From: Xanthostigma xanthostigma
Taxonomy: Eukaryota > Arthropoda > Insecta > Raphidioptera > Raphidiidae
Assembly: GCA_963575645.1 (NCBI GenBank)
Contig: OY754476.1
Span: 5,084,001-5,148,000, forward strand
Direction of reading: 5' to 3'
DNA length: 64,000 nucleotides
The notes beneath the pieces were generated by a model that saw only the letters and a list, made by a program, of their open reading frames with translations, had not been told where the DNA came from and searched no databases. Below are positions 1 to 64,000 of this stretch, piece after piece (the first letter of the stretch is position 1; the number at the start of each line of letters is the position of its first letter). The translations under genes were made by a program, and so were the position numbers.

Positions 1-29
1 GTCACACTAGTCCTCACACATTAGCTTTG

Positions 30-165
30 TTTCAACCTCTCTGAGAACGGTAACAGATCCGTGTTCCAAAAACCGATGCAAACAGTTTCGTTTTAGCTAC
101 TGCGCATGACTGTGACGGTTCTGTTACCGTTCGCAGAGACATTGAAACTGTGCTTTTATCTCGTC
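30..165. repeat. Degenerate short palindromic MITE
   Basis: Ends TTTCAACCTCTCTGAGAACG and CGTTCGCAGAGACATTGAAA are inverted, around a core GTTTTAGCTACTGCGCATGA. The same family is better kept at 34579-34736. Confidence 0.6.
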
Positions 166-1904
166 ATGGCGTCTGTGAAATAAAATGACAAAAAAAAAAC
201 GATCTGAAGTTCGAACTCGTTAATAATGGGCTAATAAATTTTGGTTTCAAATACATAAATATAAATATAAGAAATATTTAACTTTTTTTAATAAACATTT
301 ACTGATATTTAAATTTTTTGGTGTAAATTTAGGCATGTAAGATAATGTTGAAATTAAAAAATTTCAAAGTAATACGTAAAATTCGTGTTTTTGTAATCAA
401 AATTCCGTGATCTCGTTATTATTCCCAACTTATCATTTAGTCGTTTATCATTGTTATCAATAGCGTTCGAGCAGACAAGAGCTGTTATCTCAAAGAGTGA
501 TTACCCAATGATAGAATGTAATGTTTAACTAGTTCCCTCGCGTCCCTTACCCCTCCGAGGACAAGTAAAGTGCGTCCCGTCCCGCGACGACCGCGTTCGG
601 CCAGCAAAAGACCCGCCTAGAATGCAGGCAATATAGTAAGCAGCACATACTACGGCACAGTCCGCTGACTCATCAGTCATCACTGCCTTGCCAGTTGCCG
701 TAGCTCTTTGTATATAGTATGCTGTATGGTGGTATACGTATATACTCTTTTATCCAACTGAGGTAGTCATTAGTTAGTTATGTTATGAAATTGCAAGGTT
801 GCTGTGGCAGAATAGACTGACGGGTTTGCTGATTCTGAACTACAGATGTGTTGTGTATAACACAGACACAACACACACAAAATAACGTGCTTATTTCACT
901 ACCACAAACGTACTAAAATCATTTTCGAAACGTCTTACAAAATATATTATACCGACTAACTAAATCTCAGTGCAATTTAAAAAAAAACCCGGAAATTAAA
1001 TTAATTTTTGACAATGATTTTAACGGGCTATTTTTGTCATAGCTTACGTTTTAAAAAACTTTATGAGTTTTCGGTTATGAATGAACTGGATAAAGGTGTT
1101 GTGGACTTAATTTAGTGTATTTTTTGTTTGTTTTTTGTATATTATATATTTTTTTTTAATATTTTAAATTATGGCGTCTGGATACACATATTTCCATTAT
1201 CAGGTAATTTTGTATACAGTATTAATATATTCAGTGATATCATACTTATATACATAGCACAATCTATAAATTTTAAACATCATTTACCTGTTACGTTGTA
1301 GGGTAGAGGTGAGACTACTATTTGATTTTTACTCATAACACCCTTTAGTGAATTAGAAGTGATTTAGTATGTTCTCCAATTGACAGGATTTTTAATTTTA
1401 GTAATGAATATGCCGGTAAAAGAACTCGTTGGCTTTAAATTATCATAAACGGGATGACATAAATGACACCTTTACTCTTGTACCTGTATACATGCATACA
1501 CACATATACACTGCAACGTATGACTCATCGTGGTCTAATAATGATTTTTGGCACGGTTTTTATTTTATTTCTTACTTTTTTCAGACAAGCAGAACTATAT
1601 TTATAGTTTTTCCAATTATATATATTAATTTAGTTAGTAAATTAGATTAAAAATAAAATAATAATAAATTATTAAATCAAGAACAGTGCCATATTTATAG
1701 TTCCTCCTTACATTTTGGCAATATTCCATATTCGAATTTTTCAAATGTATAACTCAATGACTGTAATATTTTATTTTTTTTTCTAATTAATAAAACGTGT
1801 TCTTTTCATTGTCAATAAATTATAGAAGGCAATTTGCGCGTTAAAAATTAATTGAAATAACAATCAAAAGAGAAATGCGAAAGTACTTTCATTATATTAA
1901 CTAA
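166..1904. other. AT-rich noncoding stretch with one G+C-rich island
   Basis: No gene is supported. At 535-720 a short G+C-rich block (CCCGCGACGACCGCG) contains an AP-1 heptamer TGACTCA (666-672) next to a partial match. It could be a promoter or upstream exon of a gene outside the window. The rest is plain AT-rich DNA. Confidence 0.4.
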
Positions 1905-2125
1905 ATAAATATAGTTTAAAAAAAACTAAAAAACACGCTTTATATCGAACTAAAAAGTAAAAAATAATTTTTTTAAAATAAGCTTAAAAAGCGTGGGGCG
2001 CTTTGTTCCACATTTTCGTACATCGAGCGCCCAACGCTTTTTAAGCTTATTTTAAAAAAATTATTTTTTACTTTTTAGTTCGATATAAAGCGTGTTTTTT
2101 AGTTTTTTTTAAACTATATTTATTT
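1905..2125. repeat. Foldback element, family P copy 1
   Basis: Arms of about 98 bp (1905-2002 and 2025-2125) are near-perfect inverted copies around a loop TTGTTCCACATTTTCGTACA. The arms hold GAACTAAAAAGTAAAAAATA and AAGCTTAAAAAGCGTGGGGC. A longer relative is at 17882-18165. Confidence 0.85.
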
Positions 2126-2139
2126 TTCACTTTTTAGTT

Positions 2140-2345
2140 TGAGGATCTATAAAAGAATTTATTAATCCTGGGGGTCCTAATAAGGATAATGGGAAACTGT
2201 TATCAAATTATTGCATTGTCATCGGTCCTTGATACGTATGCAAAGTTTCAAATTAATCAGACTTCGGGAAATTGGTGAAAATTATGCTCAAAGATTCCGT
2301 TACATGCATACATACATACATAGTTAGTTACAACCCAAACTAATA
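2140..2345. repeat. Dispersed repeat fragment with CATA microsatellite
   Basis: Ends in a short (CATA)n run at 2305-2322. GGTGAAAATTATGCTCAAAG is weakly repeated at 37580-37620 (GGTGAAAATCGTGG...). Probably the tail of a dispersed non-autonomous element. No gene. Confidence 0.4.
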
Positions 2346-3116
2346 TAAAGCGTTTAAAAAGATTGTACTTTATTATATTATGCAGTTTTTTGTAAGTTTC
2401 CCTTGCACAAAAATTGCTATAAAAATATTATATACCTTTAATTAATAATTATGTAGCAAATTAAAATACCTAGATTTTTATTCATTCATAAAAAAAACTC
2501 ATAATATCGTATACTCATTAAAAAGTAGTCCGCTAAAAACATTACCCATTGTACAGGTAAATAGTAGGTACTGTAATGTTACTTATTTTTATTATTTTAC
2601 AATTGAATAATATATATAAATGTATTTAACCAAGGATTGGAAATATCTTTATAAATTGTAATAATTGCTTGTCTGCTTTATTGCAAATTATTTAACAAAA
2701 TAATAATATTTGTCGTAATTATATACGACGACATCAGACGGTTAAAAATTATTTAAAGAAATGATTTCATCCCATTTGCATTTGCTTGAATAATCTCTGT
2801 GTATACTTTTTGTTTTCGCTGTTTTATCTCTATAAAACAATTCAATAGCGAAATTGTTTTTCATAATGAAAAACATTTTCAGGGATTATCTTTGTCATTT
2901 TTTCCAATAAAAAAATACTTTTATTGTAATCACAATAATCAAAATTTAGATAACCAACTAAGAATATTAATTGTGAATTTTGGAATGATAAATAGGCACA
3001 CTTTAAACAAATCATTTAAAAAAGGGGCCATAGTCTATAGTAAAATATTTAATTAAAAGTATAGGTAATCAATATTTTCATTTATTCAACTGACTAAAGC
3101 AAAATACAAAATTTAA
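2346..3116. other. AT-rich noncoding DNA
   Basis: No repeat with clear ends and no coding region recognised; short open frames here have no protein-like features. Confidence 0.4.
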
Positions 3117-3904
3117 TAGGCCCCACTCACGATCAAACTTCATGCCACAGTTCAGTGTTCAGTGAAGTTGGACAGATTAATCGAAAGACTGACTGGCACC
3201 ACACACAGTTCATGCAAACTGCTCAGTTTTTTAAATTTTTTGTGTTCAGTTTGGTTCAGTTGTTGGCATACACTCGTCGAGTATAGATACATAAGATATA
3301 TTATATTATATACACACTATAATATTATACTATAGAGTATAGTTCATTAATAAGAACTAAATGAGTAATTTAAATGGTGAGGATTGGCTGTTCGGAGCTA
3401 TGGGATTGTATTTAAAACAGAGAAATAAGAAAAAAAAAGAAGAATATGGGTGAAAAATTGGTTAGAAATGCGTGATTCAAGAAGTCATGTTTATTTGATT
3501 AATGAATTACATCTTGAGCCGCTTGATTGCAATAATTATTTACGAATGAATGAATTAACTTACAATTATTTACTGGAATTAGTTACCCTATTTATTAAGA
3601 ACCAGGACACAAATATGTGAAAATCTATTTCTGCACAAGAAAGGCAGCAACATTGAGATTTTTGGCTTCTGGTTGTACAAAACACAGAACTCCAAAAACT
3701 GAACTGAAAAACACCCACACACACAACAGTTTACTTGAACACTGAACACTGAAGTCGTTCAAAAATCAAGATGCATTTGATGAGTTCATGCTTGACTTCA
3801 GTGTTGGTTTCAGTGTTTATTTGTCCCACACACTATCATGCTTCACTGAACTATAAGTTTGAACACTGAACTGTTGCATGAAGTGTGATCGTGAGTGGGG
3901 CCTA
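3117..3904. mobile_element. PIF/Harbinger-type DNA transposon derivative, copy 1
   Basis: 788 bp. Terminal inverted repeats begin TAGGCCCCACTCACGATC and end GATCGTGAGTGGGGCCTA, flanked by the 3-bp target duplication TAA (3114-3116 and 3905-3907), the hallmark of PIF/Harbinger. It contains a transposase relic (3441-3620). The other copy, of identical length, is at 8829-9616. Confidence 0.9.
3441..3620 (+). pseudogene. Harbinger transposase N-terminal relic
   Basis: Reads RIWVKNWLEMRDSRSHVYLI, then NELHLEPLDCNNYLRMNELT, YNYLLELV and a TGA stop. This matches the region before the DDE domain of ALP1-like Harbinger nucleases (W..PW...R...G....L..EL......F..F.RM....F..LL..V). The preceding ATG frame from 3361 (MSNLNGEDWLFGAMGLYLKQ) is separated by a frameshift in the poly-A run at 3430-3440. 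The catalytic DDE part is missing. Confidence 0.75.
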
Positions 3905-4488
3905 TAAGAGACATTCCAAAATAGCAATATTATAACTCAAAATTGGTATTTATAGAAGAATGTTCAGTCTATAAAAATGTTACATAAAAATATGTATAAA
4001 ATATACGATGTTCTATTTTTGTTTTATATAGTAAACCCGATGCCTTTAACGCTATTGGTTGAATTTTTCCTAAACTCAGGTGTATTGATTACTCTCTAAA
4101 GCCATATCTAAAGCTAACTGATGCCTATAGTAGAGTATAATTAGGTCAAAGTTCATAGATTTCTGCTGCTTTCTATTTTCTTATTGTTTAGTATTTTAAA
4201 ACAAAGTTGATATAAAAATATTGTTATAATATATAGAGATTACCGAAAATCAAAAGGTTTTGATCAAAAGTATTATAAAAAATATAGAATATATAGATGC
4301 GTCATTTTTATCGACAAGTACTTAATAAGTCACTGCCAAAAATATACCTATTAAAAATATTTTTTAATATGTTTACATATCTTTAATAAATTTAATAATA
4401 AAAAAAATATTTTTCAAACTTTATATGGGAAGTTGAGAATATTATTTCAAAGGGGATTTATATAAAAAAGACGATTCATGTTATATAA

Positions 4489-4760
4489 CAGGGGCGGGCA
4501 AATCTTCTGATCGACGGGCCACATAGTTGATGAAAATTCGACCGCGGGCCGTATAGCTGATGAAAATTTGACTGCGGGCCAAAAAAAAAAGGTCCTCGCA
4601 TTCTATTTCCGCATTTAGAGAGCAAAAAAAAGTCCTCAAAAAAAAAAGATTTTCGTCTGTTCTGGCGCCCTTGCTATTTCTTTACTATTTTTCTAAAATT
4701 TATAAAATGCTTCGCGGGCCGGACAAAATTGTGCTGCGGGCCGCCATTTGCCCAGGCCTG
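4489..4760. mobile_element. hAT-type MITE
   Basis: 272 bp, starting CAGGGGCGGGCAAA and ending TTTGCCCAGGCCTG, with a perfect 8-bp target duplication TTATATAA (4481-4488, 4761-4768). GCGGGCC motifs recur internally, like other hAT MITEs. No coding capacity. Confidence 0.88.
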
Positions 4761-5125
4761 TTATATAACAATTATGTAATAAAAATAATTTTGTTTTGCA
4801 TTGTTTTGTAAACTAATTTCAAAAAATGTATGAGTTCTAGGATTTTCCTCATAGTTTTCCTGTAAAATTTAAGTAAGCCGTTATGTTTTGAATTTTTTTT
4901 GGAATATTTTTTAAATATATTATTTAAAATTGTGAAAGAAATATTTTTGTATTTATTATAACAAGCCCTTTTAAATGATACCTCACATGATATTATTTGA
5001 AACCCGAAAAAGTTTTTCGCGTACTTTAATTCTCATGTGAATAAGCCAAATATGTGGATTAATAAGATGTATTACGCTATGCCAAATTTTACGTCACAAG
5101 GTTTCTGAGAAAATTGGCTGTGACA

Positions 5126-5408
5126 AAGGGCGTAGATATTTTATTTTTCTGGGGGGGGTAAAGCAAAAAAAATCAATATTTTTTCTAAGTTTTTTTTAAT
5201 ATCACACAAGAATACTCATACAAAGGAAGATGTCAAGCAAAATATTAATTTCCAAACCAAGTTTACAAATATTTTTTCAAAAAGTGTTTCTAAATTTTAT
5301 TTTTTTAGCCAGGTATTCGTATTATTTTCAATTTTATTTTTTTATAATTATGATCCTGGGGGGGGTAATTACCCCCTTTAACCGCCCCCCCCCTTATCTA
5401 CACCCTTG
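5126..5408. repeat. Repeat with G- and C-homopolymer runs
   Basis: Starts AAGGGCGTAGATA and ends TATCTACACCCTT, short inverted ends, with GGGGGGGG at 5150 and 5350 and a C run near 5385. A related C-rich fragment occurs near 59190-59265. The 61-codon open frame inside is not coding. Confidence 0.5.
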
Positions 5409-6193
5409 GCTGTGACACACGAACGGACGGACACGTGAGTGATCTTATAAGGGCTTTGCTACTTTTTCTTTTTGAGGTACGGAGATTTTTAAAATACAAT
5501 ATTATAATTTTACAAAGCGTCTTTTAGATAAAAATATTCTTTATTTTTCCGTATTTTTATGATAAACGATCAAAGGCTCTAAAAAAATTTAATAGAGGAG
5601 AATTAACTTGATGAAATTATTCTATAAAGGAAAGATTGGAAGATCAATCCTAAGACTGTATTTGAGTCCTATTTCTTTAGCATCTCTATATCTAATTGAG
5701 TTCCTTTTTGGCCGCTGAAAACAATGACTAATTACATTTTTAAAACAATTTTTTATCTATGAAAATATTTAAACTCAACAAGCAACGAACAAACTACAAA
5801 AGCAATTGTGATAATATTGTGGGCTTTGACGTCATTAAGAATTTTTTGAATCAAACAACAAAAAATGAAAAAAACTTGTTAATGCTTCATTATTAGTAAT
5901 AATATGTAAATAGGTGTAAATTAGGTTCCGTTTAAAACAGTTACCAGGAAAACAATTTTATAGAATATTCGTGGAAATGCATCTAATATTAAACATATTA
6001 AACATAACATGATGACTGATGAATGATGACATTTTACTGAATGAAATAAGAGCAAACAATAGCTATAGAGGATATTGCACAGGAAATATGCCACGGCACA
6101 CGCTGAAAAGGCAAAAAATAAATAGAAAATTATTCAGACTAACTATTTATGAAAATGTTTATCCAGCATATTATTGTGCCATTGTAAAGTATC
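5409..6193. other. AT-rich noncoding DNA
   Basis: No gene or bounded repeat recognised. Confidence 0.4.
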
Positions 6194-6488
6194 TTAGCAC
6201 TTTGACGGACACTTAAAAATTCAGTTTTGTTCCAATTTTGACACTATACTTTTTTCATATATTAATTGAATTACTTTTATAAGTTATTACGTTGTGAAAA
6301 TATTGCCTTATTAGATATTTGTACGGTGACACAAAGCACACAGGGTATGTATTCTACACTGGAAAATAGACTGCTATACCCGTTTGGCTATAAAACGTTC
6401 CGTAGTATATGACGGCTTCAGCCGTCGTGTCAAACTTTTGAAGTTTTGTTTATGACGGTCTAAGCCGGTTTGTCCGTCAAAGTGTTAA
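6194..6488. mobile_element. piggyBac-like MITE (tentative)
   Basis: Ends TTAGCACTTTGACGGAC and GTCCGTCAAAGTGTTAA are inverted repeats. The outer four bases are TTAG and TTAA, consistent with a piggyBac-type TTAA target with one change. GACGG motifs repeat inside. No coding capacity. Confidence 0.5.
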
Positions 6489-7169
6489 GCTGACATCAAC
6501 TATATAGTACGGTTTCAAAATAAGTGACAGTTTAGGTGTCATACTTTGGCTTGTATTTTTGATAGTTTTGCAAGAAGTGAAAATTAGTTTAAAAAATATT
6601 CGATTTTTTTTCTAGGGTAGGTATGTTTAGGTTTGCAGTCTGATTAATTATTAAGGGCTGAAAATTTGACAGGAAACAAGTGGTACCTAATAATTAAAGA
6701 AAAAAAAATCAGCCCAGCCGACTCTAAAACAGCTGACCCGATGTTATGCCCCCTACAGCCTTTGCAGTTAAAGGAAAAACTAAAATAATTGGACTGCAGA
6801 TGTATTTGCGTCTGCAGCACGTGTTTGTCTGACTCATGAAATGAGAAAAGATGCACTATGCAGCAAAAAACATTTCTAGTACTTATAAAATGAAAATTTT
6901 AAAATGTTTCCATATTTCACCCAAGATCTTTTGTTTTCTATTTTAATTTTTAAAAGCACCAATGGTCCGGATATATTTATTTTAGACTGGAATCCATTTT
7001 GAAACAAATTGTCTGTGAAATTTTACTTGGTCAGTGAATAATACTTTGTTAAAAAGCTTTAAAAACGCGCCCTTTTTTAGCTTTTCCCACGCATGAAAAT
7101 TAAAAAAAAAAATATAATTCAGCAGTTGATGAGATTGACCTGAAGTTTCAACACCCATTATTCTAAGTA

Positions 7170-7771
7170 CAGTAGAACCTCGATTATCCGAGCTCTGGAT
7201 TAACCGAGCCAATCTAACGCGAGGTACGCGCGTCTATGATCCGGATTAATCGAGCCACTAAAGACCTAATATCCGTATTAACCGAGCTTCTAAAATATAG
7301 TATCTAATGCACATATTTCCATTTAACATCGTCGGGGCGATAAAATAATTTATTAAAAAATATTTACATGGTAAAAAAAAAAATTGGTTGTCTGTAAAGT
7401 CGGTTTACGGACGATAGTTTTACGTGATAACGTATTCCGCTCGAATATCATATTTAATAATACATAACCTAAATTTTAGTAGCTGTCAAACTTGGGCCGA
7501 TCGTGCTTCTCTATCGCTTATACTGCGCTCTCGCTTGCACGCACAGGGTCAGGCGGAACGTGACATTTTTCGGAACGTTACACTTTTTCGTGCGTGCAGC
7601 ATGGTGTTTCATCAATTTATAAGACGTTATTACGTCAAAACGTTTATAAACCGTTTAAAGTACATTTGTGTTCATTTTTTAATGAATAAAAAATAAATCC
7701 GGATTATCCGAGTTTTCAGTTATCCGAGTAGGGTGTTCCCCATGTTACCTCGGATAATCGGGGTTCTACTG
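7170..7771. mobile_element. pogo/Tc1-type element with TA target, nested insertion inside
   Basis: Ends CAGTAGAACCTCGATTATCC and CGGATAATCGGGGTTCTACTG, flanked by TA on both sides. Internal pieces repeat GGATTAATCGAGC-like motifs. The middle (about 7380-7690) is occupied by another repeat (family H). No transposase is readable. Confidence 0.75.
7380..7690 (+). repeat. Family H repeat copy 1, nested
   Basis: Shares TTGGTTGTCTGTAAAGTCGG and ACGATAGTTTTACGTGATAA with 32595-33013, 50380-50630 and 53241-53658. It is degenerate in the centre and opposite in orientation to those copies. Confidence 0.75.
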
Positions 7772-7773
7772 TA

Positions 7774-8296
7774 TAGAAAACGAGTACTTATATACCTACG
7801 TTTCAATATGAGTTCAGTATGGTACTGATTGCATAAAAAATTAATATTAGTAATAAGAGAAGTTTATTTAAAAATAAATAAAAATGTTATGGGACATTTG
7901 CGCCAAAAATCCCTTCGGAGTTTTTCATGTCCACCAAAGTCAACACATGCCCAAAGTTTCATCCCGATCAAAGATGACTTGATATGATTCAGGTTTAATG
8001 CAACATTTCACATACCGTCGTTCTACCGTATTTAAATAAATGTTCTGTTTTTTTCTTATGCAGAATCATATAATTATAAAAATGACTAAAAAAAAAACAT
8101 AATAATTTACTCACTTTGCCCAGAAATGTACCTACGGCGTCACTAGACGGAGGTGTATGCGATAAGGACTGGTTATATTTTTTCAAAACAGCAGACTGGA
8201 GACTCTGATGACCTTAGCTGTCGAGCGTTTATAATTTCCAATACCTGAAAATAATGCAATTAATTTTAATATTAATTATCGTGTCCATCGTGATAT
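7774..8296. other. Noncoding DNA
   Basis: AT-rich, with a piece that reads like a dispersed-element tail (CAAAGTTTCATCCCGATCAA near 7960). No gene. Confidence 0.35.
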
Positions 8297-8402
8297 TATG
8301 CGAACAAAAATATTAGATTTATTTAAATGTACTCGAAAAAGTCTTAATCTATAGACGAAACGTTGTACATTAAATAAATCTAATATTGTTGTCCGCATAC
8401 CT
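8297..8402. repeat. Foldback element with degenerate hammerhead-like centre
   Basis: Arms around AATATTAGATTTATTTAAATG and CATTAAATAAATCTAATATT. The centre has GTCT...AGAC, then GAAACGTTGTA, the order seen in hammerhead motifs, but the CUGANGA segment is not intact. Confidence 0.5.
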
Positions 8403-8828
8403 GCGATTTTTTTTAATATTAACACTATAAAAAGAGCAAAACTTAGCCGTTTGTCTGACTATAAGTGCTAAAACATAGATACAATGCTCTGTTTAAAATG
8501 TAAATTAATATAAAAAAAAAAAATAATATGTCGACAAACTAGAGACAACATACCTTTTACAATATTAAATCTATGCATTAATATGAAACACTATTTGCCT
8601 AATGAATAGGTGTACAGAAAAGTAAGAATTCATAATATAAATTGACACGTCTAACGTTAACTAATTAAATAATATTATAAAGATAGTTTTTTTTTATTAA
8701 ATGCTGCAATATTTCAATGATATAACATACCTATATTACGACAATAAAGGGTGTTATCAAACAAGTCGAGACATATGAAATATTGCAGCATTTAATAAAA
8801 AAACTATCTTTATAAATTATAATCGTTA

Positions 8829-9616
8829 TAGGCCCCACTCACGATCACACTTCATGCAACAGTTCAGTGTTCAAACTTATAGTTCAGTGAAGCATGATAG
8901 TGTGTGGGACAAATAAACACTGAAACCAACACTGAAGTCAAGCATGAACTCATCAAATGCATCTTGATTTTTGAACGACTTCAGTGTTCAGTGTTCAAGT
9001 AAACTGTTGTGTGTGTGGGTGTTTTTCAGTTCAGTTTTTGGAGTTCTGTGTTTTGTACAACCAGAAGCCAAAAATCTCAATGTTGCTGCCTTTCTTGTGC
9101 AGAAATAGATTTTCACATATTTGTGTCCTGGTTCTTAATAAATAGGGTAACTAATTCCAGTAAATAATTGTAAGTTAATTCATTCATTCGTAAATAATTA
9201 TTGCAATCAAGCGGCTCAAGATGTAATTCATTAATCAAATAAACATGACTTCTTGAATCACGCATTTCTAACCAATTTTTCACCCATATTCTTCTTTTTT
9301 TTTCTTATTTCTCTGTTTTAAATACAATCCCATAGCTCTGAACAGCCAATCCTCACCATTTAAATTACTCATTTAGTTCTTATTATTGAACTATACTCTA
9401 TAGTATAATATTATAGTGTGTATATAATATAATATATCTTATGTATCTATACTCGACGAGTGTATGCCAACAACTGAACCAAACTGAACACAAAAAATTT
9501 AAAAAACTGAGCAGTTTGCATGAACTGTGTGTGGTGCCAGTCAGTCTTTCGATTAATCTGTCCAACTTCACTGAACACTGAACTGTGGCATGAAGTTTGA
9601 TCGTGAGTGGGGCCTA
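8829..9616. mobile_element. PIF/Harbinger-type derivative, copy 2 (inverted)
   Basis: 788 bp, the same length as copy 1 and nearly identical, in opposite orientation. Target duplication TTA (8826-8828, 9617-9619). Inserted in the right arm of a foldback element. Confidence 0.9.
9113..9292 (-). pseudogene. Harbinger transposase relic in copy 2
   Basis: Same 60-codon reading as in copy 1 (WLEMRDSRSHVYLINELHLE), ending at the same stop. A shared frameshift and stop in both copies show that these derivatives were mobilised in trans. Confidence 0.7.
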
Positions 9617-9829
9617 TTAGACGTCAATTTATATTATGAATTCTTACTTTTCTGTATACCTATTCATTAGGCAAATAGTGTTTAATTTAGAAAAATGTTA
9701 AATCATTTTTAAATTTAAGTTTTTATTGAAAATAATAGAAAATATCGAAGAAAACATCGCAAATGTTCGAAAAAAATAACATCGATGTAAACATCGAAAT
9801 CCGAAAACAGTATGCGTATCTCTAATAAT

Positions 9830-9975
9830 TAGTCTTAGCGTGATATTATATAGCCTATAGCCTTCCTCGATAAATGGGCTATCCAACAAAAAAAAATTTT
9901 TCAATTCGAACCAGTAGTTCCTGAGATTAGCGCGTTCAAACAAACAAACTCTTCTGCTTTATATATTAGTATAGA
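9830..9975 (-). repeat. Family G dispersed repeat, truncated copy 1
   Basis: Contains, reversed, CTCAGGAACTACTGGTTCGA and ATCGAGGAAGGCTATAGGCT, shared with 12862-13212, 23116-23585, 29237-29547 and 29970-30686. Confidence 0.7.
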
Positions 9976-10029
9976 ATATAGATATTATGGAGTACCCTTC
10001 AGGCAAGTTCAAGAAAAATGCATTATTTT

Positions 10030-10390
10030 ATTATTATACATCATATATTATATTAATACGCTAAGGTTAAAGATGTTTGCCTCCCTTTTTAGAAAAAACC
10101 TCACAATTACTTCACATAAATTATATATCATTTTCATCAATGCTGCATGATGCCATCTGACGGCATAGCTCAACGCTTTTGCTACTTGCGCCTCTATATG
10201 ACAATTTTAGTAAAATATTTCTTCGATCTGTCATGTGAGCTTCATATTGTAATACAACAAAAAGAAGAACGTTATAAGCAGTGTGCAAAATTAGAAACGA
10301 ATTGAATACCTGCAATCATATTTAAAAAATAATTTTGTAAAGTGATAATTATTATACTTATTTAGTGCGAATAATTGTAAACATTGAAAT
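10030..10390 (-). repeat. Family C dispersed repeat, copy 1
   Basis: Inverted counterpart of 27790-28400: shares GTCAGATGGCATCATGCAGC, GATCGAAGAAATATTTTACT and GTGAGGTTTTTTCTAAAAAG. This copy is shorter because it lacks the tandem GCCGTCAGATGGCAG units. Confidence 0.7.
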
Positions 10391-10710
10391 CCGAAAACGG
10401 TATGCGTATCTCTATTTCGTGAGTTTTTTTCGTTCATCGATTCAATCCAATTTGTACCATTATACCGTTTTTTTTTATTTATCTGAAATTGTTAAGCCCG
10501 GGTGGTAGTTTCTTTTCCACAGACCACAATGCAGTGTTATATTGTCCATGCATCGACATAATATACCTCCAACATCGTGTATGTTGTTTATTGATAGACG
10601 CTTACATCAGCGGTTAAAATTACATTTTGCTGCTATATCTTGCTTACGAGTTTAATATAAGTATTATAATATTTCGATTCTATCTGATATGCTATACAGA
10701 CTGTTCGTTA

Positions 10711-11296
10711 TATAGTATGTAAATGCGTAAGGTGCACGTAGGGAAATTAGCATTGGGAAAAAAAATACTTGGATCAGAGTTAATCATGACTGCATTAGGT
10801 AATTGTTATTTCTATTGAATTATCGTGGTAATCTTGAGGATTTCTATTTTATTTTGATTTATTTTTATTTTACTTGGCTTTTTTAATAATAAAAAGCTCG
10901 TATAAATCATTGTTTTAATTTTTTTGTACAAAAATAAAACAAAAAAAAACAACTACATCTGTTTGGAAACATTTCATTCAAAAATTGTCTGGCTGGCATG
11001 TCGTATGCGCGTTGGTAAATCAGTGACCCAAATGTCTTTAGGTTCAATACGAATAGGCGGAGATATTTGATCTCGCACCATATTTAAGTATTTTTGGGAA
11101 TTTAATGTCCCATTAATAAAAAAAGTCCGATTATGTTGTAATCATTTGAATATTTTCTTCGGTAGTATACACATTCATTTTGCAAAAGACTATTATCTGT
11201 CAAATTGAAAAACAAGATTTCAAGGCTCACTCTGATCCAGTCATTATTTCCCAATGTTAATTTCCCTATGCGCACCTTACGTGTTTACATACTGTA
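10711..11296. mobile_element. Tc1/mariner-type derivative, copy 1
   Basis: Ends match TACAGTATGTAAACACGTAA (here TATAGTATGTAAATGCGTAA) and its inverse, followed by GGTGCACATAGGGAAATTA and GGGAAAAAATGACTGGATC. Internal sequence carries transposase debris in minus orientation. Copies at 47092-47668 and 50910-51497. Confidence 0.85.
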
Positions 11297-11809
11297 TAAA
11301 ACTAATCACTAAACTAGTGATGCTAGACAATCTTTCCAAAGTATTCAATAATCATGATTGAAGAACTGAATTTTTACAAGACAGAAGCAACAGCCCTCCG
11401 CCCCTATGTATCTTTAACCTAAAAATATTTTCTCTATATAGTGCAATTTTGACAAATAAATATCAGTGGATTCACAGTCATCGCGTCTTCTCGACAACTA
11501 CCCTAGATATAGGGGAAGGCTTATTGACTGTACAAAATTAATTTTGAGTTTTTTCCAGTTGCCGCCGTGAACCTCAAAAAGCGATAAAAAATGTTTATCG
11601 GTTTATATAATTGCACTTAGAGCCCAAACAACGGAAACCTTTTTGCTTTTTGCCTACGAGTTTAGCATGGCTAGGCTTTGTTTGTTTTGAAATTATTGTC
11701 TGTATTTTTTGTTTTGATTTTTTTTGTCATTTTAAGATTTAAAATTTATCATGTTAGTATCTGTAGCTATATTTTAATTTTTTTGCAACTATTAACTGAT
11801 ACTTCTTAG
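11297..11809. other. Noncoding DNA
   Basis: No gene or bounded repeat recognised. Confidence 0.35.
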
Positions 11810-12225
11810 GGTTCCGTAGAAACTATAGAACCCCTCACAGTTTCGATCTGTCCGTCCATCTGTCTGCAAAGTCTCAACCCTCCATATGCCGATTAACATG
11901 AAATTTGGTGTACGGACGTAGAAAGATGACGCAAGAACAGATATAATATGATGAGATTTTTGGAAAAATAATTGTTACAAAAAATGTGTTCGAACCTTTT
12001 TTGTTTTAACTCTTCAGTCACGTGACATTTGTCGTTATCAAAGCGTTATTTCTAAACTATCATTGCCAAAATATCTGAAAATAATTCCTGAATCTTTCAA
12101 AGATAATTATAACAAACACGTTACAAGTCTTGAAAAATTTTGAAATTACTAAATTCAATATTTGTGAGAATAGTTACGGAACCCTATCATGTTTGTGCCA
12201 AACACGCTCTTTGCCGGTTTTTTTT
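11810..12225. repeat. Dispersed repeat with GGGTTCCGTA ends
   Basis: Begins CTTAGGGTTCCGTAGAAAC and ends TACGGAACCCTATCATG followed by a T run. CTGTCCGTCCATCTGTCTGC and GAAATTTGGTGTACGGA are typical of dispersed non-autonomous elements in insect genomes. No coding region. Confidence 0.6.
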
Positions 12226-12441
12226 ATACAGATAAGATCACGCCTTGGCCTCTTCCAGTTTTAATACTATTCTATCAAAAACTGTCATGACGTATGTTTT
12301 CGTTTCGTATATTATTAAGAACTTCTTTTCAAATCTTCTTGGTTTCCGGGCTTGTATGCCGTGGTCCATTGGTATTACTACTTGAAGTTTCGTCTACAAC
12401 TGCGGTAGACATTATCAAAGGCGATGTGGTAGCGGGCGAAG

Positions 12442-12474
12442 TGTCCTTCTAGGCTAGCCTAGCCTAGAAGGACA
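12442..12474. repeat. Perfect 33-bp palindrome
   Basis: Arms TGTCCTTCTAGGCTA and TAGCCTAGAAGGACA, 15 bp each, around GCC. No repeat family was recognised around it. Confidence 0.85.
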
Positions 12475-12861
12475 TAATATTATGTTTTACAGCAAAATCA
12501 AAACGTTTTCTTTAATAAATAAGTTTTCCATTATCACACTTTGACAGAAACATACATAGATGACATGAGATGATGAGAGGACAAAGTTGTATTTAATACT
12601 AATAATAATTATGACTTGCACTTAATAAAATTAGATACTTCAATTGTGTACATTATAATCAATAAGTTTATTTGATTTCTGATTTCTACATGTCTATGAT
12701 TCATGCTATAAAACAAAACAAAAAATATTTTTTAAGACTTTAAAAGTGCTATTGACAAGTTAATTTTTAAGGAAAAAAATAAGTTTCTGGAAGTCTTACT
12801 ATAGACTTATCAAAATTCCTAAGAGTACCTACCTATTATAATAAGAATATCTCATATATAT

Positions 12862-13212
12862 TTGTATATATAAAGCTGAAGAGTTTGTTTGTTTGTTTGG
12901 TTGAACACGCTAATCTCAGGAACTACTGGTTCGAATTGAAAAAAAAATGTTGGATAGTTCATTTATCGAGGAAGGCTATAGGTTATATAATATCACGTTA
13001 TGACCAATAGGAGCGGAGCATCAATGAAAAATGTTGCAAAATATAACTCAAAATTTGTCCGTGCGACAAAAACTTTGGAACGGACACTCCGATCATCATG
13101 AAATTTGGACACAACATTCATCTCGGTAAACTAAGATGAACGTGCGTACTCATGTCTCTCTCCCCCCATTAGTTCTTTTGCACCCGGGTGAAATCGGGCG
13201 GGACCGCTAGTC
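12862..13212 (+). repeat. Family G dispersed repeat, copy 2
   Basis: Runs from TATATAAAGCTGAAGAGTTT to GGGCGGGACCGCTAGT. This is the simple form without a tRNA-like module. Internal TTGTTTGTTTGTTTGG and CATCATGAAATTTGGACACA are shared with the other copies. Confidence 0.75.
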
Positions 13213-13441
13213 TCATATATATCTTTATTCTTACAAAATTCTGTTAAGACAATTTATCTATTTAATATACTACCATGACCAACAGAAAATTAAACTCAAG
13301 TTTTGTTTTAGTCGTGAAAATAATGATTTTGTTCTATTTTTAATCAAATGTGCTTTTTCTCTGAGATTTTAAATAATCGTTCCTGATTTTGTAAGCTAGT
13401 ATAGTATACCATCGAGAATTGAACCTTGTATTATAACACTT

Positions 13442-13757
13442 GCCACGGATCTAAAAGGTTCGGAAGCTAGTCACAAACAGCGTCGCAAAAGCACATTTTA
13501 GAGCCGTTGTGACTCCCACCACCTCCCAGCTACCTGCACGGAACGTGTGCTCGTCGTTGATTGGCCAAGATCGCTCGTTGCCTTTGTCACTTGTTGCTTT
13601 CCTGCTTTAAAGTACAGTCGAGTACGCTATTGTCAAGTTGTTATTGTTATTTTAGTTTTGTTGTGCTGCGAGTTTGTAGTTTTTCAACAGACTGTACAAG
13701 CGCAAGCCCGCATTCGTATCTAACTTCCGAGCCTTTTAGATTCGTGGCGCGTATTAT
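13442..13757. mobile_element. MITE family F, copy 1
   Basis: Ends GCCACGGATCTAAAAGGTTC and GAGCCTTTTAGATTCGTGGC. About 310 bp. Other copies: 15466-15790, 22718-23027, 26868-27133 (truncated). The 84-codon frame inside (MAKIARCLCH...) recurs in copies only because the DNA is similar. Confidence 0.85.
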
Positions 13758-14617
13758 ACTGATCTATAAACGCGATCATGTCAAACAAACGTCAGAGGTT
13801 TTTTCAGATCTATAAATTCTGATATTTTTCGAACAATGCAATATTACAAAATGAAAAATGAAGCACTTTTACAAAGTTAACTGACATCACATATACCTAT
13901 TTAGGATCTATATTATTTTTTTTATCGCAAAACAATGTACTTGAATAAAAATAAGAAAGATAACAAGTTACATCTAAAAACAAAGAATATATTTTGTATT
14001 TATTTTATTTATAGTATATTCACAAATTGTTCTTGTACTTATTTAGTTGATGACATAAGTGCAATATGTAAGTTCAGATAGGAGCGTCATGTATGTTAAT
14101 TAATTAAGTATGTACACTGTACAGTGCATACAGGCTGCCCGAAATTATTTTTTTGACATGTAGGTATTTTTATAATATTATCTACTAGTACCTATATCGG
14201 GTAATAAAAATTAATTGTTTCAAAAACAAGAAACCAGACTGATGCACAAAAATGAAATTAATAACTAAAAAGAGGAAAACAAGTCAGAAAATCACAACGT
14301 GCAGCAGGTGGATACCTACTGTTGGATTTTTAAAAGAAGACCGGTCAATGGAATGTAGTCCTATGACCTTATTGCAGAAGAGCGCACATGTATTTTATAT
14401 TAGTAAAAGGTAATGATCCTGGAACCGCTTCTATGCAATAAGGGAGTACAGTCGACCAAACGTATCGCAATTGTCGTGTCGCGATAATTGTACTATTGCC
14501 ATAGCTGTACGACTATACAGCGACACTTGCTAACAGTACAAAAAAATCATACACCAGACAGTACATAGGTGTGCGTCCACGAACTAAGTTGAGGGGTGTT
14601 GTCTGAATATCACTAAA
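13758..14617. other. Noncoding DNA, partly decayed transposon
   Basis: AT-rich. From about 14445 (TACAGTCGACCAAACGTATC) the sequence leads into a transposase relic and is probably the 5' end of that element, whose boundaries are not clear. Confidence 0.35.
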
Positions 14618-14776
14618 ATGGAAAGTAAAAAGGGAAAAACAGTTAGAAGTGGCGCTAGGGAGGTCATAGCGAATGTAATTAAAATGTGCGAGTTAGAGGC
14701 TCAAAATAAAACCTTAAAATTTAAAGCTATACATTGTTTGCATGCCATGCTATGCGCCGCCTATGAATTCCGATAA
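14618..14776 (+). pseudogene. Transposase N-terminal relic (Tc1/mariner-like, DDE_3 type)
   Basis: Reads MESKKGKTVRSGAREVIANV, then IKMCELEAQNKTLKF, then diverges to a stop. The (S/P)GAREVI.NV..F...E start is typical of a widespread arthropod Tc1-like transposase group. The helix-turn-helix and DDE parts are absent. Identification is from memory of the family, so moderate. Confidence 0.5.
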
Positions 14777-15011
14777 TTTGGGAACACATCAGCGACTTCT
14801 TGCCCTTTCCCCACCGGTCTTCTTTCGCCGATCGCACAGTATATTTGTCTCTCAATTTTGTTTTTGAATGGACCCAACCCGCTGCGTGTTGAAATTTTCC
14901 TCTTTTTAATTATTAAAATATCTGATTTTCATGATGAGTATTTGGAAAGAATTCCGTGGCATAAGGATCGAAAATGAAGCAATACTGAGACTTTTTTAAA
15001 CTTGCATTTAA

Positions 15012-15046
15012 TACTAATGTTTCGATACGTTTTGTATCATCTTCAG
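15012..15046 (-). ncRNA. Second hammerhead-like core, opposite strand
   Basis: On the minus strand CTGAAGA (15046-15040), stem II GATAC/GTATC, GAAA and AC-ATTA-GT then A (15012) are all kept. Stem I has no good partner because the flank on that side is the spacer, so the motif is probably incomplete. Confidence 0.45.
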
Positions 15047-15101
15047 CATTTGAACACTCTGAAGATGATACAAAACGTATCGAAACGTTAGTATTAAATG
15101 C
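15046..15101 (+). ncRNA. Hammerhead ribozyme-like motif (type I, minimal stem III)
   Basis: Core CTGAAGA (15059-15065), stem II GATAC...GTATC (15067-15081), GAAA (15082-15085), two-pair stem III AC/GT around GTTA, and A at the cleavage position (15093). Stem I pairs GCATTT (15046-15051) with AAATGC (15096-15101) across an internal loop. This order and very short stem III fit hammerheads of Penelope-like retroelements. Activity is untested. Confidence 0.6.
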
Positions 15102-15465
15102 AAGTTTATAAAAGTCTCAGTATTGCTTCATTTTAGATCCTTAAGCCACGGAATTCTTTCCAAATACTTATCATTAACTTCAATGGATCACAGTTACTCT
15201 ATTTATTGAATAGTCAACCTTCATATCTGATTTTCACTTCATTTTTAAAATTTTTGACAGCTCACTTGTGAGTAATTGTCACTTCATGTAAAGCAGCTAT
15301 TTTATAGACGATTTAAAAATTTTTTAAAATTCTTCATTTTGTTTTTTTGAACATTACAATTATAAATAGCTCGTAAAAAGATATAACGATGCGAATTTTG
15401 TTAATTAAGCGGTTTACTTTTAAAGACAAATATTATTCCGTTTAACAAACATTTAAAATGTAGTT

Positions 15466-15790
15466 ATATTACGCGCCACGGATCTAAAAGGTTCGGAAGT
15501 TAGTCACAAACAGCGTCGCAAAGGCACATTTTAGAGCCGTTGATACTCCCACCACCCCCCAGCTACCTGCACGGAACGTGCGCTCGTCGGTGATTGGCCG
15601 TGATCGCTCGTTGCCTTTGTCACTTGTCGCTTTCCTGCTTTAAAGTACAGTCGAGTACGCTATTGTCAAGTTGTTATTGCTATTTTAGTTTTGTTGAGTT
15701 GCGAGTTTGTAGTTTTTCAACAGACTGTACAAGCGCAAGCCCGCATTCGCATCTAACGTCCGAGCCTTTTAGATTCGTGGCGAGTATTAT
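15466..15790. mobile_element. MITE family F, copy 2
   Basis: TATATTACGCGCCACGGATC to GATTCGTGGCGAGTATTAT; nearly the same sequence as copies 1 and 3. Confidence 0.85.
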
Positions 15791-17449
15791 GTATTTGTTA
15801 CCAATAAATTGCTTGGCCAATATCAATTAGAATTTTTTGAATACGTTGAACAAATGTGACTGAGTTTGGTGAATGATACGGAGAATAAATTATTGTACCC
15901 TCTGTATAATATATAAGTACATAGGTGATCTGATGTGCTGATTACGTCATCTTATTTGCTGTAGTAATTTTGCAGTTGTGTTTAACTTTTGTGAAAAAGA
16001 TAGTTCTAATTAAGCATTAATAAATGTTTATGCTAATTATATTATATGTATCGTAAAATAACGTCTTAACATCGGTAAAACTTTTATATAAATGACATTT
16101 CCTTCTCAAATTTTGACTATCTCAAATTTTAAATTCCTCAAAAATAAACTGTGTATAATGCAAAAAAAAATTTATGACATCGTGACTTAGTATCCAATGG
16201 AGTATTTAATCGCATAAAAAATTCTTTGATCGTGGAATAAGTCCTGGGAAATATCTACAATAAATCCGAAAAATCTAGAAATGTTAGGGGTTTTTATTAA
16301 ATCTCACAACCGGAACCCACTCTGTTAGACAACTTTCTCCTAATAAAAAAAATAATAACTGTAAAATGACAAGTGTATGATCTACAATATGTCACAATAC
16401 AATGAATCATTCTTGGAATAAAAATTGCTCAATGAAAAAAAAAACAATAATTGTTTATGATGCACTGTTTGTTTTACATTTTTATATAGCAAAGCAGTTT
16501 GATTTCAGCCTTGCAAAGGTAATTCAAACAGTGTTCCACCGAACTTGTTAAAAGAAATAATTGCATATACTAAACATGCTATGAATGAACGGATTTCCAG
16601 GACAATATGATGAATGGATAATGTACAAAAATAAACACCAATACAATAGAGCTTAGACACAAGTTTGGTTATAAATTCGTTGTGCGAGTATAATATCAAA
16701 AAATAGATGAATATTTTTTTGCGCATTCCACCGTGGCCAGAAGGGTATCTATCGTGACCGGCCATTCGGAGGTTTTATATGATTTTCTGAAAACTATAAA
16801 CGCAAATAACTTCTAAACCAAAAGACAAACAGTGACAACGTTTGTACTTATTACTTAAAACAATTGACTACCGATCATCTTACTCAGCATTTACTATACC
16901 ACGCATGTATTATATATTTTGCCAACAATTTATTTAATAATTTATTCATTTGTTTCTATATACACGCTAAGCAAGTATGCAAGTGGGACTTTCGTAAAAT
17001 TATAATATAAGTAATTTTAACAGTTTGCATATCAATTTTTGGACATAATATTTCAAAACAAATATTAATTAAACTCTGAAGTTCTAATTTAAATATTTTT
17101 GGATTCTTAACAATAATTTAAACGAATAAAAATTCATAAAAATTACATATGAAAAAAATCTTGTGAGTTCACTAGCATTTATAATGGTTTAAGGTCAGTA
17201 CTTTATAATATCGAATAATAAACAATATCAATAAAAAAAATTCTTTAAAGTATCACGATTCAAGGTGAATTGTTTTAACATGTTTACTTTTTTATTATAT
17301 TTTGGCCTTGTTTTATTATTATATTATTTGTATTTTGTTTTTACTTACGAAGTGTTTTCAGTATTAATATTGAATTGGGGTTTTATTGTCTTTTGGCTTT
17401 ATTACAGAAATTAGAACTCGATAAGGTTTATATACAGATATCATGATCA
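15791..17449. other. AT-rich noncoding DNA
   Basis: No gene or bounded repeat. Short frames such as 16505-16765 on the minus strand show no protein features. Confidence 0.4.
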
Positions 17450-17690
17450 ATCAACTTTTCAACTTGTATCTTTCTTCTATTATATAAATTTGGCGTCTGT
17501 ATGTCTGTCTGTATATGGTCGCGATAAACTTGAAAACCGCTGGACCGATTTCACCGGTTGCATAGATTATAGAGGATTGTTACACGCTTTATATTAGTTT
17601 CACTTGAAAGTTTGTATGTATGTATGTAAGTATGTATGTTTGTAAGTATGTATGTTTGTTTGTAAACTCGTTTGGACTACAGCAAGTGGT
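17450..17690. repeat. Dispersed repeat with GTAT/GTTT microsatellite
   Basis: AAAACCGCTGGACCGATTTC is a motif often seen in insect dispersed elements. It is followed by a TATG/TTTG microsatellite at about 17612-17665. Confidence 0.5.
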
Positions 17691-17728
17691 TTATTACAGT
17701 AGTATAATATTCCAGTAATGTAACTACA

Positions 17729-17816
17729 GTGTTTAGCCGTGCGGTCTAAAGCACGGGTCTTCGCTGACGTCAACTCTCGGAATCACGGGTCGTGGGTTCT
17801 AATCCCGTCCACGCCG
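17729..17816 (+). repeat. tRNA-derived SINE head (class II tRNA-like)
   Basis: TAGCCGTGCGGTCTAAAGC resembles an A box of tRNA-Leu/Ser, and GGTTCTAATCC is a B box, with a long spacer and an A-rich tail directly after. The acceptor arms do not pair well, so it is not a working tRNA. Confidence 0.6.
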
Positions 17817-17881
17817 AAAAAAAAAATAGACTTTTTTAGGCAAATTTTTGACAATAAATCGAACTAAAAAGTGGAAAATAA

Positions 17882-18165
17882 ATATAGTTTAAAAAAAACT
17901 AAAAAACACGCTTTATATCGAACTAAAAAGTAAAAAAATATTTTTTTTAAAATAAGCTTAAAACAATAATGAATAAAAAATACTAGTATTATTGTGAAAA
18001 AAGCGTGGGGCGCTCTATGTACGAAAATGTGGAACAAAGCGCCCCACGCTTTTTTCACAATAATACTAGTATTTTTTATTCATTATTGTTTTAAGCTTAT
18101 TTAAAAAAAATATTTTTTACTTTTTAGTTCGATATAAAGCGTGTCTTTTAGTTTTTTTTAAACTA
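17882..18165. repeat. Foldback element, family P copy 2 (long-arm form)
   Basis: Arms of about 130 bp (17882-18014, 18038-18165). It shares its outer arms and loop with 1905-2125, but each arm carries an additional block of about 38 bp (CAATAATGAATAAAAAATAC...) at the same place. The loop is in the reverse orientation relative to copy 1. Confidence 0.85.
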
Positions 18166-18459
18166 TTTTTTTTTAAATAACCTCTGTCAAATACGTGCGA
18201 AGCCGTGTTAAGCTAGTTTATATCTGTAAGAATCGACATGCTCCAAAAATTTTTTATTTATCGATCGAAATAGGTATTTATATGCACCCCACTTGTCAGG
18301 TTGTAACCGGAGAACTGGTAAAATAGTAAAATCGTATTTCATCTCACTAAAAAATGAAAATACAAAGAGATAAAAATCTATTCGTCGATTCAAAAATAAT
18401 CTTTGTCAACTTAATACGATTTTTTTAGTAATTACTGCAAAACATTAAAATAAGCTATC

Positions 18460-18814
18460 TTTGTTTACATGTGACACGTTCATCAGCGGACTTAGTAAGC
18501 GAGCGGTCAGTGCGGAAAGCTCGCGTTGGAGAAGCAGTCGCAGAAGGACGAAACACGAAAACGAAGAAGAGGGAGTCAAGTCACGGTATTCAGTTCCCAA
18601 TATAGATGTGACGTCAAGTTTTCCTCGTGCCATCTATAACACACATACAGACAAAAAGACATAAGCACACAAACAACATACATCGCACACGTACAGTTTA
18701 AAATAATATTATATACAAGAAAGGTGAAAGAGTGTGTGAGAGAGAAAGAGAGGAGAGGAAAAGAGAAGTAGCCTTTGGTAGCGGTGCGTGCCGTAAACTG
18801 CACCGTTTGCAAAT
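18460..18814 (+). promoter_or_regulatory. DUSP10: Promoter region and 5'UTR of the DUSP10-like gene
   Basis: A G+C-richer block begins at about 18475 in otherwise AT-rich DNA. GCGGTCAGTGCGG at 18504-18516 holds the arthropod initiator TCAGT (18507-18511) with no TATA box about 30 bp upstream. Downstream lies a purine-rich (GA)n tract (18718-18768), typical of insect 5'UTRs, then the ATG at 18815. An extra upstream noncoding exon cannot be excluded. Confidence 0.5.
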
Positions 18815-19442
18815 ATGTCTACCCTAGTTTGCTTTGAACTAGCCAACAACAGCGGTAGGCCGCGGGAAGGTCTAAAACTTGCACTGAATAGAAGCCTTAG
18901 TGAACCAGGTCCGCCGGATCTTCCGTCGCCGCAACAGACGACGCATCGTTCCAATCACCTGTTGAGTCCGCCGAAACGCTGCAAGCTGGAGTCTGTGAGC
19001 TTACCAACGAGTCCATGCGCCGAAGGCGCGACTCTTCAGCGAAGTCTCGTTCTGAAGAAGGTCGCACATCTTGACGCCGATGGATTGATGCGTAAACTGG
19101 AACGCTGTTCTGCCTCCGGCATGTTGACCAAAGCTTCTAGGAACTTTGTCATGGTGGACTGTAGACCGTTCATTGCTTATAATGTCAATCATATTCGCGG
19201 CTCGATCAACGTCAACTGTACTGATAGATTTAATCGAAGACGTTTACAGCAAGGTAAAGCGACGCTGGCGGACTTGGCTACCAGCAGAGATGGCAAAGAA
19301 TTGTTGAAGAAAAGAAATTACAAGGAAGTTATCGTTTATGATGATTGCACAACGGATTTCGAAAGATTACCCGTTACTCATCCGCTCTTCATTGTTTTGT
19401 CCAGTTTAGTCGAAGATAATCGGGAGCCCGCTTTTCTAATCG
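18815..19442 (+). CDS. DUSP10: DUSP10-like exon 1 (rhodanese domain)
   Basis: Encodes residues 1-209 plus one base of codon 210. Ends at ATCG|GTAAGT, phase 1. Residues 1-84 are Ser/Pro-rich and low in complexity; the rhodanese-like domain follows. The exon is clearly richer in G+C than the flanking DNA, as expected of a real coding exon. Confidence 0.92.
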
Positions 19443-22400
19443 GTAAGTCATTTTCTTTTTTATAAAAAATTATATTACCCCCGCAGCTAGACAGCTGCCA
19501 AAACATTTTAGTGTGGAAATTTTTTAAGTTTATTTTCAAATATTAATTAAGTACGGCCTACGTTCAATTTTATTTATTTCGATTATGAAACATTGTTTAA
19601 CTGTGGAATTTCATTGTTTTCGTTTCATGAAATATCTACTCATTGTGGTGAGTAATCGAACATTTTAGTGAATTTAAACAAATTATGCGATGACATTTTT
19701 TAAATTCAAGTACACTTTTAAATAGTACGTGGCTAAATTCACTTAAGTGAGTCATTTGTCTGTTTTAAGTTGTGATGTCAACATTCAACAGGTGGATAAG
19801 AGAGCAGACTACCTTATAAAGTCAATTGATAAATGATACAATAATAAACTTACAAAAATAACAAGTTTAAAAAAGGAATACTTGGCATTAAAGCAAACCT
19901 GTATATTATAGAGTAATCTTTTTTAACAAATATATATAGGTACCCTGCTTCTTTTTGTTCTAATAGGGTTTTGTGTTATGTGAATTCAAAACTTCTCTGA
20001 ACACGAATCTACAATATCTGCGGATTTTTTACAGACATAATATATATACGGCTATTTTTTTTTTAATTTATCGATTCGCCAATTCAAATAAATAATAAAA
20101 TTTAGCCACGGTAGATCATGATTTTAACTATCAAATGCATGAAGGAAAGTCGGTTTTGCTTTTCCATACATAAAGGGAATTTTTAGGCGTTTCAATATCT
20201 CTTGAATAAAAAAAATGAAAAACCTAAGGTATTTATTTTAAAAAAAGACTAAGAAAAATGTTTCTATTAAAGATGCAGGGAAATTAGTATTTTTTTTGTT
20301 ATTTAATATTATTTTCACATTAAAAAAAAAACGTTTTTTTCTGATATTAATATTCGTATGATTTTTGCGAATGCGCAAGTCACAAAATATGTGATTAATC
20401 GCAAATACGAATGCAAATACAATCATTGTATCACCAGTACTTAGTGTAGTGTATATAGGCCTGTTTCTAGTTCTACGAGTACATGTTATTTTTTTAACTA
20501 AAGACATAAAAAATTAAGAGTAACAAGTTTTGACATAAGTTTTAGTCAATTTTGACATGAAGGGGCGCCAAATATTCATTTCGCCAGGGCTCCTAGATAC
20601 GATACCAACAGTGCCGGGTTAAGACTTCTTGATGCTCTAAGCACTTCTTGCTTATGGGCCCCCATCTCTAATACGTTCAGTTTATAAAAAAAAATCAAAT
20701 TGTTAGAGTAAAGTTAAAAAGCATAGATTTTTAGGAAAAAAATTGAATTTCACAATCAAATGCTCAAATTGACAATTTGGCTGTCTATAAAATCGGACTT
20801 TAGGCATTTTAATACAATTAATAAAAAAAAGGTTCAAAACTTTAAAATAAAAAAAAAAATTGAACACTTACGAAATAATGTTTTTTCGTTTTCATTTTCA
20901 AAAATAAATAATTATTTATTTTTAATTTCTATACCTACTTCTAAAGACATATCAGTAGATCAAATATTGAAAACATGATAAAAAAAAAATTGTTGACACG
21001 GTTTAGTGGGGTACTTTTCATTTCTGAGTTGCTTCATGGTGCCCCCTGAGACGTGATGCCCTAAGCAATTGCTTATTTTGCTTATAAGTGAATCCGGCAC
21101 TGGATACCAATTAAATAATTTGATGAAATAAGTGTTATATGTATATGTATTGAGGGTTTTTTAGTTAGCCTCAAGATTTTGGCCAGAAATTTACTTAAAT
21201 ATTAAGATATATTACTATATTCTATAATATTAATTAACGTATGTATACAAGAACACAATATAAACATTAAAAACTTCTATCAAAAGACAGCACGAGTAGA
21301 CGACCTTAGTATATACTGATTCATGACCTCCATGACTCAGCACCCAGTTTCGTTGTCTTTGTCTGGTTCATTTAGTAAGTTTATCTTTCAACTTAAGACA
21401 TATTAAATTATTGTATGTGTACATAAATACATTGGCTTTTAAATAATAACAATCTTTGAACCTGCGACCTCTGTTTTAGAAATATTACCGATCAAGGTAA
21501 ATGCTGATAATAATTTAATATTGTTGTTCCTAGTTGCTTACTTCCGTATGATTCCAATATTTACTACCGTGCTGCAATAATTTATTAATAACACTCTCAT
21601 TTAAAATCCTCACGGTAGGAAGAAAAGGTCAATTTGTAATAACTGCATACTCCATGACGCTACGGAATTACACAACCAATTATGATTGTGTGTAATGCAA
21701 CAGCTTATTGTCAGGAAGAACAATTAATTTCTTGACCTGCCTTGATTTATGTGTAAACGACAGAACATTCCGTGATTTTGCAATGTGAATAACAATCATC
21801 TATCACTCATGAGAAATTAATTATAATAAGAATAGGCTAATAATTTTCGAAGTGAAACTTCTTTACGTACGGTAGAGCTGTAAATGTTAATTAAAAACAT
21901 TGTTTCATCTTCATCATAAAGTAGTGTTGATCCAATAGAATGTTACGATGAAGGAAGAATTTGGTTGAGGATCATAAATAAGCTTTACCAATGTTACGCT
22001 AGTGGCCAAACTCATAATATAATGATCATGTATATTGTTAGAACAATTTACCACCTTTTGACCAGCTTGAGGCCCTGAAGATGAAAATAAATTTTTCGAA
22101 ATGTTGGCCACTATAGCGTAACATTGGTAAAGCTTATTTATGATCCTCAACCAAAAGCTTCCTTCATTGTTTCATCTCTTTGTTTTGGAAATGTAGGTAA
22201 CCAAAATGTTTTGAAATAATAAAGATACTATTTTTCCCGATATTAGTTCAGACCTGGTATATTTATTTGTTGTTTATATTGAATGACTCAAAATAAATAT
22301 GATTATGTAATCTTAATTTATTGATTAAAAATAGATTGAGAAAGTGAAATATTATATTAAATAGGAAGCACCTGCACCAATGAATCAAAAGTTAAATAAC

Positions 22401-25400
22401 TTGTTTATAAATATACAAACAAAATGAACAAGCTATTAAAAACCAGGTGTAAATAAGCAAATTGCTTTCTTTTGATGTAACAGTGTTTCTTGTTTTGTAG
22501 AGTAAAGTTGCACAACTGTTTTTGATTATTATTTGAATCGTCATTATACATTCTTTTTTGCACGACCCCCCTCTATAAAGTAGCTGCTTTTCATGTGTAT
22601 AAAGCTGTCCATTTCGCACTAGTGTGTAAAGTAAAATTCAATTTTACTAATCTAATAATACTTTCCATCAACCTGTTAGTTTCCATTTTACAATCAACAG
22701 TGACAGCAAAGTAGGCGTATAATACGCGCCACGAATCTAAAAGGTTCGGAAGTTAGTCACAAACAGCGTCGCAAAGGCACATTTTAGAGCCGTTGATACT
22801 CCCACCACCTCCCAGCTACCTGCACGGAACGTGCGCTCGTTAGTGATTGGCCGTGATCGCTCGTTGCCTTTGTCACTTGTCGCTTTCCTGCTTTAAAGTA
22901 CAGTCGAGTACGCTATTGTCGGCTTGTTATTGTTATTTAGTTTTTTTGAGTTGGAACAGACTGTATAAGCGCAAGCCCGCATTCACATCTAACTTCCGAG
23001 CCTTTTAGATTCGTGGCGCGTATTATAGTTATCGTAAACAATAAAAATAGATTTCATAAAAATGGTAAAATATACAAGTTTACGAATATGCCACTTTTTA
23101 CACTCTGTAATCTGCATTTATCGAGGAAGGCTATATATAATATCACGCTACGACCATTAGGAGCGGAGCATTAATGAAAAATGTTGCATAATGTATCTCA
23201 AAAATAAGCTTCTATTCAGGTGAAATGCACTAACTAAATATACTCACATTAGCGTTGTGAGTACACAACGTCGGATGGCTCAATCGGCAGAGCATGCGAC
23301 TGTCAATATCAGGGTCGTGGGTTCGAGCCCCACGTTGGGCGAATATATTTTTATTTTTTTTATTTTCTACATTGCTTTCTTCTAAGGCTTACATTTAAAT
23401 TTATTTTAATTTTATTTAATCAATTAAAAAAAAATTATTAGTTTAAATTAGTATAAATACTGCTCCGATCATCATGAAAGGACACAACATTCATCTCGGT
23501 AAAGTAACATGAATGTGTGTACTCATGTTCCTCCCTTCCCCATTCGTTCTTTTACAGCCGGTTGAAACCGGACGGGACCGCTAGTGTTCTATAAAAAATT
23601 TCTTGCAGTAGTGTTCTAAGGATTATAATTTTTCCCTAAAAACATAATATAGATATTGATTTCAGGTGATCAATTTAAGGGCATGTAACTTACGTAGTTC
23701 TTTAAATGCCGTACAATAGAAAGGTCGATTGTGACTACAGGTAAAATTTTCGTAAGGGTTTGTTTTTGCACCTGTTCAAGCAGCAACAATGATGTAAGAA
23801 AATGAATAGCCTTCTTGGAAATAAAAGTTTGATGAACTTCGTTATTTTGCTGTATTATTAAATGTAATGAAGCAGAGATATAAAATGCTTGTGAGATCAC
23901 GGCCTCCTTTGATGAGCTCATCTCTTTGTATCATAAAACTCTTTTGGTCAAAGCTGATTTTAAAATGGCGATGTTTAAACAGTGGAACGCTGAGTCGAAT
24001 GCATTACAATATGAAACTATTGATTCGAATATACATGAACTAATCAATTTTCATATAAAAAAATCCATTATTCAAGTTCTTTAATGAAACTATATGCATA
24101 TATTATGTAGTAAACGATAACTCGATTTTTTTCATAAAAAAAACATCAAATGCAAGTTGGGCTTTATTAGATACAGTCTTATTTGAATGTCATGTTTTTT
24201 AATTAAAATTTCGCAATCTACTGTTTTGGCTTTTAGCGTCAATAGCAACTCCAAAATTCGTTGCCAAATTGGTCTCCATGAAAAGCGCTTTTATTTTAAC
24301 GCCTATGTCCACTCTGAAGATCCATTTTAAATATTGGTGAAAACATTTTTGAAATCGGATGAGTAGTTTCGGAGATTACCTCCTACATCCAAACTTTACC
24401 TTTTTTAGATAGACGAATTGGGTATTTTTAACCGACTTCAACAAAAAGGAGGAGGTTCTATGTTCGTCTGTATATTTTTTTTTTTTATGTATGTTCACCG
24501 ATTTCTCCGTCAATTATGGACCGATTTTCATTTTTTTTTTTTTTATTCGAAAGAGTGCACCTCAGAGGTGGTCCCATCGGAACCAAGTCAGGATCTGATG
24601 GTGCAGGAATCCGGAGAAATCGAGGGAAACTCTCAAATTTCAAAGAAACGCATAATGTTTTTTATGTATGTTCACCGATTTTTAGTGTTAGATTAACACT
24701 AAAAAGAGAAAAATAAAATATTTTTAACTAAAAAATTGAACCGACTTCACACTAAAAAGTAAAAAATAATTGCGTATTGAAATGTTTTGGAGTCGGTGTC
24801 AGCCAAAATGAAATCTATTCCGAGAACTACACCGACTCCAAAACATTTCAATACGCAATTATTTTTTACTTTTTAGTGTGAAGTCGGTTCAATTTTTTTG
24901 TTAAAAATATTTTTTATAAGAAACAACACACTACCCAATGACCATGGTTGTGTTTTATTTGAAAAAATGTTAAGAGAATTTTAATGGTTGTTTAATTACT
25001 TATTTAGGGTTAAAAATTCTATCATAAATAAATTATTGCAACTTGTAACATAAGTGCGGATCATTAATTGCTACGTGTTGCCCTCTCTCTTTACTAAAAT
25101 TCTAATATGGCATACTGCAACAACCTAAAGACTATTTCTGGCAGGCATTATAGCGTTTATTTCGCTGTTTCCTTGGCAGTCTACTCTATACGTTTTAAGC
25201 CTAAGATTAGCTGCTGCTCAAGTATCGAAAAAAAATTTCTTTACTCTGCATATATGGTATACCCTATGAAGTTTTTATATAGTAAGGTGTCAATCCCTCA
25301 TTTGTCGAGTTGTTTGTCATTTCAAAAAAAATACCAAAGTTGTACGAGTATGTTTAAATGATAGTTATTAATTGTTATCCGTTTATTAACCGTTTTCAAA

Positions 25401-28400
25401 TTTGTATTTTTTTGGCGACAAATGTATTTACATTATACAGTATTTCTAATCTTGGCAACGCTTATGTCCAATGACGAGGTCTCTCGACAATTTATGAACA
25501 GTGGTTTTCAAACTTGAAGTTTCTTCTCAGTTCTTTCGTTGCTATTTTTTGTACTACTGTTTTCAGTTCAGTTTTAAATTAAGATTCATACATATTTGCT
25601 GATATTTGTTTCTAGTGAAATCAGTAAGACAAGAAGAAATAGTTGTAAAAAATCTAAGATGAAAATATTTATCTGAGTTTTTTCTGCGTATTTACGATAG
25701 TTCGGTGCAATTTTTTTTATCTAAGTGACAATAAGCATTTTACGTATTTTATCAACAAATGATTTTTTTCTTTTTATATATATGAAACAAAAGAAAGTAT
25801 CTACCATATCTCAACATAATAGATTATTATTTATTGAAGGCAGTATCGTAAAGTTTGATTTTGGAATTTGTATTAAGAAATTGAAAGCAGCGAAATAAAT
25901 TAAAACAAACATGCGAAATAATTGTTCTTTATCTGACGTGATATAGGTTTGCAAAAATAGGAATACTGATTTGTAAATTTCTGTTGATTATAATTTGCCA
26001 ATAATTTAATCTGTGATCTATCTCTTTCTCTCTTGATTAGCCCAGAACTACAAACTGGCTAGTTTACACAGTGCGAGCTGCTGACTAGACAGTAGACAGC
26101 TACTCGGCTTGTCTACTCGTACGCCAGTAGCTCGGCTCGCCTTTGCTGTCTACACGATACGAGTAGCTGCTGTCCAGTCTTGCGAGTTGCAGATGTCGAA
26201 TTCGTTAAACACTACGCAGGCGCAGCACAAAACACGGGTTCCGCTCAGTAGACTATCCCGCTCGCATTGGCGAGCTACTGCCGAACGCGTCCAAGCGATG
26301 CGAGCGACGGCCGAGCTGCTGTCATGTACGAGTTGCTGGCGGGCGAGCATGCGAGTGAAAACAAAAAATGTTGAAGTAACTCGGATGCGAGCTACTGTCT
26401 AACTCGCACGTGCGAGTTACTCGTAAGTGACGTCCAAACAGTGCGAGTTACTGCAGTGCAGCTACTCGGCAGGCTGACACGTACGCTAGCTCGCACTGTG
26501 TAAACTAGCCATTAAACTGAATTATTATTGACGCACATAATGGTTTTGCTACCGTTGCATCTTAAAAATGAAAAGAAAATCGAGGCCACAAAATATGCCC
26601 TTTTAAATCAACTTTATTTTGAAAATGTCAACGAAACGTGTTATTTGGATAGAGGTTGTCCACGCCAGCCTTGTTTGTTAAAAAATATTGTATATAAACT
26701 TGGTAAACACGGAAGTTTGTGCCAAGAGTGGCCGATTTTCAAAATAGTGACTCATATCTACAATCCCGCGTATGTAGGTACAATAAAAAAAGCATGTTTA
26801 TTCTAATTTTCAGTCCGACCTCATGGCATTGTCACAAGACAAAGTGGATTATGTAAAATTTTATACTTGCGCTTGTACAGTCTGTTGAAAAACTACAAAC
26901 TCGCAACTCAACAAATCTAAAATAACAATAACAACTTGACAATAGCGTACTCGACTGTACTTTAAAGCAGACAAGTGACAATGGCAACGAGCGATCACGG
27001 CCAATCACCGACGAGCGCACGTTCCGTGCAGGTATCTGGGAGGTGGTGGGAGTCTCAACGGCTCTAAAATGTGCCTTTGCGACGCTGTGTGTGACTAACT
27101 TCCGAACCTTTTGGATCCGTGGCGCGTATTATACCCGCGGTTGAGAAAAAGAAAGAGTAGTATTCAACAATAACTTACCTGTGTTCTTTCGTAGCTACTA
27201 AATTGCTGTGTATCGATTCGTCTTAGTGATTGGGTATATGACGTCACCACGTATTTAGTATGGCGGATGACAGACGCAAATTCTTGACTACGGTAAAAAA
27301 AGAAATACAAATGACTATTGTCGGAGTGTTGAAGGCACTTCGGCTACAATGAAAAACCTGAATCACTGTTCTATTTCGTCACCAAAAAATTATACATACG
27401 CCACCTGACTTGTGGATGCAGAAATTACCTATTCTACATATAGATAGGTAACATGCTTGCTTCATGAGTCTATTTGAGCGTTGAGTCAAATATTTTAACT
27501 GCCAATTTGAAACGGGTACTTTGAACTTTGCAAAGAATGAGTAATTTTTTTAAGTTCTATGAGACGATTTACATAAATGACTAACTTACCGGTACCGGAA
27601 TGCGAGATAAAGCTAAATGTCAAAATTCAAACCTATAGTTGTTATTTTTTATATAGGTACATGTGAATATCTACTACGTATTGCAGTCACTAAAAAACAT
27701 TTAAAAAATTGCATCTCCTTAACAAAAGACCACTATCAAGCTTACAATAATAAAGTTTTGAGGTTCAAAACTATAAGTTACTAGAGTGAGCTGTGCGAAT
27801 TATTCGCACTAAATAAGTATAATAATTATCACTTTACAAAATTATTTTTTAAATATGATTGCAGGTATTCATTTCGTTTCTAATTTTGCACACTGCTTAT
27901 AACGTTCTTCTTTTTGTTGTATTACAATATGAAGCTCAGATGACAGATCGAAGAAATATTTTACTAAAATTGTCATATAGAGGTGCAAGTAGCAAAAGCG
28001 TTGAGCTAAGCCGTCAGATGGCATCATGCAGCATTGCTATGACGTTGTTCAGCGTTGCTCGCTGTTTCAAAATTAAAGTCGTCAGATGGCAGTATGCAGT
28101 ATTGTGTCTGTTGTATTACAATATGAAGGTCAGATGACAGATCGAAGTGTTGACATTGTTTCAAAATTAAAGCCGTCAGATGGCAGACGTTGTTCAGCGT
28201 TGCTGTATTTTAATTAATTTACAAAAACAAAAGCAATGATAAATTTTTTAGTTGTCGATGTCAGTAGAGCAAGCAATTATCTGTGAAATGATATATAATT
28301 TATGTGGAGAAATTGTGAGGTTTTTTCTAAAAAGGGGGGCAAACATCTTTAACCTAAGCGTATTAATATATAATATGATAGTAATTAATTTGGTAGCGAC

Positions 28401-31400
28401 CTCAGAACTTTATTATTTTACGCACTTTAGTACACCCTTTTTTGAAGGAGATTTAATATTTTTTTTGAGTTTTTTTTATTAATAATAAATTATTGTCGTT
28501 TACCTATACGTTATATAAATTATTAATGTCATCATTATAAAATTTAAAAAATATGGAAATATTTGTGGTTTATAAATTTGGTATTTTATAAATGGTATTT
28601 CTTCCGTTTTCCTCAAACGCATTAGATTATTTCTGTAGTTGCATGGCAAAGTTGAGTATGTAGCATTTTTTATATTTAGGTACATCAGATAAAATAGCTC
28701 TGTTTTTGTTGCAACGAAAAAAGACTTAATTAAATCCTTATTATAAAATATTTATTTCTTAATACGTTAAATGGCGCACAAAAAACTCAAATGTAATCAA
28801 CGTGTAGGTACCAATATAACTAAACCCCAGGAAAGTCGCAACGTATAATAGTTTTTATAGGTCACCGTTAATTTTTGTATCGAGAGTTAAATTTAGAATT
28901 CATGTTCTCATTGTCTGCAAGTACATATTTTTAATAATACATTTGTCTAGAAACAGTTTTCACTACATAGCAGTAAAAAACTATGCAAAAAAAGATAAAA
29001 ATATAAAATAAAAATATGCAAAGTATTTTTTTGGCGTCAGGAATATAACCGAATTCCTAGGGATGACGTTGTTGAACAATTCAGATTTTTATTATCTTCT
29101 GTTAAAAAAACTCGTTCCCACACGGTCACATCCGCGATTTGGTGAATTTAATTTGGATTTTCATTATAATGATAATAAATTATAAATAAATCGTGGAAAT
29201 TCGTATCCTCAAAAAATAATACATTAAGTATATTATACTAGCGGTCCCGCCCGTTCTCACCCGGGTGCAAAAGAACGAATATGGGGGGAGAGGAACATGA
29301 ATACGCACATTCATCTTAGTTTACCGAGATGAATGTTGTGTCCAAATTTCATGATGATCGGAGTTACCGTTCAAACGTTTTTGCCACATTTTTCATTGAT
29401 GCTCCGCTCCTATTGATCGTAACGTGATATTGTATAGCCTATAGCCTTCCTCGATTAAAAAAATTGTTTTCAATTCGAACCAGTAGTTCCTGAGATTAGC
29501 GCGTTTAACCAAACAAACAAACTCTTCAGCTCTATATATTAGTATAGATAATATATATATTTTATATTTATAAAAAAAAATGCAAACGCTCTATTTTTAT
29601 AAAATTTATATTAAAATTCCTGAAATACTAAGTATATGTCCAAATGTCATTATTATTTATCATATAAAACTATTTTGAATAATTGTATAAACTACGTCAT
29701 CCTAGAACGTGTTAAAATTTATATTAAAGGTGAGTCATTTTACTGAATATTGATTTATTGAATATAAATTGGCAATTCAATGTGGGCACACCATTTCTTC
29801 AAAATGCTTGGCATTGAATTTTTTTTTTAAATCCCGAACATTGATCGTCTATATTCGGAAGAAAGTTGTACCAATATAAACTTCAACAAATTTCAAATAA
29901 TTCACAGAAAAAAAAATACTAGGTCTAGTTATATAATATGTGCCATGGCGTCTTTTCTTTTATTTTTTCACTAGCGGTCCCGTCCAATTTCACCCGGGTT
30001 CAAAAGATGGAATGGGGAAGGAAGGGATATGAGTACGCACGTTCATATTAGTTTACCGAGATGAATGCTGTGTCCAAACTTCATAATAATCGGAGTTACC
30101 GTTCAAAAGTTTTTGTCGTTAAAAAGCAGTATTTATAGTTTTTTTAAGTAATTTTCTTTTAATATAATAAATATTTAATTGAAAACACTGTAGGAAAATT
30201 ATTTTTATATATAGGTACCTATAGTTGTAACAGTTTTCGAATGAGCTATTAATTAGATTTATTTAATTTTAATTATTCGTAATAAAATTTTTAAAAAATT
30301 GAAATGTAAGCCTTAGAAGAAAGCAATGTAAAAAATAAATAAAAATATATTCGCCGACGTGGGGCTTGAACCCAAGACCCGGGCATTAAGAGTCTTACGC
30401 TCTACCGACTGAGCTATCCGGGATTGTAACCGTCACGCGCTAATATTGCAATATTTAGTTAAGACATTTCACCTGCTAATATTTGTCGGACGGACTAATT
30501 TTGAGATACATCTTGCAACCTTTTTCCGCTCCACTTTGTCGTAGCGTGATATTATATAGCCTATAGCCTTCCTCGATAAATGGGCTATCCAACAAATTAT
30601 TTTTTTTCAATTCGAACCAGTAGTTTCTGAGATTAGCGCGTTCAACCAAACAAACAAACTCTTTAGCTTTATATATTAGTATAGATTTGTGTGAAAAATA
30701 GTTCGGACCTGATATTATCATTATTGATTTTCAACTTATCATCGATTAATAATAATCAATTTAGCACAAAAACTGTTGTTTTTTTTTATTTTAGAAGTAT
30801 TATCAAGTATATTAGTAATGTGTAATCATCATGACTAGTTACACTAATAATGAGTGCTACATATAAACAATAATTGTATCTAAAAACTGATAATTCTATC
30901 TCTTGACTCACCTGTAATTTTTAAAATATTATAACGTAGCGTATACTAATGAAATCATCAAAATATATACTCATTACTGATAAGTGCAAAACAAATTTAG
31001 ATGAACTAACGATTAATTATAGAAAAATCTTTATCTTTGTTCTTCAGCTAAAGATATAATACCAATCAGTATATTTGTTAGTTTCCCAATATGTGTTAAT
31101 ATTAGCAAAAAAATTAGTAAATCTCTGGGTAAAGATAACTTCAAGATAAATGTTATTGATAATTAAATTTGTACTTATTTTGTACCTAAATAGGAAAACG
31201 TATTAATAAACTGCGCGAGTGCAATTTGATGACAACGTAACATTATTTTATTACAGCTGTAACTTTACACATTGTCAGATTACACATAACTAACCCTTGA
31301 TTCAAATACGGTCACCGTTTCAGAAAATTGTACAAGTTAATAAAATTAATTTCCTCAATAAATTAAATTATCGACCAATTTTTCAGACAAATATATTAAC

Positions 31401-34400
31401 AAAAAATAATAATTAATACATTGACGTTTCGGTCCGGATTTGGATCTTCTTCAGAAATATGTAATCTAAAAAGTATAAAAAAGAATTAAGTATCTACTTA
31501 TTTTACAAATAGAATTAAGATTGAATTTTTTAAATAATTTTTGAAAAATTGGTCGATAATTTTATTTATAGAAGTATTCTAATCAGACGTTAATCAAAGA
31601 TTTGAAAATCAATTTTCTTTCATATTTATAAATAAACCTAGCTATTCGACAACCCCCACTAACTTTCTTGTAAAATATGAGCAGTCCTATTAAGTCCCCA
31701 CAGTCTCCCTCCTTGTATGTCCTATAGAAAGAACTAGTCATACCGTGTCCGGTGATATGAAAATTAGATGAAAATTCTTAAAGCCATTTGTTTAAATGTA
31801 TTTTTACCGGCTTTTAGGGGGATATTTGAGCTAAAATAGATTTTGTGATTTCGTCTCGACGTGTGATTGTCCCAAACACGCATACAAAATTTCAGCTTTA
31901 GCGACCCAGAGGTTTGGACACTACATGCGACCATAGAAAGACGAAAGACAGATTAAAAAAAGTCACCTTTTTGGGTTTAATATCAAAAACTAAAAATCAA
32001 TTTTTTTCCATTATCACAAGGTTTTCCCTATAAAGATCGTACTTCATATATGAAAGAAAAACACACTGATTAAAAAAAAAACAATAAAGAAAAACATCGG
32101 AAAATCCCAAATCAAAGATATTTTCAAGAAAAATAAATGACATTTGCTCACATGGATAATAAAGTATTAAATATTATATTGTTTATCTGAAGACAAAAGT
32201 ATGACTCATCGTTGCATATATGCATGTATAGTTTATGGTTAGAATCTTTCATTTTGCATAAAATTAATTCATTTGTTTCGACCTTCGGCAAAATGCACTC
32301 AATTTCATTGGAAACAAGATATCCGGATTTTATATTTACGGTTATAGGTATAACAATAAATTATAATTTGACAGTACCACTTAAGTTTTGCAGAAACACA
32401 ACAAATCACATAAGTACTAACTGATTTCGAACAAGCTACATATGAGATTAATAATATAGTTGAATAATATAAGGGCCCGTGTCGTCTAACTACTGAGTAC
32501 TAGATAGTGTAGTAGACGGAAATTATATTTAGGAATGACAATTTTGTGTCTCAAGTACTAACCGAAACATCGTCCCGTAGAATTTAACAATTTTTTGACG
32601 TGATAACGTCTTATAAATTGATGAAACACCGGCTGCACGCACGAAAAAGAGTAACGTTCCGCAAGCGAGAGCGCGATATAAGCGATAGTCTCTCTCTTCT
32701 CGCGTGACGTCAGAGAGTAGTGTGCGTTCAACATTTTTTTCGGCTGTTCCAGCGAAAGCTACATCTGACAGATGGCCAGATAAATTATACGGTTTGTTAA
32801 CAAATATATAATATATATACATTCTTTTAAATGTCTTTTATAATTGCTTAAAAATATGTATTTTGCTTTGGTTGATCAAATTATTAGTCGGTAAAAATAT
32901 AGTTTGACAGCTACTAAAATTTAGGTTATGTATTATTAAATATGATATTCGAGCGGAATACGTTATCACGTAAAACTATCGTCCGTAAACTGACTTTACA
33001 GACAACCAATTTTGTTTTCAATAATAAGGTAAAAGTTTGGGGTTGTTCATTTAAATAAAATTGTTGTCATTCAGACCAACAGACATCTGATTGCTAGTTC
33101 TGCTGTGTTGAGTTTCAACCGATCAATCTAGATACTAATCACGTAGTTTTATTGATATTTAAATTTATGGGACAGAGTATAGCCGCGTTTTTCGAAAACT
33201 TATTTTCACCCAATTTGATTTAATTTACTTACTAGTTTAGGTTAAGTGCAGGCAAAACCGTTTCATTTTCTGCCTGGATGAAAACAGGTACGTATTTATA
33301 CGAAATTTAAAGTAACTTAAATAAGTTTTTGTGACGAAATTATGAATATTTTAAGGATTACATGAGTCATCTACATATCATCATAAAACTATGTAAAATG
33401 TTAAAATTCTTCAAAGAAAATTATCATATTTAGGTAGAAATATTGAGGCAAGAAAGACCAGTTTCAGGATATTATATAATAAAATGCATTAATATTATAA
33501 TAATATGGAAATGAGGGTTCGGTTTTCTGTTTCATATATTGGTATAAAAAAATCCGGTTAGGATTGTCTTCAAAACCCCCATTTCTAGTATGCATTAGAT
33601 GTAAATGATTAATAATATAACCTGGTGCCAAAAGTATTACCTTGTATATGCCGCTTACATTAAATAAGGGATGAACCGTAATTTGTAATTGCATATTCAA
33701 AATAAGGGTACTTACGATGTATTTACAGTATGACTCATAGCCATACAGATTTGGATCACGTCATGACTATCAAATTAAATGCGTCTATCTCGATAAAATG
33801 ATAACAGATAATCATTCAACATTGAGACAGATATAGCCAGATGAAATCATCTGATATTTCAATTATTTACTAAATACGCATTTGTTTTAAAAATTAATAA
33901 TTTGCTATATGAAAAAATATATGAGGATGAATTGTGTTGCGACTCTTAAAATCTTTGATTTCTGTCATCGAACACACCCTGAAAATGATCTGATCGCTTT
34001 TTACGAAAGCCCAGAACTGGATTTTATTGTTGGATTAAATGCCGCCAATGGTTTCTTGATCATACTAACAGTTCAACATAGCCTAATTTTGCTTTGTATA
34101 TATGTATATATCGTAATGATACTATTTAAATAGGGGTGTATTTCTAGCATAGTATGATTCATTCACCACGTGGCTGTCAAACTCATACCCGACCGTTTGC
34201 TGTTATGGTATGACGTGTTAAAAACAATAGATTTCGGCTTCTATTCAATACCGGAGAGGGGTTTATATTTATATAAAAGAGCCGTTGAACTGTCGACTGA
34301 GGGATGTTTAACATGAGTCACCGTTCATTTTGCCAGATTTCTCTCGATTATTATTTATCGACATTAAAACGGGACCCCATGTACACTTCATCAGTCCTGA

Positions 34401-37400
34401 TACTGATAAGTGATGATTCAGTGCCCCCTTTTTATGGTTTGTAGACATTGATTCGATATTTTTTTTCAAGAACGTTTGGCAAGTGATTACAAGTATTGCA
34501 TAATATCTTCGTTTGCTTTTATGGCCTCACTGTGAGTCAGTACTTATCTCATTTTAGCCGACTTAAAAAAAGATAAAAGCTCTGTTCCACCATCTCTGCG
34601 AACGATCATAGAGCCGTCACAGTCATGTGCAGTAGCTAAAAACGAAACTCTCGGTTTTGGAACACGTTTAGCTACTGCGCATGACTGTGACGCTTCTGCT
34701 ACCGATCGCAGAGAGGTAACAGAGCTATTATATATTTAAAAAAAAATGTGTTTGTTCAGCCATAACTTTTTGACGGGTTTACCGATTTGAAAAATTTCGA
34801 CGCTGTTTTGTTAAGCTTAAAAAAGATTATACAAAAATAATTGAATGAATGTGAACTTATGTTCGTTTTTTATGTGAAATGATATTTCAGGAACGGAAGT
34901 GCATATAATAACATATTGCAACTGCGGAAAATGCGATTTCGTATAACGATTTATGCTCACTTCACAACCGTTGTTTAGAAACGACATAATTAGATCATAG
35001 GAGTGTGGGTGTGATCGACGTTATTATTGAATACTGAATGAATAAGTGATATTTCAAATATACACATTGCGGTTAAATGTATTTCCTTGTACTGTTGAAC
35101 TACTTTGTCCAAAAAAAAAAAAATGATTATTATTTGACGTTACCATATTTCATAGAACGATATTTACTGTAATAGAACGGAAAATGAATGCAAATTATTA
35201 CGTTGTGATCGGAAGGGAAATCCTTGTCAAATAGGTCTCAGGCGTCCGTTTCAATATAATCATGAACCCTATTGAGTAATGTTTATTACGTGAAATATAG
35301 GTATGTAAATTGTGCCATAGTATGTACACATACTTTAATTCATTTTATTACACTAATACATACATATGGATAGCGCAAAACATCTGTCAACTACGCACAA
35401 AACATTTATGTAAACTAGACATGTAGGTACTCCATGGAAAAGAAATCTGATTAATAACCAGACTATGAAGAAATTGTTTGAAGTTAATTATTCCTCGAAT
35501 TTAATTCATATCAAATTCGGAATTGACAATGGAAAGGTAGCTCTTTCCACAATAAGTATTGCAACTTTTAGAAATGAAAATGGGTACACCTTTTTACCAA
35601 TATTTTTTTTGTGACACAATAAAAAAAATTGTTCCTCTCGGAAAAAAATCACAAATTTTTAATTTCTCTAAATGGTACCTATTTTGACGACTTATACATC
35701 TCTTAAATAGAGCTGTTGCCCGTGAAAAAAAATCGTTAGGGGATTGAAGGTTGAGAGCCATTGCCTTGGTGACCAATGATTCAACCTTGCCTTGCCCAAT
35801 GCAAATTTCAAGTCAATGTACTAGATATAGTTACTGAGTGAACAAGTTAAATTGTCGTATATCTGGTTGACTATAAGCATTCTGACTTAACTCCTTGTGA
35901 CGTCACGTTAATGAACCAACAGACATGAATGCACATCGTTTTTCTTCGTCGTACGCATATGTATTTATACGCTTAATAAACAAGGAGGACAAAATAGATG
36001 TACTAGAACAGATGTCTGACTAAAGCTGTCTTTATCGTTTCGAAAGCAGTAAATAAAGAAAGCGCTAGAACATACTGGACGAAGCGAGACCTGTATAGTA
36101 CCTTCTCATTTCGAGTAGATTAGATAAAGATAAATTGTGTTCGTATGTGTATTCTTTTTTGTGTCCTTGTCGCGCCAAATATCATCAGTATGTATCAGAC
36201 AAAGATAGAATGAGAATGAATAATCAGAGGTCGTTTGGTATATATGTATTTATGTATAACGTTGAATGTCATTGTATATGTTCCAAGTATGAATCATCCA
36301 TGTAGAGTAGCTGTTGCTCAGAATATGGAATGAGAAGGGGTAAGGACGAATAGTCAAGTCAGAATTAGTGTTTGTGGTGTGTCACTCCACTCTCCAAAGT
36401 TATTGTTGATCAATTAGTAGTACTGTAGTAGTGATCAGTGATTAAATACGAGAACAAGTTGGTTGTAGGTACCTACTTAATAATAATAAATAATTTAGTA
36501 TTTATATTGTAGGTACAGTGCTCCAACTTTTCAATAGTTTAAAAATAGAACAAAAATAATACAAGCATATACGCAGATTATGTGAATCTTGTTTATTTTT
36601 TAATAAAATTGTAGTGTTATTTGTAGTGAATTGTGCCATAAGTTCATTTTGGATTATACTGACTTATAAAAAATGAGGATAAGAAGAAACGCTCCATGTC
36701 TAGTTTTACAGTTTGTGCCATTTGATCAAAATATCGGTATGTGTTAATCATTTATTTTTAATTGTTGATAAAGCGTTATAAATACTTACTGATAAAAACT
36801 CACAATATTGTTCTGCATTACATGAATATGTTCGATTTTGCTGAGATAAAACTGAGATAAAAAAGAGCCATGATTATATGATAACCAATATCATCAATGT
36901 TGATGTATACCTGAAGGCAATACTCCTTTTATGGCAAATTCCTTTCTCATATTGTCATAATTAACAGACATTGCTTCATTCAGTTGTTTTTGCTGCATTT
37001 CCTGTTTTAAACCGTGTTAAATCTAGGAAAAGACACCGGATATATGCATCAGAATCCAAAGGGGCTACTTTTAAACGCTCATATTGTACATACCCGCTCA
37101 AAGAAGCAAATACAAGGTGACACTAGAAAATTGGCCACTACTCAACCGCGGTGTATTTTTTCAGTTCTGTATCAGAATGGTGAAGAAACTTTCACTTTAG
37201 CGTAGTTTTTTATTAGTAATAACGTCCGCAGCAACTAGATCTATTTTTAGTTTTATTTATCGAGTGCCCCACGCTTCTAAACGTTACAGAAGTGAAAGAA
37301 ATGTATTTTTTGCTTTTAAGTCTGTTAATCTAAGCGTGTTTTTTTTAGATTTGTTTGAAACTATGCATTTCATTATCAAATTTTTAGTCAACAATTAATT

Positions 37401-40400
37401 ATTTTACATTATAAACGGCTGGAGATCCGTCTTCCCACCATCAAAACCGTCACTCCCACCACTTTTTAGTTCTATTTACATTTTTGACTTGTTATACAAA
37501 TTTTATGATAGCCAAGCTATCAGAATATTGAATTGTCATCAAAACTACACACGACTGCAAAGTTTCACGTCATTTAGACATTTGGAAGTTGGTGAAAATC
37601 GTGGTATAAGATTGCTTTACATGCATACGAAGTTAATCTTGGTTACACGTCTTTTACTTGAAAGTTGTACTTATAACTTCAATTCCATTTTAATCTCCAC
37701 TCTACATTTTATAATTGGTCGACACAAATCTTACTTAAAAAGCAGAGTCTTTATAGAGTTCCATGATTTTTTAAACGATCAGATCAATGTATTTTGGCAT
37801 TGAAATCACTACATGGTATAAAATCAAGTTTCCGATTCTGTAGGCAAATACATTAAAAAAAAGAGTGTATGTAGATCTATCAAAGAGTATAAGGATTTGA
37901 TTAGTCAGTCGATAATCATTATATGCAAAACATAAACGAAGTTCTCATAAAGCTGAATCATTTAAGGACGAAATTAGTCATGCCATAAGTATAACACCAC
38001 ATGTTGATTTCATTGCAAACGGAGGGGTGATTTATCAACATCGAAAATGTAACGGTTTAATTTTTCATTTCTCCCCTTTCGTTCAAAAGTATTGCACTTA
38101 AAGTAAAATTTGTTGATTGAAGACGCAGTGGTCAATTAATTACCATAATATATTTAAAAAAATTAACGTATATATAGACCAGACTCTTCGGGGTTTTAAA
38201 ACCAAGTCTGGTTGTTTTTAACAAAGATTCAAAAGAATCTTGTGGTTTATTATTTATATTTTGAAACAATGAAATTTAGGATTGCGCATTATGAAATGGT
38301 TTTAACTGCGGGGTCGTAGACAGCTGGTCTACATTTAAATGCAAAGATATACCTATTTGACCTTTACGCATAAGTACGTATAAATAATGGTAATATGTAA
38401 TTATTATTTGTTAAGAACATTGCAATGTTTTAACAGAACACATGATGAGTCAGTTTTATGAACCATGCATGGGACAATGTCGATAAAGGGTTAGCTGCAA
38501 TAGAATGACGGGAAATACCTCATCAGATGCGTCACTTTAGGGTGGGAATAAATGCAGCCATCACAATGAGTTCATTATTTGTTTTTATTTGATTATTTAA
38601 TTTTTAAATAAGATAATTGTTTATTAACGCGATGACAGTTATTATAATCGAAGATAGTTGCTTTCAATGCTAGTAGATTGCAAGCAGTAAACACTAATAG
38701 ATAATTAAATCAGTATATATTATTGTCTGGGTTATATGAATCATTCACTCATGTATCAATATGGCTTGGCTGTAATAATATTCAATAGATTAACGTAATA
38801 TTCCATAATAATAAAAAAACAAGCGATTTTATATGATATTTAAATATACGTACTTAAAAAAGGTTCTAATTATATCGATGCTAGTTTAGAATGTTTAAAG
38901 ACAATTTTTATGGATTGTTTTTTCAAAGGAAAGTTATAATGGTATCGTTTACATAATAATTGTCCGTAATTTGAAATGTAAATATTATTGTATTGCCTAA
39001 ATTACACATGAAATAGTGATGATTATTTTAGATTTAACGCGGAGAAAACAATGCTATTTTGATTATAATAAAATAAAAAAGTTTTATAAACGAAACTCCA
39101 CATCCTAAGTGTGAATCATACTCCGTGCAGTATAAGGCATAGCTCACATGAAGAGCGTTGAACGCTCTTCATGTGAGCTAGGCCTTAGTACCAAATTTTA
39201 ATAAAGCTTGATGTACATCAAAAGCGGAGCTATAAACAAACTGCCCCTAGTATAACCTCGTTTATTTGTGCATTGTAGTTTTGCAAATCCGTGAAAATAT
39301 GTCTTGGGCGACATTTTGAAAAATATTGCTCTACATTACTATTTTATGAGTGTGTTGGTATTCATAGTACAAATGGAGCAGTAAACAATCAACGTAATCT
39401 CTTTTTACTTACGCTCCGTTTTTTTTATAATCAAAATATGTTTGACGTAAATTTTTGCATTTATGTATTCACTTGTCTGAAACAAACCTTCTGTTTACTT
39501 TATCTTACGTCAATGAAGGAAAAAAAGAGTCTCTTTAAGCGTATTAAAACAACACACACACATCAATAAATATTACGTATTATTATTATTATTATTATTA
39601 TTATATAGGTGTTATACAGGCTGGTGCTTTGCATGACGGCCACAAGAATTTTAATGTTGAATTCTTATTGTGAAAATAAGTTTTTCTCTACGTTATTGAT
39701 TACAACAAAGACAGATTGTCATATAACGAAAAAAGCACTTGTCGAATCGGCATATTTTAAATATCAGGAGAAATGTGCAGAGAAAGGGGGGATGTCAAAT
39801 CGTCTTGTTCCAGGACACAAATTTGACAAATTCACGTATTTCGGTTTTTTATAGAAAAAAATTCATTACTTTGAGTTTTGAAATATTGATTTTTTTATTT
39901 TGTGATTTTTTATAGTTACGTAAAATAGAAAATTGTAAGCAATAGTACGTACATGTGATGCATTTTTTTCTTCAATATAAATCGGGGAGCAAAATAATAG
40001 CGCATTGAGAATACGTTTTTTATTTAAACAAAATTTATATGTTGTTATTAATTGTGCAAATGAATTGCAATAAATACATTTAATATATAACAAAAACTCT
40101 TTATATATAGAAGGTGTCATTCTAATAGATCGACGATAAAAATATTTTTTAGAAAGAATTGTTTACAGTATAAAAATTTTACAAGGTGTTTTTAACAGGA
40201 CATAAATAGCAATTAAGCTCCGACTCAAAATATGTACTAGAAGAATTTTTTAGTTGAATTCTGCGATATTTAGTTTGTGAATCATACGGTATCTTATGCG
40301 ACTTCGTGTCTATAATTATATTTTAGAAGGTAACTACCTAGAGGTCTAGTGAGGCAGAGGTCATACCACGTGACTATATGACTCATTTCTACTTTCTTGT

Positions 40401-43400
40401 AGACACTCTATAGTCTGGCACTATTTCTTTTTGTGTTTATTATTCTGCGGTACAACCTAAAGGCGCATCCCGACTGACATCCGCGATACGTTCGTTGTTA
40501 GTTTATTCTATCAATAATTAATTTATTACTAAATATCTTCACTTACAAGTTTTCAAAAATGAATTCGAAAAAAAGAAAAACCTTTTTGTTTTGAGATTAA
40601 AACGAACTCAAAACCTTCTCTCCAAAGTGAAAAGGCATCTCTTATATTAAGTAATTAATTAAAGTATTGCTGTTAGGCAGTAGTTTCAATTCGAGTAATG
40701 GCATCTTATTGGCAGATGATGTTCAATTGTTTGATGATATTTTTCTCGACTGTTACAGGTGGTCACAAAGAATTCCACAGAAAGCATACAGAATTCTGTG
40801 AAGACGCATTACTGTCGACGAATGGCAGATCGATGGGTTCCCCAAATAGAGGAGTTTGCTTGACGGCAAATCCATCAATAGCAGATGTTGGGGATAAAAA
40901 CACCGATTGCGGTGGAGGAGGTGGTTCAGAACCACTTCCGGACATAGACACCCATCCCGCTTCACGAGTATTACCGTTCCTTTATCTCGGCAATGGAAAA
41001 GATGCTGCCGATTTACAATGCCTCCGATCACTAGGCACAACATGTGTCTTAAATGTTACTTCACAACTTCCTGGTTATCACGAATCATGTGGAATTACCT
41101 ATAAACAGATACCTGCAACCGATTCGGGTCATCAAAACCTTAAACAATACTTCGAAGAAGCTTTCGACTTTATCGGTAAGTTTATAATTTAATTCCTACG
41201 ATCTGTTCAATTTGGAAACATGTAATCCCTAAGATTATTGAAGTATATCTTTTGTCATATAATTTGAAAATAATTACAGATGTTGATAATTTCACTTGAA
41301 CATTCAAATAGTTCCAAAATTGGTGTTCTGTGATAAATTAAAGGGATGGAAACATTATTTTTATAGTACCTATGTCTACAATATTTCAGCACTTAATCCA
41401 AAACTATTTTTGTGGTTTATGGACTGAAATTTTCGTAAAGCTAATTTACAGCAATTAAATACTTTTAGATTAAGAGCTGTTAAGAAAATGCATATCTTGG
41501 ATAAGTACAATGATTCAGAGACCATGTATGCATTTATTCAATTAAAAACTATGTGTACTCGAGAAGGATATAAGTATTGTCATTGCTGATACAATGAATT
41601 GTTATTGTATGTATCATTGATTAACATAATATTGAAGTAACAGACACATATTTTTATAATCAGCCTCATTAATAATTACTCCAACAGTCAACCAGCATGA
41701 ATCACATCGCGAGGTTATATGGATGACCTATGTAGAGCCTTTATTATTTTATCAAAATTAGTTTAAAAACTTACTTTTAAGTCCACCAATTTTGCGATTA
41801 TTTCAATGTCTTTTAAAAGTGAGAAATGAATTAATCATTATATGCCATTGATTTTGCTCTCCAAAAAATATTTGGTATTACAAATTCAAGTGATATTTTC
41901 TAATTAACACGCCAGTGAAAAAATTTAAAATATAACTTGATATTTTAATTACCTATGTGATTTGAAAACATTTTGAAATTTACAATTTTTTTCTACGATT
42001 CAAGGAAAATATAGAGTATGTTTTTAAAGTTTTAAAGTACATGCTGTATATTTGTAACGTAAATTATAAAAAACGTGTGAACCATAATTATACAACGAAT
42101 CAAAGGTGGTCTGAAAATCTGTTGCATTAAAGACTATGGATATAATTATTCATTAAGGATGTATCATCATTATAAACAATATGACGCATTACAGAATTTG
42201 CTTTATTCCAGGTAAATCGAAGATGACAAAATCGTTTGTTTTTTTTTGTTACTAAATTCATGTAGTCAGTGGTGGTAATTCCATGAAATAATTATTTTTA
42301 ATTCTAAATAAAAGTTTTCAAACTAAACGCTTAGCAAATTTATGCACTAATATAAATAAAAAATCAAATATAAAATATAGAGATTTCATATAGCCTCAGA
42401 CCTTTTATGGAACTGTACCTCTTTATAAAATGGAAATCCCACTGTCCAATGGTCAGGAATAAAAGCTCTTTCGTTCAATACTACACGAATCGCTTAAAAG
42501 GTTGGGCATACTCTATCATATAATATAATCTGTATTCCTTTAATTTTATCGGGGCATTTAGGTTGGTAAAATGATGAATTCCATTGCACGACATTAGGTA
42601 TTTGATTAACATTCAGCAACTATTATCCATTGAATCGACTATTAGGTAGTATATACGTACCGATTTTAGTGTTACTATTCATTATTCTTTTCTATTCACG
42701 ATAAAAAGTAAATGATATAAATTATGATTCATGATGTGAACATGCGGTTTGAAGTCAGCAAGAAATACGGATATTACCGTTAGTTTCAAACATTGTTTAG
42801 CTGTTAACACTAAAACAAAATATTATTGAAAAAGAAAACTTTTTAAATGGTTTATCTGAATAAAATTAAACTGCATATCAACTTACGTGCTCCAAATCAC
42901 GCAATCTATTTTTACAAGTCTAGATCATATGCTTTGATAGAGGGACTTCCCCACCCCTTAAATGTTGGTGGACAGATTATATTCCAGGCTCACGAGCCTC
43001 ATGTATTGTTGCCTGGCCAAGAATAATGAATAATGGTGGTTGCAAGTGACACGTCCACTGAATTGTCTATATTTTTATTTTATAAAAAAAGAACATAAAT
43101 CATTTTGCTATTTACGATCAAGTGACTTTTTCAATTTATGGAAAAATATAATAAGTAATTTCATATGCAAAATTCAAATTGTTTATTAATAATTGAATAG
43201 ACAAGTTATATAATGAATGATGATTCATTCTAAAGACGTTTTAAAATTTAAAATAACTTATTGAAATAAATGGAAATGAAAAAATAAGTCATCCATCAAT
43301 TTATCAGTGTCGTACCAACTTTAAACTCGAAACTTAGTACGTGGTACTTTTGTTTGGTCAAATTTCATAGATTTCCGCTTATTCGAGCAAAGACATCGGC

Positions 43401-44108
43401 AAAAACTAGTACAATATTAATAAATTTTAAAGATATTTGATTATTGTTCAATTGTTTCGTAAAAAGTTCATTTCTTCTACAAATCAGACCATCGCGATCG
43501 GCTTATCAAAGTTATTAATAGTACATAAAATATCTATATTTTTAATTAAAAATAAGTTCTGGATAAAAAGTGTTATCATTAGCGTCACAGATTTTTTACA
43601 TGTTATATTAATGACAAATTCAACAGTCCACGAAATAAAATTAATGACTATTTAAAATAAATCATTTTCAAAAACTTGGTTTACTTATTGATCGGAACTC
43701 ATCCATGAGAATATTCCAGTCGAACTTATTCTGAAATTAAATACTTTATTTGTATTTTTTTTGCGTGAAATCTATGTAAGTATCTCTTTTGTTTCAGAGG
43801 AAGCAAGGAAACGAGGGGCTAGAGTACTGGTTCATTGTCAAGCCGGTGTTTCGCGGAGTGCCACAATCGCTATAGCATATATAATGAAGTACAAGCAGCT
43901 ATCAATGGTGGAAGCTTATAAACTGGTTAAAAATGTTCGCCCAATCATATCACCAAATTTAAACTTCATGGGCCAGTTACTGGAACTTGAACAGAGTTTA
44001 TGTAATTCATCTAGTGGAAGGGGGGACTCCCCCGACAGAAAACCGTGTCATCAGTGCCGCTGGAGCCATCAGTCAAACGAAGAAGTGTCAACAGGTTGTA
44101 GTGTTTAA
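18815..44108 (+). CDS. DUSP10: MAP kinase phosphatase, DUSP10/MKP5-like (three coding exons, spliced)
   Basis: Joined coding exons 18815-19442, 40759-41175 and 43798-44108 give 451 codons plus stop, all junctions GT-AG and all in phase 1. Residues about 85-225 form a rhodanese-like domain ([20 protein letters not shown]) containing a basic run RRR at 141-143, the likely kinase-interaction motif. Residues about 275-435 form a dual-specificity phosphatase domain: [15 protein letters not shown], general-acid Asp about 331 in IPATDS, catalytic Cys about 362 in [11 protein letters not shown], and the family-typical [18 protein letters not shown]. The family removes phosphate from Thr and Tyr of JNK and p38 in cytoplasm and nucleus. 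The length is close to vertebrate DUSP10. The C-terminal tail after LELEQSL does not resemble vertebrate tails and could be lineage-specific or continue in another exon. The start ATG is the first in a frame that opens just after the 5'UTR. DUSP10 is preferred to puckered because a rhodanese domain is present. Confidence 0.92.
19443..20608. other. Start of DUSP10-like intron 1
   Basis: Noncoding, AT-rich. Contains one AP-1 heptamer (19748). No bounded repeat. Confidence 0.5.
20609..21102. mobile_element. hAT-type MITE
   Basis: 494 bp, CAGTGCCGGGTTAAGA to AATCCGGCACTG, with a perfect 8-bp target duplication GATACCAA (20601-20608, 21103-21110). No transposase is readable. Confidence 0.9.
21103..21911. 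other. Intron DNA
   Basis: No gene or repeat recognised. AP-1 heptamer at 21333. Confidence 0.4.
21912..22172. repeat. Foldback element with hammerhead-like core, family N copy 1
   Basis: Arms TTGAGGATCATAAATAAGCT and AGCTTATTTATGATCCTCAA, inverted. CTGAAGA (22075-22081), GAAAA/TTTTC stem II and GAAA (22098-22101) are kept; stem III is not canonical. The same family is at 44281-44524. Confidence 0.75.
22718..23027. mobile_element. MITE family F, copy 3
   Basis: Best-preserved ends: TATAATACGCGCCACGAATC and its inverse GATTCGTGGCGCGTATTATA. About 310 bp. Confidence 0.88.
23116..23585 (+). repeat. Family G repeat with tRNA-Lys-like module, copy 3
   Basis: Family G from ATTTATCGAGGAAGGCTATA to GGGACCGCTAGT. 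Between the halves lies a tRNA-like block (23269-23341) plus an AT-rich tail with TTGCTTTCTTCTAAGGCTTA, shared with 29970-30686. Confidence 0.75.
23269..23341 (+). repeat. tRNA-Lys-like pseudogene inside a repeat
   Basis: GATGGCTCAATCGGCAGAGC and GGTTCGAGCCCCACGTTGGG match tRNA-Lys A and B boxes and the 3' arm. The anticodon loop reads CTGTCAA (GTC) and the anticodon stem has mismatches, so it is not a functional tRNA-Lys. Confidence 0.75.
24410..24700 (+). repeat. Dispersed repeat (ACCGACTTCAACAAAAAGGA)
   Basis: Starts ACCGACTTCAACAAAAAGGA, with ATGTATGTTCACCGATTT repeated at 24487 and 24663. An insect-type dispersed element; a distant relative in inverse orientation lies near 57600-57680. 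Its open frames are not genes. Confidence 0.55.
24719..24912. repeat. Foldback element, related to family P
   Basis: Arms of about 85 bp: CACTAAAAAGTAAAAAATAA... and its inverse, around GTCAGCCAAAATGAAATC. The ACTAAAAAGTAAAAAATAAT block is shared with family P; the rest of the arm differs. Confidence 0.8.
24913..26055. other. Intron DNA
   Basis: AT-rich, no gene or bounded repeat recognised. Confidence 0.4.
26056..26511. mobile_element. MITE family E with dense subterminal motifs
   Basis: 456 bp. Ends TGGCTAGTTTACACAGTGCG and CGCACTGTGTAAACTAGCCA. The interior is G+C-rich and packed with short direct and inverted variants of GCGAGCTACT, AGTAGCTCG and GAGTTACTCG, resembling transposase-binding subterminal repeats. 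Flanks share only AAACT; no clean target duplication. Confidence 0.8.
26528..26806 (+). other. Unassigned open frame in intron 1
   Basis: 92 codons including [20 protein letters not shown] and [20 protein letters not shown]. Composition is protein-like, but no family is recognised and no splice sites fit the phosphatase gene. Possibly a transposon fragment. Confidence 0.2.
26868..27133 (-). mobile_element. MITE family F, copy 4 (truncated)
   Basis: Minus orientation. One end is kept (GGATCCGTGGCGCGTATTAT); the other end is lost at about 26868. Confidence 0.8.
27134..27789. other. Intron DNA with exon-like signals
   Basis: At 27258 ATGGCGGATGACAGACGC opens 30 codons; on the minus strand ACACAG|GTAAGTTA near 27175 looks like a splice donor. 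A CRE-like TGACGTCA lies at about 27239. None of this joins the phosphatase gene in phase. AP-1 heptamer at 27482. Confidence 0.25.
27790..28400 (+). repeat. Family C dispersed repeat, copy 2
   Basis: Counterpart of 10030-10390, longer by a tandem of GCCGTCAGATGGCAG units (28080, 28172). The 92-codon frame at 27859 follows the repeat and is not a gene. Confidence 0.7.
28401..29236. other. Intron DNA
   Basis: AT-rich, no gene or bounded repeat. Confidence 0.4.
29237..29547 (-). repeat. Family G dispersed repeat, copy 4
   Basis: Simple form, starts ACTAGCGGTCCCGCCCG and ends near TATATATTAGTATAG. Confidence 0.75.
29970..30686 (-). repeat. Family G repeat with tRNA-Lys-like module, copy 5
   Basis: Starts ACTAGCGGTCCCGTCC, ends TATATATTAGTATAGAT. 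It contains the same AT-rich tail and tRNA-like block as copy 3, reversed. Confidence 0.75.
30352..30423 (-). repeat. tRNA-Lys(CTT)-like pseudogene inside a repeat
   Basis: Minus strand GATAGCTCAGTCGGTAGAGC, loop ACTCTTAAT (anticodon CTT), then GGGTTCAAGCCCCACG. A- and B-box positions fit tRNA-Lys, but the anticodon and acceptor stems have mismatches. Confidence 0.75.
30687..31344. other. Intron DNA
   Basis: AT-rich; AP-1 heptamer at 30904. No gene. Confidence 0.4.
31345..31575. repeat. Foldback element, family B copy 1, with hammerhead-like core
   Basis: Ends AAATTATCGACCAATTTTTC and GAAAAATTGGTCGATAATTT. On the minus strand: CTGAAGA (31454-31448), imperfect stem II, GAAA (31430-31427), AC...GT stem III, A at 31417. 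Family also at 57930-58208. Confidence 0.7.
31576..32594. other. Intron DNA, partly dispersed repeat
   Basis: 31850-31980 (ATACAAAATTTCAGCTTTAG) reads like a dispersed-element fragment. AP-1 heptamer at 32202. No gene. Confidence 0.35.
32595..33013 (-). mobile_element. Family H MITE-like repeat, copy 2
   Basis: From TTGACGTGATAACGTCTTAT to GACTTTACAGACAACCAATT. Nearly identical over about 420 bp to 53241-53658 in CRELD1 intron 3 (only a few differences seen). The 97-codon frame inside is present in both copies only by that identity. Confidence 0.8.
33014..34578. other. Intron DNA, AP-1-rich and repeat-poor
   Basis: Holds AP-1 heptamers at 33363, 33731, 34314 and 34533 within 1.2 kb. A TATATAAAAGAGCC TATA-like motif lies at 34270. 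No coding region is supported. Confidence 0.4.
34579..34736. mobile_element. Short palindromic MITE (158 bp)
   Basis: Ends AGCTCTGTTCCACCATCTCT and GAGAGGTAACAGAGCT; second-level inverted motif GTCACAGTCATGTGCAGTAG and CTACTGCGCATGACTGTGAC. Relative of 30-165. Confidence 0.75.
34737..36299. other. Intron DNA
   Basis: No gene or clear repeat; mostly unique-looking, AT-rich. Confidence 0.4.
36300..36672 (+). promoter_or_regulatory. Possible internal promoter and 5'UTR before the alternative exon
   Basis: This non-repetitive stretch precedes the candidate alternative ATG. It contains an arthropod initiator-like TCAGT at 36435-36439 (GTGATCAGTG) and no obvious TATA box at the usual distance. 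It is surrounded by an excess of AP-1 heptamers within the intron. The start site is not fixed by sequence. Confidence 0.25.
36673..36736 (+). CDS. Candidate alternative first coding exon of the DUSP10-like gene
   Basis: ATG AGG ATA AGA... encodes 21 residues ([20 protein letters not shown] plus I) and ends at ATCG|GTATGT in phase 1, the phase needed by exon 2 at 40759. Joined, it gives a product of about 263 residues that lacks the rhodanese/KIM region but keeps the whole phosphatase domain. It lies in a repeat-poor part of intron 1. This is a prediction from donor, phase and position only. A short, N-terminally truncated isoform is also known for vertebrate DUSP10, which makes the idea plausible. 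Confidence 0.4.
36737..37250. other. Intron DNA
   Basis: No gene supported; a 63-codon frame at 37014 is not protein-like. Confidence 0.35.
37251..37640. repeat. Fragments of family P and a dispersed repeat
   Basis: 37260-37375 keeps GAGTGCCCCACGCTTCTAAA and TAAGCGTGTTTTTTTTAGAT as a decayed family P. 37430-37640 resembles 2140-2345 (GGTGAAAATCGTGG, TTTACATGCATAC). Confidence 0.45.
37641..39140. other. Intron DNA
   Basis: Unique-looking, with an AP-1 heptamer at 38446. No gene. Confidence 0.4.
39141..39179. repeat. Perfect 39-bp palindrome
   Basis: Arms AGCTCACATGAAGAGCGTT and its exact inverse around one G; the outer TAAGGC/GCCTTA extends it imperfectly. No surrounding repeat family recognised. 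Confidence 0.88.
39578..39605. repeat. (TTA)n microsatellite
   Basis: About nine ATT/TTA units in a row. Confidence 0.9.
39606..40758. other. End of DUSP10-like intron 1
   Basis: No gene; AP-1 heptamer at 40379, about 380 bp before exon 2. Confidence 0.4.
40759..41175 (+). CDS. DUSP10: DUSP10-like exon 2 (end of rhodanese, start of phosphatase domain)
   Basis: The acceptor TTACAG|GTGG and donor ATCG|GTAAGT both give phase 1. It encodes [18 protein letters not shown], the end of the rhodanese domain, a Gly/Ser-rich linker, and the first half of the phosphatase domain through the general-acid loop and YFEEAFDFI. The reading frame is also open upstream to an ATG at 40698, but that stretch is intron. 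Confidence 0.92.
41176..43797. other. DUSP10-like intron 2
   Basis: 2.6 kb, GTAAGT to TTTCAG, AT-rich, unusually free of recognisable repeats for this window. No coding region. Confidence 0.6.
43798..44108 (+). CDS. DUSP10: DUSP10-like exon 3 (phosphatase catalytic core, stop)
   Basis: The acceptor is TTTCAG|AGGAAG. The exon carries [11 protein letters not shown] and the helices that follow, then a Ser/Cys-rich tail ending at TAA (44106-44108). A foldback element begins about 170 bp downstream, so the 3'UTR is either short or runs through that element. No obvious AATAAA was seen between the stop and 44280. Confidence 0.9.
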
Positions 44109-44280
44109 AAGACAAAATTTACTATTTATATCTAGAATAGGTGACTTTATACAGAATATTGTTTGTGTGCTAGTTATTATTTTTGAGTCAGTGTTTTGTA
44201 AAGAAAGAGGTGAAACATTATTTATTTATGATACTATTAAACACTCGTGCGTAACAATATTGGATAATAATTTATTATAA

Positions 44281-44524
44281 AGTTGTGTTGATCCAATAGA
44301 ATGTTAAGATGAAGGAAGATTTTGGTTGAGGATCATAAAATAAGCTTTACCAATGTTTCGCTAGTGGCCAGCGTTTCGAAAAATTTATTTTCATCTTCAG
44401 GGCCTATGAACATGTAGGTATATATGTATATATGAAGATGAAAATAAATTTTTTGAAACGTTGGCCACTAGCGAAACATTGGTAAAGCTTATTTTATGAT
44501 TCTCAGCCAAAACCTTCCTTCATC
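44281..44524. repeat. Foldback element, family N copy 2
   Basis: Starts AAGTTGTGTTGATCCAATAG as in 21912-22172. Minus strand has CTGAAGA (44400-44394), stem II and GAAA (44377-44374); the plus-strand core is mutated to ATGAAGA. It lies about 170 bp after the phosphatase stop codon. Confidence 0.75.
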
Positions 44525-44906
44525 ATAATAATTTATTTAAAAGTAGTATCACTTTAGTATTGCCGTGTCAGAGGTTGGCATTTTTTTACACGAAAATTTC
44601 TTTTACAACCTATTAGAAATATAAGGTTTGTTTGGTATGATCGCAAAATCGTAAACGTAATCATGTGTCGCGGTGTAGTATTTGATACAGTTTTTACAGT
44701 AGTTCTGGGATAAGGTACCAAACAGAACTTAACCATTTTTTGATAAAATAATGTTAGATATTTCAAATGCAGTCTATATATTTAACGTGAAATTATTTTT
44801 GAGACTATTGGTTTCAAAACAATAGCTGAAAAGAAAAATAATAGTTCTGCATTTGACCAACAGAATTTTTTCGGTGTAAAACTCTGTTTGCGTTATCTGT
44901 AAAGGT
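44525..44906. other. Intergenic DNA
   Basis: No gene or repeat recognised. Confidence 0.4.
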
Positions 44907-45417
44907 GGCACTTCACATGGCTATTTGTGTTCGCTATTGGGTGTTTCTTGTATTTTGCAAAATATATGACGTTCAAGGCAAACATGCAAATAGAGGCAAA
45001 TACGACCATCCAGACATGTCAGTCAAATAGCAAACACACAAACATTTGGCAGCAGAACGCAAGGTTTAAAATTCCAGGAATTTTAACACTGTTTCATTGT
45101 CCCAATTCATTTTCAATAGTAATTCGTCCAGTTCTCGCTCACAGCACAGACACAAAAATACTGCACGTCCGTACAGGTTCACGACGTGTACGCTTCTGAA
45201 TATGACCATTGTGTGGACGGTTTATTTGCGTATTTGCCTATTTGACTCCTTTGATGTGCCTCGAAAAACCGACAAGCGCACGGTAACGCGTATTTGGTAT
45301 TGGCCTTATTTGTCAAATAGGCAAATAAGGCCAACACTGTCAAATAGACTGTCCACACATGGTAATTGTTTGCCAAATATGCCAAATACACAAATACAAT
45401 TAGCCATGTGAAGTGCC
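44907..45417. mobile_element. MITE family D, copy 1
   Basis: About 511 bp. Ends GGCACTTCACATGGCTATTT and AATTAGCCATGTGAAGTGCC. The interior is crowded with CAAATA/TATTTG variants (GTCAAATAGGCAAATAAGG). Copies at 58378-58869 and 60959-61463. Confidence 0.88.
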
Positions 45418-47091
45418 GGCATAAGAAGTATTATTGTCATCAACGACAAATGCAAATACATCTCGCTATTGGGATGAAGAAATAAGAGCTGTTTTAAATG
45501 AATGATTCTCACTTTTACGTAAATGCAGAGAATAAAGATGTTTTGACGCACGGGTGCTTATAAGAATGTCACCCTTTAAAAAGTTTTTTTTTACTAATTA
45601 AATATTTATTATTGCTCTTTTGAACCAAAACATCATGTTTATTGAATTTATTAAAATAATTTCAGAAACGATAAGTATAGAATGAACTTTTATACTCAAT
45701 AAATTTCATTTACAAAAATTCAATTTCTTAATATCACAATAACTGAGAATTTATTAGAATTTTTGCTATAAAATATAACAGTATATCCAATTATACGTAC
45801 ATCAGCGCAAGTCTGTGAGGCTGAATTTGTAAGAATATATTTAGATCAAATTATGGGAATATTATTTTGTTATTTCTTTAATATTTAATTCTTACACTCG
45901 ACAAAGAAGCCTAATTGATCATAGAAGACTGTCAGAATCCTATTTTGTAGGTGAAATTTTGTAGTCAGTGACTTTATAAATTGCCTGTATGTTATTTTTA
46001 ACGAAATATGGATTTTGTAAATTCTGGTTAATATCATTAAAGGAATGTGAGCTATTTATTTTCAAAAATGTTAAGTGTTTCAAAATACACTGATTATAGT
46101 TACCATTAAAATTAACGAAATTATTTTTGTTTTATTAAATAAACAATTTTTAATTAGTGACAAATTAATTTTCACTAAAAACTCATCACCTCACAAAGCT
46201 TAATTTATTGAGGACGCGGGAAGTTTGTTTTAAATACGGGTTATTCCTATAAATTATTTATAAGGAACTTAATTTCTGATAGCGCCATACTGTTAAAATA
46301 TATATTATTTTTTTGTACCTGTACTCAATAATTATGATTTTTAAAAAATTATATGCACATTAGTTGATTTTATAGTGTTTATTTTTAGAATGTTTTTGCC
46401 AAAATTAATCCAATTTTAGTATGAATTTGCTTTACTAATTTATGGAAGTCAAAGACTAAGGAATGAAAGGACATGCAAGAGATCTGTAAGTGAAAATATG
46501 TTAAAAAAAACCTGGATTGTTCGTTTTTCTAAAAAAAAAATAATTTAAAACATTTTAATTAGTTGCAATCTGAGAGAGCCCAAACTGTGTTTTGTATTTT
46601 GTTACGGATTTTTATGACATAATAATAAAAGATTGTCTTGTTAAATATTAATAAACTTCATGGCACATTAGGTTACAAATTTTATATATATTTTTTTATA
46701 AAATTTAAAACGGTAAATTGCACTGAAATCTAGTCTTAATAAACAATAAATTTTCATAGAAAAATGGCCTTAATTATATAAGTAAAACTATTTTATAAAA
46801 ACACTTTTAGTTAATTCGGAAAATAGTAATAGCGGACCTCTATTTACGTACTATGATAGAATTTAGCTTACACAGTTTAAAACAGCTTTTTTAGAATTGA
46901 TACGGAATGGAATATTTCACACGAAGAACATTGGTGCTCAAGCAGACCGATTTTTTTCCCTCGCGATGCATAGTGGATTGTGTCTATTGAATCTACCAGT
47001 GGTCAGCACATAGGCGTCGGGTTTTTAACATTTCAGTGGGGCAGAATACTAAAGACGTAGTTATTAACATCTGATTGTTGTTTTCTCATTA
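45418..47091. other. Intergenic AT-rich DNA
   Basis: No gene, no bounded repeat. Several AATAAA occur (e.g. near 46650) that could end a long phosphatase 3'UTR. Confidence 0.4.
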
Positions 47092-47668
47092 TACAGTATG
47101 TAAATACGTGAAGTGCACATAGGGAAATTAACATTGGGAAAAAATGACTGGATCAGAGTGAGCCTTGAAATCTTGTTATTCAATTTGACAGATAATATTC
47201 TTTTGCAAAATGAATGTGTATACTACCGAAGAAAATATTTAAATGATTATAACATAATCGGACTTTTTTTATTAAGGGGACATTAAATTCCCAAAAATAC
47301 TTAAATATAGTGCGAGATCAAATAACTTCGCCTATTCGTGTTAAACCTAAATACATTGGGTCACTGATTTACCAACGCGCATATGTCATACCAGTCAGAC
47401 AATTTTTGAATGAAATGTTTCCAAACAGATGGAGTTGTTTTTTTGTTTTATTTTTGTACAAAAAAATTAAAATAATGATTTATAAGAGCTTTTTATTATT
47501 AAAAAAGCCAAGTAAAATAAAAATAAATCAAAATAAAATAGAAATCCTCAAGATTACCACGATAATTCAATAGAAATAACAATTAATGCAGTCATGGCTA
47601 GCTCTGATCCAAGTATTTTTTCCCAATGCTAATTTCCCTATGTGCACCTTACGCGTTTACATACTGTA
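47092..47668. mobile_element. Tc1/mariner-type derivative, copy 2
   Basis: TACAGTATGTAAATACGTGA to GCGTTTACATACTGTA, about 577 bp, TA at the outer ends. Contains transposase debris at 47264-47445. Confidence 0.87.
47264..47445 (+). pseudogene. Tc1/mariner-type transposase fragment
   Basis: One frame reads GTLNSQKYLNIVRDQI and, after a diverged stretch, VRQFLNEMFPNRW. These match the part of arthropod DDE_3-type transposases before and after the second catalytic Asp (G.LNS..YL..LRD.., ...R..LNE.FP.RW). The segment holding the catalytic residues is lost or garbled. Confidence 0.6.
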
Positions 47669-50379
47669 TATCCAAGTAGAAAGTAATACTATTGGTGAAA
47701 TGCAAAAAAACTTTTTTTTTTATTTTTTTCCGAAGGGTCGTAGATCCCATTGAAAACTTTCAGTGGGTGCCCCAATCCCGATGACCCCACTTTTCCGGCA
47801 CCATTGAATCGACATACTTAAAAGAAACTATTTTCAAAGACTCCAATTTTTAACCTTATAAAAACATCGTTATAATTTGAAAAGGAATATCTATATCCTT
47901 TTTTATTCAGACAGTTAAAAAAAAATACATTAGTTACTATTAATTTATACGGTATCAGGATATCAAGAAAAAAAACTAGTACGAATCTTGATTTTAAATT
48001 AGATTTAGCATGAATTTAATTGAAAAAGTTGATTTTACTGTCAACTGAGTTGGTAGCAATGCGATCACATGTTGAGTACATGCGACAAAGTTCCTCTGTT
48101 ATTACAACACAGACGACGCAACTATGACATACGTTGTGTTTGAATTGAGTGTGTTAGAGAGTTGAAAAATGTATCAGATTTGAAAAAAAATGTGAGTGCA
48201 AACATAAATTTAAAAAAAGCATCTAACATTAACGTTCTGCGCAGGAGCAATTGAATTGAAACCACTATTGCGCAAGTTGCGTGTGAATTGACTGATGCAA
48301 ATATCAGCTGCTTTAAAACAAATACGAGTGTAAATACAAAACAAAAGGGCATCTGCATGCAACGTTTTTTTTTGTATAGCTTGTATAATATATACGTACT
48401 TCGCTGAAATAATATAAATTAGCTTATATACCGACTGAATATCAATATTAGTTATCCAAGAAAACGAGTATGTTATAGTGTAGTGAGGATTGCCTTTTGC
48501 CTAAAGTTTTAGTCGAATTTTAGTACTATACAGATATATTATTAAATTTTCTGTAATTATTTTTTATTTTGCCCCCCCAAAAGAAAGATATGGTATGCCT
48601 CTGCCAAACTAGACATGAAGATATGACCATAATATCATAATTTATATTTATAAATAGATGAGACTAAATGGAAGTATTTTTTTTTATTGGCAAAATAATT
48701 ATCATTAGTTTTCAGTTGTAGAAAACTATTTGCGTAGTACGATAATAGTACTTATGCTTGGTTGACACCTAACCATTTATTCGTATTTTGTTTGGATTGG
48801 CATTTTTTTAAATAATTCGTATATCAGCACTAATCTGTCACTAAGACTGTTGTCAAATTGTGTAAATATGATATTATGCCCGTAAAACTAAAACATTGTA
48901 TAAATACATAATTCTTATTGATAGGAGATCAATCAAATTACCGGAATAAATTAATTCTTTCATGGCTCCTGACAAAAAAACTGCAATAAAACATTAACTA
49001 ATGAAGCATAATAATATTTCGTTTAACGAATTGTTGATAACTATTAAAGACGCCGTAAAAATAAAAAATTCCACGAAATAAGTCCCTTAAAATGGGTTTG
49101 TGTCAACGAAGCTTTAGAATGTAATGTTAATTATCATGTTTGAAATTTTACGTAATATGTAAATATATACAGTTCAATGTGAAAGAAATATTTTTTTATT
49201 TTCTTTTCGTTGCTGATTTATCCTTGGAAAACGATTTTTCCTGAAAATGTTTCATGCACTGTAGGTCTAAGGAAAAACAACAAACGATCTTTTCAAAAAA
49301 AAAAACTTTAATAAAATTTGTCTACCGTTAATTCATATCTATTAATTCGACTTTACAAAATTTTCATTGAAATTTTTTTCGTTTCTATAATATTACTAAA
49401 TCACATTTTAAATTAAATTACAGAAATTGGAAGATATATATTTTATAGTAACAAAGCTGAAACGTGATCTAAAAAAATGATTTGCATAACATAAAAATGA
49501 GATTAGTTTTTTTCGCAATGGGCTTTCATAGTAATTATAACAATAACTGATAGCAAGCATTATAATTTACTGTTTTTGCATTGTAATAATTTGTTCAGAG
49601 TAAATTCAATATATTCATATACCGAATTTGCTTCACGAAAACCTATTACATTTTTGGAAAAAAATAAAAAATAATAGTTCCGAGGAAAACATTTGTTTTA
49701 TTGTACAACCTTTATTTTAATTCCAGAAACAAAATTTATGTTTTGTTATACAAGAAACAAACAACTGTGCTACGACGACTTATATAATATTACGAAAAAA
49801 GGAGAACAAGAATAAAAAAATGGGAAATAGTATCAAAAAAAGAGACTGTGTATTTTTTCACTACACATCACAAAAGTAAAACCGATATAATTGTAAAAAA
49901 TGGCATCTTTAGATTACGAGGCAAGTGTTCTACCACGCGGCCACCTTGGGTTGATGTTCTACAGCCGGTATTGTACACACGTTTGCTACATTTTCAATCT
50001 CATGAATCAATTTTACCCCACCCTGTCAAGTTTTACTTAAAAAAAAATCAAACCCGCTTGCTTTAAATCTAGATTAAATGATATAAAATGCTTACAATAT
50101 CTGACTGAAGTGAATTACATAGGTACTAAAATGAATAATTTTATTATCTTATTTATAATATTGTAGCGTTTGATACCGTAGGCCTTATCTTGTGAGATAC
50201 ATGTGAATCATTTCTGCTGGCCTACTACAAAATTTTTATTATTAGCTCTGCTATAAATCCGTTTTTTGTACCTTTTCGGATTTTCCCCCCATACTGTAGG
50301 CATTTAGGAAACGGCCAGTCGAAGAAAATTTGTTAATTTGTTTGTTTGTACGGTGCTAAAATATTTAATTTATAACGTT
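47669..50379. other. Intergenic DNA
   Basis: Mostly AT-rich without gene. On the minus strand at about 49900-49955 GGTGGCCGCGTGGTAGAACA resembles a tRNA-type A box, probably a decayed SINE. Confidence 0.35.
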
Positions 50380-50630
50380 TTTGATGTGATAACGTCTTAT
50401 AAATTGATGAAACACCGGCTGCATGCACGAAAAAGTGTCACGTTCCGCCTGAGCCTGAGCGTGCAAGTGAGAGCGTGGTATCAGCGATAGAGAGGCACGA
50501 TCGGCCCAAACGTCGGCTTGTACGCATTTCTCTCTCTTCTCGCGTGACGTCAGAGAGTTCATCAATGTTTCTTTATGACGTTATCACGTAAAACTATCGT
50601 CCGTAAACCGACTTTACAGACAACCAATTT
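50380..50630 (-). mobile_element. Family H repeat, copy 3 (internally deleted)
   Basis: Has both ends of the family (TTGATGTGATAACGTCTTAT and CTTTACAGACAACCAATTT) but lacks the AT-rich half. Confidence 0.75.
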
Positions 50631-50909
50631 TTTATAATAGTTAAAGTCAAGCAGCCTTATTAGCCTGATGCAATTATGAGGATGGACATTCATCAATACA
50701 GAGGAAAATTATTTACATTTTCAAAATATCTCACGAGATAACGCTTGTAGTACAGAACAGTGTCAAACTTATTTTTACTTTGAAGTCGACGGTCTACGTA
50801 AAAAAGATAATGATAGTAATTGGTGACCACTCAACACTGGATTAGCTTACATTTCTACAGAAAGTTGTATATAAATCCCATGACTAATTTATTGAATGGT
50901 ATTTTCATA

Positions 50910-51497
50910 TACAGTATGAAAACACGTAAGGTGCACATAGGGAAATTAACATTGGGAAAAAATGACTGGATCAGAGTGAGCCTTGAAATCTTGTTTTTCA
51001 ATTTGACAGATACTATTCTTTTGCAAAATGAATGTGTATACTACCGAAGAAAATATTCAAATGATTACAACATAATCGGATTTTTTTTATTAATGGGACA
51101 TTAAATTCCTAAAAATACTTAAATATGGTCCGAGATCAAATATCTCCTATTCGTGTTGAACCTAAAGACATTTGGGTCACTGATTTACCAATGCGCATAC
51201 ATCATATCAGTTAGATAATTTTTGAATGAAATGTTTCCAAACAGATGTAGTTGTTTTTTTGTTTTATTTTTGTACAAAAAAAATTAAAATAATGATTTAT
51301 AAGAGCTTTTTATTATTAAAAAAGCCAAGTAAAATACAAATAAATCAAAATAAAATAGAAATCCTCAAGATTACCACAATAATTCAAGAGAAATAACAAT
51401 TGATGCAGTCATGGCTAACTCTGATCCAAGTATTTTTTCAATAAAATTTTCCCAATGCTAACTTCCCTATGTGCACCTTACGTGTTTACATACTGCA
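50910..51497. mobile_element. Tc1/mariner-type derivative, copy 3
   Basis: TACAGTATGAAAACACGTAA to CGTGTTTACATACTGCA. Close to copy 2. Lies 97 bp beyond the CRELD1 stop codon. Confidence 0.87.
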
Positions 51498-51593
51498 TAT
51501 ACTTAAAAATGTTCCTTGATTTTAACCAAGAAAAAAATAACATTTGTTTTAAACAAAAATAAATAGATGAACAATTTAACACCACTAATGAAT

Positions 51594-51832
51594 TTATTTT
51601 AGATCTAAAGTATCTAAGAGATTTGAAATATCTGGGTTTGCCTGATGTGGTTTCGATGATTGCATTGAAAGCATGTATTCTGATACCGAGATATAAAGAC
51701 CAACTGCTAATCCAATGATGCTAGCGACAACCATACTTCTTTGAAAAATTATGCAAGTCGCCACACAGAGCCCTAAATACGTTAAATATCTGGTTATATT
51801 AATGTGTGCTGTACGATGAAATTCCGAAGCAT
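51594..51832 (-). CDS. CRELD1: CRELD1-like exon 7 (two membrane segments, stop)
   Basis: Encodes two hydrophobic segments and the C-terminal tail ending DTLDLK. An AATAAA overlaps the TAA stop codon (51593-51598). A Tc1/mariner derivative ends only about 97 bp downstream. Confidence 0.9.
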
Positions 51833-54467
51833 CTAAAACAATACATGGCGTTAATAATAACTCATTATTAAGATTTATTATTTTTGAAATAATAAATACC
51901 TTCGCAAACGTTATCAACTAGTGAAAACCCTTCTGCACATTTTACGCACATATCTGGCCCGTCACCCGAACAACCATCACAAGCTTTATCACAGACTAAA
52001 ATTAAAAAAAAAGGATCAATAGCGGAGCTCTTTACTTTTTTAAGACTATTAGCTGTAGACAGTCCGCTGGATGATGCCATCCTTTCACTACTATCCAACG
52101 GAACGATGCCACCTCTGTATCTAATAACCTTGATCAGGATTAACGCGATTAATGTAACCAGTACATTTGCGTTGATGAAACGTCGACAGTTATTAAGAAA
52201 ATACCAGTACTTATTGTTAATTCTGATGTTTATAAACTCAATCCCAGAATTATAAATAAAATAAGAATTCTATTTACCTAAACATTTATATGAACCTTCA
52301 GAATTCACGCAAAATGCGTTCTTTGGACAAATAGATGAATTCACACATTCGTTTATATCCAAGCAACCATCGTTCTCTGATTTTAGCCAACCATTTGCAC
52401 AATCATCGCATGCTGAAACCATTTCGAAATTTAGATGATATTCTAAAGTTTTCTAATATTTAACAATTAAGCTATAAATAATAGAAACCTGTATTTCCAG
52501 GTCCAGAACATGACTCTAGACAAGATGGATGACAATTGGAGCAAACGATTTTTTTCTCATCTTTGTAGGAAGCATAATTTCCTTTGGAACACTCGAAACA
52601 ACTATCTCCTGTATATCCAGGGTTACAAACACATTTTCCATTCCCTTTTCTAGTACCAGCGCCTTTACACTTTCCATTCGAACTACATACATCGTCTGGA
52701 TATCCAATGCAAGGATCGCAGTTCTTTCCATAATGAAATTCGGGACAACATACTTCAGCTTTTCCAATACACAGCCATTTATATAGATCTGTAGAATGGA
52801 AATCCTTCATGAAACAGCTATTAAAATATTCTCTGTAAAGAAAACTTTTATTCGAAGTTTTTTTTATAAATAGACTGTGTAGTGACATGGAACAAAACAC
52901 GTAAACGAACAGACCTGATGATAGTATCACTGCGGGAGTATCTTTAATGTTTCGTGCGTATTAAATACGTATAATTATACTCGTCTTTGTAATAGCCAAT
53001 GCGACTATAAAAGTGTAAACTACACGGTTAATTTTCTAAGATTTAGAAAATGAAATTTTGAACAAAATAATTCAAATGTAGCGTACTTTTTAGTGTCGTA
53101 TATAAATGAGGAACTATTCAAAGAAAACGATGTTTAAATTTTGCAAATATAATAATTTGTGACAATTTGGGCAATACATTCTCACTTGGACCTTTTTATA
53201 CAAAATGATTCGAAATCAATTATTGTTATTACTTTTTCTTTTGACGTGATAACGTCTTACAAATTGATGAAACACCGGCTGCACGCACGAAAAAGAGTAA
53301 CGTTCCGCAAGCGAGAGCGCGATATAAGCGATAGTCTCTCTCTTCTCGCGTGACGTCAGAGAGTAGTGTGCGTTCAACATTTTTTTCGGCTGTTCCAGCG
53401 AAAGCTACATCTGACAGATGGCCAGATAAATTATACGGTTTGTTAACAAATATATAATATATATACATTCTTTTAAATGTCTTTTATAATTGCTTAAAAA
53501 TATGTATTTTGCTTTGGTTGATCAAATTATTAGTCGGTAAAAATATAGTTTGACAGCTACTAAAATTTAGGTTATGTATTATTAAATATGATATTCGAGC
53601 GGAAAACGTTATCACGTAAAACTATCGTCCGTAAACCGACTTTACAGACAACCAATTTTTATTAACTATATTTTGTTTTTTTTTTAACAACTTAGTCGCG
53701 TCATTTTTTAATGGAAAAGACACATTTTTTATGAATTCAATCAATTACTTGTTTAAAACATAGCGGGATGAGGTTGGCATTGAATGTTAAAATTATCCTA
53801 CAGAAAGTCATTAAAACGCCACTTTTAGACGACAGACGTTTATCAAATAAAGCTGAGGTATGTTAATGGCTAATGTATGGAAATAATATACGTCCATTAA
53901 TTCTATGAACGCTAATATTATTTACTTAAAAACTATTTTGAAATAATACCAGTTTCAGTAGTTTGATGATTAAACCACCATTCCTCTAAAAATGCATCAT
54001 AAGATTCAGCCAATTCATGACACTGGTCTTCACTTGTTTCAACATCTCTACAAAGATGCTCTTGTATTTCAACCAAACGAACCTTAAAATTGATGATGAA
54101 AATAATCACTCGCGATTGTAAATTAAGATATCAGTTTAATATCTAAACATACTTCACTGGTCTTATATGAGCCTAACTTTTCTTCTTCCCAGGCTACATC
54201 GCCACCGTCGTATTTGTTTCTAGCAGTCTTTTTAATGCCCTAAAACCAATCCTCTATCAAACTAACCTATTCAATCAATAAATAGATATTATATTTAAAA
54301 CTCACCCTATCAAATGATTCTACAAGCAATTTACAAGCTCTACAAGGAGGCAATCGAAAAGCTTTGAGAGCCTCTTTTGTCGGAGGCTCCTTCATCATTT
54401 GTTTTTGACTTTGAGCTTTAATTTGGATTAATAATATGAAAAATAATACTGAGATGCAATACTTCAT
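51594..54467 (-). CDS. CRELD1: CRELD1-type cysteine-rich EGF-like membrane protein (seven coding exons)
   Basis: Exons on the minus strand: 54467-54306, 54239-54153, 54082-53950, 52830-52489, 52412-52278, 51995-51900 and 51832-51594, all GT-AG with consistent phases, giving 397 residues plus stop. Order: signal peptide (MKYCISVLFFILLIQIKAQS); a CRELD N-terminal region with PPCRACKLLVESFDR, a CXXC pair, and DGGDVAWEEEKLGSYKTSE; FLEEWW and DLYKWLC; an EGF domain around GKCVCNPGYTGDSCFEC; furin-like Cys repeats; a calcium-binding EGF domain DINECVNSSICPKNAFC; CDKACDGCSGDGPDMC; then two hydrophobic segments near the C-terminus (YLTYLGLCVATCIIF and VVASIIGLAVGLYI). Two C-terminal membrane spans fit CRELD1 rather than secreted CRELD2. 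Family members act in the endoplasmic reticulum. The 1.1-kb intron 3 holds a MITE-like repeat. Confidence 0.92.
51900..51995 (-). CDS. CRELD1: CRELD1-like exon 6
   Basis: Encodes VCDKACDGCSGDGPDMCVKC and AEGFSLVDNVCE, a furin-like Cys repeat. Acceptor TTTTAG, donor GAAG|GTATTT, phase 1. Confidence 0.88.
52278..52412 (-). CDS. CRELD1: CRELD1-like exon 5 (calcium-binding EGF)
   Basis: Encodes ACDDCANGWLKSENDGCLD and the cbEGF start DINECVNSSICPKNAFC. Acceptor TTTCAG, donor TTAG|GTAAAT, phase 1. Confidence 0.88.
52489..52830 (-). CDS. CRELD1: CRELD1-like exon 4 (EGF domains)
   Basis: The acceptor is read as ACAGAG|AA, needed to keep phase after exon 3; the overlapping ACAG|AGAA would break the frame. 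It encodes DLYKWLCIGKAEVCC, the EGF unit CVCNPGYTGDSCFEC and the start of a furin-like repeat. The donor is ACAG|GTTTCT. The open frame running upstream to about 52930 is intron. Confidence 0.87.
53241..53658 (-). mobile_element. Family H MITE-like repeat, copy 4, in CRELD1 intron 3
   Basis: Almost identical to 32595-33013. A young insertion inside a 1.1-kb intron. Confidence 0.8.
53950..54082 (-). CDS. CRELD1: CRELD1-like exon 3
   Basis: Encodes VRLVEIQEHLCRDVE and FLEEWWFNHQTTET. Acceptor TTTAAG|GTTCG, donor ACTG|GTATTA, phase 1. Confidence 0.88.
54153..54239 (-). CDS. CRELD1: CRELD1-like exon 2
   Basis: Encodes 29 residues, GIKKTARNKYDGGDVAWEEE onward, ending KTSE. Acceptor TTTTAG, donor GAA|GTATGT, phase 0 at both ends. 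Confidence 0.9.
54306..54467 (-). CDS. CRELD1: CRELD1-like exon 1
   Basis: Encodes residues 1-54: signal peptide and PPCRACKLLVESFDR with the first CXXC. The donor AGG|GTGAGT is in phase 0. Confidence 0.9.
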
Positions 54468-55860
54468 AATATCTAAAACCCATCATAACCATTATCCTTA
54501 AAAATTTACCAAGTTTTACTTTCTTTGAAATAATTACCTTTGGCAAATTATCTACACGATTAATACGTGCACAAATTTTGGTAAATTTAAAAGTACACGT
54601 AATTGTTTTGTTTCGGAATTTTCCACCGGCCTTTCGTTAACGATTTTTGAATTAAAAATACGTGGCCGCTATTAACTTATGAAGTCCAAAACTCAAATGA
54701 ACTCTTGATAATGTATGTACTTAATACAAAAATGTAATTTATTCTGTATTTATTAAATTAAACTTAATTTGACATGTGAGAACTGCTAAATAACAGCAAA
54801 GCTGACAGTTCAAACTCTGTCTAATGCCATCTGCCTTCCACAGTAAGCGTTATAATCACGAAAACTAGGGGTGACCAGTTGGTGAGTTCGGTGAAACTCG
54901 TTTCTATTGGTCAAACTATCATTATATGAAAAAAAAAAAATAAATTTCTCGACATGGCCTTTTAAGAAGAAAAAAAATAATGGATTCGGCTTTGCTTTAC
55001 AGTCTGCGTTAACTAACAACAGTTATTTCTCGAGTACCTGCAATCTTTTAATTTTGTATGGTCATAGTCAACGAAGTAAAAATTTCTAGCCCCTTGATCA
55101 TAGTCGGTCTTCGACAAACTACCTCACCACCCTTTATGACAGCATATTTTGCAACGAAGACGACTACACTCCATGGTCAGACTCATGGAGTATAGAGGTT
55201 ATACTCCATAGACAAACCTTTGCATGCAACAATGGCCGCGTCTCGATTAGCGCATACGCTATCTGGTAGGTAACTCCACAGCTAAAAAATTACCAACAAC
55301 AACACCCGCTAAATATAAATGTTTACTTGCATTTGAAACAAAATTTTAGTATATCTTAAACGAATTGCATAATAGAAATAAAGATCGGTGAATGATGTAC
55401 GCAACCTTGTTTTGATTTTTTAGTCGTGTAGGTACTAAAAAAACTTGGATTAATGTTTTTTACCTAGACTTGATAATATTTATTTTAAGAAATATAGAAT
55501 CTCTCTGTAAAATGTTATGGAATGCTCCCGACCGATTGTGTCATTAAGTTTAATCTGAACGTCACCCTTCCTATTTTATTTTTTTTTTCACTCGAAAGGG
55601 AAATATTCAAGTGCACGGTCTCCACAATAAGCGTAGATAAATATTAGATAGTCAAAATCATAAATTATTAAAAAATTGAGTATTTTACTCGCCAATTTCC
55701 GCAAAAAGTCTACCACAAAACGTAATAACAATTCGGATGTGTTTTTTTAAGACACCTACAATTTTAAGCATTTTAAGCCGTTACTATTTCAATAAAAATT
55801 TAACAAAATAAAATAAGACACCTTGCTATTATGGTATGATAAAATAATATGGGATTCACG
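54468..55860. other. CRELD1 upstream flank and intergenic DNA
   Basis: The promoter of the minus-strand CRELD1 gene should lie just above 54468 but no TATA box or initiator stands out. The rest has no gene; short open frames at 54810-55089 are spurious. Confidence 0.4.
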
Positions 55861-56052
55861 GCTAAAATATTAAAACAATTTTTATTCACTAGAACATTAT
55901 TTATTGGTCAACGTTTCGGCAAAATTTCTTGTCTTCTTCAAGACCTTAAAGATCTTTAGTGAAAAGTCACAAAATTAAAAACATAAAATAAGGTCCTAAA
56001 GAAATTTTGCCAAAACGTTGACCAATAATAAAAATTGTTTTAATATTTTAGC
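55861..56052. repeat. Foldback element with hammerhead-like remnant
   Basis: Arms GCTAAAATATTAAAACAATT and its inverse. CGTTTCGGCAAAATTTC followed by CTTCTTCAAG resembles the reversed core of families N and B, with an extra base in the CUGANGA segment. Confidence 0.6.
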
Positions 56053-56225
56053 TTTGTATCCCGTATAATTTTATCAATAAAAATTTAGATACTCCTCGTA
56101 AAGTGAACAATGAACATCCTCCTTGGTTTATAGCTTTATTAAGAGAACGACGCGTCGTTATTGATTTTTTATCGAATGCATTCGGCGTCGTTGGGAATCG
56201 GGCGTCGGGCGTCCAACAGAATTCG

Positions 56226-56555
56226 TCAAGTCGAGGGTGGGGCGTAAAGCTGACATAAACCGGAACTGGTTCCGGCCTTCTCACTGTATAACTTAGGTTC
56301 GCTTTCGTCGCGGTACAAGTCAGCGGTTGGTTTAAGAAAAGAAGCCATCAATTCATCGGCTCTATCTATCAAATAACGATCTAACTTACATTTAAATACA
56401 TTCCTGTAGTAAATGCACACATAATAATAAAATGGCAATTGCAATTTAGTAAGAGGCTTTGTCAGTGATAAAATAACATGTTTAGTGTGAGTTGGTTTAC
56501 CTCTGCAATGAATGGTGCACCGACTTTTTCCATTGCGATATTTTATATCTGTCAA
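56226..56555 (-). other. Unassigned antisense open region head-to-head with the MDM1-like gene
   Basis: The minus strand is open from 56555 to a stop at 56226. The distal part (RADELMASFLKPTADLYRDE) looks protein-like. A possible 130-bp intron (donor CAGAG|GTAAAC at about 56504, acceptor ...ATAGAG before CCGATG) would keep the frame. A second frame is open at 56048-56284, suggesting a frameshift or pseudogene. I do not recognise a family. It could be a small divergent gene sharing the MDM1 promoter or decayed repeat DNA. Confidence 0.2.
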
Positions 56556-56741
56556 CTGATTTTTAATAAGAAATAATTTGTCAGTTTAATTTTTTATTAC
56601 ACTGTTTTTAAGTTCTATTCAAAATTAGATTTAAATAAATTTCGTGGTTAAGTGCGAGTGTTAATTCAATTTTTGCATTTTGTACTCAAAGACTTACTCA
56701 TGATTGGTTCATTTTGGAATCTTTGTAGAGCCTGTCCATCA

Positions 56742-56756
56742 ATGCCGGTAGACAAG
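56742..56756 (+). CDS. MDM1: MDM1-like exon 1 (MPVDK)
   Basis: Five codons ending at AAG|GTAATT, phase 0. The very short first coding exon is accepted only because of its fit with exon 2 and with the family N-terminus. Start alternative: 56700. Confidence 0.65.
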
Positions 56757-59700
56757 GTAATTTTTTTCAATTTATATATTATTATCATCAATTCGTACAA
56801 TTTCTAATTTGTATATATTTTTTTTGAAATTTCATCCAACTAAATAATAATTAATTATATACCTAGGTCACTTATTAGCTTAGAAAGTGTGTAATTATAT
56901 CAAGGTAAAATTTATTTCTTAAATATTCAAGCAAACAGAATACTGCCAGTTGTTACAAACCCAATGTTCTAAGAACAATTAAATAAATATTTTACATCAT
57001 TATTATTAATCACTTTTACGGTAAACTGTATCAAAATAATCCATGATTATGTACCAAAGACAATTTAATAAATTGTTGTGTTGATATATTGCCGCTTATA
57101 TTTAGAAAATATGTAGATTATATCCTTAACTACTTACCATAACACATTTTTTCACACCTTCATTAATAGATAAAAAGACCAACAACTTCTTGAACTACAA
57201 ACCAAATTATTTTATAAAAATTCCCGACTCTCAAACATTGAAATTTTTACAAGCAAATACAAAACAATATTATAATTTTTTTTCTGCTTTTTGAGTACAT
57301 ATAATCAAATCACCATCGACCATAACTTTAGGCTACAATAATTTAAATATTTAGAAGGTTAATGCAGATGTTTATTTGACTATTTATCACTTTTTTCAAC
57401 ACAATAAAAAACTGATTGAAATATGTTTAAAAAAACTAAAAAAATAAATTGAACCTTGAAGGTGGTTCATTTTTTTTTTAGTTTTTTCAACATAGTATAT
57501 AAAAATATCTCCTTTTTTTGAAGTCAGTCGACTGAACCAATTTTTATAAAAAAATTATTGTACCAATCGGCAAACTTTCTGAACAAAACGGCGTTGAAAT
57601 TTTTTAGATCGGTTTACCCCTCGAAAAGTTATGGCTAAACATACGCGTCGAATATAGAACCTCCCCCTTTTTGAAACCGGTAAAAAATATAATAAATGTT
57701 TAGTATGCAAGACATGAATGCTCAGTTTCTGATACAATTTTCAGTTTTAAATTTATGTTTAAGAAACTAAATGGAGATTTTTATTTAGTTGAAAACAGTT
57801 CCCATTTCAATGCTGAAAGTCATATCAGAAAGTGAGCTTATATCTTCGAACTATTTACTCGAGCACTTGTCATCTATGAAAGCTTCTTTTTTTTAAAACC
57901 TTATACAAATCTTTAGAACTCTTCAATAAATAAAATTATCGACCAATTTTTCAGACAAAATTATATTAACAAAAAATAATAATTAATACATTAAAGTTGC
58001 GGTCCGGATTTAGAGCTTCATCAGAACTTATCTAAAAAATATAAAAAATAATTAATAATTAGTTTATAATTGGCTTTTGAAAAAATTCGCTTTATGTTTC
58101 GTATGATCAAATATTGAAAAAATAATAACCGAAACGTTAAAGTATTAATTATTATTTTTTGTTAATATATTTGTCTGAAAAATTGGTCGATAATTTTATT
58201 TATTGAAGAGCTCTGCTTTATAGTTCAACAGCTGTCAGTTTTTAATTTTTTTTACGTTTTATTGGCATCTCGGCGGATGTCACTGTATACACTTTTAATT
58301 AAATTGTCAAACGCGTCGAAATAAAAATCTCTTCGTTCATATTTTAAATTGGTATATGTCTAAAGGTGGCACTTCACATGGCTATTTGTGTTCGCTATTG
58401 GGTGTTTGTTGTATTTAGCAAAATATATGACGTTCAAGGCAAACATGCAAATAGAGGCAAATACGACCATCCACACATGGCAGTCAAATAGCAAACACAA
58501 AAACATTTGGCAGCAGAACGCAAGGTTCAAAATTTCAGGAATTTTAGCACTGTTTCATTGTTCCAATTCATTTTCAATAGTAATTGTTCCAGTTCTCGTT
58601 CACAGCACAGACACAAAAATACTGTACGTCCGTACAGGTTCACGGCGCGTGCACTTGAATATGGCCATTGTGTGGACGGTTTATTTGCGTATTTGCCTAT
58701 TTGATTCCTTTGATGTGCCTCGAAAAATCGACAAGCGCACAGTAACACGTATTTGGTATTGGCCTTATTTGTCAAATAGGCAAATAAGGCCAAAACTTTG
58801 TCAAATAGACTGTCCACACTTGGTAATTGTTTGCCAAATACACAAATACAAATAGCCATGTGAAGTGCCAGCATAATAGACGTGATATGCCGTTAGCTTG
58901 GCAGTTTTATGACAAGAATTTTGAGCACTTGGGAGGGAGTCGAGCTCTGGACCAGAGACAATATGTAACAAATTTATATAAAATAAGCACACATAATATG
59001 TATAGGTACTATAATACATAAATACAAAAATTAAAAGCCAGCCGACTTACATTTCGACGAAAGACTTTAATGATTTAATTAATTTATATTAACAATGCAG
59101 TACATTTCGATTTTATTCGTTCCGAAGAACGTGGAATCCAATTATCGTATCACAGATTGAAAATATTTCAGGAAGTATATATATAAAACGGGGGGGTTAC
59201 ATAAGACATTTCGGGAGGGGTTTTACCCCCAAAACACCCCCCCCCCCTGCCTACGGCCTTGGGCATAACAGTAAAATGTTAATACTGAAACTGATATAGA
59301 CGTTATGTACATAGAAGAAGACGTGATAAGTGATATTTTTGCAGAAAGGGGGAGTAGTGGGTATTGGCAGAAGGGGTCAATCGGTCGTTGTACTATTGCT
59401 AGGCATTTGTGTTATACTGACTGTCTTTACGAGACTCTTTTTTGCGCGGTGTGCAAACTATTGTCGTTTTAGAGCTTGCCGTAGCTTCAGAGTAATAAAA
59501 CGGACACAAGCAGGTGGAGTCAATTGACTGCTGCACCGATCGTAGGCACTTTTCCTGTAGATTAAAGACGGTGTAACGGATATTGGCAGAAGGAACAATC
59601 GGTCGTTGACCCGTCATCAGACTAGTGTGCTATACTAAATGCTATTAAAAAACGGGTAGTATTTAAACGAGTGACTGTAAATTACAATTTTGGGTGACAA

Positions 59701-61999
59701 AAATAATCAATTTGGGTTACTGTATTACTAAGTGAGCGACTGACTGCGCGTGACGAGAAAACAATAAATTACTAAATACTAAATTACTAAGTGAGCGACT
59801 AAATTACTAAGTTGTTAATAGGTAATTGTTTGAATAGAACTGCGTTTTCTAAAAAATATATATTTAAGTGACTGTCAATTAAATATACATTTTTTAGAAA
59901 ACGCAGTTCTATTCAAACAATTAACTATTTAATTCGCATACCCCGTTATCGTTCACCCCGGAATTATTTTTTTAAAAACTTCACCTTTGCCCCATCGCGT
60001 TTCACTGCGAGACATTCGCATATTCCTTTATAAAAAAGCGGTGGTTTTCAATCTTCATGAAAGTGTGAGTTTTAAGTTGTAGGTAGTCTCAAAAATAAAA
60101 GATGATATCTGCTTCAAAATTACCGAAGGCATTCTAGACGCTCACTTAGTAATTTAGTCACCCAACTATTATTTTAATATCTCAAGTTATTAAAACAGTA
60201 TCTCATCATCAGTCATCAAATTTGTTTTTTTATTGGACCGTTTTATAATTCCCCTTAAAAAACTATTCTTGTGTAATGCTGCAAATAAAAATTTGACTGC
60301 ACTATGATTAAAAGTTTTTTTTGGAGTTTACTCTTTAAGAAACGATTTTGAGTTATGAGGCCCGGAGAGGAAATTTTATGAGTAGTAAAATCAATTGGTG
60401 AGGCGTTACGCTACACCGCTTCAAGTGTGTCGTTACGCTCGTCCGCTTCAAAAGAGACAAATCTGTACGATTTAACGTGCGAAAGAATGATATGGAACAC
60501 ATTACACAGCGTATCTAAGGAGAAAACTCCAGTCGTGCGTCGGAACTGACACACACACACACACCAACACACGCACATACACTTTGCACAATCCATAGTC
60601 GCTTTCAGAGCCTATCGTTGCTTAAAAATTGAAGCAAACGAGCGAAGCAAGTATGCAAAATACTCGAAAAACCCACAAGGAAACTAAATTCGCTTTGTTT
60701 TTTTGATCATACCGTAAACTGTTTGATTTTTGAAACAATACAGATTTTCCGCTTGCTGCTCTTTGTCACGCCTTTTGAAAGAACAATACGTCATATATTA
60801 CACAATATATAGTTCGACGTTCTAAGTTAATATTGAAATCGATTTTATATCAATGCTGCAACAAAGTAGCCTCTGATCTTTTCACGTTGTATTACACCTC
60901 GTTGAATTTCATTATAATATTTTTTCGCATTAGCTGTCAATTATGTTTCTGTAAACGTGGCACTTCGCAAGGCTATTTGTGTTCGCTATTGGGTGTTTGT
61001 TGTATTTGGCAAAATATATGACGTTCAAGGCAAACATGCATATAGAGGCAAATACGACCGTCCACACATTGCAGTCAAATAGCAAACACACAAACATTTG
61101 GCAGCAGAACGCAAGGTTCAAAATTCCACGAATTTTAGCACTGTTTCATTGTCCCAATTCATTTTCAATAGTAATTGTTCCAGTTCTCGCTCACAGCACA
61201 GACACAATAATATTGCACGTCCGTACAGGTTCACGACGCGTGCGCTTCTGAATATAGCCATTGTGTGGACGGTTTATTTGCCTATTTGACTCCTTTGATG
61301 TGCCTCGAAAAACCGACAAGCGCACGGTAACGCGTATTTGGTATTGGCCTTATTTGTCAAATAGGCAAATAAGGCCAACACTTTGTCAAATAGACTCTTC
61401 ACACTTGGTAATTGTTTGCCAAATATGCCAAATACACAAATACAAATAGCCATGTGAAGTGCCGGCATTATGATAACATATTAGACTCGCATGAACCCGA
61501 TTTTTCGCTCGCGTGAACATAAATTTTGCCTGCACGTTCTCTCGCACAAATGACGGAAGCGGTTTTCGATACTTTAATAATTAAATTATTAATATGAGAT
61601 TTTTTCGTAATCACAAATAGATAGCTTATGCAAGCAAATTATAAAGTATTCCACTCGCATTTTTGCACAGATTCGTATCTCAATCCGAGTGCGACCGGAT
61701 AAAAAACGCGTTGAAGAATACAATTGTCGTTTGTATAAAGCATTATTATTATAAAATAATTTTCCGGATTTATAAAATGCATTTCAATTTCAATGGAACT
61801 TTTGTAAAGTATTGCAATTATTTTTAATTAAAATTATTTGGCGCTAAAAATGGTTTGTTTTTGTTGCAGCTCCATTCAGAGTATCGCAGTACGTATAGAT
61901 GGCACGAATATACAGGGGGCCATCAGGAAGTTGTGAGACGGTCGCCGATGCCGAATGCTCATCAGGTTCATATGCAGGACAACACTACAACAAATATCG
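56742..61999 (+). CDS. MDM1: MDM1-like microtubule/centriole protein, N-terminal exons (partial)
   Basis: Exon 1 reads ATG CCG GTA GAC AAG and stops at the donor GTAATT (56757). Exon 2 (61870-61999) follows TTGCAG in phase 0 and reads LHSEYRSTYRWHEYTGG, QEVVRRSPMPNAHQ, then phase 1 donor ATCG|GTAAGA. MPVDKLHSEYRSTYRW matches the N-terminus of animal MDM1 proteins (MPV..., then SEYQR.F.W), whose SEY..F.W repeats bind microtubules; vertebrate MDM1 restrains centriole duplication. An in-frame ATG at 56700 would add 14 residues, but the MPV start fits the family better. The 5.1-kb intron carries foldbacks and two ~500-bp MITE copies. No further exon was recognised before 64000, so the gene continues outside. 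Confidence 0.72.
56757..57929. other. First part of MDM1-like intron 1
   Basis: AT-rich. 57600-57680 carries the reversed dispersed repeat AACCTCCCCCTTTTTGAAAC, related to 24410-24700. Confidence 0.4.
57930..58208. repeat. Foldback element, family B copy 2
   Basis: Arms ATTATCGACCAATTTTTCAG and its inverse. The hammerhead-like core is decayed here (TTGCGGTCCGGATT...CATCAG). Confidence 0.7.
58378..58869. mobile_element. MITE family D, copy 2
   Basis: GGCACTTCACATGGCTATTT to AATAGCCATGTGAAGTGCC, about 492 bp. The 155-codon frame through it arises from the repeat sequence. Confidence 0.88.
58870..59817. other. Intron DNA with small repeats
   Basis: 59190-59265 has a G-run/C-run fragment like 5126-5408. 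ATTGGCAGAAGG...CAATCGGTCGTTG occurs twice (about 59362 and 59580). TTACTAAGTGAGCGACT occurs twice near 59730 and 59790. No gene. Confidence 0.4.
59818..59932. repeat. Hairpin, about 50-bp arms
   Basis: GAATAGAACTGCGTTTTCTA and TAGAAAACGCAGTTCTATTC, extended by AT-rich arms, around GTGACTGTCAA. Confidence 0.85.
59933..60958. other. Intron DNA
   Basis: Contains a (CA)n-type microsatellite at 60549-60585. No gene. Confidence 0.4.
60959..61463. mobile_element. MITE family D, copy 3
   Basis: GGCACTTCGCAAGGCTATTT to AATAGCCATGTGAAGTGCC, about 505 bp. Confidence 0.88.
61870..61999 (+). CDS. MDM1: MDM1-like exon 2 (SEY repeat)
   Basis: Acceptor TTTGTTGCAG|CTCC. It encodes 43 codons plus one base, with the SEYRSTYRW repeat near its start. 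The donor is ATCG|GTAAGA. Confidence 0.75.
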
Positions 62000-62571
62000 G
62001 TAAGAACTGGTTTCTAATTTTAGATTGGCATTAATGTTGTTTTAAGTTTAATTGAAATTTTTGAATATTTTTAGAATTGTGTTTACAATTTCTTTTTGAA
62101 CTCATATATCCACTCTCAAAATTCGCGCATAACTTCCTATTACACCCTGTATATGATCTATAACAACAGCAGGATTTAATAAAGATGGAAAAAACCAATG
62201 GTTTATGTCCAGAAATTATTAGAACAATATGATGTTAAAATCCAATTACTAATGAAATATTATAAAACAGTTTTCTTTTCGTACAAGGTAAACAACAAAC
62301 AGTAAATTCATGATACATTCAAATTGTGAAAAATAATACACAACATTGTTTTAAATAATTATCATTGTTTTACTGTTAGTTGCCTTGTGTCAGTTATTAA
62401 TATTTTACGTTGTTTTATTCAAGGGTTTATTTTCGCTGTTGAACTAACATTAAACATATAATATAAGTGCAAAATAATGATAAAATATTGTGATTCAAAT
62501 TCATTTACAAATTATAGATGTCGAGCGTCTATAATTTAAATGACTATCTACCAATTATAATAAAATAAGAC
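62000..62571. other. MDM1-like intron 2, start
   Basis: AT-rich, nothing recognised. Confidence 0.4.
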
Positions 62572-62684
62572 CGAAAAACGTCAAATAACGATTCCCGTCT
62601 CTCCCACCATCTAGTTCGTAGATTCGTGATTCTACGAACTAGATGGTGGAAGAGACGGGAATCCTTATTTGACGTTTTTTTCGA
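62572..62684. repeat. Hairpin, about 50-bp arms
   Basis: AACGTCAAATAACGATTCCC and CCATCTAGTTCGTAG recur inverted around ATTCGTGATT. Confidence 0.88.
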
Positions 62685-63292
62685 AAATTCTCGAAAGAAA
62701 TTTATTATGATTGATAATTGTCACATAGATATAACCAAAACACCAAACCAGAAGAACACATTGTATACTACAGCATAAGTTATGAAAGAAAATGGTGTGT
62801 TTACAAGGGTCAGATGGTGTGAGTAACGGGTATAGTCATTTTTGCTTGGTATAAAGATTATTCAGTGTAAAAAGTAAAAATATTGCACATTTTGTCCACT
62901 TTCCCATTATTTAAGAATTTGTTTAAAAAAAATTATGAGAAACGTTTCTGTTTTTAACAACAAAAATTCTAAGGAATTAGAAACTGTGGACATGCTTGAT
63001 TTCGATAGCTCCGAAACATGTTTTTCAATTCATAAAAAAATTATGTCATTTTGTTAGCAATTTAGAGAGCCTTTCTATTCCCCAATTTCAACAATCATAC
63101 AGAAATGTCCCTCAATCTATACGATATAGGTACTGTATAAATTAAGAGTTATGTTTATTATGAAATACTTGGCTCAACATAACCTACAATAACTTACTTT
63201 ATGTTTCAAGTCATTTTTAACAGGTCTGACATATACTTTAAAACATTCTTTACTGACAAATCCTGTGTTCATTTTGTAACACGGATAGTTTT
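62685..63292. other. MDM1-like intron 2
   Basis: No gene or repeat recognised. Confidence 0.4.
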
Positions 63293-63714
63293 TAGGGATG
63301 TTCAAACTGTTATAAAATCGATGCTTACATAAAAAAATCGATGAAAAAATATCGAAACAAAAACATCGATATTTAGTGGAAAATATTTCTTTTTAATAGC
63401 CACAAGTCATTTATTTATAATATAAACCATGAAAACAAGCAAAGTGAAAACTCAGCGTGCATTTAGATCTTAAATATATTATACATATGGCCCCTTCTTT
63501 CACATGCATGTTTTTATTGGGATATCAACGCGAGACTTGGCTACATGAAACGTTTTTGTTGGAATTTTATTTAAAGTATTGAGCTGGGATTTTTGGATAA
63601 CTTACAAAAATACAATTATTTAAAATAAATAATACAAAACTGAAGTTGTTTTTGAAAAGAATAGAAAACATCTACAGTCGAATGCAGAAAATCGATGTGC
63701 TGTGGACATCCCTA
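63293..63714. mobile_element. hAT-like MITE
   Basis: TAGGGATGTTCAAACTG to GTGGACATCCCTA, with near-matching 8-bp flanks ATAGTTTT and GTAGTTTT. Subterminal ATCGAT motifs are repeated inside (AAAATCGATG, ACATCGATAT). Confidence 0.7.
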
Positions 63715-63967
63715 GTAGTTTTTGTGGCTAGGATTTGGTGTAACATTTGTTTTACCCTCATTGACAGGATTGAACGAGGTTATACCCAACCAAGGTGTCT
63801 GTGATGTCAGAGAACAATCGTCCTAATGGCTCATCTGTCATTCTGACTTTTCTTTCTTTTTCATGATTGATATCGTTTGTTTATTTCGTTTCATATAACT
63901 TTTGTTAAAAAAAAATCATAAATGTTAACAAAACACTCCACTACAGTAGTATTAAAAATAGAAGGTA

Positions 63968-64000
63968 ACAGCTTGGTGCAATGGTCAGCGTGCTTGCCTT
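63968..64000 (+). repeat. tRNA-derived SINE head cut by the window end
   Basis: CTTGGTGCAATGGTCAGCGT resembles a tRNA A box, followed by TGCTTGCCTT. The B box would lie outside the window. Confidence 0.4.

Follow-up and report, generated by a model that had tools for sequence, protein, structure and literature searches.

The hammerhead-like motif at positions 15046-15101 of the 64,000-nt stretch of DNA analysed here (the window) is very likely a minimal type I hammerhead in which helix III is not conserved, such as occurs at the junction of pLTR and ORF in Penelope-like elements (PLEs), and it very likely sits in an ORF-less, head-to-head PLE insertion whose route of formation we infer below. 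This insertion, termed element A, looks like an inverted-end leftover lacking an ORF and not like a new kind of ribozyme-bearing element. The link to Penelope-like retroelements, which the earlier note had suggested and which is drawn from anatomy and motif, appears to hold: the core reads CTGAAG-ATG, helix III is not conserved, the predicted cut lies 25 nt from the ATG and the tails are one-sided. In a check of the sequence, every letter previously attributed to the motif of A was present at its position. The foldback setting was likewise confirmed, the arms 14923-15046 and 15059-15182 being 94% complementary and separated by a 12-nt centre.

Features of element A (positions in the window)
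14918..14931, left target-site duplication ATATCTGATTTTCA, 14 nt, exact
14932..15222, element A, the whole inserted foldback, 291 bp
14932..15046, minus strand, short arm (inverted pLTR end), from C3 of the minus-strand core to +109 from A9
15016..15046, minus strand, second core (A_L); helix II intact, ACAT for ACGT, stem I not contiguous by the core (descriptor scan, site comparison)
15046..15222, plus strand, long arm (pLTR end with complete hammerhead), ending at +158 from A9 (15065)
15046..15058, plus strand, 5' strand of stem I: GCATTTGA, internal loop AC, ACT (MFE fold)
15059..15065, plus strand, catalytic core strand CTGAAGA, C3 to A9 (sequence)
15066, plus strand, additional T separating A9 from helix II and making CTGAAG-ATG (sequence; excerpted PAc text of PMC11167929)
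15067..15081, plus strand, helix II GATAC/GTATC (15067-15071/15077-15081), loop AAAAC (sequence, MFE fold)
15082..15089, plus strand, GAAA core strand (15082-15085), ACGT (15085-15088) as presumed dimeric stem III, H17 = T15089 (sequence; by way of excerpts of PMC11167929)
15090..15101, plus strand, 3' strand of stem I: AGT, A, TTAAATGC (MFE fold)
15174..15222, plus strand, 49-nt extension (tail), at this end only
15223..15236, right target-site duplication ATATCTGATTTTCA

Anatomy and formation of the foldbacks

Several such elements had been suspected to exist, and five further foldback loci with a related core were indeed found in the window, at 44.4 (B), 22.1 (C), 31.4 (D), 55.9 (E) and 58.0 kb (F), in addition to A at 15.1 kb. 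The further cores were located by pattern and BLAST searches of the window, F being read by eye. By BLAST, B groups with C in one family and D with F in another, so that the six loci represent four families.

Further foldbacks (TSD, target-site duplication)
44277..44524, element B, 248 bp; TSD ATAATAATTTATT at 44264-44276 and 44525-44537; 31-nt tail at 44277-44307
21911..22164, element C, 254 bp, family of B; TSD CATTGTTTCATCT at 21898-21910 and 22165-22177; 40-nt tail at the left end
31355..31572, foldback D, with outer arms of 31 nt
55803..56073, element E, 271 bp; TSD TCAATAAAAATTTA at 55789-55802 and 56074-56087; 37-nt tail
57915..58214, foldback F, family of D

Foldbacks A, B, C and E, four of six, are bordered by exact direct repeats of 13-14 nt that differ in sequence, whereas repeats of at least 13 nt were reached in 6 of 1500 random placements; a target duplication was sought at the ends of D and F and none was found there. 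One arm of A, B, C and E aligns up to its duplication and the other extends further, by 49, 31, 40 and 37 nt respectively, the tails being one-sided in all four elements that bear duplications. Similarity between the tail of A and that of B and C is weak. For all four of these elements, the short ends fall between +84 and +109 when counted from A9, which is the A of the ATG. The long ends, counted in three of them, fall at +118 in B, +133 in E and +158 in A; that of C is located on its coreless arm. The arms are inverted and head to head in A, B, C and E and are also inverted in D and F, and we infer that they correspond to pLTR. It is to be noted that the aligner forced gapped matches into the centre of B and C and that the second arm of E lacks two inner stretches.

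At the inner junctions of A, B, C and E, recognisable arm sequence extends only ~5-13 nt beyond C3 in the upstream direction and ends where stem I begins, as if an RNA template had started there. The letters at these junctions are the 12-nt centre in A, AGGCC common to B and C, and TAAGGTC common to the arms of E. D and F extend further: they are similar to each other over ~50 nt upstream of the core by BLAST and up to ~90 nt by gapped alignment, and the pLTR part of D and F would therefore be longer.

The earlier note had seen no reverse transcriptase in the element, and we found none: a scan of the six frames of the window for reverse transcriptase and GIY-YIG signatures, using short motifs and not profiles, returned no GIY-YIG and, in an 11-aa frame, a single YxDD ascribed to chance. 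With neither signature in the window, the enzyme would have had to come from elsewhere. Since target duplications, head-to-head inverted arms and one-sided tails are published features of PLE insertions, and in view of the end positions, foldbacks A, B, C and E are read as PLE insertions, the ends of which would have begun at PLE start sites. The foldbacks, their duplications and their one-sided tails are observed; the source enzyme and the order of the steps are our reconstruction, as follows. A PLE enzyme from elsewhere in the genome would open AT-rich DNA by a cut staggered by 13-14 nt, and PLE RNA would be reverse-transcribed from an internal start, at one of two sites ~31-49 nt apart. An inverted copy would then be added at the opposite end of the insertion, the copies in A, B, C and E stopping within or just upstream of the hammerhead, and outward-facing ends, one tailed and one tailless, would result.

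A more specific proposal, which we put forward tentatively and give somewhat less than an even chance, is that the foldbacks record two-ended PLE priming, in which both sides of the break would be extended off element RNA, regularly with one end per reverse transcriptase start site, and the short cDNAs would be joined head to head. Under two-ended priming, the RNA of the longer arms would have been unprocessed at the hammerhead, since these arms keep it uncut. Cleavage by the hammerhead was also considered as the event setting the inner ends of the arms and found no support: only the second arm of C ends near the predicted cut, those of A and B reaching C3 and U4 and that of E 7 nt beyond. How PLEs finish their insertion and what purpose their hammerheads serve are presented as open questions in passages of PMC11167929 and PMC7761336. 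ORF-less foldbacks with clean duplications, a tailed end and a tailless end are simple, countable products of insertion, and their inner junctions and choice of tail, collected genome-wide, would test both two-sided priming and prior cutting of the RNA by the ribozyme.

The non-autonomous foldback family proposed in the earlier note stands as one option, albeit an unlikely one. It supposes a self-standing unit that would be transcribed and copied in trans by a PLE enzyme, the hammerhead processing its RNA. Copies of such a unit would share a centre, and those of B and C are unlike when both are read the same way round (125 of 500 shuffles scoring as well) and only weakly similar when one is inverted (20 of 500), whereas the arms are strongly similar (0 of 500); the second arms of B and C moreover end at different points. 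Points in favour of copying of a unit are that B and C, members of the same family, occupy separate sites and have target duplications, that D and F are a second such pair and that, according to PMC3846280, pLTR sequence alone was enough in a rotifer for an unrelated gene to be mobilised in trans. Because the arms of B and C are alike and their centres are not clearly so, separate formation at each insertion is favoured by this comparison of two copies only.

A further point against copying of a unit is that, in A and B, the ribozyme is predicted to be hidden inside the folded full-length transcript. By equilibrium folding of full-element RNA, the probability of helix II was ~1e-16 in A (either strand) and 1e-12 in B, and the arms of the full-length A transcript were predicted to pair as one long hairpin. 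The corresponding value for C was 0.66; C exposes the core, its second arm ends near the predicted cut and, according to the structure string, the 3' strand of stem I pairs with the other arm. The ribozyme is likely to be silent in a transcript of whole A or whole B and, since the long hairpin predicted for full-length A would prevent dimer cleavage, is most likely a passenger in that foldback.

The hammerhead-like core and its recurrence

The core and helices of the proposed PLE-type hammerhead are present in the sequence of A; catalysis is predicted. In the isolated 61-nt RNA 15044-15104 (plus strand), the MFE structure consists of stem I with a small internal loop and helix II, CTGAAGA and AAACGTT being left unpaired. 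The earlier claim of a hammerhead-like core was thus sustained by letters and fold, and this predicted fold corresponds in outline to a type I hammerhead lacking helix III. Pair probabilities were 0.99 for helix II and 0.37-0.41 for the core-adjacent ACT/AGT of stem I. Stem I exceeds the length originally described, GCATTT at 15046-15051 with AAATGC at 15096-15101: it comprises ACT/AGT by the core, the internal loop and then GCATTTGA/TTAAATGC. The extra base T15066 pairs with G15082 (core G12) as a wobble in the predicted fold. A longer piece of A (15040-15125) folded differently, the core strand being paired to the end of the left arm, with an energy z-score of -1.0. The isolated RNAs of B and C gave the same MFE arrangement as A, in which stem I and helix II form but helix III does not; stem I pair probabilities were 0.77-0.78 for B and 0.94-0.99 for C. 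As to the second core reported on the other strand of A, it is present at 15046-15016 (minus strand) with helix II intact, but it has ACAT and not ACGT and lacks a contiguous stem I (0 contiguous pairs; three of six scattered, or a six-pair match offset by 6 nt).

Cores of the other loci
44370..44400, minus strand, core of B (B_R): helix II GAAAA/TTTTC, stem I GGCC/GGCC, ACGC replacing ACGT
44432..44462, plus strand, second core of B (B_L): C3 changed to A, helix II five of five pairs (one G-U), ACGT intact, stem I lost
22075..22105, plus strand, core of C: helix II GAAAA/TTTTC, stem I GGCC/GGCC, ATGT
31423..31454, minus strand, core of D: CTGAAGA, helix II four of five pairs, ACGT, H17 = C, weak stem I (two of four)
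55910..55941, minus strand, core of E: TTGAAGA (C3 changed to T), helix II four of five pairs, stem I GGTC/GACC, ACGT
58024-57993, minus strand, core of F, decayed: GAAA changed to GCAA

With the first core of A denoted A_R, the CUGANGA...GAAA core is complete in five of the eight sites (A_R, A_L, B_R, C and D), one base being changed in E, F and B_L. Helix II pairs fully (5/5) in A_R, A_L, B_R, B_L and C and at four of five positions in D, E and F. Over the four core-adjacent positions of stem I, counting G-U, four pairs form in B_R, C and E, three in A_R and F, two in D and A_L and one in B_L. The base between A9 and helix II is T or A in 8/8 sites, and ATG is spelled there in A, B and C only, as CTGAAG-ATG (ATGAAG-ATG in B_L).

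Minimal PLE hammerheads were reportedly described by Cervera and De la Pena in 2014, and work on their dimers is said to be that of Lunse et al. in 2017. Helix III is usually missing in PLE hammerheads according to excerpts of PMC6155905 and PMC7761336, and passages of PMC7761336 and PMC6466107 indicate that these motifs may work as dimers. A monomeric hammerhead in A, with AC-GTTA-GT as stem III and a cut after A15093, is by comparison a very unlikely reading. The letters permit it in both arms of A, but both pairs are missing at equal spacing in B, C, D, E and F (the letters there being GC in B and C, AT in D and F and AC in E), and its cut would be 29 nt from the ATG and not 25 (26 in PAc). 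The two-pair stem III of the earlier note, found only in A and not kept in the other families, is probably wrong, and cleavage after A15093 found no support, the reading without helix III and with a cut at 15089/15090 agreeing better with the literature. A stem III formed between two RNAs via ACGT, with a predicted cut after ACGTT (15089/15090), would fit better; the distance from this predicted cut to the ATG, counted from the sequence, is 25 nt in A, B and C. By analogy with what is reported for this family, two hammerheads in the RNA of the parent element would share stem III via ACGT and be cut after ACGTT, and this cleavage would probably be slow or helped by the PLE protein. ACGT is intact in four of the eight sites (A_R, B_L, D and E) and reads ACGC in B_R, ATGT in C, ACAT in A_L and ACTT in F. 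Cofolding of two copies gave no hammerhead dimer in A, B or C.

In a strand-swap test on the six loci of four families, from which A_L and B_L were excluded, helix II strands formed on average 4.50 of 5 pairs within a locus versus 2.63 when swapped, 4 of 720 permutations being as good, and stem I strands 3.33 of 4 versus 2.40, with 12 of 720 as good. With one locus per family these counts became 1 of 24 for helix II and 2 of 24 for stem I; the true pairing is included in all counts and the loci are few. Helix II and stem I appear to be backed by covariation, albeit over few loci, the four family versions carrying different strands that match.

A descriptor consisting of CTGANGA, 0-1 base, helix II with at least four pairs and GAAA matched four sites in the window; across 300 dinucleotide shuffles the mean was 0.17 sites and the maximum 3. 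The four sites, from three elements of two families, are not independent. Three sites remained when at least three pairs of stem I were added, versus a shuffle mean of 0.01. The structured motif exceeds chance, the descriptor having been chosen post hoc, after the loci had been seen. In the window, A_R was the sole fit to the pattern CTGAAGATGN{8,34}CGAAACGTT. As an outside negative control, viral contigs scanned for the same pattern gave 44 matches in 43 stretches, several of them the same gene in related contigs, and none of the 44 combined at least four pairs of helix II with at least two of stem I. Matches to looser patterns in the window, at 28085 (minus), 24315 (plus), 33572 (minus) and 19391 (minus), were absent from the structured descriptor scan and were taken as chance. 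The exact 23-base motif of A had 0 matches in the genome-contig and viral-contig collections, and a literature search on the motif letters yielded no PLE paper by title among the matches listed.

The earlier note had counted the lack of a covariance-model match among the outcomes speaking against a hammerhead, and this outcome was obtained: in the Rfam scan of the window 0 matches reached the gathering score, and within 14850-15250 no hammerhead was listed up to E = 10. We do not consider this miss decisive, because the hammerhead families of Rfam presumably describe forms that possess helix III and lack the extra base. The scan of 14850-15250 yielded 26 matches with E of 10 or less, many to microRNA families and all below gathering scores; a microRNA precursor was rejected, since any long hairpin resembles one.

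Neighbouring sequence

Three ORFs on the plus strand (18797-19465, 40677-41192 and 43692-44108) carry Rhodanese and dual-specificity phosphatase domains, the DSPc match of the middle one falling just under the Pfam cut-off. They are perhaps one MAP-kinase-phosphatase-like animal gene, in which case C and D would sit in its long intron. Element B (44277-44524) starts ~170 nt past the stop of the last phosphatase ORF and may lie in the 3' UTR of that gene, forming a long hairpin in the mRNA. An ORF on the minus strand (52472-52960) has EGF-like matches below the Pfam cut-off and is by eye presumably CRELD-like.

Dispersed repeats were also observed. ORF-like segments at 13561-13815 (plus), 15594-15830 (plus) and 26832-27128 (minus) have similar translations and form one repeat family, of which one copy (15594-15830) begins ~370 nt after element A. 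Another dispersed repeat occurs at 44903-45199, 58364-58855 and 60955-61251 (plus), with similar translations FVFAIGC.LYLAKYMTFKANM.IEANTT, and a further one as two near-identical ORF-like copies at 32529-32837 and 53229-53483 (minus).

Comparison with known systems

MITEs and foldback DNA transposons have inverted repeats and direct target repeats. An ordinary MITE with long terminal inverted repeats, in which the hammerhead-like core arose by chance, would share this appearance and would agree with the absence of a hammerhead detected by Rfam; it is nevertheless extremely improbable, because the ends are asymmetric, one being 31-49 nt longer in the four elements with duplications, because the duplications measure 13 and 14 nt and differ in sequence, and because a core seldom produced by shuffles recurs in four otherwise unlike families whose helices are different but matching. 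A MITE was rejected given that the terminal inverted repeats are not symmetric and the tails are one-sided. Scarcely credible, too, is a non-LTR retrozyme, a canonical type I hammerhead in tandem repeats spreading as circular RNA: the window elements resemble the animal retrozymes of PMC7229834 in being short and non-autonomous, with a type I core and no recognised ORF, but the excerpted text describes units repeated in tandem, whose hammerheads are canonical in helix sizes and in loop contacts, whereas the units here are inverted foldbacks with minimal hammerheads and no predicted helix III, and this candidate was rejected.

The closest likeness of our PLE-type motif is to the minimal hammerheads of PLEs. 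Passages of PMC7761336 report thousands of such motifs in the genomes of many animals, for the most part scattered through non-coding DNA; as a ribozyme discovery, the present motif is therefore ordinary. In the text of PMC11167929 on PAc of Anolis, C3 and G8 precede the ATG of the ORF, the start of which coincides with stem II. The PAc motif has both stems I and II as well as loop II, its cut lies 26 bp from the start codon, and cleavage in vitro requires the protein. From the same text, PAc appears to have the same extra base before helix II. The motif of A agrees with this arrangement in the ATG right after G8, in having stem I and helix II but no conserved helix III, in a predicted cut ~25-26 nt from the ATG and in AT-rich insertion sites. 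It differs in that no ORF follows, the frame from the ATG of A stopping after 8 codons, and in that several copies in the window miss core bases, catalysis here being predicted from the sequence.

Regarding the insertions themselves, the PAc enzyme is described in the same passages of PMC11167929 as cleaving and extending both strands at AT-rich sites, with reverse transcription starting 111-118 bp into the ORF and an optional 30-40 bp tail between two start sites; the 49-nt tail of A exceeds this length. Penelope copies, according to PMC3846280, carry adjacent inverted pLTRs, mostly head to head, with an optional 31-bp tail on one of them and target-site duplications of 8-10 bp, as compared with 13-14 nt in the window. 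Unlike the insertions of Adineta vaga described there, both arms in the window are short (+84 to +158 from A9), with little or nothing between them. The foldbacks share with those inverted-pLTR insertions, which are said in the same text to occur also in fruit flies and fish, the head-to-head ends, the tail of ~31 nt at one end and the target-site duplication.
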